Shown here piece after piece: positions 1-44,862 of a stretch of DNA of 44,862 bases. Position 1 is the first letter of the stretch, and each line of letters starts with the position of its first letter. A program made the translations under genes and the position numbers. Where the stretch lies: assembly GCA_006226965.1 (NCBI GenBank), contig SBGQ01000106.1:1-44862 (forward strand), read 5' to 3'. The DNA comes from a bacterium (GTDB lineage: Bacteria > Bacteroidota > Rhodothermia > Balneolales > M1805). The notes under the pieces were generated by a model, which was not told the DNA's origin, did no database searches, and worked only from the letters and a program-made list of their open reading frames with translations.

Positions 1-24
1 ATCAGATATCTGATGGCTTTTTTT
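1..24 (+). terminator. Rho-independent terminator, left arm cut by window edge
   Basis: The window opens with the perfect 14-nt palindrome ATCAGATATCTGAT (1-14), followed by GGC and a run of seven T. A hairpin arm continuing with GCC just outside the window would complete a longer stem. It would terminate a plus-strand gene lying to the left of the window. Confidence 0.55.
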
Positions 25-108
25 ATGCCCAAAAAATACCCCATTTGAGGTATTGAAGGAGTGTAATCCAAATGCTACCATGTAGAAGCTTCTTTTGAGG
101 GAATTATC

Positions 109-264
109 ATGATTACACTGGTTCAGATTATTGTTTATTTTTTTTGGCTGAATTTTTCAGGAATGCCGGCAACGAATTACGCATCTATCTCAACTGATGA
201 GCCTGCCGTTGTATTTCAAGAGCAAATCGAAAAACCGGGATTTATCTGCACAATTACCAATTAA
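109..264 (+). CDS. Possible 51-aa small protein (doubtful)
   Basis: An ATG at 109 opens a 51-codon frame ending in TAA at 262-264. A purine-rich GAGGG lies about 7 nt upstream, which is a good spacing for a ribosome binding site. The first ~16 residues are hydrophobic (MITLVQIIVYFFWLNF), then the protein becomes polar, so a short secreted or membrane-associated peptide is conceivable. Its stop codon directly abuts the stop of the convergent gene at 265. No family is recognised, and a frame this short in AT-rich DNA could arise by chance. Confidence 0.2.
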   Translation: MITLVQIIVYFFWLNFSGMPATNYASISTDEPAVVFQEQIEKPGFICTITN

Positions 265-564
265 TTAACCGGTAACCCAAACATCGTAATAAATATCTTT
301 TAAGTTAGGATTTGCATGTTTGATGTAATCAACCAACTGTTCTTGAGGTTTTGACTTCAACTCAGCCACTAAATTAATAGCTTCTAAAGAGTCTGTGAGA
401 TATTCGTAATACACGATTTCAGTTTTTGAGCCAAAACTTTTTGCTGTTGGGTGGAGTCCGGCTTTGCACTTCCAACTTTCAACCAAAATTTGTTCGCTTA
501 TTGCAGCTTCGAATTTAGTTCTGTTAATATCTGCGATGATGTAAACGTATTTGCCTTTTGTCAT
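265..564 (-). CDS. Degenerate GIY-YIG-like small protein
   Basis: A protein of about 99 aa starting at MTKGKYVYII. Its layout follows the small single-domain GIY-YIG family (UPF0213/YhbQ-like): an N-terminal YVYII strand, a central IVYYE strand, and a C-terminal ELKSKPQEQLVDYI plus NPNLKDIYYDVW segment that resembles the family's K..LI...NP.w.DL ending. The hallmark second YIG and the catalytic Arg and His are not evident; EAAISEQ stands where YIG is expected. Loss of nuclease activity or recruitment to another role is therefore likely. An in-frame ATG at 627 would add 21 residues. I prefer 564 because the family motif begins immediately there. It is transcribed divergently from the EEP-family gene. 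Confidence 0.6.
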   Translation of the reverse strand: MTKGKYVYIIADINRTKFEAAISEQILVESWKCKAGLHPTAKSFGSKTEIVYYEYLTDSLEAINLVAELKSKPQEQLVDYIKHANPNLKDIYYDVWVTG

Positions 565-712
565 ACTTATGAGTTTTAATTCCACCCTGCACAGAAGACT
601 CTTAATGAAGCCAAATCTTACAGCCATTTTAAATTTTCTTTAACAAATAGAAATCTTATAAAAGGTGATTTGAAGAAATGTATATTCCTGCTTCATTCTT
701 GAGTTTATCCCC

Positions 713-1723
713 ATGTTTAAAAAAATATTCTACTATTTCCTTTCGCTGATTATTGTACTTGCCTTAATGATTTACTGGGCAGCAAATCCCTCAAATGGAT
801 TGGTGGGTCATACAATTCTCGGTTCGGGTAGTCAACTTGCTAAATCAGGTGACACGCTTCGAATTTTGACCTATAATATTTCTTATGGATATGGAATTGG
901 TTCAGATGGAACGGGTTATAAAAAGAAACCAAAAGAAGCGATAATCGAACGATTGAACAATCTGGCAATGGTTATTTCCGATTTCAAAGTGGATATCGCA
1001 TTGCTACAAGAAGTTGATTTTGATGCAGACAGAAGCGGAAATGAAGAGCAAGCAAAATATTTGTCCGGAAAAACGGGATTAAGCCATATTACAGAAGCTG
1101 TTACGTGGAATGCTCGTTATGTCCCGTTTCCGTATTTGCCTGTTGAAAACCAGTTTGGAAAAACAAAATCGGGCGGAGCTATTATCTCAAAATACCCCCT
1201 AGAAATTTTGCATACGGAGATTTTGCACAAACCCGATGCGAATCCATGGTGGTATAATTTGTTTTATTTGAATCGATTTATACAAGTTGTTTCAGTTGAT
1301 TTGGGAGAAGTTCAGCTTCCGCTGGCGAATATGCATCTTGAAGCGTTCGATATCACAAACAGAGAAGAACAAGCACAAAAATTAGTGGAATTACTTGCTG
1401 AATACCCACAAATACAGCTATTCGGCGGTGACATGAATTCATTACCGTCCAATGCTCATCAAGTGAATAATTTTGATGATTCGTACGGCGATGATTACAA
1501 AGGTGATAGAACGCAGGAAATCATAAGCGGAATTGTTGGGTATACTGAACCCAAAGGAGATGGCACCGAATCCACGTGGTTTACTTTTCCCGCTTTAAAA
1601 CTCAATCGTCAGTTAGATTACTTTTATGTAAAAAGCAATGTGGAAGTTATCGGCTACGAAGTATTGCAGGTCGGTGATGTTTCAGACCATTTACCGATAC
1701 TATTGACTATCAAATTAAATTAG
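713..1723 (+). CDS. Membrane-anchored endonuclease/exonuclease/phosphatase-family protein
   Basis: A 336-aa protein with one N-terminal membrane segment (about residues 5-23), followed by an EEP (DNase I-like) fold. Visible catalytic and metal motifs are LTYN (N55), LLQEVD (E100), ANMHLE (H208), GGDMNS (D240, N242), LDYFYV (D302) and the terminal SDHLP (D325/H326). The complete set argues for an active Mg-dependent phosphodiesterase or phosphatase facing the periplasm. The substrate (nucleic acid, phospholipid head group or inositol phosphate) cannot be told from sequence. The gene overlaps the convergent downstream gene by 4 nt at the stop codons. The start codon has no strong Shine-Dalgarno sequence, as is usual in this lineage. 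Confidence 0.85.
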   Translation: MFKKIFYYFLSLIIVLALMIYWAANPSNGLVGHTILGSGSQLAKSGDTLRILTYNISYGYGIGSDGTGYKKKPKEAIIERLNNLAMVISDFKVDIALLQEVDFDADRSGNEEQAKYLSGKTGLSHITEAVTWNARYVPFPYLPVENQFGKTKSGGAIISKYPLEILHTEILHKPDANPWWYNLFYLNRFIQVVSVDLGEVQLPLANMHLEAFDITNREEQAQKLVELLAEYPQIQLFGGDMNSLPSNAHQVNNFDDSYGDDYKGDRTQEIISGIVGYTEPKGDGTESTWFTFPALKLNRQLDYFYVKSNVEVIGYEVLQVGDVSDHLPILLTIKLN

Positions 1724-2304
1724 TCTTTTAGCTCGGTACTTCTGAGTTTTCCGTTAGCAAAACTCACAATCCAATACGATTCGCTCTCTGAATTTTCCGG
1801 GATTTTGATATAAGTGATGGACTCTCCGGTTATTTTGTCTTTCCCTTCCAAAACCTGAGTTGATGCTACAGGAAATAAGTCTTTAAATTGGTTGAAAGTG
1901 GAGCTAAAATTGAAATTCCCCATCGGAGTTGTCCAAACAAAACGCATGGTTCTGAAGTCGATGTATTCCCATTTAATAGTGTTTTCTTGTCGGGAAAAAC
2001 TGGAATACTGATAATAAAAGTGTTTTTCAGTTGATTTTAAAGTGTCCGGTTTGCCGAGATAATAAATCATCTTATCAGTTGTGGAGCGATAAGTAAGTGA
2101 ATCATTTAGAAAAACTTCTTTACGCGATAAATATTCCGGTTCAGGCTTTTCAATTACAACAGCAGGCGTTTCAATAACAAGAGCTTGCTCAATTCGAACA
2201 GCCTCAGGTTCTTTAACAGGCTCGTTCGGACACGATTTTAATAAAAGCAGCATCAAAAAAATGATGATACAGTAGCTAATAAACCGTTGTAAATCAGATT
2301 TCAT
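1720..2304 (-). CDS. Anchored hypothetical protein
   Basis: A 194-aa protein of no recognised family. The N-terminus has a hydrophobic stretch (about residues 8-23) ending in LLLLKSC. It could be a signal anchor or a lipoprotein signal with Cys25 as the lipidated residue; the lipobox is imperfect because Lys precedes Ser-Cys. A Pro/Glu/Val-rich linker follows (about residues 27-57), then a mixed alpha/beta C-terminal region rich in Tyr, Phe and Ser. The protein is probably exported to the periplasmic side. Its last codons overlap the convergent EEP gene by 4 nt. Confidence 0.65.
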   Translation of the reverse strand: MKSDLQRFISYCIIIFLMLLLLKSCPNEPVKEPEAVRIEQALVIETPAVVIEKPEPEYLSRKEVFLNDSLTYRSTTDKMIYYLGKPDTLKSTEKHFYYQYSSFSRQENTIKWEYIDFRTMRFVWTTPMGNFNFSSTFNQFKDLFPVASTQVLEGKDKITGESITYIKIPENSESESYWIVSFANGKLRSTELKD

Positions 2305-2421
2305 AAAAAAGAATATTCCCTTAAGTCAACAGGCTTAAATAAACTAAAACCTATCGTTTAATATCCTAATTATTAAATGAAATTAAGATTAGAAAGGCTC
2401 AATCTTTAAATGGATTGGCTG

Positions 2422-3294
2422 TTAGCGATTAATCGAAATCAGATAGTGCTTTGAAAAAGATTCTCCGGCATCAATATCCTGAATAAATTCTTTTTCAGAA
2501 ATGTCTTTATGGCCGGATTGATGGTCTGCGCAACCAATCCATGGTTCAATGCAAACAAAGTCAGCGCCGGATTTTGCCCAAATTCCGAGGTAGGGGAAAT
2601 CAGGAAAATCAACTTTTATACTAAATGGACTTTTCGCTGATTTAAGTTGAACAGAACGTGATTCCATTTGCTTAAAAATGAGTGCATCGCTTGAGAATAA
2701 ATCATACGAAAGCGGAATCTTATTTCCGTAAACCAAAACAGGTTCGGTTTCATCTGTAAATAAACCTTCGGAGTTTATTAGATAGCGATTTAGATGTTCA
2801 CTTTGCTCAAACTCAATCCAATAATCGGAATAGATTTCATTGGTTGATAAGGGAACTCGAAAGCCAGTGTGCCCGCCCAAAGCAAAAAATATGGGCTTCG
2901 TATCAGTATTTTTTACGATGTATTCCTGTTTTAGGCTTTCCCCATTTAAAGAATATTTCATTCTAAACTCAAATTCATAGGGAAATACTGCATGTGTTAA
3001 ATCAGAGCTTTTTAACAAGAATGTGACTGAATCTTTCGTTTGAACTTCTACTTCAAATTCGGAGATTCGTGCGAATCCATGTCTGTTTAAAGGATAGGTT
3101 TTTCCATCGACATGCAAGGTGTTTAGTTTTAGTCCGCCCACAATCGGAAATAATATCGGTGCATGATAAGCCCAAACCGAAGGGTCGGCCTGCCAAATAC
3201 ATTCAGTATGAGATGTTTTTTCTATTAATGAGGAGAGTTCAGCGCCTTTGGTTTTAAAAGCTGCTTTCAGGTAATCGTTTTCAATTGTTATCAT
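2422..3294 (-). CDS. Aldose 1-epimerase family protein (LacX-like)
   Basis: A 290-aa cytoplasmic protein with no signal peptide and the beta-sandwich layout of galactose mutarotase-like enzymes. Family signatures are the N-terminal AELSSL segment, WQADPSVWAYHAPILFPIVG, the NRHGFAR motif (catalytic-site His) and GGHTGFRVPL, followed by IEPWIGCADH near the end. Proteins of this LacX subgroup interconvert sugar anomers or act on hexose 6-phosphates. Here the substrate is unknown, but a role in carbohydrate use suits the amylase locus about 8 kb away. It lies downstream of the amidohydrolase gene on the same strand, separated by a strong terminator, so it probably has its own promoter. Confidence 0.85.
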   Translation of the reverse strand: MITIENDYLKAAFKTKGAELSSLIEKTSHTECIWQADPSVWAYHAPILFPIVGGLKLNTLHVDGKTYPLNRHGFARISEFEVEVQTKDSVTFLLKSSDLTHAVFPYEFEFRMKYSLNGESLKQEYIVKNTDTKPIFFALGGHTGFRVPLSTNEIYSDYWIEFEQSEHLNRYLINSEGLFTDETEPVLVYGNKIPLSYDLFSSDALIFKQMESRSVQLKSAKSPFSIKVDFPDFPYLGIWAKSGADFVCIEPWIGCADHQSGHKDISEKEFIQDIDAGESFSKHYLISINR

Positions 3295-3303
3295 ACCCGA
3301 AAT

Positions 3304-3334
3304 ATAAAAAAAGGCTGCCCGATTGGGCAGCCTT
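3304..3334 (-). terminator. Rho-independent terminator of the amidohydrolase gene
   Basis: A perfect 10-bp stem (AAGGCTGCCC / GGGCAGCCTT, 3311-3320 and 3325-3334) encloses a GATT loop. On the minus strand a T-rich tail follows, placed just after the stop of the 1153-aa gene. Confidence 0.9.
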
Positions 3335-3341
3335 GAGTGGA

Positions 3342-6300
3342 TTAGTTTTTCAATCCGGTTGTGTTTACCGGGGCTTTATCATACACCCCTAAGTTTGGTT
3401 TTGCTTTGGTTGGATAAAGTTCTTCCAAGGTATCACCATTGTATAAACGTCCGTTTATCATCACCATTGTAATGGTATCGGTATTGCGAATGTTTTCTAA
3501 TGGATTGGCATTTAGAATTACTAAATCAGCCATTTTACCGACTTCGATTGAGCCAACATCTTTACCAAGTCCGATTTGAGTTGCACCCATGATAGTAGCT
3601 GTTTTTAAAGCATCGTGATTGCTCATTCCGCCGCTTGCCATGGACCATAATTCCCAATGGAAACCTAAACCTTGTAATTGCCCGTGTGAACCCACACCAA
3701 CAGTACCGCCTGCTTCAACCAAGTTCTTCATGTTCTCAGCGTGTTTTTTGAACACATGCTCATCAGGATGGAACCAACCGCCACGGCGACGTGATTTAGA
3801 AGCTAATTCTTCATATGGAGTGAAGCGTTTTAACTTTGCATTGTTGTATGGGTCTTCAGTCGCGTAGTAATAGTTTTCAGCCCAAGGACCGCCGTAAGAA
3901 ACCAATAGAGTTGGGTTTACTGCCATTCCGGCTTCAGAAATGGTACGGAATACATCACTGAATAAAGGATAAATAGGAAGTGCATGCTCATGACCCGGAT
4001 ATCCGTCCAATAATTGAGTCATATTTAATTTGAAATCCAAACCGCCTTCTGTTGTCGGCATGATGTTTTGTTCTTTAGCAGCCTGAATAACCCATTGGCG
4101 TTGTTTACGATTACCCACTAGATACATTTTTAAGGTTTTAGTGTGATAGTATTCGCTGTACTGCTTCATAACCTGACGAGTTTGCTCTAAATCTTTCAAG
4201 TTGTAGAACCAGAAACCAAGACCCGGGCCTGTGCTGTAAATTCTAGGACCGGCCATTTTACCTGCACGAACCATATCTGAATAGGTAAGTACATCGGTGG
4301 AAGAAGTTTGCGGGTCGCGAGTTGTAGTTACTCCATAAGCTAAATTAGCGGTGTACTGCCAATCTTGATTTTTGTGGATTTCCCATGTCGGCCACATGTG
4401 AGCGTGCGGATCAACAAAGCCGGGAATAATGGTTTTACCAGTCATATCCATTGGTTTAACAGACGCAGGAGCACCGGTTTTACCTGATGCCGCAACCGCT
4501 TTAATGCGATTATTTTCAATCCAAATATCACCTCGCTCAATAACTTCATTTCCTTTCATGGTAATGATGCGTGCATTGGTAAGAAGAACAGAGCTTTTAG
4601 GAATGTCTTGTTTGTACATCACCTTAATGCGCATTTCATCAGCTTTAAAAGAAGGCTTCTCTTTTTTCTTCTTGTCTTCTTTTTTAGGCTCTGCTTTTAC
4701 AGAATCGGTTTTAGCTGAATCCATTTTAGCAGTAGTGTCTTTCGGAGCGTTTTTCTCTGCTTCTTTTGCTAATTTTTCGGCTTTGTCAGCAGCTTTAACG
4801 CTGTCATCAAAAGCTTTTGCTTTATCTAAATTGTAAGAGAAGAACGCATTACCAATCGCCCAATGTACGGTTTTAGAATCACCAGACCAGCTTGGAAACT
4901 GACCGCCGATTTCAGTGAGTTTGCGGCTTGGAAATTGTGCACTTGATGGGTTTGATACTGAAACGGAAACCAATTGACCGGTTTGTGGAACTGTTACGGT
5001 ATACACATCATTGTTGATGAGAGCAATAGCTTGATCACCTTCCGGCGCCATGATAATCTCAGATGCAGGTGAAGGTAAATTCACTTCTTTCATGTACATA
5101 TCTGGGTGTAATATGCGGTGATTGTGATCGAAATTATCGTGCATCTGAGCCATTTCTTCCGGAGTTGTTCCGAAAGTTGTAATACCGGTTACTTTTAAAT
5201 GCTCTTTTTCATCCGTTCCATCCCAACGAATAGAAACTAAAGTTCCGCCTGAACCATTCATAAAAATACGGTCAGAGTTTTTAACAAAGTGCGGTTTACT
5301 TTTGCCGTTTGCTTTAGCAATGAAATTGATATCACCGGCTTTTGCCGCTGAAATCCACGCGATGTCTTCAATAGCACCAAAGATTGCAAAACCACTTGGA
5401 TCTTGGTTGTACTGTGCTGCTGAACCTTTTAAGAACGCGATTTTATCACCTGTCCAACTCCATGCGGGCTGATAATACAGGCCAGTTTCTTTGGTTAATT
5501 GAACTAATTTCGGCTTTTTTTCTTTGGCTTCAACTTTATAAATATGGCCGCCTTCGTTTTCTTTCCAAGTTGCAAAAGCAATCCATTTTCCATCAGGTGA
5601 CCAAGTTAAATTTGCCTGAGTATAATCCATATCAGTTAAGCGAACAGGCTTTCCGCTCGGTAAATCCTGATAATAGAGGCGGTTTAATGCGGTAAAGGCC
5701 AATTTTTTTCCATCAGGAGAAACGATAGCATCGCGGATTTGAGTTGCTACTAACTCTTCGTCGTCTTCAATAGGATAATCGAAAGATACTTTTGGACCTA
5801 ATTGTAGGTTTACATCTGCTTCAAAAGCAACTTCTGAGATTTTGCCGGATGGCACTTCAATTCTGAAAATTTTGCCGCCAAAAGAAGCGTAAACAGCTTT
5901 GTTATCAGGCGTGAAACTCATTGCCGGTAATACACCAAGCGGTGCAATTGATTCTTGCTCATCACGCTGAACAGGATAGGCTAACCATGCTTCTTCTCCG
6001 GTTGCCAATGTTCTTAAAACTAAGCCTGTTTTATCTTCGAAGCGAGTTCCGTACACCATGTATTTACCGTCAGGTGAAAAAGTAGGTGTAAAAGCAGAAC
6101 CGTAACGACTGGTTACTGTTGATGTACTTCCGTCTTCACGGTCATAATATCCAATTTGGAATTGTGGTAATTGGGCATTGTAGTTCCAACCGCTAAATCT
6201 GCGAGAGAAATAAATATAACGTCCGTCCGGTGTAACAGCCGGATCGATGGTTTTTAAATTGCTTGGTTTATCAATTAACTGAACACCTCTGCCGCCATCT

Positions 6301-6803
6301 TTGTGGTACATGAATAGTTTCATGTTACGGCGCCCTTTAGAAGCAACGATATATTTACCATCCGGAGTCCATTCTGCGCTTGGGAAATAGTCATCATCAC
6401 TTTTGGTGATAGCTGTTTTTTCTTTGGTAGCCAAATCCATAATCCAAACATTGTCCGAACCGCTGCGGTCAGATATATACACAATGGATTTGCCATCCGG
6501 GCTAAATCTTGGATGTACATCATAAGCCATTCCGCGAGTTAAGGTATCAGCTTTTCCGCCAGTGATTGGCATGATGTATAAATCGCCCATTAAATCGAAA
6601 ACGATTTGTTTCCCGTCCGGACTAATATCCAAAGACATCCAAGAACCTTCTTTTGCAGTAAATGCAATAGTTCTTTCAGGTTGAAGCGGCAAGTCTGAAT
6701 CAAACTTTTTGATTTTAACAGAATCCGTTTTCGTGGAATCCTGCGCTGCCAACGATTGTGAATATAACACTGCTGTTAGTGCTATTAGTAGAAGTTTTCT
6801 CAT
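3342..6803 (-). CDS. Secreted TolB-propeller / amidohydrolase fusion protein
   Basis: An 1153-aa protein with a clear signal peptide (about residues 1-20, cut before QDS). Residues ~45-640 contain at least seven PD40/TolB-type blades marked by SPDGK or TPDGK motifs, forming a beta-propeller. A highly charged Lys/Glu/Ala/Asp-rich linker follows (about 655-735). Residues ~745-1150 are an amidohydrolase: GKTIIPGFVDPHAHMWP with metal-binding HAH near 799-801, then DGYPGHEHAL, GVGSHGQLQGLGFHWELW near 1030-1045, and the closing ADLVILNANPLENI. This architecture is common in Bacteroidota-related bacteria and is annotated as periplasmic amidohydrolase or imidazolonepropionase-like; the true substrate is unknown. 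The usual late metal Asp seems replaced by a Ser-His-Gly motif, which I believe is typical of this subfamily. An AGGA lies just upstream of the ATG. Confidence 0.9.
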   Translation of the reverse strand: MRKLLLIALTAVLYSQSLAAQDSTKTDSVKIKKFDSDLPLQPERTIAFTAKEGSWMSLDISPDGKQIVFDLMGDLYIMPITGGKADTLTRGMAYDVHPRFSPDGKSIVYISDRSGSDNVWIMDLATKEKTAITKSDDDYFPSAEWTPDGKYIVASKGRRNMKLFMYHKDGGRGVQLIDKPSNLKTIDPAVTPDGRYIYFSRRFSGWNYNAQLPQFQIGYYDREDGSTSTVTSRYGSAFTPTFSPDGKYMVYGTRFEDKTGLVLRTLATGEEAWLAYPVQRDEQESIAPLGVLPAMSFTPDNKAVYASFGGKIFRIEVPSGKISEVAFEADVNLQLGPKVSFDYPIEDDEELVATQIRDAIVSPDGKKLAFTALNRLYYQDLPSGKPVRLTDMDYTQANLTWSPDGKWIAFATWKENEGGHIYKVEAKEKKPKLVQLTKETGLYYQPAWSWTGDKIAFLKGSAAQYNQDPSGFAIFGAIEDIAWISAAKAGDINFIAKANGKSKPHFVKNSDRIFMNGSGGTLVSIRWDGTDEKEHLKVTGITTFGTTPEEMAQMHDNFDHNHRILHPDMYMKEVNLPSPASEIIMAPEGDQAIALINNDVYTVTVPQTGQLVSVSVSNPSSAQFPSRKLTEIGGQFPSWSGDSKTVHWAIGNAFFSYNLDKAKAFDDSVKAADKAEKLAKEAEKNAPKDTTAKMDSAKTDSVKAEPKKEDKKKKEKPSFKADEMRIKVMYKQDIPKSSVLLTNARIITMKGNEVIERGDIWIENNRIKAVAASGKTGAPASVKPMDMTGKTIIPGFVDPHAHMWPTWEIHKNQDWQYTANLAYGVTTTRDPQTSSTDVLTYSDMVRAGKMAGPRIYSTGPGLGFWFYNLKDLEQTRQVMKQYSEYYHTKTLKMYLVGNRKQRQWVIQAAKEQNIMPTTEGGLDFKLNMTQLLDGYPGHEHALPIYPLFSDVFRTISEAGMAVNPTLLVSYGGPWAENYYYATEDPYNNAKLKRFTPYEELASKSRRRGGWFHPDEHVFKKHAENMKNLVEAGGTVGVGSHGQLQGLGFHWELWSMASGGMSNHDALKTATIMGATQIGLGKDVGSIEVGKMADLVILNANPLENIRNTDTITMVMINGRLYNGDTLEELYPTKAKPNLGVYDKAPVNTTGLKN

Positions 6804-6915
6804 TCAATCCTATCTGTTTGATTTTTAAAGATGTGCGGCAATCTAACTAAAAGGATTTGATTTCACGTAATCGAATGGGACAAAAATTGTAATAAAATTT
6901 ATTTTTTTCGAATAG

Positions 6916-6957
6916 TACTTGACAATTTTTTACCGATTTGTTTTCGTTAGTCAAGTA
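6916..6957. repeat. Inverted repeat in divergent intergenic region
   Basis: Arms TACTTGAC (6916-6923) and GTCAAGTA (6950-6957) are perfect 8-bp inverted copies separated by 26 nt. They lie in the 240-bp gap between the divergent amidohydrolase and 236-aa genes. The left arm contains TTGACA (6919-6924), which could be a -35 box for the plus-strand gene, but no convincing -10 follows. A regulator site is possible; chance is also possible in this AT-rich gap. Confidence 0.25.
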
Positions 6958-7043
6958 GAGCTTACCCCAAAGTCGATTTCGAAATAACAAGAATTCGAAG
7001 CTCTTCGATTAAAAGATGAACCAGATTTAAGAGATGTAACAGC

Positions 7044-7754
7044 ATGAAAAGACTAAGTTTAGATTTGTTTACAAATATTCAGCGAGATATAGAATCCCGA
7101 CAGTTCCATATTTTAGCAGCACTACAGACAGCCAAACGAGAATTCCAGTTAAATAAATTGTACCCCACATTATCGGAGTTACTGGAAACACGGCGCTTAC
7201 TCAATACAATAATCCGAGAGATGGGAAAAATGAAAGGTTTGTTGCCTCAATCCATCAAGACCATCAATCTGGATAAAATGGAAATCGAGTTTCAGTTTAG
7301 TGATATCCCCAATGAGCATATCGAACAAGTGCGGAATTTAATAGAATGGACTTTACCGCAATTGGAGCAAGTTATTCGAGAAGGTACAACGATTTATGAT
7401 TTCGTTGAGGAAAAGCTCAGCGTAAAGTCAGTTGGAATTGTGCCGACCTATCAAAACGAAGGATATGTTTTTATTCCTGATATAATAGCACAAGAAATGG
7501 CATTATACCGTTTCGAAGTTTCCATTTTTAAGCATTTTGATGATAATTACAGAAGTTTAAAAACCCGACTCATTAAGCGTTTTCAAGAAAAAGGAGTAAA
7601 AAAAGATTTTCAAAGTCTGAAACTGGAGCTCATCAAAGAACATACTGATTTACCCAATCCGGCAACTTATGCCATTCAAACAGAATTGGATTTTCCTTTT
7701 GATGAAACTATTAAACCCATTGTGAAACGGATGTTAGTACAACTGCTAAAGTAA
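7044..7754 (+). CDS. Conserved-looking hypothetical protein, cytoplasmic
   Basis: A 236-aa protein with no signal peptide or membrane segment. The N-terminal third (about residues 1-65) is strongly helical and charged, with long amphipathic stretches (FHILAALQTAKREF, LSELLETRRLLNTIIREMGK), possibly a coiled coil. The middle (about 75-150) alternates strands and helices, and the C-terminal part is rich in Lys, Arg and Phe. I recognise no family. It is followed 113 bp later by the HlyD-ABC pair on the same strand, but the gap and lack of overlap do not establish an operon. Confidence 0.7.
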   Translation: MKRLSLDLFTNIQRDIESRQFHILAALQTAKREFQLNKLYPTLSELLETRRLLNTIIREMGKMKGLLPQSIKTINLDKMEIEFQFSDIPNEHIEQVRNLIEWTLPQLEQVIREGTTIYDFVEEKLSVKSVGIVPTYQNEGYVFIPDIIAQEMALYRFEVSIFKHFDDNYRSLKTRLIKRFQEKGVKKDFQSLKLELIKEHTDLPNPATYAIQTELDFPFDETIKPIVKRMLVQLLK

Positions 7755-7867
7755 ACTGTAACAATTTGTATTTCTTTGCGATAAGGCGATTCGGTTTTAA
7801 CTTGATTGAGCAGCTACTTACAATTAAGTTATCCGTTTAATAATCGCTTAGGTTGTCGTTGATTTAA

Positions 7868-9142
7868 ATGGACAGAATTATTCAAAAAAAGAACTGGTAT
7901 TCGAAAAAATCGATCTGGTTGATAGGGATTGTAATCCTTTTCATATTCATAACTGTTTACGCTTTAGATCATGAGTTCTCTGCTGATATTTCAATTGAGA
8001 AAGAAAAACTTACTATTCAAACTGTAAAAGAAACCGAGTTTCAGGAGCTAATAGCCATTACAGGAATTGTTCAACCGCTAAAAACGGTCTATTTAGACGC
8101 CATTGAAGGCGGGAACATCAGCAAAGTGTTAAAAGAGTCGGGCAGTCAAGTAGAAAAGGGAGAAGTACTTATTCAGTTGGCAAATTCAAATTTACAACTC
8201 GATGTAATGAATCGTGAAGCCCAATTGTACGAGCAAATCAACAATCTTCGGAATACCCGCATTTCGATGGAACAAAATAAATTGAATTTACTGGGCGATT
8301 TGGCTGATATTCACTATCAACTTTCCGTACTAAAACCTCAGTTAGATAGAGCAGAAACGCTATTTGAGAAAGGGTTGAGTTCCCGAGAATCGGTTGATGA
8401 AATTCGTGAACGTTATGCCTATCAGCTAAAACGTTTAGAGATAACCAAAGCTTCGTATAAAACGGATTCATTATTACGTGTAACTCAGTTTAAACAACTG
8501 GAAGCATCGGAAAATCGTTTATGGAGAAGTTTGGAAGCTGTGGGGCAAATCGCAGAAAATTTAACCATTAAAGCACCTGAATCGGGTCAATTTACATTAA
8601 ATGATGCCAATCTACAGGTTGGGCAAAGTGTAAATCGTGGTGAGCGTTTGGGTCAGGTTGATAATTCATCCGGCTATAAAGTTCGAGCCGAAATTGATGA
8701 ATATTTTTTACCGCGTGTTAAAGCCGGGCTTTTAGGTAAAGCCGAGTTTAATAATCAGACTTTCGAAGTAATCGTGTCAAAAGTGTATCCCGAAATTCAA
8801 AGCGGACGCTTTCAGGTAGAGTTGGAATTTGCTTCAGGGAATGAACCGCAAGGAATTCGACGCGGATTAAGTCTTAGAATTAAATTACATATCAGTGAAT
8901 CAGAAAAAGCACTTGTTCTACCTAGAGGAGCCTTTTTTCAGACTACAGGCGGAAGTTGGATTTTTAAGATTTCTGATGACAAGACTATTGCAGAACGGAC
9001 AATCATAAAACTAGGTCGTCAAAATCCGGATTATTTTGAAGTACTTTCCGGATTAAAATCAGGTGATGCAGTAATAACATCAGCATATGATACCTATAAA
9101 GATGCCGAGCGGATAGAGATTAAAGAAAGAGGAATACGATGA
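7868..9142 (+). CDS. HlyD/MacA-type periplasmic adaptor (membrane fusion protein)
   Basis: A 424-aa protein with an N-terminal inner-membrane anchor (about residues 16-34). Next come the first half of a biotinyl-lipoyl-like sandwich (about 83-112), a long alpha-hairpin coiled coil (about 118-228), the second lipoyl half with IKAPESGQFTLNDANLQVG (about 233-253), and beta-barrel and membrane-proximal domains. This is the canonical order for adaptors that bridge an inner-membrane ABC or RND transporter to an outer-membrane channel. The last codons overlap the next gene by 4 nt (ATGA), so translation of the ATPase is coupled and the two proteins probably work in one complex. Substrate unknown. 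Confidence 0.88.
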   Translation: MDRIIQKKNWYSKKSIWLIGIVILFIFITVYALDHEFSADISIEKEKLTIQTVKETEFQELIAITGIVQPLKTVYLDAIEGGNISKVLKESGSQVEKGEVLIQLANSNLQLDVMNREAQLYEQINNLRNTRISMEQNKLNLLGDLADIHYQLSVLKPQLDRAETLFEKGLSSRESVDEIRERYAYQLKRLEITKASYKTDSLLRVTQFKQLEASENRLWRSLEAVGQIAENLTIKAPESGQFTLNDANLQVGQSVNRGERLGQVDNSSGYKVRAEIDEYFLPRVKAGLLGKAEFNNQTFEVIVSKVYPEIQSGRFQVELEFASGNEPQGIRRGLSLRIKLHISESEKALVLPRGAFFQTTGGSWIFKISDDKTIAERTIIKLGRQNPDYFEVLSGLKSGDAVITSAYDTYKDAERIEIKERGIR

Positions 9143-9816
9143 TAGAAATGAAAGCACTAACTAAGGTGTATGCCACAGAAGAAGTGGAAACAACGGCTTT
9201 AAACGAAGTAGATCTCACCATTGCGAAAGGTTCATTTACGGCAATTATGGGACCGTCCGGTTGTGGAAAATCTACCTTATTAAACATTATTGGGCTGTTA
9301 GATACGCCAAGTTCCGGTAGTTATCAATTTGACGGAACTGAAATAGCCGGAATGTCGGAAAGAGAACGGGCTAAGTTTCGAAAAGGAAACATCGGGTTCA
9401 TCTTCCAGAGTTTTAATTTGATTGACGAACTCACGGTATATGAAAATATTGAATTGCCCTTGCAGTACATTGGGTTATCAAAGGTAGAGTGTGAAAAGCG
9501 TGTGCATGCCGCTTTGGAGAAAGTGCAAATGATGCATCGTAAGAACCATTATCCGCAACAACTATCCGGTGGACAACAACAACGTGTAGCCATTGCTCGT
9601 GCTGTTGTTGCGAATCCTTCACTTTTATTAGCTGATGAGCCAACCGGAAATCTTGATTCCGTGCACGGGCAAGAAGTAATGGAATTGTTGACAGAATTGA
9701 ATAAATCGGGATCAACAATTGTAATGGTTACTCATTCAAACACAGATGCTGCATTTGCCAACAGAATAATCAGATTATTTGATGGCCACATTGTTGAAGA
9801 ACAATCATTGGCTTAA
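9139..9816 (+). CDS. ABC transporter ATPase, MacB/LolD type
   Basis: A 225-aa nucleotide-binding subunit with all canonical motifs: Walker [10 protein letters not shown] (38-46), Q-loop FIFQSFN (Q90), signature LSGGQQQR (142-149), Walker [13 protein letters not shown] (162-173), and the switch His in VTHS near 198. The sequence is of the MacB/LolD/FtsE type that energises mechanotransmission or lipoprotein and peptide export rather than import. The start overlaps the adaptor gene (ATGA). No FtsX/MacB-like permease gene lies within the window, so the membrane subunit must be encoded elsewhere or upstream in another operon. A strong bidirectional terminator follows. Confidence 0.92.
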
Positions 9817-9830
9817 ACGTGAATGGCAAA

Positions 9831-9864
9831 AAAAAAAGCTCTGACGAAAATCAGAGCTTTTTTT
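9831..9864. terminator. Bidirectional rho-independent terminator
   Basis: The stem AGCTCTGA / TCAGAGCT (9837-9844 and 9851-9858) with a CGAAAA loop is flanked by a run of A on the left and a run of T on the right. It can end both the plus-strand ABC operon and the convergent minus-strand chemoreceptor gene. Confidence 0.9.
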
Positions 9865-9880
9865 ATATCCGAATTTTGAT

Positions 9881-11467
9881 TTAGAAATCTTCAAAATCAT
9901 CATCCATCGGAATCACTTTAGAAGGATCAATATTTCCAAATGGATTTGAATTAACATTAGAACTTTGTTTTACATTGCTAGAGCTAGTTCCTGCATGTGT
10001 TGAGGACTTTGAATGTATACTAGATTTTGCTTTTGTAGGCGAATTTGTTTTTTTTGTTGACTTGCTTTGTGAAGATCCTTCAGATGATTGTGAAGTAATT
10101 TCTCCGTTTACTAAGTGAGTCATTTCCTGAACAATTTCAATCAATTGAGTTGCCTCAGCTTTTAAGTTTGCAGCGGCAGAAGAGTTTTCTTCAGCACCGG
10201 CAGCATTTTTCTGAGTAACGGCATCAACGTGAACCATTGCACGGTTAATTTGCTCTAAGCCTTGTGATTGCTCAAGAGAAGCGGCAGTAATTTCACTTAC
10301 CAGTTCATTTACTTTTTGGGTTTTTTGATCAATCTCAACTAAGATTTCACCAACTTGACCGGCAATGTTAACACCACCGTTTGCCGCCTGACGTGAGCGT
10401 TCAATAATTGATTCGGTTTCTTTTGCCGCATCAGATGTACGAAGAGCTAAACGACGAACTTCTTCAGCAACTACTGCAAAACCAAGACCTGCTTGACCGG
10501 CACGTGCAGCTTCAACCGCAGCGTTTAATGCTAATAAATTAGTTTGGAATGCAATTTCATCAATTGCTTTAATAATTTTTGAGGTCTCGTCAGTAGAGTT
10601 TTTCAACTCAACCATAGATTCGTTCATGCGCTGCATAGCGTTATTACCTTTTGTTGCAGCTTTACGAGCTTCTTCTGAAAGTTGATTTGCCTGTTGAGCG
10701 CTTTCAGCATTTCGTTTTGTCATAGAAGCTAATTCTTCGAGCGAAGCAGAAGTTTCTTCTAATGATGAGGCTTGCTGAGAAGCACCGTCAGCCATATCCT
10801 GACTGGAAGCAGCTACTTGCTCAGATGCATCGCTGATTGAACGTGCGGCATCTTGTAAACGGTTGTTGCTGCGTAAAATCGGTTTGTTAATTGATCCTGC
10901 AAACCAGTATCCTAAACCGATATAAATAAATAATGCGATAATGGAAATGAAAATCGTAGTAATGAGAATCTCAGAAGAAGACTCTTTTAATTTTACTTCT
11001 GAGTACGAAATTTTGAAAATACCGATGAGCTCTTTACTTCCGTTTTCATCAAAATTTAGTGTTCTGAAAATTGGAGCAGTGAAAACGAGATAATTGTCCT
11101 CAAAAGCATAGGTGATTTCGTTTTGAACTTCTGTGATCGTGAGTTTATCGCTACCCGGACCGACAGCATAAATTGGTTGTAGAACCTCATCAAACAAAGC
11201 AAAATTATAAACGCCATCATCTAAATGGTCGTTATCGAAATGAGCTAAAGCATCTCGAATGAGTGAACCGTCATCCAAAATTCTTGCTTCAACAGCAGCG
11301 GAAAGTTGTTTAGAAATAGCATCAGTAGTATTTCTGGAAGATTCAACTAAGATCATTCTTCCCATTTCAGTTGATTTTGAAGGGAAGTAAATAGCCATAA
11401 AAGCTGAAACTAAGATACCTGTCCCAACAAAAATAGCGATAATGCGAGCACGGAGCGAAAAATTCAT
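9881..11467 (-). CDS. Methyl-accepting chemotaxis protein
   Basis: A 528-aa chemoreceptor. TM1 is about residues 9-27, a periplasmic sensor domain of roughly 135 residues follows, and TM2 is about 167-190. A short HAMP-like linker leads into the long coiled-coil signalling domain. The highly conserved hairpin tip ([21 protein letters not shown]) and the following [13 protein letters not shown] lie near residues 304-343. The C-terminus is a low-complexity Ser/Lys/Thr tail (about 450-505) ending in an acidic [10 protein letters not shown] tail. The ligand is unknown. The gene lies 100 bp downstream of the amylase pair on the same strand with no obvious terminator between, so co-transcription and sensing of glucan breakdown products is possible but unproven. 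Confidence 0.93.
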
Positions 11468-11567
11468 GTTAGTCTAAAATTAAATTAAGAGACATCAACA
11501 GAAGCATGTATTGGCTTAAAGTAGTAAGCAATGAATGAAAATAAAAACGAGAATGAAAAAAAACGAT

Positions 11568-13454
11568 TCAACTTCTAAATTTTTTTAAAATGATAACATC
11601 TTTTGGCGGCAAGATGTAGTTGTTTGTTTTTTTGTCAAACTGAGATTTTGAATTAAACACCTTAAAACTGTGTATGGAGTAATTTTTATAGTCTTTAGAA
11701 CTCAATGTATAATCGGAATCCGCTGAATTATTAATAATAATGATAAACTTGTCATTGTTATTTAGTTCACGTTCATAATAAACAACAGCATTTGAAAGCG
11801 CTTTAAAGTTTGAAACGTTACCCAAACTGAGCGTCTGATTACTTTTTCTTAATTGTATAAGTTCTTTTATGAACATTGTCCATAGTGTATCAGAGGATAC
11901 AGTTTGTGTGTAATCAGACTCAAAAAGTCGTTTTTCATTTAATTGAAACAACTGATTTGTAGAATATACTTCGGAATCAAATTGGAATTCAGGCCACCAA
12001 ATCGGTTTTCTGTTATCCGGATCGTCGGCGCCAGTCATGAGAAACTCATCGCCATTCCAAATATGAGGAGCTCCAATCCATGTAAATTGATGAATAAGTG
12101 CTAATTGAAGATTACGTTTATCTGCCGGAGTTATTGAACCGGAATAATAAAGTTTGTCATCTCTGGGATTTACTTTGTTTTTGTAATGATTTCTATTCGC
12201 AAATGATGATGCTAATCGTTCAGAGTCATGAGTTGCCATTGTATTCATCAGATAAGGAGCATAGTCTGATGAAAGATTAACCGAGTCTAAATTAGATACG
12301 AACTGATATGCTTGTATAGAATCGGAGTTATTTCCAAAGAATGAACGTGTTTCTCTGAACCATCTGTAATTCATAACAGCATGAAAAATGGAATCGTTTA
12401 ACCATGGTTTGGGGTCAAACATTTTTTGTGGCCATTTTTCCCACCAAACTTCTCCGATTAAATAGGCCTCAGGATTAATATCTTTAACAAAGGCATTGTA
12501 ATCAGTCCAAAAGTCAAGAGGAACCATTTCTGCAACATCTAAACGAAATCCATCAATACCATCTGATGTGTCGCCGTCATTATTAGGATCTAGCCAACGT
12601 TTTGTAACCGCAAAAATGTGCGCTTTTACATCTTCCGTTAGATTACCTTTTATTGCACCGTGCGATTTACCAGTTGGTCTGTTTATTTTTTTAAACTCGG
12701 GTAGTTCTGCTACACCGGCCCATCCTTTGTAATTAAATTCATTTTCGGCTGTTTGAGGATTGTCAAAAGACTCAATTTCGTACCAAGTTGCAAAATTTGA
12801 ACGCTCCTGTTGTTTTAAAATATCATCCCAAGCCCAAAAGGTGACTCCTGTATGATTCCATGAAAAATCAACAATAACTTTTATTTGATTTTTATGGAGT
12901 TCTTGTACCAATTTTAAAAATAAGCTGTCGGCTGTTGTCCATCTCCAAGTTGATGGGTCTGCCGGGTTTTCAGATTGAATTATTTCATTATCCAAATCAG
13001 GGTTTGAGCCGAAGTTTCTATCCATGTGACGATAATTTCGGGCATCGTATTTATGTAATGAGGGGGAATCATTAATCGGATTGAAATAAATGGCATTTAT
13101 ACCAAGGTCAATAAAATGCGGTATTTTTTTTAATACACCTTCAAAATCTCCGCCAAACCGCCGCATTTGAACTGTATAATAAAAATCGTGACCGGTTTCT
13201 TTCTCCCATGCAGGTTGTTCATACCAATTAGAAGTCCAGTTACTTAACTGCCAATTTTGAGGTTTGTCATGTGGCCAAGAGCCTTGAATATCTATTAATC
13301 GCGGGTCGTTTGAGGTATTCCCGTTATAAAAACGTTCAACAAAAACTTGATACCATATCGCTTTCTTTGCCCATTCTGGGCCGTTTGACTGTGCTTGTGC
13401 TATCTGAAAGGAACAACATATCCATATAAGAATAGTTCGTATAAAAAATTTCAT
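11568..13454 (-). CDS. GH13 alpha-amylase family enzyme, periplasmic (neopullulanase/cyclomaltodextrinase-like)
   Basis: A 628-aa glycoside hydrolase with a signal peptide (about residues 1-22, ending AQAQ). The four conserved GH13 regions are intact: region I VIVDFSWNHT (D196, N200, H201), region II GFRLDVAE (R304, nucleophile D306), region III LIGEVWW (acid/base E335) and region IV MATHDSE (H409, D410). An inserted segment around 285-300 with NNDGDTSDGIDG could bind calcium. The Trp-rich N-terminal region and length match SusA-like periplasmic enzymes that cut maltodextrins or cyclodextrins. It has no T9SS sorting domain, so it should stay in the periplasm. It is close in sequence and motif order to the GH13 at 32390. 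It is encoded 5 bp after the 457-aa GH13, forming a two-gene operon. Confidence 0.92.
   Translation of the reverse strand: MKFFIRTILIWICCSFQIAQAQSNGPEWAKKAIWYQVFVERFYNGNTSNDPRLIDIQGSWPHDKPQNWQLSNWTSNWYEQPAWEKETGHDFYYTVQMRRFGGDFEGVLKKIPHFIDLGINAIYFNPINDSPSLHKYDARNYRHMDRNFGSNPDLDNEIIQSENPADPSTWRWTTADSLFLKLVQELHKNQIKVIVDFSWNHTGVTFWAWDDILKQQERSNFATWYEIESFDNPQTAENEFNYKGWAGVAELPEFKKINRPTGKSHGAIKGNLTEDVKAHIFAVTKRWLDPNNDGDTSDGIDGFRLDVAEMVPLDFWTDYNAFVKDINPEAYLIGEVWWEKWPQKMFDPKPWLNDSIFHAVMNYRWFRETRSFFGNNSDSIQAYQFVSNLDSVNLSSDYAPYLMNTMATHDSERLASSFANRNHYKNKVNPRDDKLYYSGSITPADKRNLQLALIHQFTWIGAPHIWNGDEFLMTGADDPDNRKPIWWPEFQFDSEVYSTNQLFQLNEKRLFESDYTQTVSSDTLWTMFIKELIQLRKSNQTLSLGNVSNFKALSNAVVYYERELNNNDKFIIIINNSADSDYTLSSKDYKNYSIHSFKVFNSKSQFDKKTNNYILPPKDVIILKKFRS
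11793..11806. promoter_or_regulatory. Intragenic CRE/LacI-like palindrome (candidate)
   Basis: TGAAAGCGCTTTAA contains the perfect 10-bp palindrome AAAGCGCTTT. Read on the other strand (TTAAAGCGCTTTCA) it matches the promoter operator at 15093 in 12 of 14 positions. It lies inside the GH13 coding sequence, near its 3' end. It may be an auxiliary or roadblock site, or chance. Confidence 0.25.
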
Positions 13455-13459
13455 GGTGA

Positions 13460-14833
13460 TTAATCCTTCAATAAAATATAATATTCGTAGTTCGAGACCG
13501 GGAGCGTTGAGTTTAATTGAACTGTGTTACCATTTATCAAATTCTTAAACGATAAGCCGGTGAATTCGGTCGGAATTGATACAGAGAGTGATTTATTTCG
13601 AATGTTCGCTATAAATAATAGTGTGTCATTGTTAAATGTCTTGCTAAAAACAACGGCATCATTCGTTGAAAAATCGGTGATAAAATCCGATTTAGATATT
13701 TCATAGTCTGAATACACTTTCAATAAACTCTTATATGCACCAATCATAGTTGGGTTTTGAGTCCAATCAATGGGTGATTTTGTAAAAAACGGTGTGGTTG
13801 AAGCTCTGCCGACTTCTTGCCCTGAATACAAAAGTGGCACACCACCCATAAAAATGGTAATTGCAGATGCGGTAAGGGCTACATCAACACCTCCGAAAAG
13901 TGTGATTGGCGATGCATCCCATGCCGACTCATCATGATTTGTCGTAAATCTGAGTACATGCCTGTTTACTAAAACGGAATTGTATTCGTTTAAATGAGTT
14001 TGATACAAACTTGAAGCTGATGAGCCTTTGAATGCGTTTTTTAAGCTGTTGTAATAGTTCCAGCCGTAAATCATAGCAAAACCGGCTTTTAAATGGTCGT
14101 CTCTTACACCTTCAGCGAGAAAGATAAATTTTCTATTCGGAATTGATTTTATACGAGAGATTGCAGATTGCCAAAAATCGAACGGAACACCGTCAGCATA
14201 ATCACATCGAAAGCCGTCAATATTTGCTTCAAGAGCCCAATACATCATGGCATCAATCATCGCGAATCGCATCTCTGCATTGTTAAAGTTTAAATCAGCA
14301 ACATCAGTCCAGTTTGTTCCTTCCGGATGAATTATTTCTCCGGATGAATTTTGTGTGTACCAAGATGAATTTTCCATCCAAACATTATCCCAGGATGTAT
14401 GATTAGCTACCCAATCCAGTACAACAGCAACGCCGTTTTCGTGTGCCAAATCCGTTAACTCCCGAAGTTTATCAAGTGATCCGTACTCTGTATCGACTGC
14501 TTTAAAGTTTTTAATACAATAGGGAGAGTTAATTGAGTTAACTATTCCGGCTTCATAAATAGGCATCAACCAAATAGTATTAACACCGAGAGCTTTTATT
14601 TCATTAAACCGATTAATAACACCCTGTAAATCACCTTCAGTTGAAAAAGCTCTTAAATTAACTTCATAGATAACTAAATCTTTAGTGTCTGGCACTTCAG
14701 CAAAAGGCGTTGCGTATTGGGTATAAGAGTCCCCCGGTAAAACTTCTTTTTCAGTTTCTTGTTTATCAGAACAAGTAAGAAGTAGAAAGAGTGCAGATAG
14801 CCAGACAAATAAGGTGCGAAGCAAAATCTTCAT
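13460..14833 (-). CDS. GH13 alpha-amylase family lipoprotein
   Basis: A 457-aa enzyme, short for the family, with a lipoprotein signal (LLLTC, predicted lipidated Cys21). The barrel begins near DLVIYEVNLRAFS. Conserved regions are I VVLDWVANHT (D140, N144, H145), II GFRCDYAD (R209, nucleophile D211), III FLAEG (acid/base E241) and IV TTNHDE (H300, D301), so it should be active. A compact C-terminal beta-domain follows, and no separate carbohydrate-binding module is seen. Lipid anchoring places it in the outer membrane, where it could act as a SusG-like or periplasm-facing alpha-amylase. It is the first gene of the minus-strand pair and is divergent from the large glucan operon, with which it shares a 299-bp regulatory gap. 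Confidence 0.9.
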   Translation of the reverse strand: MKILLRTLFVWLSALFLLLTCSDKQETEKEVLPGDSYTQYATPFAEVPDTKDLVIYEVNLRAFSTEGDLQGVINRFNEIKALGVNTIWLMPIYEAGIVNSINSPYCIKNFKAVDTEYGSLDKLRELTDLAHENGVAVVLDWVANHTSWDNVWMENSSWYTQNSSGEIIHPEGTNWTDVADLNFNNAEMRFAMIDAMMYWALEANIDGFRCDYADGVPFDFWQSAISRIKSIPNRKFIFLAEGVRDDHLKAGFAMIYGWNYYNSLKNAFKGSSASSLYQTHLNEYNSVLVNRHVLRFTTNHDESAWDASPITLFGGVDVALTASAITIFMGGVPLLYSGQEVGRASTTPFFTKSPIDWTQNPTMIGAYKSLLKVYSDYEISKSDFITDFSTNDAVVFSKTFNNDTLLFIANIRNKSLSVSIPTEFTGLSFKNLINGNTVQLNSTLPVSNYEYYILLKD

Positions 14834-15084
14834 TAGAAAAACGTTCGTTAAAATTGGAACGTAGTGATTATTGAAAAAAAAGGAAATGCTTACATAGGGT
14901 TGTGATAATTTTTGACATTTACCTCTTATACACTTAGAAATGTGCGCCTGTTGTTGTACATCACAGAGCTGTTTTTTTAGTAATAATTTTCTTGTTAAGT
15001 GATTTAATATTAAATGTTTGAGTGGTTCGATGGCTATTGTTTTATAGTCAGATAAAAAAAGATGTTAAATGCTTAAATATAGAC

Positions 15085-15113
15085 TTGAAAAATGTAAGCG
15101 CTTTCACTATTAT
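15085..15113 (+). promoter_or_regulatory. Sigma70-like promoter of the glucan operon
   Basis: TTGAAA (15085-15090; 5 of 6 to the -35 consensus), an exactly 17-nt spacer, then TATTAT (15108-15113; 5 of 6 to the -10 consensus). Transcription would begin around 15119-15121, giving a short leader of about a dozen nucleotides before the ATG at 15133. The spacer is filled by the LacI-type operator. Confidence 0.6.
15093..15106. promoter_or_regulatory. LacI/CRE-type operator
   Basis: TGTAAGCGCTTTCA is a near-palindrome around a central CG and fits the LacI/GalR-family catabolite-responsive-element pattern (TGNAANCGNWNNCA). It lies wholly between the -35 and -10 boxes, where a bound repressor would exclude RNA polymerase. 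The LacI-family gene at 28417 is the natural candidate to bind it. Confidence 0.7.
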
Positions 15114-15132
15114 AGATTCGGTTGGTAAAAAA

Positions 15133-16836
15133 ATGATTAGAAAAGCGGTACATATTACAGGTTTTCTTTGGCTCGTTTGCGGGTTTGCTTCTTGCAATTA
15201 CGATACCGGAAGTATGTCTGGCGGCGATGTGTTGGCGTCAATAAATGACAAGTCGATAACTGTTCAGCAGTTTGAGAATGCCTTTAACTACTATCGAAGA
15301 AAAAGTGGTTATGCATTGGAGCCCAATTCAAAAACCAAATTGGATGTGTTGAACAATGAATTCAGTAAGTTGGTTCTGGCGCAAGTTGCACAAGATAAAG
15401 GCTATGATTTACAGGACGAGATTGTTCATGAGAATAAAATTATTGAAAGACAATATTTACTTGATTTATACCAAAAAGAAGTTGTTGAAAACAGTGTAGC
15501 AATTTCAGAAAAAGAGTTGCGCCAATTGTTTGTATATGCAAATACCCGAGTTAAAGCGTCACATCTTTTTGCGCCAACATTAACTGAAGCATTACAATTA
15601 AAAGTAAGATTACAAAACGGTGAATCATTTGAAAATTTGGCTAAAGAAGTTTTCAAAACGAGCTATTTAGCAACAAGTGGTGGCGATGTAGGCGAGTTTG
15701 GATTTGATGAAATGGATATTGCATTCGAGTTGGCTGCGTTCAATGCAAAGGTAGATTCAGTTGTTGGGCCGGTTAAAACAGCGCAGGGGTATAGTTTAAT
15801 AAAAGTTACTTCCAAATTTACCAAGCCATTAATCACTGAGAATGAATTTAACGGTATGCGCTCAAACTTGGCCGTGATTGCTAAGCGCAGAGAAACGGAG
15901 TTGAAGAAAAGATTTTTACTCGATGCTTTTGTTACAAACTTTCAACCAGATGAAAAAGTGGTGACAAATTTGTGGGAAAAGATTCACGAAGGTCTGCAGA
16001 ATAATCGGGAAAATGAATATAAAAGAGATGTTATAATGAAAGTCGCGGGTGGTACATCCGGCGACTTTGGTGTTTTTGATGATATCGTTATTAGTGCTGC
16101 TGATGTAGTGAATGAATTATATTATTCACCAGAATTGACGCTTGACAGAATTAAAAATAAAGCAGTATTCAGTAATATGATTTTAGGGTTAGCGTACAGG
16201 GTTTATCAGCTCAAAAAGGTTGATAATTTAGGTTTAGTGCGTAAAACTGACGTAAATGAGCGAATAAAATATGCTCAAAATATGAATTTGGTGAAGGCAT
16301 TATTAGCAGACTTAGAGGATGAGATAAACATACCCGATTTTGAAATCTATGCTTATTACGAGGCTAATAAATCGAATTTAGAAAAACCACTGCAAATGGA
16401 TTTCTTAAAAATTGTAACTGACTCAAAAGAAAAAGCAGTAAAAGCTTTGGAAGAGCTCAATTCAAACAAAAGTAACGAGCTGGCTGTATTGAAGAAGTAT
16501 ACAATAGATAATGAAAGTTTACTCTACAACGGTAGAACCGGACTAAAACCAATTCAAGAATTTGGTACAATCGGGTTAAAGTTAAAACTGTTAAATCCCG
16601 GACAAATTTCAAGTGTAATTGATGTAAGCGAAACAGAATATCATGTTTACGTTTGCAAAGAACGTCAGAATTCAAGATTACTTTCAATCGATGAAGCTTG
16701 GGGACAAATTGAAAGAACTTTAAAAGAAAAAACACTAGCTCAGGAAAAAACAAAATTGATGGCTGAGTCCTCAAAGTTGCATGATGCTAAAGTTTTTACG
16801 GAAAAAATTCAAACACTAGCTCTTAAACTCAATTAA
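15133..16836 (+). CDS. SurA-like peptidyl-prolyl isomerase lipoprotein
   Basis: A 567-aa protein from the start chosen here. The N-terminus is a lipoprotein signal (MIRKAVHITGFLWLVCGFASC, acceptor Cys21). A SurA-N-like helical region follows (about 33-125), then a PpiC/parvulin rotamase domain (about 137-222: VKASHLFA, SGGDVGEFGF, AQGYSLIKV) and a C-terminal region with a second, weaker PpiC-like segment (about 415-505). Such proteins chaperone outer-membrane barrels. As first gene of the glucan operon, it may be dedicated to folding the receptor and barrel encoded downstream. An in-frame ATG at 15022 would add 37 residues, but that extension is not signal-like and overlaps the promoter and operator. 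Its stop is 2 nt before the TonB receptor gene. Confidence 0.82.
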   Translation: MIRKAVHITGFLWLVCGFASCNYDTGSMSGGDVLASINDKSITVQQFENAFNYYRRKSGYALEPNSKTKLDVLNNEFSKLVLAQVAQDKGYDLQDEIVHENKIIERQYLLDLYQKEVVENSVAISEKELRQLFVYANTRVKASHLFAPTLTEALQLKVRLQNGESFENLAKEVFKTSYLATSGGDVGEFGFDEMDIAFELAAFNAKVDSVVGPVKTAQGYSLIKVTSKFTKPLITENEFNGMRSNLAVIAKRRETELKKRFLLDAFVTNFQPDEKVVTNLWEKIHEGLQNNRENEYKRDVIMKVAGGTSGDFGVFDDIVISAADVVNELYYSPELTLDRIKNKAVFSNMILGLAYRVYQLKKVDNLGLVRKTDVNERIKYAQNMNLVKALLADLEDEINIPDFEIYAYYEANKSNLEKPLQMDFLKIVTDSKEKAVKALEELNSNKSNELAVLKKYTIDNESLLYNGRTGLKPIQEFGTIGLKLKLLNPGQISSVIDVSETEYHVYVCKERQNSRLLSIDEAWGQIERTLKEKTLAQEKTKLMAESSKLHDAKVFTEKIQTLALKLN

Positions 16837-16838
16837 AT

Positions 16839-19766
16839 ATGAGTAAAGTAAAACTACTACTTCTCACCATTGGTCTATTGGTAGGTATATCAAGCCAGAG
16901 TTTTGCACAAAGCGGTAAAATTACGGGTAAGATTATTGATGCAACAACCGGTGAAACATTACCCGGTGCAAACGTCGTTATTGACGGAACAACACGTGGG
17001 GTTCAAACAGACATAGACGGGAATTACTTATTGTTGAACGTGCCTCCCGGTACATACACAATTGTAGTTTCATACATCGGTTATAGTGCACAACGTGTAA
17101 ACGAGGTAATTGTAAGAACTGATCTGACAACAGAATTAAATTTCAAATTAAAAGAAGAGATTTTTGAAGGTGAAGAGATTGTTGTTCAGGCAGAACGTGC
17201 ATTGATTATTAAAGATTTAACGAGTTCAGAAGCACGTGTAAGCAGTGAGGAAATTCAAAAACTACCTGTGCAGGAATTACAAGACGTAGTGCAGTTGCAA
17301 GCTGGTGTTAACGTTGGTAATGATGGTGCAATTCACATTCGTGGTGGTAGAGCTTCTGAAGTTTCTTATGTAGTTGATGGTATTCGTGTTACAGATAACT
17401 ACAACAGAAGCCAAGGTTTACGCGTTGAAAATCAAGCAGTACAAGAATTACAAGTAATTTCAGGTACATTTAACGCTGAACATGGTCAGGCTATGTCCGG
17501 TATTATTAACGTTGTTACTAAGTCCGGTTCCAATGTATATGATGCTAATGTGAGTATGTGGGGCGGTTCCTATTTAACAGCACATGGAGCAAGATATGAC
17601 GGTATTCCTAATGCCGTTCAGGAATTTAATCCAATGGATCAATACAATTTAAGTGCGAGTGTATCGGGTCCGATTGTAAAAGATAAACTTACATTTTTTG
17701 CTACAGCACGAAAGTTTAGAAATGATGGGTGGTTAAAAGGATACAATGCGTTTTCATATCATGGCGCGTATCGTGATACCGTTCCAATGGGAACAGATTT
17801 AAACGCTTACAGAGATTTATATAACCAATCCATAGATTTGTCGAGTTCTTGGATTTCAGTAGATACTATAGGAACAGGAAGTTCACAAAGAATTGTAATC
17901 AGAGATTCCGGAAAAAGAGACAGCTCTATTGTAGATGCAAACCCATTTGATACACAAAGTTTTTTAGCGAATTTTCAATACAGCCCGTTTGCAATGTTGA
18001 AATTCAACATTATTGGAAGCTATGGTAAAGAACAAGGACGTGGATATGATCACGCTAATCGATTGGTTCCTGGTGGTTCTCCTTCATTTTACAATGAAAA
18101 TTATTCTGTGAATTTCAAAACGACAATTACACCTAGTAGTTCTACATACATTGTGTTTAACGCTGCTTACAGGGTAAATACAAGTGATAGTTATTTATTT
18201 AAAGATCCATACGATCCTAGATTCTTTAATTATCAGAACATTGAGGTTTTTGATATACAAAATCCGGGTCAAGCTTATCAATACAATCAAGTAAACTCTA
18301 GTAATAATATTTTTTCTCGGGGAACAGAATCCGTTATTGCAAAAGTTGAATTATCAAGTCAATTGAATAAGCAACACTTTATAAAGGCAGGTGTTGAATA
18401 TCAGATGGATAATGTTCGTTTTGAGAATATTAACTTGCAACCTTTGGATGCCGGACAAGGAATAGTAATACCAGATTATATTCCAGTTGAATTACAAGAT
18501 AAAATTGAGCTGGGAATAGCACCGATTAATACCACAAACTATCAGAAATATGATAGAAGTCCATCATACTTGAGTGCTTTTTTACAGGATAAAATTGAAT
18601 TTGAAAAACTCATAATAAATATTGGTTTTCGTTTCGATTATTTTAACCCAAATACACAAATTGCAGCAGACCCCAAAGATCCGGATATATATAACCCAAC
18701 TTTAGCATCAAATATTTATAATGATATCAATAGTAATGGTGTATTTGACGCAGGTGATACAGAGGTTACCTTAGAAGACAGACAGGCTTACTGGTGGAAA
18801 GATGCTGATGCTAAATATCAAATTAGTCCGCGTTTAGGTATCGCATACCCAATCTCAGAAAAAGGTTTAATTTATTTCTCATACGGCTATTTCTTTCAAA
18901 TGCCAAGTTATGAGAATCTTTATACAAATAGCCAGATTATACTACCGCAATCTAGTGGAATATTTGGCCTTTTTGGAAATCCAAATCTTAAGCCTGAACG
19001 CTCTACACAGTACGAATTGGGTTTAAAGCAAGAAATAGCTGCGGGCACGGCTATTGAGGTTACAGGCTTTTATAAAGATTCCAGAGATTATGTTTCATCA
19101 GGTACAATAAATGAAACGTATAACCCGACTGTTAGATACGCCACTTTTATAAATAGAGATTATGCGAGCTCTAAGGGCTTAACTGTTGCTGTAAATCAGG
19201 ATTTAGGCGGTGCATTGACTTTAGGTGTTGACTATACATACACAACTGTAGAGGGTAGTAATTCTAATCCGGCTGACGAGTTTTCAAGAGCGTTGAGTCA
19301 AGGAAACGAGTCCGGTCAATCACTAACAAAATTTATTCGTCCGCTAAATTGGGATAGATCGCATGTATTAAATGGAACATTGTTCTATGCTTCTGATACA
19401 TGGGGCGGGAATGTTGTCGGAAGATTTTACACAGGTACACCGTATACACCTGGTACTCCATTTACTGTTAGATATGGTCCAACAGCATCTCAAAGAGATT
19501 TAACTAATACTGCACGTTTGCCAAATCGTTTGACTTTCGATTTAAATTTGTATAAGAATTTTAAAATTGGGAAAACGGAGATTCGGACGTACGCAAACAT
19601 CTTCAATTTGCTAGACTCTGAGATAATCAATGCCGTGTACTCTGATTCTGGAATACCATCTACTCCGTTAGTTGTACCATCAACAGCGAATCCGGATTAT
19701 TTAGAAAATCCGTCATGGTTTGGTGAACCTAGACGAATTCAAATCGGATTTTCTGTATCACTATAA
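16839..19766 (+). CDS. TonB-dependent receptor with CarboxypepD_reg-like N-terminal domain
   Basis: A 975-aa outer-membrane transporter. The signal peptide is residues 1-24. A carboxypeptidase-regulatory-like beta-sandwich follows (about 25-110, GKITGKIIDATTGETLPGAN ... DGNYLLLNVPPGTYTI). The plug domain contains LQDVVQLQAGV and IHIRGGRASEVSYVVDG (about 140-230), and a long beta-barrel runs to the C-terminal strand. It probably imports oligosaccharides released from starch using TonB energy. No SusD-like lipoprotein gene is adjacent, and the barrel looks like the shorter receptors of Balneolota/Ignavibacteria-type bacteria rather than a typical SusC. It follows the SurA-like gene with only 2 nt between, so the two are co-transcribed. 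Confidence 0.9.
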   Translation: MSKVKLLLLTIGLLVGISSQSFAQSGKITGKIIDATTGETLPGANVVIDGTTRGVQTDIDGNYLLLNVPPGTYTIVVSYIGYSAQRVNEVIVRTDLTTELNFKLKEEIFEGEEIVVQAERALIIKDLTSSEARVSSEEIQKLPVQELQDVVQLQAGVNVGNDGAIHIRGGRASEVSYVVDGIRVTDNYNRSQGLRVENQAVQELQVISGTFNAEHGQAMSGIINVVTKSGSNVYDANVSMWGGSYLTAHGARYDGIPNAVQEFNPMDQYNLSASVSGPIVKDKLTFFATARKFRNDGWLKGYNAFSYHGAYRDTVPMGTDLNAYRDLYNQSIDLSSSWISVDTIGTGSSQRIVIRDSGKRDSSIVDANPFDTQSFLANFQYSPFAMLKFNIIGSYGKEQGRGYDHANRLVPGGSPSFYNENYSVNFKTTITPSSSTYIVFNAAYRVNTSDSYLFKDPYDPRFFNYQNIEVFDIQNPGQAYQYNQVNSSNNIFSRGTESVIAKVELSSQLNKQHFIKAGVEYQMDNVRFENINLQPLDAGQGIVIPDYIPVELQDKIELGIAPINTTNYQKYDRSPSYLSAFLQDKIEFEKLIINIGFRFDYFNPNTQIAADPKDPDIYNPTLASNIYNDINSNGVFDAGDTEVTLEDRQAYWWKDADAKYQISPRLGIAYPISEKGLIYFSYGYFFQMPSYENLYTNSQIILPQSSGIFGLFGNPNLKPERSTQYELGLKQEIAAGTAIEVTGFYKDSRDYVSSGTINETYNPTVRYATFINRDYASSKGLTVAVNQDLGGALTLGVDYTYTTVEGSNSNPADEFSRALSQGNESGQSLTKFIRPLNWDRSHVLNGTLFYASDTWGGNVVGRFYTGTPYTPGTPFTVRYGPTASQRDLTNTARLPNRLTFDLNLYKNFKIGKTEIRTYANIFNLLDSEIINAVYSDSGIPSTPLVVPSTANPDYLENPSWFGEPRRIQIGFSVSL

Positions 19767-19795
19767 TCAAGATTTTCAAAAATAAACTGACTACT

Positions 19796-22700
19796 ATGAA
19801 ATACTTGTCAATTTTAATATTACAACTGAGCCTATTTGCCGGATATGCAATTGCTCAGACAACTTATGAGCCAAGTGAGTTTCGTTCAAGGTTTCAGGAA
19901 CGAAAAAAATCAACTATGGATGGGAATCAGCTAAAAGCTACTTACCATAACTACGGTCAAGGGGGGACGGTGGATAAAAGTCTTCCAGATGAGGTTGCTT
20001 ATGAATTTCCTCGTAATACCGGGCGCCAATATATGTTATTCCAGATGATTTTTGTAGGTGCTGAAGTTCCAAACCAAGCAAATGGTGGAAACCCCTTCCC
20101 AATTGTAGATGTAGCTAACTTAAGAGAGAGCAGATCAGGAAGTAGCTGGGCATTAAATCCAATATCTGGATATTCTAATTCATCAACTACGGAACTAGCG
20201 AGAAGTGACAGAGGTCCGGGACATCCGCTTGGTAATACTTGGCCTCCATATTGGCCCGATAAGATTCTTGATGGCGGTGATGGTTGGGCAAATGCATGGA
20301 ACGGTTTTTTTGGTAAAGACCAGTTTAATGCCGATATCGAATTTTTTTACAGATCAGGTGACGACTTATACACGAGATACCTTACTCAATCTTCTACTAA
20401 TCTTTTATGGAGACCGGATAGTACTGATGCAACTCGAGGTGGTTTAGGTTTCTTGATTGATGCCAGAATTATGGCTTGGACACAAACATTAATAAACTCT
20501 ACTCATTTTAATATCTATGAGTTGACAAATGACGCTTCTTTTGGGTATGACAAAGTCGCTTTTGGGCTATGGATAGCAGATTTCGTCGGAAATAATGCAA
20601 GTAATGACGCCCCACAGTTTGACGAGATTCAGGCAACTGCATATATCACAGATAAAGACAGGGTATTATCAGAACCTATTTTTGACGGACCAATCGGTGA
20701 AATGGGGATGAAGTTTTTAGAAACGCCTGGTAATGCAATTGATGGTATTGATAATGATGGTGATTCATATAGATATGACCCAACAAATGCGAACCCTGTC
20801 GGCTTAGCCCTTTATTCAACTGATAATTCTGATTTGTATTCTAATTTATTAAGTACAAATGGAGGATTTCATAATCAGAACGCGCTTAGAGACTCAGTCA
20901 TCCCATATTTTAAGTTGGCAGACTTTCAGAGTACGACATTAACAGCCGGTGACAAAATTGTATTAATTGGTCCGAATGATGAACGAATTGTAGCAGAATA
21001 TCCAGTAGGCGGCGGAACTGTTATAAGCCAAGGCAGAACAATAGTATTACCAGCTAATGGATTATCTGTTAATGAGGCTTTAGATGTTGTAAATAAAACG
21101 CATGCTGATTTAATTGATAACGATTTTGACGGCTTAATTGATGAAAATGAACCAAACCATTTGGAAAAAGTCATAACTAGATCCGCTTTAGATACGATAG
21201 GTGTTGAAATGCCAGTCCGTTATATCAATTACAAATATTTTGCAGTTGGAGATACTATTCAAAATGGGTTGATAGTGCCGAATCGTCTAATTCGTGAACG
21301 AATGTCAAACGATCCGATTTTCGCTGATTTAGTTAATGATAAGTATGATGGGAGATTTATTAATATATACACAGCCGCTCCAATGATTGATGAAGCAAGA
21401 GATGATTATTTTGATAACGATCAAGACTGGAATCCATTAATTGATGACGTAGGCTTGTCAGGTAATGATGAATCACCTTCTGCAGGGTTAGGTGATGGAA
21501 AACCGACATCCGGAGCAGGTACTGTACAACCAGGTGAACCTAGCATTGATAAAACCGATGTAAGTGAAAGCGATTTAATTGGAATATCAAGAGTTAATAT
21601 TTTTGCTGCCGGACAGTTAGATACAGATCAAGATTTAGTGAATTGGAGTAATTATTTAATTCCAGGTGATTTTGTTACAGATATAAATACTGACTCAGAC
21701 ATTTTTGTAAGCTCATCATTATTTCCTTTAAGAAGAGGCCGAACGGAACGGTTTGCATTAGCTATTACTGCTGTACAGACAAAAAGTCAAACTCGATCAA
21801 ATGATAGAAGAGCTACAAATGATAATTTAGAGCAAGCAACAAAGGCTTATGAATCAGACTATCAATTTGCGACAGCGCCGCTACCTCCGGTTGTAAAAGC
21901 CGTTACTGGTGATGGATTTGTTACTCTTTATTGGGAACCGAATTCAGAAGAATCATTTGACAGATACTTGCAAAAAATAACCGGGAATGGTTATGATTTT
22001 GAGGGTTACAAAATTTATCGCGCGACTGATAATGCATTCGAAGATGCTTTAAAAATAACAAATGCGTATGGAACACCTCAGTTCCTGCAGCCTTTAATAA
22101 CCTTTGATAAAGTAGATGGTATAGAAGGGCTGCATCCGGTTTCTGTTCGTGGTGTACAATATGACATGGGATCAGAAAGCGGTCTCCAATATAGCTTTAC
22201 TGATCGCAATGTGGTAAATGGAAAGCAGTATTATTATGCAGTTGTTGCTTTTGATTTTGGTGCTGAATCTGCTGGTATTGCACCTTCAGAATCTCCGGTT
22301 CAAATCAGCCAAAATCCAAATGGTACCATATCTCTAGGACTAAATGTTGTAAGTGTGCGTCCGTCTGATGAGCAAGCAGGCTTTGTTGATCCGGATGCAC
22401 CGACAGTAACGTTAGTTAGTGGTTCACCAGGAGGTACTGTTGAAGTAACTGTGACAGATCCATATGCATTGAAAGAAAATGCAGTATACAATGTTGTTTT
22501 TGAAGATACTTTGATTGCATCAACAATTGTGGGAAGACCAGATACCATTCGTACTAAAAACTTTAGTTTATTAGACGTTTCCGGAACAAGTGTTGATACA
22601 TTAATTGGAAAGTCCACGGATTTTAACGGAGAATATTTGCCAATTACAGATGGATTTACCTTAAAGCTTTTTAATAAAGAAAATCTTGAGATAAATACTG

Positions 22701-23581
22701 AGTTGACAAAGTGGAAATCTATTGATGAGACTAAGGCTATTCACCCAACTGATGTAGTAATTCAGAGCAAACCCAAAGTAAATGACTATAATATTATTAT
22801 TGGTGATGCTGTAGGTTTTGGACAATCTAGTGCAGGTACAGTAGGAGTAACTAACTTACCTTCAATTCCTACAAACTTTAAAGTATATAGTCCATACGAA
22901 GGTGTTGAGATTCCATACATTTTCTTAGATAGAAACAAGAATAATAATCCTAGAGATACTGCTGCACAGCCTGATACAACAGACCCTGGTGTATTTAGTT
23001 CATATGTGGGAGTGTTAGGTTCTGCTCCAGATGCCATTTATTTATTAGAAACAGTAAATGGAGTTCAAAATGTACAGACTTACAGAATTCAAATGAATGC
23101 AGTAAGAACGGAAGGAGTTGTCACTACTAGAAATCCGAAATCAGGTGATACATTGAAAGTTCGAACTATCAAGCCATTCACTGATAACGACATTTTTGAA
23201 ATTAGAATTAACTCTGCAAATGTTCCAAAAGTAGATAATGAACTTGCAAAGTCAGAATTAGACAATATAAAGGTTGTTCCAAATCCGTATGTGGTTTCTA
23301 GTCCATATGAGCCACGGCGAACAGTTAATAATCCCGTACAACAGCGTGAATTACATTTTACACATATACCGCTTCCATCTACTTTAAGAATATTTACAGT
23401 AGCTGGTGTAATGATTCGTGAAATTAAACTTGCAGCTGGTGATCCTAGGGTATTTAATGGGACGTATCGGTGGGATATGCTAACCAAGGATAATCTTGAA
23501 ATATCGTATGGTGTGTACATATATCATATAGATGCGCCCGGTGTTGGAAGTACTACTGGTAAATTTGCGGTAATCAAATAA
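19796..23581 (+). CDS. Large secreted protein with Asp-rich Ca-binding-like motifs and a C-terminal sorting-like domain
   Basis: A 1261-aa protein with a signal peptide (about residues 1-20, ending AIAQ). No enzyme fold is recognised. Three Asp/Asn-rich segments resemble calcium-binding loops of thrombospondin-3/dockerin type: IDGIDNDGDSYRYD (about 313-327), LIDNDFDGLIDENE (about 438-452) and DDYFDNDQDWNPLIDD (about 536-551). A fibronectin-III-like region starts near 697 (GDGFVTLYWEPNSEE, GYKIYRATDN) and runs to about 830. The end (about 1159-1261) begins VVPNPYVVSSPYEP and closes with a GVYIYHI...GKFAVIK strand pattern, typical of a T9SS-type sorting domain variant. Encoded 29 nt after the receptor and 11 nt before the PorV-like gene, it may be the surface partner that replaces SusD. 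Confidence 0.8.
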   Translation: MKYLSILILQLSLFAGYAIAQTTYEPSEFRSRFQERKKSTMDGNQLKATYHNYGQGGTVDKSLPDEVAYEFPRNTGRQYMLFQMIFVGAEVPNQANGGNPFPIVDVANLRESRSGSSWALNPISGYSNSSTTELARSDRGPGHPLGNTWPPYWPDKILDGGDGWANAWNGFFGKDQFNADIEFFYRSGDDLYTRYLTQSSTNLLWRPDSTDATRGGLGFLIDARIMAWTQTLINSTHFNIYELTNDASFGYDKVAFGLWIADFVGNNASNDAPQFDEIQATAYITDKDRVLSEPIFDGPIGEMGMKFLETPGNAIDGIDNDGDSYRYDPTNANPVGLALYSTDNSDLYSNLLSTNGGFHNQNALRDSVIPYFKLADFQSTTLTAGDKIVLIGPNDERIVAEYPVGGGTVISQGRTIVLPANGLSVNEALDVVNKTHADLIDNDFDGLIDENEPNHLEKVITRSALDTIGVEMPVRYINYKYFAVGDTIQNGLIVPNRLIRERMSNDPIFADLVNDKYDGRFINIYTAAPMIDEARDDYFDNDQDWNPLIDDVGLSGNDESPSAGLGDGKPTSGAGTVQPGEPSIDKTDVSESDLIGISRVNIFAAGQLDTDQDLVNWSNYLIPGDFVTDINTDSDIFVSSSLFPLRRGRTERFALAITAVQTKSQTRSNDRRATNDNLEQATKAYESDYQFATAPLPPVVKAVTGDGFVTLYWEPNSEESFDRYLQKITGNGYDFEGYKIYRATDNAFEDALKITNAYGTPQFLQPLITFDKVDGIEGLHPVSVRGVQYDMGSESGLQYSFTDRNVVNGKQYYYAVVAFDFGAESAGIAPSESPVQISQNPNGTISLGLNVVSVRPSDEQAGFVDPDAPTVTLVSGSPGGTVEVTVTDPYALKENAVYNVVFEDTLIASTIVGRPDTIRTKNFSLLDVSGTSVDTLIGKSTDFNGEYLPITDGFTLKLFNKENLEINTELTKWKSIDETKAIHPTDVVIQSKPKVNDYNIIIGDAVGFGQSSAGTVGVTNLPSIPTNFKVYSPYEGVEIPYIFLDRNKNNNPRDTAAQPDTTDPGVFSSYVGVLGSAPDAIYLLETVNGVQNVQTYRIQMNAVRTEGVVTTRNPKSGDTLKVRTIKPFTDNDIFEIRINSANVPKVDNELAKSELDNIKVVPNPYVVSSPYEPRRTVNNPVQQRELHFTHIPLPSTLRIFTVAGVMIREIKLAAGDPRVFNGTYRWDMLTKDNLEISYGVYIYHIDAPGVGSTTGKFAVIK

Positions 23582-23592
23582 GGACAAAAACG

Positions 23593-24618
23593 ATGAAAAC
23601 TATTTTCAAATCACTTTTAATCGTACTTGTCCTGATGTTAGCCGGACAAGAATTGGGTCATACACAATCAATCACAAAAGCCGGTATATCTGCTGGGCAG
23701 TTCCTAAGAATTCATGTTGGTGCTCGTGGAAGTGCTATGGGGGGTGCAGTGGCTGGTGATGTGTCTGACTTAACATCTATGTTCTGGAACCCGGCAGGTC
23801 TTGCAGATGTTAAAGGTTCTCAGGTACTTATCGAACAAGGAAACATGTACGTCGATTTAACACACAACTTCTTAGCCGCTTCTGCACCAATGGGTAATGG
23901 TGTTTTAGGTGTTAGTGTGACAGCCTTAACAATGGGCGATTTTTATGAGACTACTTATGACAATCCCGAGGGAACAGGAAGAATATTTAATGCTTACATG
24001 TATTCTGTTGGTCTGAGTTATTCAATGTATTTAATTCCGGACTTTAAAATCGGATTTACAGGTAAATTGGTAAATGAAACCATAAGTTACAGCTCAGCAA
24101 CAGGTCTTGCATTTGACATTGGTACCATTTATCGTACACCTTTTGATGGAATACGATTTGGTGTTAGCGTTACAAATATTGGTCTGAACAAAATGCAAAT
24201 GGACGGTGAAGACTTAATCACTACCACTGATTTAGATGACCAAGGTGCAGGGAATTATGAACCGGATTCTAAGTTAGTTACAGACCCATACGATTTACCA
24301 TTAATGCTTCGTGTAGGTTTTGCATATGATGCTTTCCAAACAGAACAATTTCGGGCTACCTTTACTGTTGATGGTACCGTTCCATCAGATAACGTTCAAA
24401 GTGTTAGTATTGGAACTGAGATGGGTTTTTTGAAAGATTTAGTTCAACTTAGAGCTGGCTTACCTTATTTAGGTTTAAAAGATCGAGTTGAACAATTTAG
24501 TGCTGGTATAGGAGTCAAATATCCTGTTGGCTCAATGAAAATGCAATTTGGTTATAGTTATCAGGCTTATAACTATTTAAACCCAATTAGCAGAATATCT
24601 ATTGGAATACAATTTTAA
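23593..24618 (+). CDS. PorV/PorQ-family outer-membrane protein
   Basis: A 341-aa protein with a signal peptide (about residues 1-25). The family's conserved start of the barrel is visible: GQFLRIHVGARGSAMGGA followed by FWNPAGLAD. The rest is alternating aromatic-rich beta-strands consistent with a FadL-like outer-membrane barrel, closing with IGIQF. PorV is the shuttle that binds sorting domains of T9SS cargo and hands them to the attachment machinery. Its position between two large secreted proteins suggests a locus-specific shuttle or pore for those cargos, although the family also contains proteins of unknown role. An AGGA-like ribosome binding site lies in the 11-nt gap before it. Confidence 0.88.
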   Translation: MKTIFKSLLIVLVLMLAGQELGHTQSITKAGISAGQFLRIHVGARGSAMGGAVAGDVSDLTSMFWNPAGLADVKGSQVLIEQGNMYVDLTHNFLAASAPMGNGVLGVSVTALTMGDFYETTYDNPEGTGRIFNAYMYSVGLSYSMYLIPDFKIGFTGKLVNETISYSSATGLAFDIGTIYRTPFDGIRFGVSVTNIGLNKMQMDGEDLITTTDLDDQGAGNYEPDSKLVTDPYDLPLMLRVGFAYDAFQTEQFRATFTVDGTVPSDNVQSVSIGTEMGFLKDLVQLRAGLPYLGLKDRVEQFSAGIGVKYPVGSMKMQFGYSYQAYNYLNPISRISIGIQF

Positions 24619-24671
24619 AAAGCGGAAATACCGTTAACAAAAACAACAACAAATAACCAAAGAGGTTAACT

Positions 24672-27600
24672 ATGAAGAAGGTTACTAAACGTAGTTGGTT
24701 AGGATTACTTGCACTCGTGCTTGGATTATCTAACATTACTACAGTTAAAGCCCAAGAGCCAGTATGGAGTATAAGTGCTCCTGAAGGCGGATGGTTTATG
24801 ACCGATGGAACAGCTCGAGGATTAAGTTACAACCCTGCAACGGGACACTTGATTGTCGCTACTCGTACTCCTGGTCTAAATCCTGTTTTAATTGACGCAG
24901 CTACAGGAGATTCTGTAGGTGTTCTAGATATGACCGGTGTATCTGGTGGATTAATTCCTTATGTATTTATTCAAGCAACTTCTGATGGGCAATTATTTGC
25001 GTCTAACGTTGTTAACTCAGAAGTAGGTGTTCATAAAATCTATCGTTGGGAAAACGAAACAGCTGCCCCAACTGTAATTTATGAAGCCGCTCACGGATCA
25101 ACACAACGTGTTGGTGATTCATTCAAAGCTTATGGAACAGGTAATAACATCTCTTTACTTGCATCGGGTGGAAGTGCATTAGTTGTGAAAATAGCTTGGG
25201 ACGGAACTACTGCAACAAAAACAGATTATACTGTAACTAACAATATTGCACGTGGTGGTTTTTCATCAATGGTAAATGACAGTACAGTTTGGGTTACAGG
25301 TACAGGTACTGCTCCTACATTGTTTGATTTCAAAAACGGAACTTTAGGAGCTTCTTTAACAACTCCTGATGCGGCTATGTTACCTGCAGCTACATTAAAT
25401 TCTGCAATGACAAGTGATGCATTTACTTATTTAGGTAAGTCTTACTTGTTTTTAGGCCCTCATTCTGTTGATAAAAAATTCTGGTTAATCAATTTAACTG
25501 ATAATGAATTAGTAGGTGCCACATCTGCGTTTTCTGCTAATACAAACAGTAACAATAATGGAACTGTTGTTGTTGATAAAGCTAACGGAATGGCTTATGT
25601 AATGATGACAAACAACGTTATTAATGCATATAAATTAACTGAGTTCCTTGGTTCTGCTGTATTTAGCGAATACTTTGAATATGAAACAGGAAGTTTATTA
25701 ACTGCCAATGGTTATGCAGCACATAGTGGTGCTGGTACTAATTCTATTCCAGTTGATGAAACCATGCTCATGTACCCAGGTTATGCAGGAAATTTTGGTA
25801 AATCAGCTAAAATTGTAGCTTCAGGTGAAGATGTAAACAAAACTTTTGGAGAAAATTTTAAAACTGGTAAAGTATATATGTCTGCTTTAGTTAATGCGTC
25901 TAATGCATCGGAAGCTGGAGAATACTTTTTCCATTTTGTTAACTCACAAGGTACCGGCGCTGAATTTAGAGGTCGTGTTTCATTGAAAAAAAATGCTGAA
26001 GGTGCATTAGCATTTGGTATTTCTAAAGCAGCGGGAGCATCAACCTCAACATATACAGATTTTAACTATTCGCTTGATAAGACAAATCTTATCGTATTGG
26101 AATATGTACGTGTTGAAGGTGATTTAAATGATATAGTTAACTTATATGTTAACCCAGTTGGATCTGAACTACCTGCAGTACCTACAGTTTCCGCTGCGGA
26201 TTCTGATGCTGGTGATATTATTGAATTATCAAACTTTGCTATTCGTCAAGGTACTAATAGTCCAGCTTTATTAATTGGTGGTATTCGTGTTGGTACTGAT
26301 TACGCTTCTGTAGTTGGTAATCCAGAAGAAATCATTGAAAATACTGATGTAATGGTAACATTTACATTGAACTTGTCAACATTAGCAGATACTGCTGTTG
26401 CTGGTGATATGGTGTTCATCAATGGTGGTGTTAAAGGTCCAAGAGGCTCTGACACTTTCCTAGATGGTGAAACATTAGGTTGGGATAATAATGCGACAGC
26501 AACATTAACAAACGTTGGTGGTGATTACTGGCAGGCAACTTATAAATTACAAAAAGGCGATACACTTCAATATAAATATCGTTTCCAAAATGCTGGTAAC
26601 ACTGTAAATAAAGATGAGCAAGGAATATTAGTACCACAGGCTCAAAACCCAAATGGTTGGGATACACGTTTCCACATTGCTACAAAAGACACTGTTTTAG
26701 CAGTTGATTACTGGCAAGTTGAAGAAACTGCAAACGGTATTACTTCTGGAATTCCTTTTGCTACAGACAAAGTTGATACAGTTGCCATTTACTTCCGTGT
26801 TAACGTTGGTGCTGCTATTCAAGCAGGAGAATTCAATGTTGAAACAGACTCTGTTGGTGTTCGCGGTACCCCGGAAATTTTTGGAAACCCTGGAGACTGG
26901 AGTGCAACAGCATTCTATTTAACTAAAGAAGAAAACGTATCTGGTGAAAACCAAATGTATAGCGGTACTTTATATTTGAATAAAGACTCTGTAGATGTTG
27001 GTAATACATACATTTACAAATTTGTAACTGAAATTGGTGCAAATAACGATACACAGTGGGATTCAGATCCGAACCGTGAATTCAAAGGTACTTTAGCAGA
27101 TACGACTATTCAGTATCAATATTTCCAAAGAAAAAAACCAGCTTCAGAACCATTGGTTGATGCCTTACTTAACTTCTCAGTTGATGTTGGTATTCTTGAA
27201 GGTTTAGGTTACTTCGATGCAGGTGTTGGTGATAAAGTTCAAGTTAAAGGTGATTTTAATGGTTGGGCTGGAACTGATCCGTTAACCTTTGATCCAATCG
27301 ACTTTACTTGGTCATTAACCGGTAAAAATCTGAAGCGTGTTGCCGGAGATAAAATTAATTATAAATTTTTCATTGAATATGATGCTTCACGATTTGACGA
27401 GGGATCAGTAAATCATTTGCAAGGTATAAACAAAGACTTTGGTTATGAAGAGCCAGGGTTAACAGGCGGTGGTAACCGTGTTTATGAAATTACAAGTGTT
27501 GGTTCACCAGAATCACAAGGCCCTGAACATACCTTCTTTAATGGTGTAGATCCTAGAGGCTTAATTGACAAGCCTATAGACGTTACGTTTAATGTTGATA

Positions 27601-28331
27601 TGAACCCAGCAAAAAGTCATACTGACCCATTTAATCCTGCTGTAGATACAGTTTATATCAGATTCCAAACTAACTATTTCGCTTTAGTTAACGGCGTTTC
27701 TGGTGAGTTAAATTCATTTGACTCTGAGACATTAGAAAAGTTGCGTTTAACTGATCCTGATAATGACGGTGTGTACTCTGTTACTATACCTTTAGCAGTT
27801 CCTTCACCTAACCATATGGGATTCGTAATTTCTTATGGACAGGTATTAGCTGAGTCTGGTCGCCTAGTGACAACAGGTTCTGGTTTTGATGCAGGTCGTC
27901 GTTACTACCAATACATACGTCCAACTCTTGACGGTAGTGGTACTGTGATTTGGCCAGACACTTATAGTATGCCAGTATTACAATGGAAAGAAAAAGACTT
28001 ACCATGGGAACCAGCATTAGATTATGACTTGTTAACTTCAAACGAGAGTACCAATGGCATAGTTCATGAATTTAGCTTAGATCAAAACTATCCTAACCCA
28101 TTTAACCCAACAACCACTATTCGTTTCTCTTTAGCAAATGCTGAAAATGTGAAATTAACAGTGTATAACTTGTTAGGACAAAGAGTTGCAATATTAGCTA
28201 ATAATATTTCAATGGCTGCCGGTCAACATGCTATATCATTTGATGCTTCAAAATTAGCGTCTGGTGTATATATCTACCGAATCGAAGCAGGTAGTTTCAA
28301 TACAAGCAAAAAAATGACATTAATCAAGTAA
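24672..28331 (+). CDS. T9SS-exported multidomain protein, probable surface glucan-binding protein
   Basis: A 1219-aa protein with a signal peptide (about residues 1-28). Residues ~30-330 look like a beta-propeller or lactonase-like repeat region, and ~335-545 like a jelly-roll domain. Four successive beta-sandwich repeats then begin with similar strands: VMVTFTLNLS (about 560), VAIYFRVNVG (about 704), LLNFSVDVG (about 833) and VTFNVDMNP (about 970). The third contains KGDFNGW, a motif typical of starch-binding CBM20/48-like modules. The C-terminal ~88 residues (from QNYPNPFNPTTTIRF) are a type-A T9SS sorting domain, so the protein should reach the cell surface. By analogy with SusE/SusF it may hold starch at the surface; binding is inferred, not shown. 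AGAGG lies 7 nt before the ATG. Confidence 0.82.
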   Translation: MKKVTKRSWLGLLALVLGLSNITTVKAQEPVWSISAPEGGWFMTDGTARGLSYNPATGHLIVATRTPGLNPVLIDAATGDSVGVLDMTGVSGGLIPYVFIQATSDGQLFASNVVNSEVGVHKIYRWENETAAPTVIYEAAHGSTQRVGDSFKAYGTGNNISLLASGGSALVVKIAWDGTTATKTDYTVTNNIARGGFSSMVNDSTVWVTGTGTAPTLFDFKNGTLGASLTTPDAAMLPAATLNSAMTSDAFTYLGKSYLFLGPHSVDKKFWLINLTDNELVGATSAFSANTNSNNNGTVVVDKANGMAYVMMTNNVINAYKLTEFLGSAVFSEYFEYETGSLLTANGYAAHSGAGTNSIPVDETMLMYPGYAGNFGKSAKIVASGEDVNKTFGENFKTGKVYMSALVNASNASEAGEYFFHFVNSQGTGAEFRGRVSLKKNAEGALAFGISKAAGASTSTYTDFNYSLDKTNLIVLEYVRVEGDLNDIVNLYVNPVGSELPAVPTVSAADSDAGDIIELSNFAIRQGTNSPALLIGGIRVGTDYASVVGNPEEIIENTDVMVTFTLNLSTLADTAVAGDMVFINGGVKGPRGSDTFLDGETLGWDNNATATLTNVGGDYWQATYKLQKGDTLQYKYRFQNAGNTVNKDEQGILVPQAQNPNGWDTRFHIATKDTVLAVDYWQVEETANGITSGIPFATDKVDTVAIYFRVNVGAAIQAGEFNVETDSVGVRGTPEIFGNPGDWSATAFYLTKEENVSGENQMYSGTLYLNKDSVDVGNTYIYKFVTEIGANNDTQWDSDPNREFKGTLADTTIQYQYFQRKKPASEPLVDALLNFSVDVGILEGLGYFDAGVGDKVQVKGDFNGWAGTDPLTFDPIDFTWSLTGKNLKRVAGDKINYKFFIEYDASRFDEGSVNHLQGINKDFGYEEPGLTGGGNRVYEITSVGSPESQGPEHTFFNGVDPRGLIDKPIDVTFNVDMNPAKSHTDPFNPAVDTVYIRFQTNYFALVNGVSGELNSFDSETLEKLRLTDPDNDGVYSVTIPLAVPSPNHMGFVISYGQVLAESGRLVTTGSGFDAGRRYYQYIRPTLDGSGTVIWPDTYSMPVLQWKEKDLPWEPALDYDLLTSNESTNGIVHEFSLDQNYPNPFNPTTTIRFSLANAENVKLTVYNLLGQRVAILANNISMAAGQHAISFDASKLASGVYIYRIEAGSFNTSKKMTLIK

Positions 28332-28348
28332 TTGAACTTGTGTCGATC

Positions 28349-28388
28349 AAAAATCCGGGGAGCGCTTAGGCGCTTCTCGGATTTTTTT
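28349..28388 (+). terminator. Terminator between glucan operon and LacI gene
   Basis: A long hairpin has AGCGC / GCGCT around a TTAG loop (28361-28374), extended through G-T and G-C pairs to AATCCG / CGGATT, then a run of T. The total stem is about 17 bp. It lies 18 nt after the stop of the 1219-aa gene and ends only about 28 nt before the LacI start. Confidence 0.9.
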
Positions 28389-28416
28389 AATAGAGAAAGA
28401 TATTAGAGTTATTCCC

Positions 28417-29433
28417 GTGTCAACTTCAACTATATATGACATTGCTAAAGCTGCAAATGTGAGTATTGCAACAGTTTCTCGTGTGTTTAATAACTCAAAT
28501 TCAGTGTCTCCAAAAACAAAAAAGAAAATAATGGAGATAGCAGGAACAATGGGATATCATCCAAAAGCATATGCTCAAGGATTAGCTCGACGAAACTCGA
28601 AAATGTTAATGATTTTAGTGCCGGTTATATCTAACTACTTTTTTATGGAAGTATTAGCCGGTATTCAGGACAAATTACTCGAATACGATTATGATTTAAA
28701 CATTCATAATTTGAATTCAGGTAATTCTTCTGATATCAATGACCAAGTAGATTACGTCGTTAAAAGAGGCTTGGCTGATGGGTATATTCTTGTTTCTGTT
28801 CACCAACAAGAAGCATATTGGGAACAATTAAAATCGTATCAAATCCCACTTGTTCTTATTGATGAATATCATCCAGACTTTGATTCTGTAAGTGTGGATT
28901 CTGTTGAAGGGTCGTATTCTGCAACGAAACATTTAATTGACCAAGGGTATCGGAAAATCGCACTTATTTCAGCAAATCCGTCGTCCAAACCAATGAAAGA
29001 CAGACGCAGTGGTTATAAAAGAGCCCTTGAAGACAATGGGGTGGTAGTTGATGATAAATTAATTATTGTTGACACTAATGACTACAGGGACGGATTTACG
29101 GAAGAAAATGGATACAACTCCATGCTGAAAATTTTAAAAAAGCACCCCGAAGTAGATGCAGTAGTTTGTGCTTCCGATATTCAAGCATTAGGGGCAATAA
29201 AAGCAATGCAAGATGAGGCAAAACGATTGCCAATTATCGGCTTTGATGATTTGCCAATATCAAAGTTTTTAGGCCTTTCAACCATGAAACAGCCGATGTA
29301 CGAAATGGGCACATTAGCCCTAGAGAAATTAATTCAACGAATTAAAAGAAAAGACAACTTAATTAGTCATACAGTCTTTTCACCGGAGTTAATCAAGAGA
29401 GAATCCTCTGTGGCAGATAGTGTTACAGTGTAA
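28417..29433 (+). CDS. LacI/GalR-family transcriptional regulator
   Basis: A 338-aa protein starting at GTG. The N-terminal helix-turn-helix and hinge are textbook (TIYDIAKAANVSIATVSRVFNN, about residues 4-25), and the hinge region lies near 45-60. A periplasmic-binding-protein-like sugar-sensing domain follows (MLMILVPVISNYFFMEVLAGIQDKL, VVCASDIQALGA, PIIGFDDLP). The location inside the amylase locus suggests it senses maltose or a maltodextrin and controls the operator at 15093; the target is inferred. A strong terminator lies just upstream with little room for a promoter, so expression may depend on read-through or on an unrecognised promoter. A GH13 gene follows after 21 nt. Confidence 0.92.
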   Translation: MSTSTIYDIAKAANVSIATVSRVFNNSNSVSPKTKKKIMEIAGTMGYHPKAYAQGLARRNSKMLMILVPVISNYFFMEVLAGIQDKLLEYDYDLNIHNLNSGNSSDINDQVDYVVKRGLADGYILVSVHQQEAYWEQLKSYQIPLVLIDEYHPDFDSVSVDSVEGSYSATKHLIDQGYRKIALISANPSSKPMKDRRSGYKRALEDNGVVVDDKLIIVDTNDYRDGFTEENGYNSMLKILKKHPEVDAVVCASDIQALGAIKAMQDEAKRLPIIGFDDLPISKFLGLSTMKQPMYEMGTLALEKLIQRIKRKDNLISHTVFSPELIKRESSVADSVTV

Positions 29434-29454
29434 CTATAACTTAAATTAGTATTT

Positions 29455-32346
29455 ATGAAATCAATATTACGAGCTTATTTATTTCTTGGGTTATTATTGA
29501 CAACCGTCATAGTAAAAGCTCAGGTCATTACTCCATCACCTGCATTTCCAACTGAAAATAGTTCCATAATAATAACCTTTTTTGCAAATGAAGGCTCAAA
29601 AGGGTTAATGGGTTATACTGGTGATGTGTATGCGCATACCGGCGTAATAACTGATAAAAGTACTTCCAATTCAGATTGGAAATATGTAAAAACAGGTTGG
29701 GGAGTAAATACACCTGCAACCAAATTAACTCGTATAGATACCGATACGTATACACTAACAATTGGTAATCCGCGAACCTATTATGCTGTAGCCGAAAACG
29801 ATACTATAAAAAAAATAGCCTTTGTTTTTAGAAGTTCAGACTCTAAAAAAGAAGGTAAAGATGTAGGTGGAAATGACATTTTCCAAAATCTTTATGTGAA
29901 GAATATCAATGTAAGAATTGATCAACCATACGGAAACAGAGTGATTGTTGAGGTTGATTCCACCATTTCAGTCTTAGCTGTATCTGGATATACCGGTGCC
30001 GGTTCACTTACAATGTCAGCTTTTTTAAACGGGTCTGAAGTAACATCAATTGAAAATGATACACTTACAGCAGATGTAGCTATTGTTAATTCAGGAATAA
30101 ATGTTCTAAAAGTATTTAGCACCGACGGAACAGAAACAGACTCAGTTGAAACTAGAATTTTTGCTTTGCCAGAAGTAATGGCTAATACACCAAGACCGGA
30201 AGGAATTGTCGACGGAATCAATAAAACAGGTCCAAATTCAGTAATCCTTTCACTTTATGCACCTCAAAAGAGTAATGTTTTTGTAATTGGTGATTTTAAC
30301 AATTGGTCATTAACAGACGAGCATTTCATGAATAGACATGAAGTTAATCAAGATAGTGTTCATTTTTGGGTGGAAATAAACAATTTAGATCCTAATACAG
30401 AATATGCGTTTCAGTATTTAGTTGATGGAACAATCATTACGGGCGATCCATATTCTGAAAAAGTGCTAGACCCGTGGAACGATCAGTGGGTAAATGAAAA
30501 ATATCTTGCCTATCCGAATATAAAACCTTACCCGACTGGAAAGACTGACGGTATTGTCTCTGTTTTTCAAATTCAAGAAGATGAATATGAATGGAAAGTC
30601 GAAAACTTTGAAAGACCGCCTCAAGATGCTTTAGTTTTTTATGAGTTGTTAATTAGGGACTTTGCTTCCAAAGCAACATACAGAACATTGATAGATACTT
30701 TAGGCTACTTTAAAAGACTTGGTATTAATGCGATTAAATTAATGCCGATAGCTGAGTTTGACGGAAATGATAGCTGGGGTTACAACCCTGCCTATCATAT
30801 GGCATTGGATAAATATTACGGTACAAAAAACGACCTCAAAGAGTTTATAGATTCCTGCCATGTAAACGGTATTGCTGTTGTTATTGATGTGGTATTTAAT
30901 CATGCAACAGATCAGTCTCCGTTAATAAAATTATACCCAGGAGCCTCTGGCGGAGCAGGTGCAAATAGTATTTATGCATTTACTTCAGCAAGACATCCAT
31001 ATAATGTATTTAATGATTTGAACCACGGTTCAAAGGCAACGAACTTCTGGATGAAGAAAGTTCTTAAGTATTGGTTGGAAGAGTTTAATATTGATGGATT
31101 CAGATTTGATTTGTCTAAAGGTCATTATATAGGAAATACAACAGATGTAAATACTTGGAGTTCTTACAACTCATGGCGTATTAACCATTGGAAGGATAAT
31201 TACAATTTTATCCAAAGTGTAAAACCCGGTTCATTTGTTGTGTTGGAGCATTTGGCTGTAGATTCCGAAGAAACAGCATTAGCAAACTACGGTCTGTTGC
31301 TATGGGGTAAAATGACTGAACCCTTCAATGAATTGACGATGGGCTGGAATATGACAAATTCGGCTTCAAGCTTGTTTAGAACATATTATACATCAAGAGG
31401 TTTTTCAACCACAGGTCTAATTGGTTATATGGAAAGCCATGATGAAGAACGATTGATGTTCAAAAATAAAATGTATGGAAACACTTCAGTAGCTACTCAT
31501 AACGCCAAATTGTTAGAGAACTCAACTCGACGAACTTCATCTGCTGCGGCATTTTTATTTTCAACACCCGGACCAAAAATGATGTGGATGTTTGGTGAGC
31601 TAGGTTATGATGTTTCCATCAATCAAGTTGCTGTAAACGGAACGATTAGCGAAGACCACAGAACATGGAGAAAACCAATTTTATGGGATTACTATAATGA
31701 CCCGAATCGTTTAGAAATGTATAAACGTTTTGGTGATTTGATAAAACTTAGAACCCAAAATCCAGTGTTTTACGCAAAAGAATCTTCGTTCAAAATATTT
31801 GAAGATTCACCACTTCGAAGAATTGAATTAATTCATGAAACAAACAAAGTTGTAGTTGCTGCTAACTTCGACTTTACGGCACGTGAAATGAGATTTGATT
31901 TTCCAGAAGACGGAAAATGGTATGAATTTTTCAGTGGTGATAGCTTAGATGTTATAAATACAGCAGAAAACTACATTATGCAGCCGGCAGAGCTTAGAAT
32001 ATATTCAAAAGTAAAATTTGATATTACACCTGAAAGTTCTGTTGCAACAAGTAACGAAAGTGACGAGAACAGGGATTTGCCAACCTCGTTTAATTTGTAT
32101 CAGAACTATCCAAACCCATTTAACCCAAGTACCATTGTTAATTTTGACATGCCAAAGTCAGGTAAAGTTAGCATTGATGTTTATGATGTTTTAGGTAGAA
32201 AAGTAGTGAGTTTACTCAATGAGTTTAGGCAAGCGGGTACTCATGAAGTTAGATTTGATGCAACAGGGTTGAGTAGTGGTATGTACTTAATTCGAATGCA
32301 ATCCGGTGGACACGTACAAGTTCAAAAAGCAATTTTAGCAAAATAA
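29455..32346 (+). CDS. T9SS-exported GH13 alpha-amylase with N-terminal accessory domains
   Basis: A 963-aa enzyme with a signal peptide (about residues 1-22). An N-terminal beta-domain (about 24-150) may be a starch-binding module. A CBM48-like E-set domain follows (about 247-345, with VIGDFNNWS). The GH13 barrel (about 385-800) has intact regions: I VIDVVFNH (D478, N482, H483), II GFRFDLSKGH (nucleophile D552), III VVLEHLA (acid/base E598) and IV MESHDEE (H662, D663). From about 878 a T9SS sorting domain begins with QNYPNPFNPSTIVNF. It is therefore predicted to be a cell-surface or released amylase making the first cuts in starch, the functional counterpart of SusG. It follows the LacI gene by 21 nt and is probably co-transcribed with it. 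Confidence 0.93.
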   Translation: MKSILRAYLFLGLLLTTVIVKAQVITPSPAFPTENSSIIITFFANEGSKGLMGYTGDVYAHTGVITDKSTSNSDWKYVKTGWGVNTPATKLTRIDTDTYTLTIGNPRTYYAVAENDTIKKIAFVFRSSDSKKEGKDVGGNDIFQNLYVKNINVRIDQPYGNRVIVEVDSTISVLAVSGYTGAGSLTMSAFLNGSEVTSIENDTLTADVAIVNSGINVLKVFSTDGTETDSVETRIFALPEVMANTPRPEGIVDGINKTGPNSVILSLYAPQKSNVFVIGDFNNWSLTDEHFMNRHEVNQDSVHFWVEINNLDPNTEYAFQYLVDGTIITGDPYSEKVLDPWNDQWVNEKYLAYPNIKPYPTGKTDGIVSVFQIQEDEYEWKVENFERPPQDALVFYELLIRDFASKATYRTLIDTLGYFKRLGINAIKLMPIAEFDGNDSWGYNPAYHMALDKYYGTKNDLKEFIDSCHVNGIAVVIDVVFNHATDQSPLIKLYPGASGGAGANSIYAFTSARHPYNVFNDLNHGSKATNFWMKKVLKYWLEEFNIDGFRFDLSKGHYIGNTTDVNTWSSYNSWRINHWKDNYNFIQSVKPGSFVVLEHLAVDSEETALANYGLLLWGKMTEPFNELTMGWNMTNSASSLFRTYYTSRGFSTTGLIGYMESHDEERLMFKNKMYGNTSVATHNAKLLENSTRRTSSAAAFLFSTPGPKMMWMFGELGYDVSINQVAVNGTISEDHRTWRKPILWDYYNDPNRLEMYKRFGDLIKLRTQNPVFYAKESSFKIFEDSPLRRIELIHETNKVVVAANFDFTAREMRFDFPEDGKWYEFFSGDSLDVINTAENYIMQPAELRIYSKVKFDITPESSVATSNESDENRDLPTSFNLYQNYPNPFNPSTIVNFDMPKSGKVSIDVYDVLGRKVVSLLNEFRQAGTHEVRFDATGLSSGMYLIRMQSGGHVQVQKAILAK

Positions 32347-32360
32347 TTAATCACTTAATG

Positions 32361-32385
32361 AACCCCGATACTGTCGGGGTTTTTT
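32361..32385 (+). terminator. Intercistronic hairpin-T terminator just before the second GH13
   Basis: The stem AACCCCGA / TCGGGGTT (32361-32368, 32374-32381) with a 5-nt loop runs into a T tract. The next ATG begins only 8 nt after the stem, so the hairpin could act both as a transcription terminator and as a structure near the ribosome binding region. Confidence 0.8.
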
Positions 32386-32389
32386 GTTT

Positions 32390-34162
32390 ATGAAACTTAA
32401 ATCTTGCCTCATATTAATATCTCTGGTGCTTATTAATACTATCAGTAGTGCTCAGACGATTCCTGCAAATCAAGAACCGATGGTTTGGTATCAGATATTT
32501 CCTGAGCGTTTTAGAAACGGTTTAGATGCAAATGATCCGACAGTAGAGGTTGTTTGGGGGAAGCCGGAAGGATGGGAAATAAGTCCATGGACGAAAGATT
32601 GGTATTCATTTTCAGACTGGGAAAAACAAGTATCATCAAAATTTTATGATTTTACAACCAGAAGGAGATATGGCGGCGATTTAGTCGGAGTTCTACAAAA
32701 GTTAGACTACCTAGATTCTTTAGGAATAAATGTGATTTATTTTAATCCCATTTTTGATGCAAGAACGATGCATAAGTATGACGCATCATATTATCACCAC
32801 GTTGATAGATATTTTGGTACAAATTCGGCAAATGACGCAAAAATGATGCAGGATGAAGACCCTGGAAATCCGCAAACGTGGAAAATGACAAGTGCAGACA
32901 GTGTTTTTATTACATTGATTTCAGAAGCACATAAACGTGGTATAAAGATAGTTTTGGATGGTGTATTTAACCACACCGGACCAGAGTTCTGGGCTTTTCA
33001 GGATTTAAAAAAGAATCAACAACAATCGAGGTTTAAAAATTGGTATAAAGTAACTGCTTGGGATAACCCAAATACACAGAAAAACGAGTTTGATTATGAA
33101 GGATGGTGGGGTTACAAAGGATTGCCGGAACTTAATCAAATCGATGGCAACCTAGTTCCTGAAGTTAAGGAGCATATTTTTGCTATTTCGAAAAGATGGA
33201 TGGACCCAAATCACGATGGAGACCCATCTGATGGCATTGATGGATGGCGCTTGGATGTAGCCGAAGAATTAGGAATGAATTTCTGGATAGATTGGCATAA
33301 GTACATAAAATCAATCAATCCCAAGATATTTACAGTTGCTGAAATATGGGATACCAAGGCAAAAGATTACATCTCTGATTCTACCTTTTACGGAACGATG
33401 AACTACCCGATGACTCGCCTTATACATTCATATTTTATTAACAGGAGTGTATCACCGAAAAAAATGGTGGATTCTGTAATGCAATTAAATGGACTTTTCT
33501 CAGACGAGGCTAACCGGTTTAATCTAAATATTCTTGATTCACACGATTCGGAAAGAGTGTTGACAGCTATTGTAAACCGGAAAAACCCCTTTAAAGAAAA
33601 CACAAAATTACAGGATAACCCAAATTCTGAATACAGTGTACAAGCACCTCAGAAATCGGATATTGAGTTATTCAAACAGATACTGGTATTTCAGTTCATG
33701 CAACCCGGCATTCCACATATTTATTATGGAAATGAAGTAGGAATGTGGGGTGCGGATGATCCCGATAATCGAAAACCAATGGTTTGGGCTGATTTGAAAT
33801 ATGAAGATGAAACACATCATCCATATAAAAAAACAAGAACACCTGATAAAGTAGAAGTGAATAAGGACTTGTTTTCTTTTTATCAAAAACTTGTAACTAT
33901 CCGAAAGTCACATCAGGTTTTTGTTTCAGGTGAGTATAAAATTAGTTACGAAAATGGACTAATCAGGCTAGATTGGAAGGCGCAAGATTATACGATTAGT
34001 GCATTTTTTACGGAGAAGCCTAGTGTTATTGCAATAGATACAATCCGAGAGAAAAATAAAGGTCAACGTATTTACGATTTATTATCGGATAAAAGTCTGA
34101 AAGAAGACATACCTTTAGGAGAGTACAGTTATTGTTTGATTAAAATAAACCATGCGAATTGA
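32390..34162 (+). CDS. GH13 neopullulanase/alpha-amylase-like enzyme, periplasmic
   Basis: A 590-aa enzyme with a signal peptide (about residues 1-22, ending SSAQ) and no T9SS domain, so periplasmic. Conserved GH13 regions are I IVLDGVFNHTG (D190, N194, H195), II GWRLDVAE (nucleophile D289), III TVAEIWD (acid/base E318) and IV LDSHDSE (H385, D386). An inserted MDPNHDGDPSDGIDG segment (about 271-285) matches the paralogue at 11568 and may bind calcium. The two proteins also share WYQ(I/V)F.ERF, NPQTW or NPADPSTW segments and the DNPQT or DNPNTQ region, so they are paralogues at the two ends of the locus. I chose ATG 32390 rather than TTG 32384, which lies in the terminator's T tract. The 3' end overlaps the next gene by 11 nt. 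Confidence 0.92.
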   Translation: MKLKSCLILISLVLINTISSAQTIPANQEPMVWYQIFPERFRNGLDANDPTVEVVWGKPEGWEISPWTKDWYSFSDWEKQVSSKFYDFTTRRRYGGDLVGVLQKLDYLDSLGINVIYFNPIFDARTMHKYDASYYHHVDRYFGTNSANDAKMMQDEDPGNPQTWKMTSADSVFITLISEAHKRGIKIVLDGVFNHTGPEFWAFQDLKKNQQQSRFKNWYKVTAWDNPNTQKNEFDYEGWWGYKGLPELNQIDGNLVPEVKEHIFAISKRWMDPNHDGDPSDGIDGWRLDVAEELGMNFWIDWHKYIKSINPKIFTVAEIWDTKAKDYISDSTFYGTMNYPMTRLIHSYFINRSVSPKKMVDSVMQLNGLFSDEANRFNLNILDSHDSERVLTAIVNRKNPFKENTKLQDNPNSEYSVQAPQKSDIELFKQILVFQFMQPGIPHIYYGNEVGMWGADDPDNRKPMVWADLKYEDETHHPYKKTRTPDKVEVNKDLFSFYQKLVTIRKSHQVFVSGEYKISYENGLIRLDWKAQDYTISAFFTEKPSVIAIDTIREKNKGQRIYDLLSDKSLKEDIPLGEYSYCLIKINHAN

Positions 34163-34688
34163 TAACCGATTTTTTAATCGTGTAATACTTATTGCCGCCG
34201 TTTTTAGCTTTATTCTGATTGCCGTTTTTTCATGGGATATGACCGATGAACGGTTGCACTCGTTTCAAGAAGAATACTTGAATACAAATAAATGGGACAA
34301 TACCTATGTTCGTCTGATTGGTTCCCGAGATTCTACATCATTCAAGAATGTTAAAAAGCCGGCTATTGTTTATTTCTGGTCTGGTTGGTCCGAATTAGGA
34401 ATGAACGGGCTAAAAGAATTAGCTGAAATTACCCCGGATTCAATTTCGATTTATGCTGCTGTTGTAAAAGACAACGAATCGGCTTTGGATGGCATTGATA
34501 CAGAGACAAGTGCTCGTGTGAACTTTGTTTATGGAACTAATTGGTATTTATCAAAAAAAGTACCCGCAGTTCCTACTCTATTATTCATCGATTCTCACTC
34601 AAAAATCAGATTGATAGAAGTAGGTTTTAAAAACAAAGACGAAATTGTGAGTCAGTTAGAGCTATTGAATTCAAGCCAGACTAATTAA
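34152..34688 (+). CDS. Membrane-anchored thioredoxin-fold protein lacking the CXXC motif
   Basis: A 178-aa protein with one N-terminal membrane segment (about residues 10-28). The rest has a thioredoxin/TlpA-like strand order. PAIVYFWSGWSELGMNGL sits where the family has a W-C-x-x-C active site, but both cysteines are absent. The later KKVPAVPTLLFID segment carries the conserved cis-Pro position. The fold assignment is by eye and moderate. A redox role is unlikely; a binding or chaperone role is possible. It overlaps the upstream GH13 gene by 11 nt and is 1 nt from pabC, so all are probably translated from one transcript. Confidence 0.65.
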   Translation: MRIDNRFFNRVILIAAVFSFILIAVFSWDMTDERLHSFQEEYLNTNKWDNTYVRLIGSRDSTSFKNVKKPAIVYFWSGWSELGMNGLKELAEITPDSISIYAAVVKDNESALDGIDTETSARVNFVYGTNWYLSKKVPAVPTLLFIDSHSKIRLIEVGFKNKDEIVSQLELLNSSQTN

Positions 34689-34689
34689 T

Positions 34690-35529
34690 ATGTTGTTTGT
34701 TAACGGGAAAACAATTGCCCAGGAAGTTGAATCCGATTTTCTAAACAGGGCGTTCTTACATGCTGACGGATTCTTTACAACGTTTATTCTTGAAAACGGG
34801 AGAATTGCAGCTTTTGAACGACATATTGCTCGTTTGAAAGAATCAGCGGGTGTCTTAGATATTGAATTTCCACAGGAATTAGAGGTTCAAAAACTTTCAG
34901 CATTTATAAAAAAAAATGTGCCTGATTATTCTCAAAAAACCTATCGATGTAGAGTTATGGTTTGGAGGCAAAAAGGATTTGTATACTCTGTTCAAATGGA
35001 AAGAAAAGCTCAATTTGCCGTTTCCGTGAATGATGTTCTCCTTTCTCGATTACACAAAGTTCATCTGGTTCCAGTTTCTATACCACGTATTCCATCGGTT
35101 TGTGTTCCATCAAACGTGAAATGGATTGCAGGAAACAACGCTATTTTAGCACAGCAGCAAGCCATAGAAAATGGCGGTAGTTTAGCTTTGCAATCAAACA
35201 TAAACGGATTTATTTCTGAAACCCCAATTGCTTGTGTGGGCTGGTTTGAACGTGGGGAGTTTTTTACACCTTCAGATAAATGCGATTGTCTCCCCGGTAC
35301 AACTTTAGCAGATTTTACCGAGTATTTAACCGAGCGAAATATCCCTGTTCATTATGTAGAGCAAAAAGTAGAAGCACTGAATACTCCGGAATGGTTAGTA
35401 ATAAATGCCTCTTGGGGTGTAAAAAAACTACAGCAGTTCGATTCAAAAAAAGTGAACTACACTAAAGAAACGCTTAACTTGATTCAAGCTTTTAATAAAT
35501 GGCGCATGGCTCAAGCATATGTTGTCTGA
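34690..35529 (+). CDS. pabC: Aminotransferase class IV, likely 4-amino-4-deoxychorismate lyase
   Basis: A 279-aa PLP-dependent fold-IV enzyme. Recognisable parts are LNRAFLHADGFFTTFILENGRIAAF near the N-terminus, RLKESAG, the pocket Lys in NVKWIAGNNAILAQQ (about K144), and the SETPIACVGWFERGEFFTPS segment, which corresponds to the family's E-x-s-x-x-N-x-F core with a variation (ACVGWF). It would release pyruvate from 4-amino-4-deoxychorismate to give p-aminobenzoate for folate. The identification as PabC rather than D-amino-acid or branched-chain aminotransferase rests mainly on its 11-nt overlap with pabB. It begins 1 nt after the thioredoxin-fold gene. Confidence 0.8.
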   Translation: MLFVNGKTIAQEVESDFLNRAFLHADGFFTTFILENGRIAAFERHIARLKESAGVLDIEFPQELEVQKLSAFIKKNVPDYSQKTYRCRVMVWRQKGFVYSVQMERKAQFAVSVNDVLLSRLHKVHLVPVSIPRIPSVCVPSNVKWIAGNNAILAQQQAIENGGSLALQSNINGFISETPIACVGWFERGEFFTPSDKCDCLPGTTLADFTEYLTERNIPVHYVEQKVEALNTPEWLVINASWGVKKLQQFDSKKVNYTKETLNLIQAFNKWRMAQAYVV

Positions 35530-36769
35530 TCAGGATTTTTTACATCGAAAACATTGGGAAACTTTAGTAGAAACCCTTTCGCATGTTTCACCGATTGTTG
35601 TTTTAGAGTCTCAGGATAATTCGGGTGATTCGTACCTTGCATGTTTCCCGAAAGAAGAAATTTCGATTCGTACAAAGAATAAAGATGAAGCAGAAACTCA
35701 GTTAAAAGGTGTACTTAATTCAGCAGAGTGGCATTTTGGATACATTAGTTATGATTTCAAAAATATCTTTGAAAAGCTCGATTCCAAGAATAATAATCCA
35801 ATTAATTTGCCGCATGCGTGGTTTATCAATCCGGGATTAATCATCAAGAAAGACCCCAATCATGCTTATTTAGAAGTATTGAAAGGCGATATTTCAATGG
35901 TTCCGGATATAGCATACATGAACACAAAATCTAAAATCGGGACGTTTACTTCGTCTGATTCCAAAGATGAATACATTAAAAAAATTCGCGCCGTTCAACA
36001 CGATATCCGGCAAGGTAGATATTATGAGCTGAATCTTTCCCGACTTTTATTAGCTACATATAAAGGAAACGGTTTTACTTTGTACAAAGCTATGAAAGAA
36101 GCCGGACCCGTACCGATGGCGGCTTTTATTCAGACAAAAGATTGGGTTATTTGTTCAGCTTCACCGGAAGTCTATTTAATTAAAAAAGAGAATCGTATCG
36201 AATCAAGACCAATTAAAGGGACTAGAAAACGTTATGAAAATCCGTTTGAAGACCAAAAAATCATTACAGAATTAAAAAACTCAGATAAAGAAAAAGCTGA
36301 AAATCTGATGATTGTTGATTTGGTAAGAAACGATTTTAATCGTGTAGCAAAACCCGGAACCGTACAAGTGGAAAGTTTATTTGAAGTGCATTCTTATGCT
36401 ACCGTACACCAAATGGAGTCGGTAATCTCAGCTCAATTAAATGAAAATGTGACCGTTTTTGATGTGATAAAAGCATCGTTTCCAATGGGTTCAATGACCG
36501 GCGCACCAAAAATAGAAGCAATGAAAGCTATTGATGAGTACGAAAACTATCAACGTAATGTGTATTCAGGCGCGATTGGATTTATTTCACCAAAAAACGA
36601 TGCCGTTTTTAATGTGGTAATTCGCACGGCAATCATCCAAAATGAGACATTGTATTATGGTGTTGGCGGCGCAATTACTTCCGATTCAAGTCCGGAAGAA
36701 GAGTGGAATGAAACGGAAATAAAAGCTAAAGCACTTAAAGATGCCGTCAACTTTTTGAATTCTCTCTAA
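35519..36769 (+). CDS. pabB: Aminodeoxychorismate synthase component I
   Basis: A 416-aa chorismate-binding enzyme. The diagnostic PIKGT motif has the catalytic Lys (about K233) that marks PabB rather than anthranilate synthase (PIAGT). Other signatures are ENLMIVDLVRND, ATVHQMES, GSMTGAPK and YSGAIGFISP. With a glutaminase partner (PabA, not encoded in this window) it converts chorismate and ammonia to 4-amino-4-deoxychorismate. The N-terminal ~130 residues are divergent. It overlaps pabC by 11 nt, so translation is coupled. Confidence 0.92.
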   Translation: MLSDQDFLHRKHWETLVETLSHVSPIVVLESQDNSGDSYLACFPKEEISIRTKNKDEAETQLKGVLNSAEWHFGYISYDFKNIFEKLDSKNNNPINLPHAWFINPGLIIKKDPNHAYLEVLKGDISMVPDIAYMNTKSKIGTFTSSDSKDEYIKKIRAVQHDIRQGRYYELNLSRLLLATYKGNGFTLYKAMKEAGPVPMAAFIQTKDWVICSASPEVYLIKKENRIESRPIKGTRKRYENPFEDQKIITELKNSDKEKAENLMIVDLVRNDFNRVAKPGTVQVESLFEVHSYATVHQMESVISAQLNENVTVFDVIKASFPMGSMTGAPKIEAMKAIDEYENYQRNVYSGAIGFISPKNDAVFNVVIRTAIIQNETLYYGVGGAITSDSSPEEEWNETEIKAKALKDAVNFLNSL

Positions 36770-36857
36770 AACACTTGAAAAGCTTTTGTAATCAGGTATC
36801 TTCCTGAACGAATTCTGATACAAGAAATGTTTACCCGTAAAAACCAGCATTCAACAC

Positions 36858-38351
36858 ATGAAACCAAGCAGTACAACTTTAGCTGAATTAAAACTATCAG
36901 GTTGGAAATCAAGAACGGTAAAAGAGGAACTCAGAGAAAATCTGATTACCAAGCTTAGGAACAAAGAAACGTTGTTTCCGGGAATAGTTGGTTACGATAA
37001 AACCGTAATTCCCCAGATTACCCAAGCTATTTTAGCACAACACGATTTATTATTACTTGGGTTGAGAGGTCAGGCAAAAACAAGAATATTGAGAAGTTTA
37101 GTTTCCTTATTGGATGAATATATGCCTGAAATCGAAGGCTCTGAATTACATGACGACCCGTTTAATCCGATTTCAAAATTTGGAAAACACATTCTTAGTG
37201 TGAAAGGTGATGAAACACCAATCCATTGGGTACACAGAAGTGAGCGTTACAGCGAAAAATTGGCAACACCCGACACAACAGTTGCCGATTTAATTGGCGA
37301 TATTGATCCGATAAAAGCGGCTACAAAAAAATTGAATTTATCGGATGAAGAAGTTATTCACTTTGGTTTAATTCCACGTGCAAATCGCTGTTTATTTGTG
37401 ATAAATGAGCTTCCTGATTTGCAACCACGCATTCAGGTAGCCTTGTTAAATATTATGCAGGAAAGGGATATTCAGATTCGTGGATTTACCGTTCGTATGC
37501 CTTTGGATATCGGTATTTATTTCTCAGCAAATCCGGAAGACTATACCAATCGAGGAAATATCATCACGCCACTAAAAGACCGTATAGATTCTCAGATTAT
37601 CACACATTATCCGAAAGAGTTACAACACGGTATCGAGATTACACAGCAAGAAGCTTGGATGGAACGTGGAGGCATACAAATAGTAGTGCCGCATTTCATT
37701 AAAGAGATAGTTGAGTCGATAGCCTTCGAGGGAAGAACATCAGAGTATATCGACCAAAAAAGTGGGATTTCAGCGAGAATGAGCATATCCGCTATGGAAC
37801 AGCTAATTTCAGCGGCTGAACGTCGTGCAATATGGAACGGCGAAGAAAGTACGGTTGTTCGCGTGTTAGATATGTATCAGATTATTCCTGCTCTGACTGG
37901 CAAATTGGAATTGGTATATGAAGGTGAGCAGGAAGGCGCGTCAAATGTGGCTAAACATCTCATTGGAAAGGCGATTCGAAACGTTTTTGTGAATTATTTT
38001 GATAACCCTCAACCGGATAAAAAAAGCAAAGAACCATCAAAAACAGAACAAATTTATGCTGTTGTTACAGACTGGTTTGCCTTGGGAAATACGTTAGATT
38101 TAGATGATTTATTATCTGATAAAAGGTATAGAGCTCAACTCGACAGAGTTTCAGGATTAAGGATTTTAGCCGGAAAATTCGGTTCACAAGTGAATGAAGG
38201 CGAGTTGTATGTAATGATGGAATTTATTTTAGAATCATTGTATCAATACTCGAAACTAGGCAAACAATCCGACGAGGACGGTGTTGCATACAAGGATATG
38301 TTGGGTTCGATGTTAGGTGGAATAAACTTCAATTTTGATGATGAAGAATAA
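36858..38351 (+). CDS. AAA+ ATPase of the Mg-chelatase ChlI / MoxR-like group
   Basis: A 497-aa protein. After a short N-terminal extension the AAA+ core begins at FPGIVGYDKTVIPQITQAIL. The Walker A region reads GLRGQAKTR (68-76), lacking the usual Ser/Thr order. The Walker B region is CLFVINELPDL with Asn183-Glu184 instead of Asp-Glu. Also present are the sensor-1-like SANPEDYTNRGNIITPLKDRID and an arginine-containing LIPRANRC segment. The lid helices follow to about 360, then a charged region and a C-terminal helical domain. Family members normally pair with a von Willebrand A protein acting as an unfoldase or metal-insertion motor; none is present here. The gene stands alone with 88 bp before it. 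Confidence 0.8.
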   Translation: MKPSSTTLAELKLSGWKSRTVKEELRENLITKLRNKETLFPGIVGYDKTVIPQITQAILAQHDLLLLGLRGQAKTRILRSLVSLLDEYMPEIEGSELHDDPFNPISKFGKHILSVKGDETPIHWVHRSERYSEKLATPDTTVADLIGDIDPIKAATKKLNLSDEEVIHFGLIPRANRCLFVINELPDLQPRIQVALLNIMQERDIQIRGFTVRMPLDIGIYFSANPEDYTNRGNIITPLKDRIDSQIITHYPKELQHGIEITQQEAWMERGGIQIVVPHFIKEIVESIAFEGRTSEYIDQKSGISARMSISAMEQLISAAERRAIWNGEESTVVRVLDMYQIIPALTGKLELVYEGEQEGASNVAKHLIGKAIRNVFVNYFDNPQPDKKSKEPSKTEQIYAVVTDWFALGNTLDLDDLLSDKRYRAQLDRVSGLRILAGKFGSQVNEGELYVMMEFILESLYQYSKLGKQSDEDGVAYKDMLGSMLGGINFNFDDEE

Positions 38352-38434
38352 TTCTCAGTAAAGCTGCTTTTATTAAATACAAATATTCTATATCTTACGC
38401 GACTAATTTCAGATTTCAATACAGTTTACACACC

Positions 38435-38647
38435 ATGAAAAAAGGCATTCATCCTGCATACAATGAAATCACCGTAGTTTTAAACGACGGAACTGAGATC
38501 CAAACTCGTTCCACCATTAAAACTAAAGACGGTGTTTATCGTCCTGAAGTGGATTCAACAAACCATCCATTTTATATCGGTGCTTCTAAAATGATTTCTG
38601 CTGACGGTCGTGTTGACAAATTCAACAAACGTTACGGTAAGAAGTAG
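38435..38647 (+). CDS. rpmE: 50S ribosomal protein L31, zinc-free form
   Basis: A 70-aa protein with the L31 pattern MKKGIHPAYNEITVVLNDG, TRSTIKTKDG, NHPFYIGASKM and GRVDKFNKRYGKK. The cysteines that bind zinc in the C+ form are absent, so it is a C- variant. It is a single gene with its own terminator, consistent with strong independent expression. Confidence 0.93.
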   Translation: MKKGIHPAYNEITVVLNDGTEIQTRSTIKTKDGVYRPEVDSTNHPFYIGASKMISADGRVDKFNKRYGKK

Positions 38648-38669
38648 TCTCCGAAAAGAAACGATTTTA

Positions 38670-38704
38670 AAAAAGGCAACTAATTCATTTAGTTGCCTTT
38701 TTTA
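38670..38704 (+). terminator. Rho-independent terminator of rpmE
   Basis: The stem GGCAACTAA / TTAGTTGCC (38675-38683, 38689-38697) with a TTCAT loop is extended by A-T pairs on both sides and followed by a run of T. Confidence 0.92.
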
Positions 38705-38745
38705 TTTGTATAAGTTTGTGTTAAAACATATTGATTTACTTGAAG

Positions 38746-38772
38746 TTGATAAAAAAAAATCATACCTATTAT
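38746..38772 (+). promoter_or_regulatory. Possible promoter of the FG-GAP gene
   Basis: TTGATA (38746-38751) and TATTAT (38767-38772) each match consensus at 5 of 6 positions, but the spacer is only 15 nt. It lies about 50 nt before the start codon. Confidence 0.3.
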
Positions 38773-38822
38773 CAGGCTCAAAATAAATCTAAAAGCGTAT
38801 CGGTTAAACAGTTACAACACAC

Positions 38823-41612
38823 ATGCGATTTGTTTCCAAATTAGTTATCACAATACTTTTTGTATTGTTTTATGCGCATAGTGTATCCGCACAAACGGTT
38901 ACGTTAACTTCTTTTGCCACTTTATCAGGTACCACAGAAAACGAACAGCTTGGTACTATCCTCAGAAAAGCAGATTTAAATAATGACGGAAAGCCGGAAT
39001 TATTTATCGGTGCTCCAGGTTTTGGCTCACAGGTTATAAAAAATCAAGGGCGTATTTATCTTATTTCTATGCCGGTTGAGTCTGATAGCTCCCTATCTAA
39101 CGACCATGTTGTTTTACAAGGTTCACTAGCCGATGAAAGTATTGGACGCTTTTTTCAATTAGGTGATTTTAACGGTGATGACATTACCGATATAGTTACT
39201 TGGAACCCTTATCAAAATAACAATTCAGGATTAGTTTCAATTTACTACGGCCCGTTTACTCAAGGTGTCATTCGTGCCTCAAGTTCTGCAAATGTTAAAA
39301 TTGCAGGGATAACAAACGAGCAAATGGGTTCATCTGTTGCTGTAGTTAGAAATGATGAAAAAGACGGATTACTAATAGGAGCAAATGGCTTCAATGAATA
39401 TGCAGGTAGAGTGTATTATTTCGATGATGTTACCGTTTCGTCTCAATTGACAGATACAGATGCGAAAGTGATATTTAACGGTTCAATCGGATTTGACCTA
39501 TTTGGGTCAACGGTTCAAAGTCTTGGAGATATTAATGGTGATACATTTATTGATTTTGCTGTAAGCTCATCTAAACACACGTACAATTTAGCACTTCAAG
39601 GGGCGACGTATCTTTTTATGGGTCCGTTTACGGAAGCAGAATATGATTTATCTGATGCTGCTGTAACTCTTTTTGGACGAACACAAAATACATTGTGGGC
39701 AGGAAAAATATTTAATCACGGTGATTTGAATGATGATGGTATCGCTGATTTCTCATTAGGCTCTGATGGAGATGGAACGGGAGTTATAGCATTGTTTATG
39801 GGGCGTACAGTATGGGCTGATTCCATTCAAATTGGGAATTATTTCGATGATACAGATCAACATCAAATAATTACGACATCCGGTGCATCAGGCTTTGGTT
39901 TCTCAGTAGATTTTAACGGCGATTACAATTTTGATGGTAAACACGATTTTATATTTGGGGCTAGATATACAAATACAAATGTTGGAAGAGCGTATGTAAC
40001 CAATTCAGCCGGAGCTTCAGCGGCAATAATAACAGGTGGCATATCGAACACGGAAGGGTATTTGGGTACACAGGTTCTACATTTAGGAAGCATAAATACA
40101 ATAAATGTGGATCCATATAATGTTGATGATTTAGTAATTAGTGCGCCGGGTGCCTATTCAACAACTAAACAAGGCTCTGTAAAAACAGGTGTATTATCAT
40201 TTTTTACAGGGGCATTAAATCCGCCTAGAAGTGCTTTAACTGCTTCGAACGGTATTACAGTTAAAGAAATTGGCGATTCGGTAAGAGTTACAATTACAAG
40301 TACAGCGGGTTCCAGACCTATTGTCGTTAATAGATTAAGAATACTTAAGCGGCCTAAAGAAGAAACTTCGGTTAAAGACTCAGTAGATTTTCCTATTGGT
40401 GAATCAAATACAAGTACAAAATGGTTCAAATTAGATAAATCGGGAAGTTTTGAACTTGAGCACTACATAACCGATGATTTTGGAATTAGTGCAACAAGTA
40501 CACTTAAGTTGTATTTTGGTGCAGTTCCTCAGTCGTTCAATTTACTGTCAGACTATAACAATACATTATTAATAGAAGGAGATCGTACCACAACTATCTC
40601 TTTTGAAAGCGAAGCATCGGCAGATACAAATGGAGCAAGTTTGATTTATGAATTCTTTTTTGGTCTTGAGGAAGAGTCGTTTACAACCGGTTCGGGATTA
40701 AATTTGAAAGGATCATCCGGTGCACCCAAGTTTAGTATCACATATCAAGATTTAAACAATTATTTAATTTCTAGCGGATTTTTGAATTTAAATACCGAAG
40801 GGACAATATATTGGTCAATTCGAGTTAGAAATAGGCAAAATGAAGTGTATTTGTTTTCAAAAATGGCCGAAAATGGACCGCGTTCATTAACATTTAAAAG
40901 AATGGGACTGGATCCTTATTTTGATATTAGTAGCGGAAAAGCAAGAATGTTGCTAATAGAGGGGTTAAGTACAGATTTTTACGAGTTTAAGTGGTCTAGT
41001 CTAATAACTGAAAATCCCAATGCTATTGTTGATTATCGTTTTGCTTTAGTGAAAGACACAACTGAAACAATGAAGGCGAATCCGGTATTGCTAAAATACT
41101 CGGAGGCTTCAGATAATAATACCTTTAAGTTGTTTTATGATGAATTAACATACTTAATACAAAATGAAGGTGTTTTTGACCAAGCCAAAGATGATACCTT
41201 ACATTGGTTTTATACAGTTGAGGCTATTATCGATGGAGATGAAGATAATCCATGGCTGCCAAAGCAAAGGTATCAAAAAGCAGATATCAAATATTCAATA
41301 TTAATAGATACCTCTGTTGAAGAAGATCAGGCAAATGATATTCCGGAGAAATTTGAAATCTATCCGAATTATCCGAATCCATTTAACCCAACTACACAGC
41401 TTAAATTTGCTATACCTGAAGCTGGTTCTGTGAAAATCGTAGTTTTTAATATGTTAGGGCAAACTGTTTACAGTTGGTCTAGTTCTGGTTTAATAAATGC
41501 GGGTTTCCATGAACATACTATTCGTGCGCGTGATTGGTCAAGTGGAATTTACATTTATCAAATACAGGTCGGAAACAGCCGGCTTACCGGAAAAATGTCT
41601 TTAGTGAAATAA
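38823..41612 (+). CDS. FG-GAP repeat surface protein with T9SS sorting domain
   Basis: A 929-aa protein with a signal peptide (about residues 1-24, ending VSAQ). Residues ~40-470 hold at least five FG-GAP/integrin-alpha-like repeats with calcium-loop sequences DLNNDGKPELFIG (about 50), GDFNGDDITDIV (about 114), GDINGDTFIDFAV (about 235), GDLNDDGIADFSLG (about 300) and DYNFDGKHDFIFGA (about 368), forming a beta-propeller. Fibronectin-like or Ig-like regions occupy ~475-830. From about 843 a T9SS sorting domain begins NYPNPFNPTTQLKF and ends in SLVK. Likely adhesive or structural at the cell surface; ligand unknown. Its stop codon overlaps the start of the MBL gene by one base (TAATG). Confidence 0.9.
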   Translation: MRFVSKLVITILFVLFYAHSVSAQTVTLTSFATLSGTTENEQLGTILRKADLNNDGKPELFIGAPGFGSQVIKNQGRIYLISMPVESDSSLSNDHVVLQGSLADESIGRFFQLGDFNGDDITDIVTWNPYQNNNSGLVSIYYGPFTQGVIRASSSANVKIAGITNEQMGSSVAVVRNDEKDGLLIGANGFNEYAGRVYYFDDVTVSSQLTDTDAKVIFNGSIGFDLFGSTVQSLGDINGDTFIDFAVSSSKHTYNLALQGATYLFMGPFTEAEYDLSDAAVTLFGRTQNTLWAGKIFNHGDLNDDGIADFSLGSDGDGTGVIALFMGRTVWADSIQIGNYFDDTDQHQIITTSGASGFGFSVDFNGDYNFDGKHDFIFGARYTNTNVGRAYVTNSAGASAAIITGGISNTEGYLGTQVLHLGSINTINVDPYNVDDLVISAPGAYSTTKQGSVKTGVLSFFTGALNPPRSALTASNGITVKEIGDSVRVTITSTAGSRPIVVNRLRILKRPKEETSVKDSVDFPIGESNTSTKWFKLDKSGSFELEHYITDDFGISATSTLKLYFGAVPQSFNLLSDYNNTLLIEGDRTTTISFESEASADTNGASLIYEFFFGLEEESFTTGSGLNLKGSSGAPKFSITYQDLNNYLISSGFLNLNTEGTIYWSIRVRNRQNEVYLFSKMAENGPRSLTFKRMGLDPYFDISSGKARMLLIEGLSTDFYEFKWSSLITENPNAIVDYRFALVKDTTETMKANPVLLKYSEASDNNTFKLFYDELTYLIQNEGVFDQAKDDTLHWFYTVEAIIDGDEDNPWLPKQRYQKADIKYSILIDTSVEEDQANDIPEKFEIYPNYPNPFNPTTQLKFAIPEAGSVKIVVFNMLGQTVYSWSSSGLINAGFHEHTIRARDWSSGIYIYQIQVGNSRLTGKMSLVK

Positions 41613-42247
41613 TGCAGTTCAAATCTTTTACCGTAAATCCGTTCCAACAGAACACCTATTTAGCTTATCAAGACGGCAATGCGTGGTTATTAGATGCCGG
41701 ATTTTATCATCAACATGAAATGAATAGTTTGATTCAGTTTTTGAATGAACATCAACTGGAATTAAAAGCAATTTTCTTAACACATGCTCACTTAGATCAT
41801 ATTTTTGGCTTAAATGCCTTAGTTGAGCTGTTTCATGTTCCGGTTTTTTTGCATGATGAAGAGATCTTGATTCTTGAAAATGCGCATAAGCAAGGGGCTA
41901 AATATGGAATCCCTATGGAAGCAGTACATGTTGCTATAAGCTCACTGGAAGAATCAGATAAATTTATTCTAGATGACTTTTCTTGTCGCACCTTGTTTAC
42001 TCCTGGGCACTCGCCTGGGCATATTAGTTTTTATTTTGAAAATGAAGGTATTCTAATTGCTGGAGATACTTTGTTTGCAGGAAGTATTGGACGAACGGAT
42101 TTATATAGAGGTGATTTTGCTCAATTGGAGAAATCAATTAAAGAAAAGTTGTACACACTTCCAGAAGAAACACGAGTTTTAAGTGGTCACGGACCGGAAA
42201 CCAGTATTGGACAAGAAAAACATTTTAATTCTTATGTGCGAGCTTAA
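41612..42247 (+). CDS. MBL-fold metallo-hydrolase (glyoxalase II-like)
   Basis: A 211-aa cytoplasmic enzyme. Metal ligands are all present: THAHLDH (H58, H60, D62, H63), PGHSPGH (H133), GDTLF (D152) and SGHGPET (H193). The short length without the glyoxalase II C-terminal domain places it with the generic YcbL-like group, which hydrolyses thioesters such as S-lactoylglutathione or related compounds; substrate unproven. I chose the ATG at 41612, which overlaps the FG-GAP stop (TAATG). A 26-residue upstream extension would lie inside the FG-GAP gene. Its 3' end overlaps the convergent TPR gene by 4 nt. Confidence 0.9.
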   Translation: MQFKSFTVNPFQQNTYLAYQDGNAWLLDAGFYHQHEMNSLIQFLNEHQLELKAIFLTHAHLDHIFGLNALVELFHVPVFLHDEEILILENAHKQGAKYGIPMEAVHVAISSLEESDKFILDDFSCRTLFTPGHSPGHISFYFENEGILIAGDTLFAGSIGRTDLYRGDFAQLEKSIKEKLYTLPEETRVLSGHGPETSIGQEKHFNSYVRA

Positions 42248-42852
42248 TTAGATAAAGCCGCGATTTTTTCTTCGAAGTAGGTTTTCTTATTAGGCTCTTT
42301 TTCCATCAAACGTTTATAGATTGCAACGGCGTTTTCTTTATTTCCCTGTTTGATGTGGATTTGAGCAAGTGTCTCAGTCGCTAAATCGTCAATATTTATA
42401 CTGGCAACACTTAAATCAATATCATCTTCTTGTTCGGATGATGGCTTGAGAACGATTTTTTGACCTTCGATATGAGATAACTTAGAAATTAAGTCCTCTA
42501 AGTCAATTAAAAAGGAAGTCGATGAAACAGTCTTTTTAATTTTTTTTCCATCTCTGAAAATGGTTTGAGGTATTACCGCATCTAGGGCGTTCGGGTGCGC
42601 CATAAAATAATGAGCGTATTCTAAAAATGGACTTCCCGGTGCATAAGCTTTCGCTGCTAGTGCATATTCTAAAGCTTTGGTTTTATTCTCAAGTTGTAAA
42701 TAAAACCAAGACATCAAAAAGTGTCCGACTGCATCATAACCACGTTTCTTTAAATGTGCATCCAGTTTTTCGATGGTCCTTTCCTTATTCTCAGGGAAAA
42801 GCTCAATATAACTTTGTAAAGATTTAGGTAATGGAAACGGAAATTCTTGCAT
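42244..42852 (-). CDS. Tetratricopeptide-repeat-like hypothetical protein
   Basis: A 202-aa soluble protein without a signal peptide. Residues ~10-90 form helical TPR-like pairs (GHFLMSWFYLQLENKTKALEYA), a linker of about 60 residues follows, and residues ~155-195 contain a clear TPR unit (LAQIHIKQGNKENAVAIYKRLMEKEP). Probably a protein-interaction scaffold. It overlaps the convergent MBL gene by 4 nt and is divergent from anmK across a 131-bp gap. Confidence 0.75.
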   Translation of the reverse strand: MQEFPFPLPKSLQSYIELFPENKERTIEKLDAHLKKRGYDAVGHFLMSWFYLQLENKTKALEYALAAKAYAPGSPFLEYAHYFMAHPNALDAVIPQTIFRDGKKIKKTVSSTSFLIDLEDLISKLSHIEGQKIVLKPSSEQEDDIDLSVASINIDDLATETLAQIHIKQGNKENAVAIYKRLMEKEPNKKTYFEEKIAALSN

Positions 42853-42983
42853 AAGACCGATAATGTAACTTGATAATACAAAATCTCCTTTAATATGAAC
42901 ACCTGAAATACATTTCTTGTGAGATTTGAGCGGTAAAAAAGATGGAAATTCTTCTATCTTAAGCGGGTTAATAAATTAAACGT

Positions 42984-44150
42984 ATGCGCCCAATTTTATC
43001 ATCAACAGAATTTAAAGATACTTACTACGGTATCGGATTGATGTCCGGAACTTCGCTGGACGGTTTAGATATTGCCATTTGTTCTTTTGATTTAGCAAAA
43101 GAATATCAACCCAAGATGATTCATTTTAATACGGTTTCATGGCCAAGCGATTTGGAAACACTCATTCGTAAATGCACATCCGTTGAAAACGTAAGTTTGT
43201 ATGATTTAACCTATTTGAACAGAAAAGGGGCAGAGTTTTTTGCAGATGCAATTCAGGCAACACTCAAGATTGCGAAAATATCAAAGAAGAAAATAGACTT
43301 TATCGGCTCGCACGGACATACGATTTATCATATTCCATCTCACAATTCTCCGGACGGTAAAGCCGCAACACTTCAGTTAATTGATGCTGATCAGATAGCT
43401 CGGAAGCTTGGTGTTGTTACAATTTCAGATTTCAGACAGAAACATATTGCTGCAGGAGGAGAAGGTGCGCCATTAGTTGTTTATGGCGATTATTCATTGT
43501 TTGCATCACCAATTCAGCACAGAATTTTACTGAACTTGGGTGGAATGGCGAACTTAACTTGGTTACCTGCAAACTCTTCTATCGATTCCATTGTAACAAG
43601 TGATACAGGCCCTGCAAATAAATTAATTGATTTGGCTGTTCAGGAATATGATTCTTCCTTGAAAATGGATGTGGACGGGAAATTGGCATCACAAGGAAAA
43701 GTAAATCAAGAAGTATTAAATCTAGCATTGGAAGACCCGTTTTTTAAAAAAGCATTTCCAAAATCGACAGGACCAGAATTGTTCAATAAAATCTGGATGA
43801 TGAAACTAACTGAGCATTTATCGCACGTTGACCGAATTGCAACCATGACTGCATTAACCGCAAAGTCTGTTTCAATAGCGATTAAACAACTTGTAGGACA
43901 AGAAGATGCGGCTGTTTATGTGAGCGGTGGCGGTGCTTCGAACCGAACATTGATTTCTATGATAGCTAAATATTTACCCGAAACAATAATTGCTCCGTTT
44001 GATGAATTGGGTTTTTCAGCAGATTCGAAAGAAGCGGTATTGTTTTGTTGGTTAGGATTTCAGACATATTTGGGTATGAACTTATCAAGTCCAAAGAAAT
44101 CGGGAATTCAAAAACCTGTGTTATTGGGTAAAATTTCAATACCGGATTAA
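42984..44150 (+). CDS. anmK: Anhydro-N-acetylmuramic acid kinase
   Basis: A 388-aa sugar kinase of the ASKHA fold. Signatures are GLMSGTSLDGLDIAI (phosphate-binding loop), GSHGHTIYH, DFRQKHIAAGGEGAPLV, LNLGGMANLTW, SDTGPANKLID, VYVSGGGASNRTLI and DELGFSADSKEAVLF. It phosphorylates and opens 1,6-anhydro-MurNAc to MurNAc-6-phosphate in peptidoglycan recycling. Length and motif order match the family. It is followed by rnhB after 28 nt, probably one transcript. Confidence 0.96.
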   Translation: MRPILSSTEFKDTYYGIGLMSGTSLDGLDIAICSFDLAKEYQPKMIHFNTVSWPSDLETLIRKCTSVENVSLYDLTYLNRKGAEFFADAIQATLKIAKISKKKIDFIGSHGHTIYHIPSHNSPDGKAATLQLIDADQIARKLGVVTISDFRQKHIAAGGEGAPLVVYGDYSLFASPIQHRILLNLGGMANLTWLPANSSIDSIVTSDTGPANKLIDLAVQEYDSSLKMDVDGKLASQGKVNQEVLNLALEDPFFKKAFPKSTGPELFNKIWMMKLTEHLSHVDRIATMTALTAKSVSIAIKQLVGQEDAAVYVSGGGASNRTLISMIAKYLPETIIAPFDELGFSADSKEAVLFCWLGFQTYLGMNLSSPKKSGIQKPVLLGKISIPD

Positions 44151-44178
44151 TGCGACATAATATGGCACATCTTGTACA

Positions 44179-44808
44179 ATGAGCTTGAAGAAAGAAGAAA
44201 AAGATCGTTTCATATTTGAACGGCAATTGTGGAGTGAAGGGTATTCCCGCGTTATGGGTCTTGATGAAGTCGGTCGTGGTTGTTTGGCCGGACCCGTTGT
44301 GGCAGCAGGAGTAATTTTACCGGTAGGTTATCATCACCCCTTGTTAAAAGACAGTAAGCAACTGACAGAAGCTCAGCGATTAGAAATGGCAGAAATTATA
44401 AAACAAGATGCGGTTTCTTATGTTATTAAAGAAGGTTCAATCGAACTGATTGACGAAAAGAACATACTTTGGGCATCTTTATTGACTATGGAAGTCTGTG
44501 TAAATGAAACGGAGCCTTCGCCTGATTATTTACTAATTGACGGGAATCGTTACGTGCCGACATTATATCCGCATCAATGCCTGGTAAAAGGAGATGACCG
44601 GTCAGGAAGTATTGCCGCTGCTTCTATTTTGGCGAAAGTGTATCGAGATGATTTGATGATTCGACTACACGAAGAATTTCCAGAGTATAACTGGATGTCA
44701 AATGTTGGATATCCTACAAAAGACCATTTCAAAGGCTTAGAGGAGTTTGGTATTACAGCTTATCACCGAAAGAGTTTTAAGCTTAGAACTTCGAAAATCA
44801 GAAAGTGA
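44179..44808 (+). CDS. rnhB: Ribonuclease HII
   Basis: A 209-aa enzyme that removes RNA from RNA-DNA hybrids and starts repair of misincorporated ribonucleotides. Diagnostic sequences are GLDEVGRGCLAGPVVAAGV (catalytic D29 and E30), LLIDGN (D121), SIAAASILAKVYRDD (about D157) and YPTKDH. Complete at both ends; 54 bp of non-coding AT-rich sequence follow before the window ends. Confidence 0.97.
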   Translation: MSLKKEEKDRFIFERQLWSEGYSRVMGLDEVGRGCLAGPVVAAGVILPVGYHHPLLKDSKQLTEAQRLEMAEIIKQDAVSYVIKEGSIELIDEKNILWASLLTMEVCVNETEPSPDYLLIDGNRYVPTLYPHQCLVKGDDRSGSIAAASILAKVYRDDLMIRLHEEFPEYNWMSNVGYPTKDHFKGLEEFGITAYHRKSFKLRTSKIRK

Positions 44809-44862
44809 TTTCTATATTCATTATATCAACTTTAGGTTAAGTAAATAAATAATAAAATTGTA

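Follow-up and report, generated by a model that had tools for sequence, protein, structure and literature searches.

A family of large proteins encoded between TonB-dependent receptors and PorV-family barrels: a candidate T9SS-exported partner for glucan import

The 44,862-nucleotide stretch of bacterial DNA analysed here (the window) encodes a 1261-aa protein whose gene (19796-23581, forward strand) lies between those of a TonB-dependent receptor (TBDT) and of a PorV/PorQ-family outer-membrane barrel. We found that this order is nearly fixed, with short gaps, in many phyla, and we use "BIG" as a working name for the large unnamed family of the 1261-aa protein. With modest confidence, we favour the view that BIG is exported by the type IX secretion system (T9SS), anchored on the barrel and acts as the extracellular partner of the adjacent receptor, which would import starch-derived glucans. 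Among the titles and abstract openings listed by our searches of the open-access (PMC) literature, none describes a TBDT-BIG-PorV-family module.

Results

The BIG reading frame is intact from ATG to stop (the family is covered by alignments A1 and A2). It starts 29 bases past the receptor gene (16839-19766, forward strand), and the barrel gene begins 11 bases beyond its end. A preliminary description of this DNA had rightly noted an unknown 1261-aa protein immediately following a TonB receptor; it did not mention the third partner, encoded by the PorV/PorQ-family gene at 23593.

BIG core matches were obtained in all 26 genomes searched, with 2 to 15 per genome, and SprA of the T9SS translocon is encoded in 26/26 genomes. 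The best 80 matches include records labelled as Balneolales, Rhodothermales, Ignavibacteria, Calditrichota, Marinimicrobia and KSB1. We computed the gene order around 78 BIG genes in named loci, leaving out those whose flank on the side examined was shorter than 700 bases: a TBDT lies directly upstream in 61 of the 66 loci counted, and of the 61 counted on the other side 55 have a PorV-family gene immediately downstream. The loci L035-L070 and L005, hand-chosen from the matches with short paralogues included, give 30/37 and 31/37 for these two neighbours, and L150-L179, ten of which duplicate loci of the former set, give 29/30 and 25/26. A second sample consisted of 40 stretches hand-picked, roughly every fourth, among the core matches listed; six repeated earlier loci and two had no ORF with the core, leaving 32. 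Around its 29 long BIG copies a TBDT is directly upstream in 25 and within three genes in all 29, and a PorV-family gene is adjacent in 26; the short copies also have a TBDT within three genes (3/3). The preliminary description held that homologues found mostly away from TonB receptors would speak against a receptor partner, and the opposite is observed; its reading of BIG as a candidate partner of the receptor is partly supported.

The receptor carries CarbopepD_reg_2, plug and barrel domains (PF00593, PF07715, PF13715). It scores below the SusC/RagA cut-off (TIGR04056, 82.8 bits versus 368.25), as do six other receptors of such triads (74-104 bits); a SusC control from the same genome reaches 900.5 bits. 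By sequence, BIG itself does not resemble SusD, which carries a lipoprotein anchor. Its putative signal peptide, about residues 1-20 (19796-19855, forward strand), was read by eye as ending in AIA followed by Q and is of the non-lipoprotein kind, with no lipobox, and a lipobox-like motif is present in 3 of the 110 relatives whose 5′ end is complete. The SusD models PF07980, PF14322 and PF12771 gave no match in the window's BIG (Pfam, E ≤ 0.1), and SusD is not among the five families matched at E ≤ 0.01 by 24 BIG members. As to the earlier suggestion that BIG stands in SusD's place, all three SusD families are absent from 14 of 25 BIG-bearing genomes, which agrees with it. PF07980, however, is found in 40/40 genomes (the window's own and 39 relatives from its order), which rules out a lack of SusD in this organism; in these genomes, BIG therefore comes on top of SusD and does not replace it.

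The mature protein, of about 1240 aa, appears to begin with a large N-terminal domain bearing long insertions, about residues 22-689 (19859-21862, forward strand). The AlphaFold2 model of residues 22-700 has a pLDDT of 92.2 and a pTM of 0.92. The top match in a VIA search is 9ju0 (Z 19.0, rmsd 3.4, 259 aligned residues), and the 50 matches listed (Z 14.8-19.0, rmsd 3.1-4.4, 211-277 residues) are mostly glucan-active enzymes. With Foldseek, the first five rows have E values from 5.6e-4 to 1.4e-3, one of them below 0.001. We take the fold shared with these matches to be the one named supersandwich. On the model, the N-domain is a supersandwich as in GH15/GH65/GH94/GH116 enzymes, without their catalytic domain. 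The preliminary description made no mention of this fold, which is not confined to sugar proteins: YidC 3blc appears among the Foldseek matches at E 0.17. A SusD-like fold is unsupported, with no SusD structure among the listed Foldseek and VIA matches, an absence that is not thereby proven.

Three Asp-rich loops, all present as described earlier, lie in this domain at residues 319 (DNDGDSYRYD, 20750-20779), 441 (DNDFDGLIDE, 21116-21145) and 542 (DQDWNPLIDD, 21419-21448), all on the forward strand. A loose calcium-loop pattern matches BIG in five places, where 2000 shuffles average 1.0 and 0.15% of them reach five; the strict pattern D.D.D..[DE] fits only the loop at 441, without significance (15% of shuffles). 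D319 and D321 of the first loop are invariant in a 108-row N-domain alignment (D298 and D300 in alignment numbering). In the segments that align to the three loops, the loose pattern occurs in 74, 85 and 93 of 112 rows (loops 1, 2 and 3 in turn; window included, 2 of 114 rows dropped), counts that are rough since the alignment is gappy around the loops. An insertion at residues 326-530 (20771-21385, forward strand) is longer where BIG has GH13 neighbours (table [[24,5],[6,22]], Fisher p 4e-6, uncorrected for kinship). This table scored the window as lacking a GH13 neighbour; the corrected one is [[24,5],[5,23]].

A strongly conserved core follows, about residues 690-850 (21863-22345, forward strand), with a mean column identity of 46% in alignment A5 (56 rows). 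It corresponds to the fibronectin-III-like region recognised earlier, in a diverged form: the Fn3-like 3mpc (E 0.023) is the sole PDB sequence match of the family profile at E ≤ 1.

The C-terminal domain, VVPNPY...GKFAVIK (residues 1160-1261; 23273-23578, forward strand), was previously read as a variant sorting-type C-terminus, and its length bears this out. From PNPY to the end it measures 100 aa, as compared with 78-79 aa for the window's three other sorting domains, and the medians are 97 aa for BIG versus 78.5 aa for other T9SS proteins of BIG loci. According to excerpts of PMC11285876, the uncleaved domains of PorZ and PorU have 96 and 108 aa, and cleaved ones 67-88 aa from the cleavage site. 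Against NCBIfam, the window's domain gave PorU (E 0.0041) and PorZ (E 0.014); in the PDB, the family profile matched PorU 6za2 (E 0.013) and PorZ 5m11 (E 0.2). Among 24 members at E ≤ 0.01, the domain matched the PorZ model in 16, PorU in 8 and the general sorting tail TIGR04183 in 5; the window's BIG has no match to the type A models TIGR04183/PF18962. The PorZ/PorU scores are 13-22 bits versus cut-offs of 260/420: the PorZ equivalog NF052228 (cut-off 260 bits) is matched below cut-off in 6 of 8 sequences, at the model's C-terminal end, and a BIG paralogue from the same genome (L005) has no PorZ/PorU match at E ≤ 0.05 in NCBIfam. Against an HMM of the BIG C-terminal domain, two ordinary sorting domains (1.9e-5 and 3e-5) do as well as the genome's own PorU (2.7e-5), so that the likeness to PorU/PorZ by sequence is weak. 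In its matches and its length, the domain bears a likeness to the uncleaved PorU/PorZ type. Designed WRAP repeat proteins among the PDB matches were set aside as spurious, being repeat copies that are each non-significant.

The barrel (23593-24618, forward strand), the proposed anchor of BIG, belongs to the PorV/PorQ family (NF033709, 156.7 bits, cut-off 90) and falls below the cut-offs of PorV proper (35.9/250) and PorQ proper (74.2/220). The computed model of an orthologue superposes on the T9SS PorV 6h3i_F with Z 30.2 and rmsd 3.6 over 279 residues. Docking of the BIG C-terminal domain to the barrel is supported by prediction: the joint model has a pLDDT of 90.5, dropping below 50 nowhere but at residues 1-3 and the linker, and a pTM of 0.81, although the pTM of such a linked chain does not measure an interface. 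Covariation between BIG and barrel (87 non-redundant pairs, effective number 36) shows no excess in the C-terminal domain, with 12 of the top 100 pairs versus 1-26 in 15 null runs. Four of the nine over-cut-off PorV-family genes of the window's genome lie in BIG clusters. The barrel probably holds BIG on the cell surface.

The window's locus is a starch locus. Downstream on the forward strand, it encodes a T9SS type A protein bearing CBM20/CBM48-like modules (24672-28331; PF18962 and PF00686 over cut-offs, PF02922 below), a candidate surface starch binder judging from its domains, a LacI-family regulator (28417-29433; PF00356, PF00532), a GH13 enzyme carrying a type A tail of the T9SS (29455-32346; PF00128, PF18962) and a GH13 alpha-amylase-family enzyme (32384-34162; PF00128). 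Two further enzymes of the latter kind lie on the divergent, reverse strand (11568-13454 and 13460-14833; PF00128, 118.6 and 119 bits). Upstream of the receptor is a SurA/PrsA-like PPIase with two rotamase domains (15022-16836, forward strand; PF00639/PF13145), which would be a lipoprotein if translation began at the ATG near 15133, judging from a lipobox read in the sequence. The PPIase is part of the BIG module in many loci, a same-strand PPI gene occurring in 25 of the 34 named loci that have sufficient flank. Scans of 14800-34700 gave 43 promoter-like sites versus 73 in shuffles, and 10 terminator-like sites versus 10.5, the best stem being at 32360-32382. Other BIG neighbourhoods differ in their enzymes: GH16 and GH2 for the own-genome paralogue, GH130 with ABC transport parts at L048, and GHL10 at L049.

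Discussion

We propose the following mechanism. BIG would be made with a signal peptide and cross the outer membrane via T9SS. Its long C-terminal domain, which we infer to stay uncleaved as in PorU/PorZ, would dock in the neighbouring PorV/PorQ-family barrel, and because of this docking BIG would stay on the surface. The supersandwich domain and its calcium-loop-like insertions would lie over the receptor and capture the oligosaccharides that the surface GH13 enzymes release; acting as a lid or gate, BIG would pass them on to the receptor. Glycan binding, receptor contact and lid action are the functions that this mechanism would assign to BIG.

The module may be compared with several known systems. 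In the SusC-SusD pairs and utilisomes that import glycans in Bacteroidota, the TBDT gene precedes that of a large extracellular partner, and each glycan has its own set with surface glycoside hydrolases and binders. The BIG module shares the TBDT gene, the large partner that follows, the surface hydrolases and binders and the arrangement in sets for single glycans, but differs by the size of BIG, its lack of a SusD match or lipobox, the sub-cut-off receptor, the T9SS C-terminal domain and the adjoining barrel gene. As the family usually lies between a TonB receptor and a barrel, BIG looks like a separate bacterial solution to SusD's job.

That a non-SusD protein can serve as a TBDT lid is described for the BtuB-BtuG pedal-bin complex (PMC10404256); BtuG, however, is a lipoprotein beta-propeller for vitamin B12, whereas BIG, a multidomain protein with a predicted supersandwich, would be anchored by a barrel. 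A FadL-like barrel beside a large barrel also forms the platform for an extracellular dome in BamA-BamG-BamH of the Bacteroidota BAM. There, BamH is a lipoprotein, the complex assembles outer-membrane proteins and does not import, and the authors judged a PorV-like role of BamG unlikely (PMC12578637). Type B CTD proteins, which are T9SS-exported and bound to a dedicated outer-membrane barrel of the PorP/SprF kind (PMC9143113), resemble the arrangement proposed for BIG, yet they use another barrel family and another CTD type. Finally, the xylan locus Rmar_1067-1081 of Rhodothermus marinus comprises LacI, T9SS enzymes and a TBDT (1070) followed by three 'hypothetical' proteins, two with sorting domains, and differs from the window's locus by a SusCD pair further along (excerpts of PMC6987092). 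It probably holds the same module in a cultured species, with Rmar_1071/1072 as candidate counterparts of BIG and barrel.

Could BIG be a surface glycan binder of the SusE/SusF kind, anchored on the PorV-family barrel and co-expressed, that raises local sugar without a specific receptor complex? The supersandwich fold, the glycan loci and the CBM-bearing T9SS protein in the BIG operon, which shows that surface binders are in use, fit this. However, the presence of a TBDT within three genes of every long copy is a tighter linkage than expected of an accessory, and across the starch loci L035-L043 TBDT, BIG and barrel keep their sizes, whereas the CBM-class protein ranges between 697 and 1398 aa. 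We regard this alternative as rather unlikely.

BIG and barrel might otherwise form a locus-specific, PorZ-PorQ-like branch of T9SS attachment for the operon's T9SS enzymes, the link with the receptor being regulatory only. PorV and PorQ anchor PorU and PorZ (PMC5562754), and the likeness to these pairs would be one of a surface protein with an uncleaved C-terminal domain held by a FadL-like PorV/PorQ-family barrel. In favour of such a branch, the BIG C-terminal domain matches PorZ and PorU models, the barrel is PorV-like and the class built on the T9SS protein at 24672 (CBMT9) has a same-strand match in 34/34 named loci with enough flank. The N-terminal fold is a different one: the modelled supersandwich is neither the PorU peptidase nor the PorZ propellers. 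Moreover, BIG has TBDT and glycan-locus ties and several copies per genome, the window's genome has its own PorU and PorV side by side, and this explanation gives no reason for the adjacency of the TBDT; we find it quite improbable.

That BIG is a GH15/GH65/GH94/GH116-like enzyme we reject as barely credible: its best fold matches are parts of such enzymes, but the aligned residues presumably cover their non-catalytic N-domain, the modelled helices of residues 22-700 are few and short and leave no space for an (alpha/alpha)6 catalytic barrel, and, as stated in the preliminary description, no enzyme family is recognised, BIG being without any Pfam-A or NCBIfam family at E ≤ 0.1.

Beyond the partnership of BIG with its receptor that we favour, we tentatively raise the possibility of a third TonB importer architecture beside SusCD and BtuBG. 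It would combine a receptor, a T9SS-exported supersandwich lid and a PorV-family barrel turned from secretion shuttle to permanent anchor, serve many glycans in several phyla of the Bacteroidota-Ignavibacteriota-Calditrichota-Marinimicrobia group, and substitute for SusD where SusD is absent.

Polysaccharide uptake loci are commonly recognised by their SusC/SusD pairs. If our proposal is true, Ignavibacteria, Calditrichota, Marinimicrobia and KSB1, along with parts of Balneolales and Rhodothermales, hold such loci that are being missed or called hypothetical; the marker by which to find them would be the BIG-PorV pair. T9SS barrels would then be recruitable as permanent anchors of transporter partners, and receptor, BIG and barrel would make up a concrete, testable complex.

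Results

The 1261-aa protein, which we call BIG together with its unnamed family, is encoded by a complete gene (19796-23581, forward strand) that lies between a TonB-dependent receptor gene, TBDT (16839-19766, 29-base gap), and a gene for a PorV/PorQ-family outer-membrane protein, the barrel (23593-24618, 11-base gap). This triad belongs to a starch or maltodextrin locus with a PPIase (15022), a T9SS type A protein that bears CBM20/CBM48-like modules (24672), a LacI regulator (28417), a GH13 enzyme with a T9SS tail (29455), another GH13 enzyme (32384) and, on the opposite strand to BIG, two further GH13 enzymes (11568 and 13460). Judging from the sequence, the GTG start of the PPIase (15022-16836) is probably too early; starting instead at an ATG near 15133 would yield a lipoprotein signal (VCGFASC), and thus the PPIase may be membrane-attached. 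At 3342-6803, the reverse strand encodes a protein of 1153 aa that combines a PD40 propeller with an amidohydrolase domain.

The preliminary description proposed BIG as a receptor partner occupying the position of SusD. We found TBDT directly upstream of BIG in 61 of the 66 loci with enough flank from records with organism titles (named loci), and a same-strand PorV-family gene directly downstream in 55/61. Since these were the best BIG matches, a second sample was drawn, spread along the list of matches to the conserved-core alignment. There, long BIG copies had TBDT directly upstream in 25/29 loci and within three genes in all 29, with a PorV-family gene adjacent in 26/29; near the short copies (~700 aa), TBDT was within three genes in 3/3 and a PorV-family gene in 0/3. 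Some loci (L111, L123) have the order TBDT, barrel, BIG, and of the 34 named loci whose flanks are wide, 25 contain a PPIase.

Other arrangements were also observed. L066 and L070 carry a reduced triad of TBDT, short BIG (725 and 705 aa) and PorV-family gene. In L067-L069, L180, L223, L224 and L226, a short BIG (~700 aa), a T9SS or other protein of 680-1070 aa, a 500-aa protein and TBDT stand in a row, followed directly in L180 by a PorV-family gene. The BIG-PorV pair is duplicated in tandem in L044 (G011, 4788-7628), the second BIG (946 aa) being devoid of the N-domain and bearing a BNR/Ycf48-like propeller (PF14870, 1.6e-26). In L057 (7964-12047), two tandem BIG-like genes encode 671 and 688 aa, and no TBDT or PorV-family gene occurs within the 20 kb read. 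The genome of the window (C76, C173, C176, C179 and C184, as L180-L184) holds nine PorV-family genes above cut-off, four with BIG/TBDT clusters and one with PorU; C184 has two in tandem with no partner of these kinds in the stretch read.

BIG is matched at E<=1e-5 in 33 of 40 genomes (the source genome plus 39 others from its order) and, using the family alignment across the phylum, at E<=1e-20 in 156/394 genomes and 97/170 genera. The conserved core was matched in 26/26 genomes, at 2-15 places each (E<=1e-8). A scan of named genomes gave at least 547 relatives among 588 candidate stretches, from which the best 79 loci were retained. Among the matches listed, BIG-bearing records are titled Balneolales, Rhodothermales, Ignavibacteria, Melioribacter, Calditrichota, Marinimicrobia, KSB1 and one Stahlbacteria, and Balneolaceae and Balneola orthologues share ~52-53% identity with the window BIG, which makes a source within Balneolales probable. 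Neighbours include GH2, GH16 and LacI genes at L005 (the paralogue locus of the same genome), GH130 and ABC transport parts at L048, and GHL10 proteins and a sodium symporter at L049. A long insertion at residues 326-530 goes with GH13 neighbours (two-by-two counts 24, 5 and 6, 22; p 4e-6, 57 loci, uncorrected for relatedness).

The SusD family PF07980 occurs in all 40 genomes of the order set. Among 25 BIG-carrying genomes from several phyla, 17 were without PF07980, 19 without PF14322 and 20 without PF12771; all three SusD families went unfound in 14 of these 25, whose completeness is unstated, and those 14 have 3-15 BIG core matches each. The SusC model (TIGR04056) gave the TBDTs of seven triads 74-104 bits, under the cut-off of 368.25, and a SusC of the window's genome 900.5 bits.

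The C-terminal domain of BIG is T9SS-type (VVPNPY...GVYIYHIDAPGVG...GKFAVIK). From PNPY to the end, BIGs have a median of 97 aa (130/131), versus 78.5 aa for other T9SS proteins of the same loci (92/99). According to PMC11285876, the C-terminal domains of PorU (108 aa) and PorZ (96 aa) are not removed, and those that are cleaved measure 67-88 aa from the cleavage site onward. NCBIfam matches among 24 BIG members (E<=0.01) were to PorZ (16), PorU (8) and the general tail (5), those to PorZ and PorU falling at the C-terminal end of each model; among seven full-length members checked singly, the L005 protein had no such PorZ/PorU match. Against PDB sequences, the profile of this domain reached PorU at E 0.013 and PorZ at E 0.2; no cleaved T9SS cargo was matched at E<=1. 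With our own HMM, however, ordinary sorting domains score as high as the PorU of the same genome, which counts against a special likeness. That PorU (1007 bits) adjoins PorV (281.7 bits, cut-off 250), and SprA, the T9SS translocon, is present in 26/26 genomes. PorV and PorQ serve as anchors for PorU and PorZ (PMC5562754). A lipobox is absent from BIG, a similar motif occurring in 3/110 relatives, so another anchor is needed.

In L035, the BIG and barrel genes share one frame. A model of the 979-aa read-through chain, which runs from about residue 640 of BIG into the barrel, has pLDDT 90.5 and pTM 0.81, with pLDDT <50 only at residues 1-3 and linker 642-664; by our own uncomputed estimate, pTM would stay near 0.7 at most without a predicted placement between the parts. 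Among the matches of the barrel part are the T9SS translocon protein PorV (6h3i_F, Z 30.2; 8gl6_F, Z 29.9) and FadL proteins. Of the first 26 rows, 9 have an aligned range that starts in the BIG C-terminal domain, which weakly fits a BIG-barrel contact there. Covariation between BIG and barrel across 87 pairs put 12 of the top 100 in the C-terminal domain, no more than null runs did (1-26 in 15 runs).

The AlphaFold2 model of BIG residues 22-700 (108-row alignment) has pLDDT 92.2 and pTM 0.92. Foldseek gave weak matches, with a single one under 0.001 (E 5.6e-4). Those from VIA-align were strong: the best, to dextran dextrinase 9ju0, reached Z 19.0 (rmsd 3.4 over 259 aligned residues), ahead of cyclic glucan synthase (Z 18.6), glucodextranase (1ug9, Z 18.3), GH94 phosphorylases (Z ~18), GH116 (Z ~17) and GH65 (Z 15.7). 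The parts matched are presumably the N-terminal supersandwich domains of these enzymes; the model has no counterpart of their catalytic helical barrel. Given this enzyme-like fold, the modelled domain likely binds sugar. The aligned core leaves out about 420 of the domain's 679 residues, and we infer that the Asp loops are among these. All the sequence features listed in the preliminary description were found in BIG; its Asp-rich loops exceed chance, under a loose pattern only, and the Asp pair 319/321 is invariant across 108 aligned rows.

Discussion

The best-supported explanation, whose main points we hold to be somewhat favoured, is that T9SS would export BIG, that a PorV-like barrel of its own would anchor it, and that BIG, with a sugar-enzyme-like capture domain, would act as a partner of the receptor. 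Anchoring is the most probable part; work with the receptor is nearly as probable, followed by glycan binding, which we consider reasonably probable, and action as a lid is a tentative proposal. For BamG, PMC12578637 describes a FadL-like barrel that stands next to a large barrel and provides a platform for partners outside the cell. In the R. marinus xylan locus (PMC6987092), a module annotated as hypothetical looks like the same module as that of BIG.
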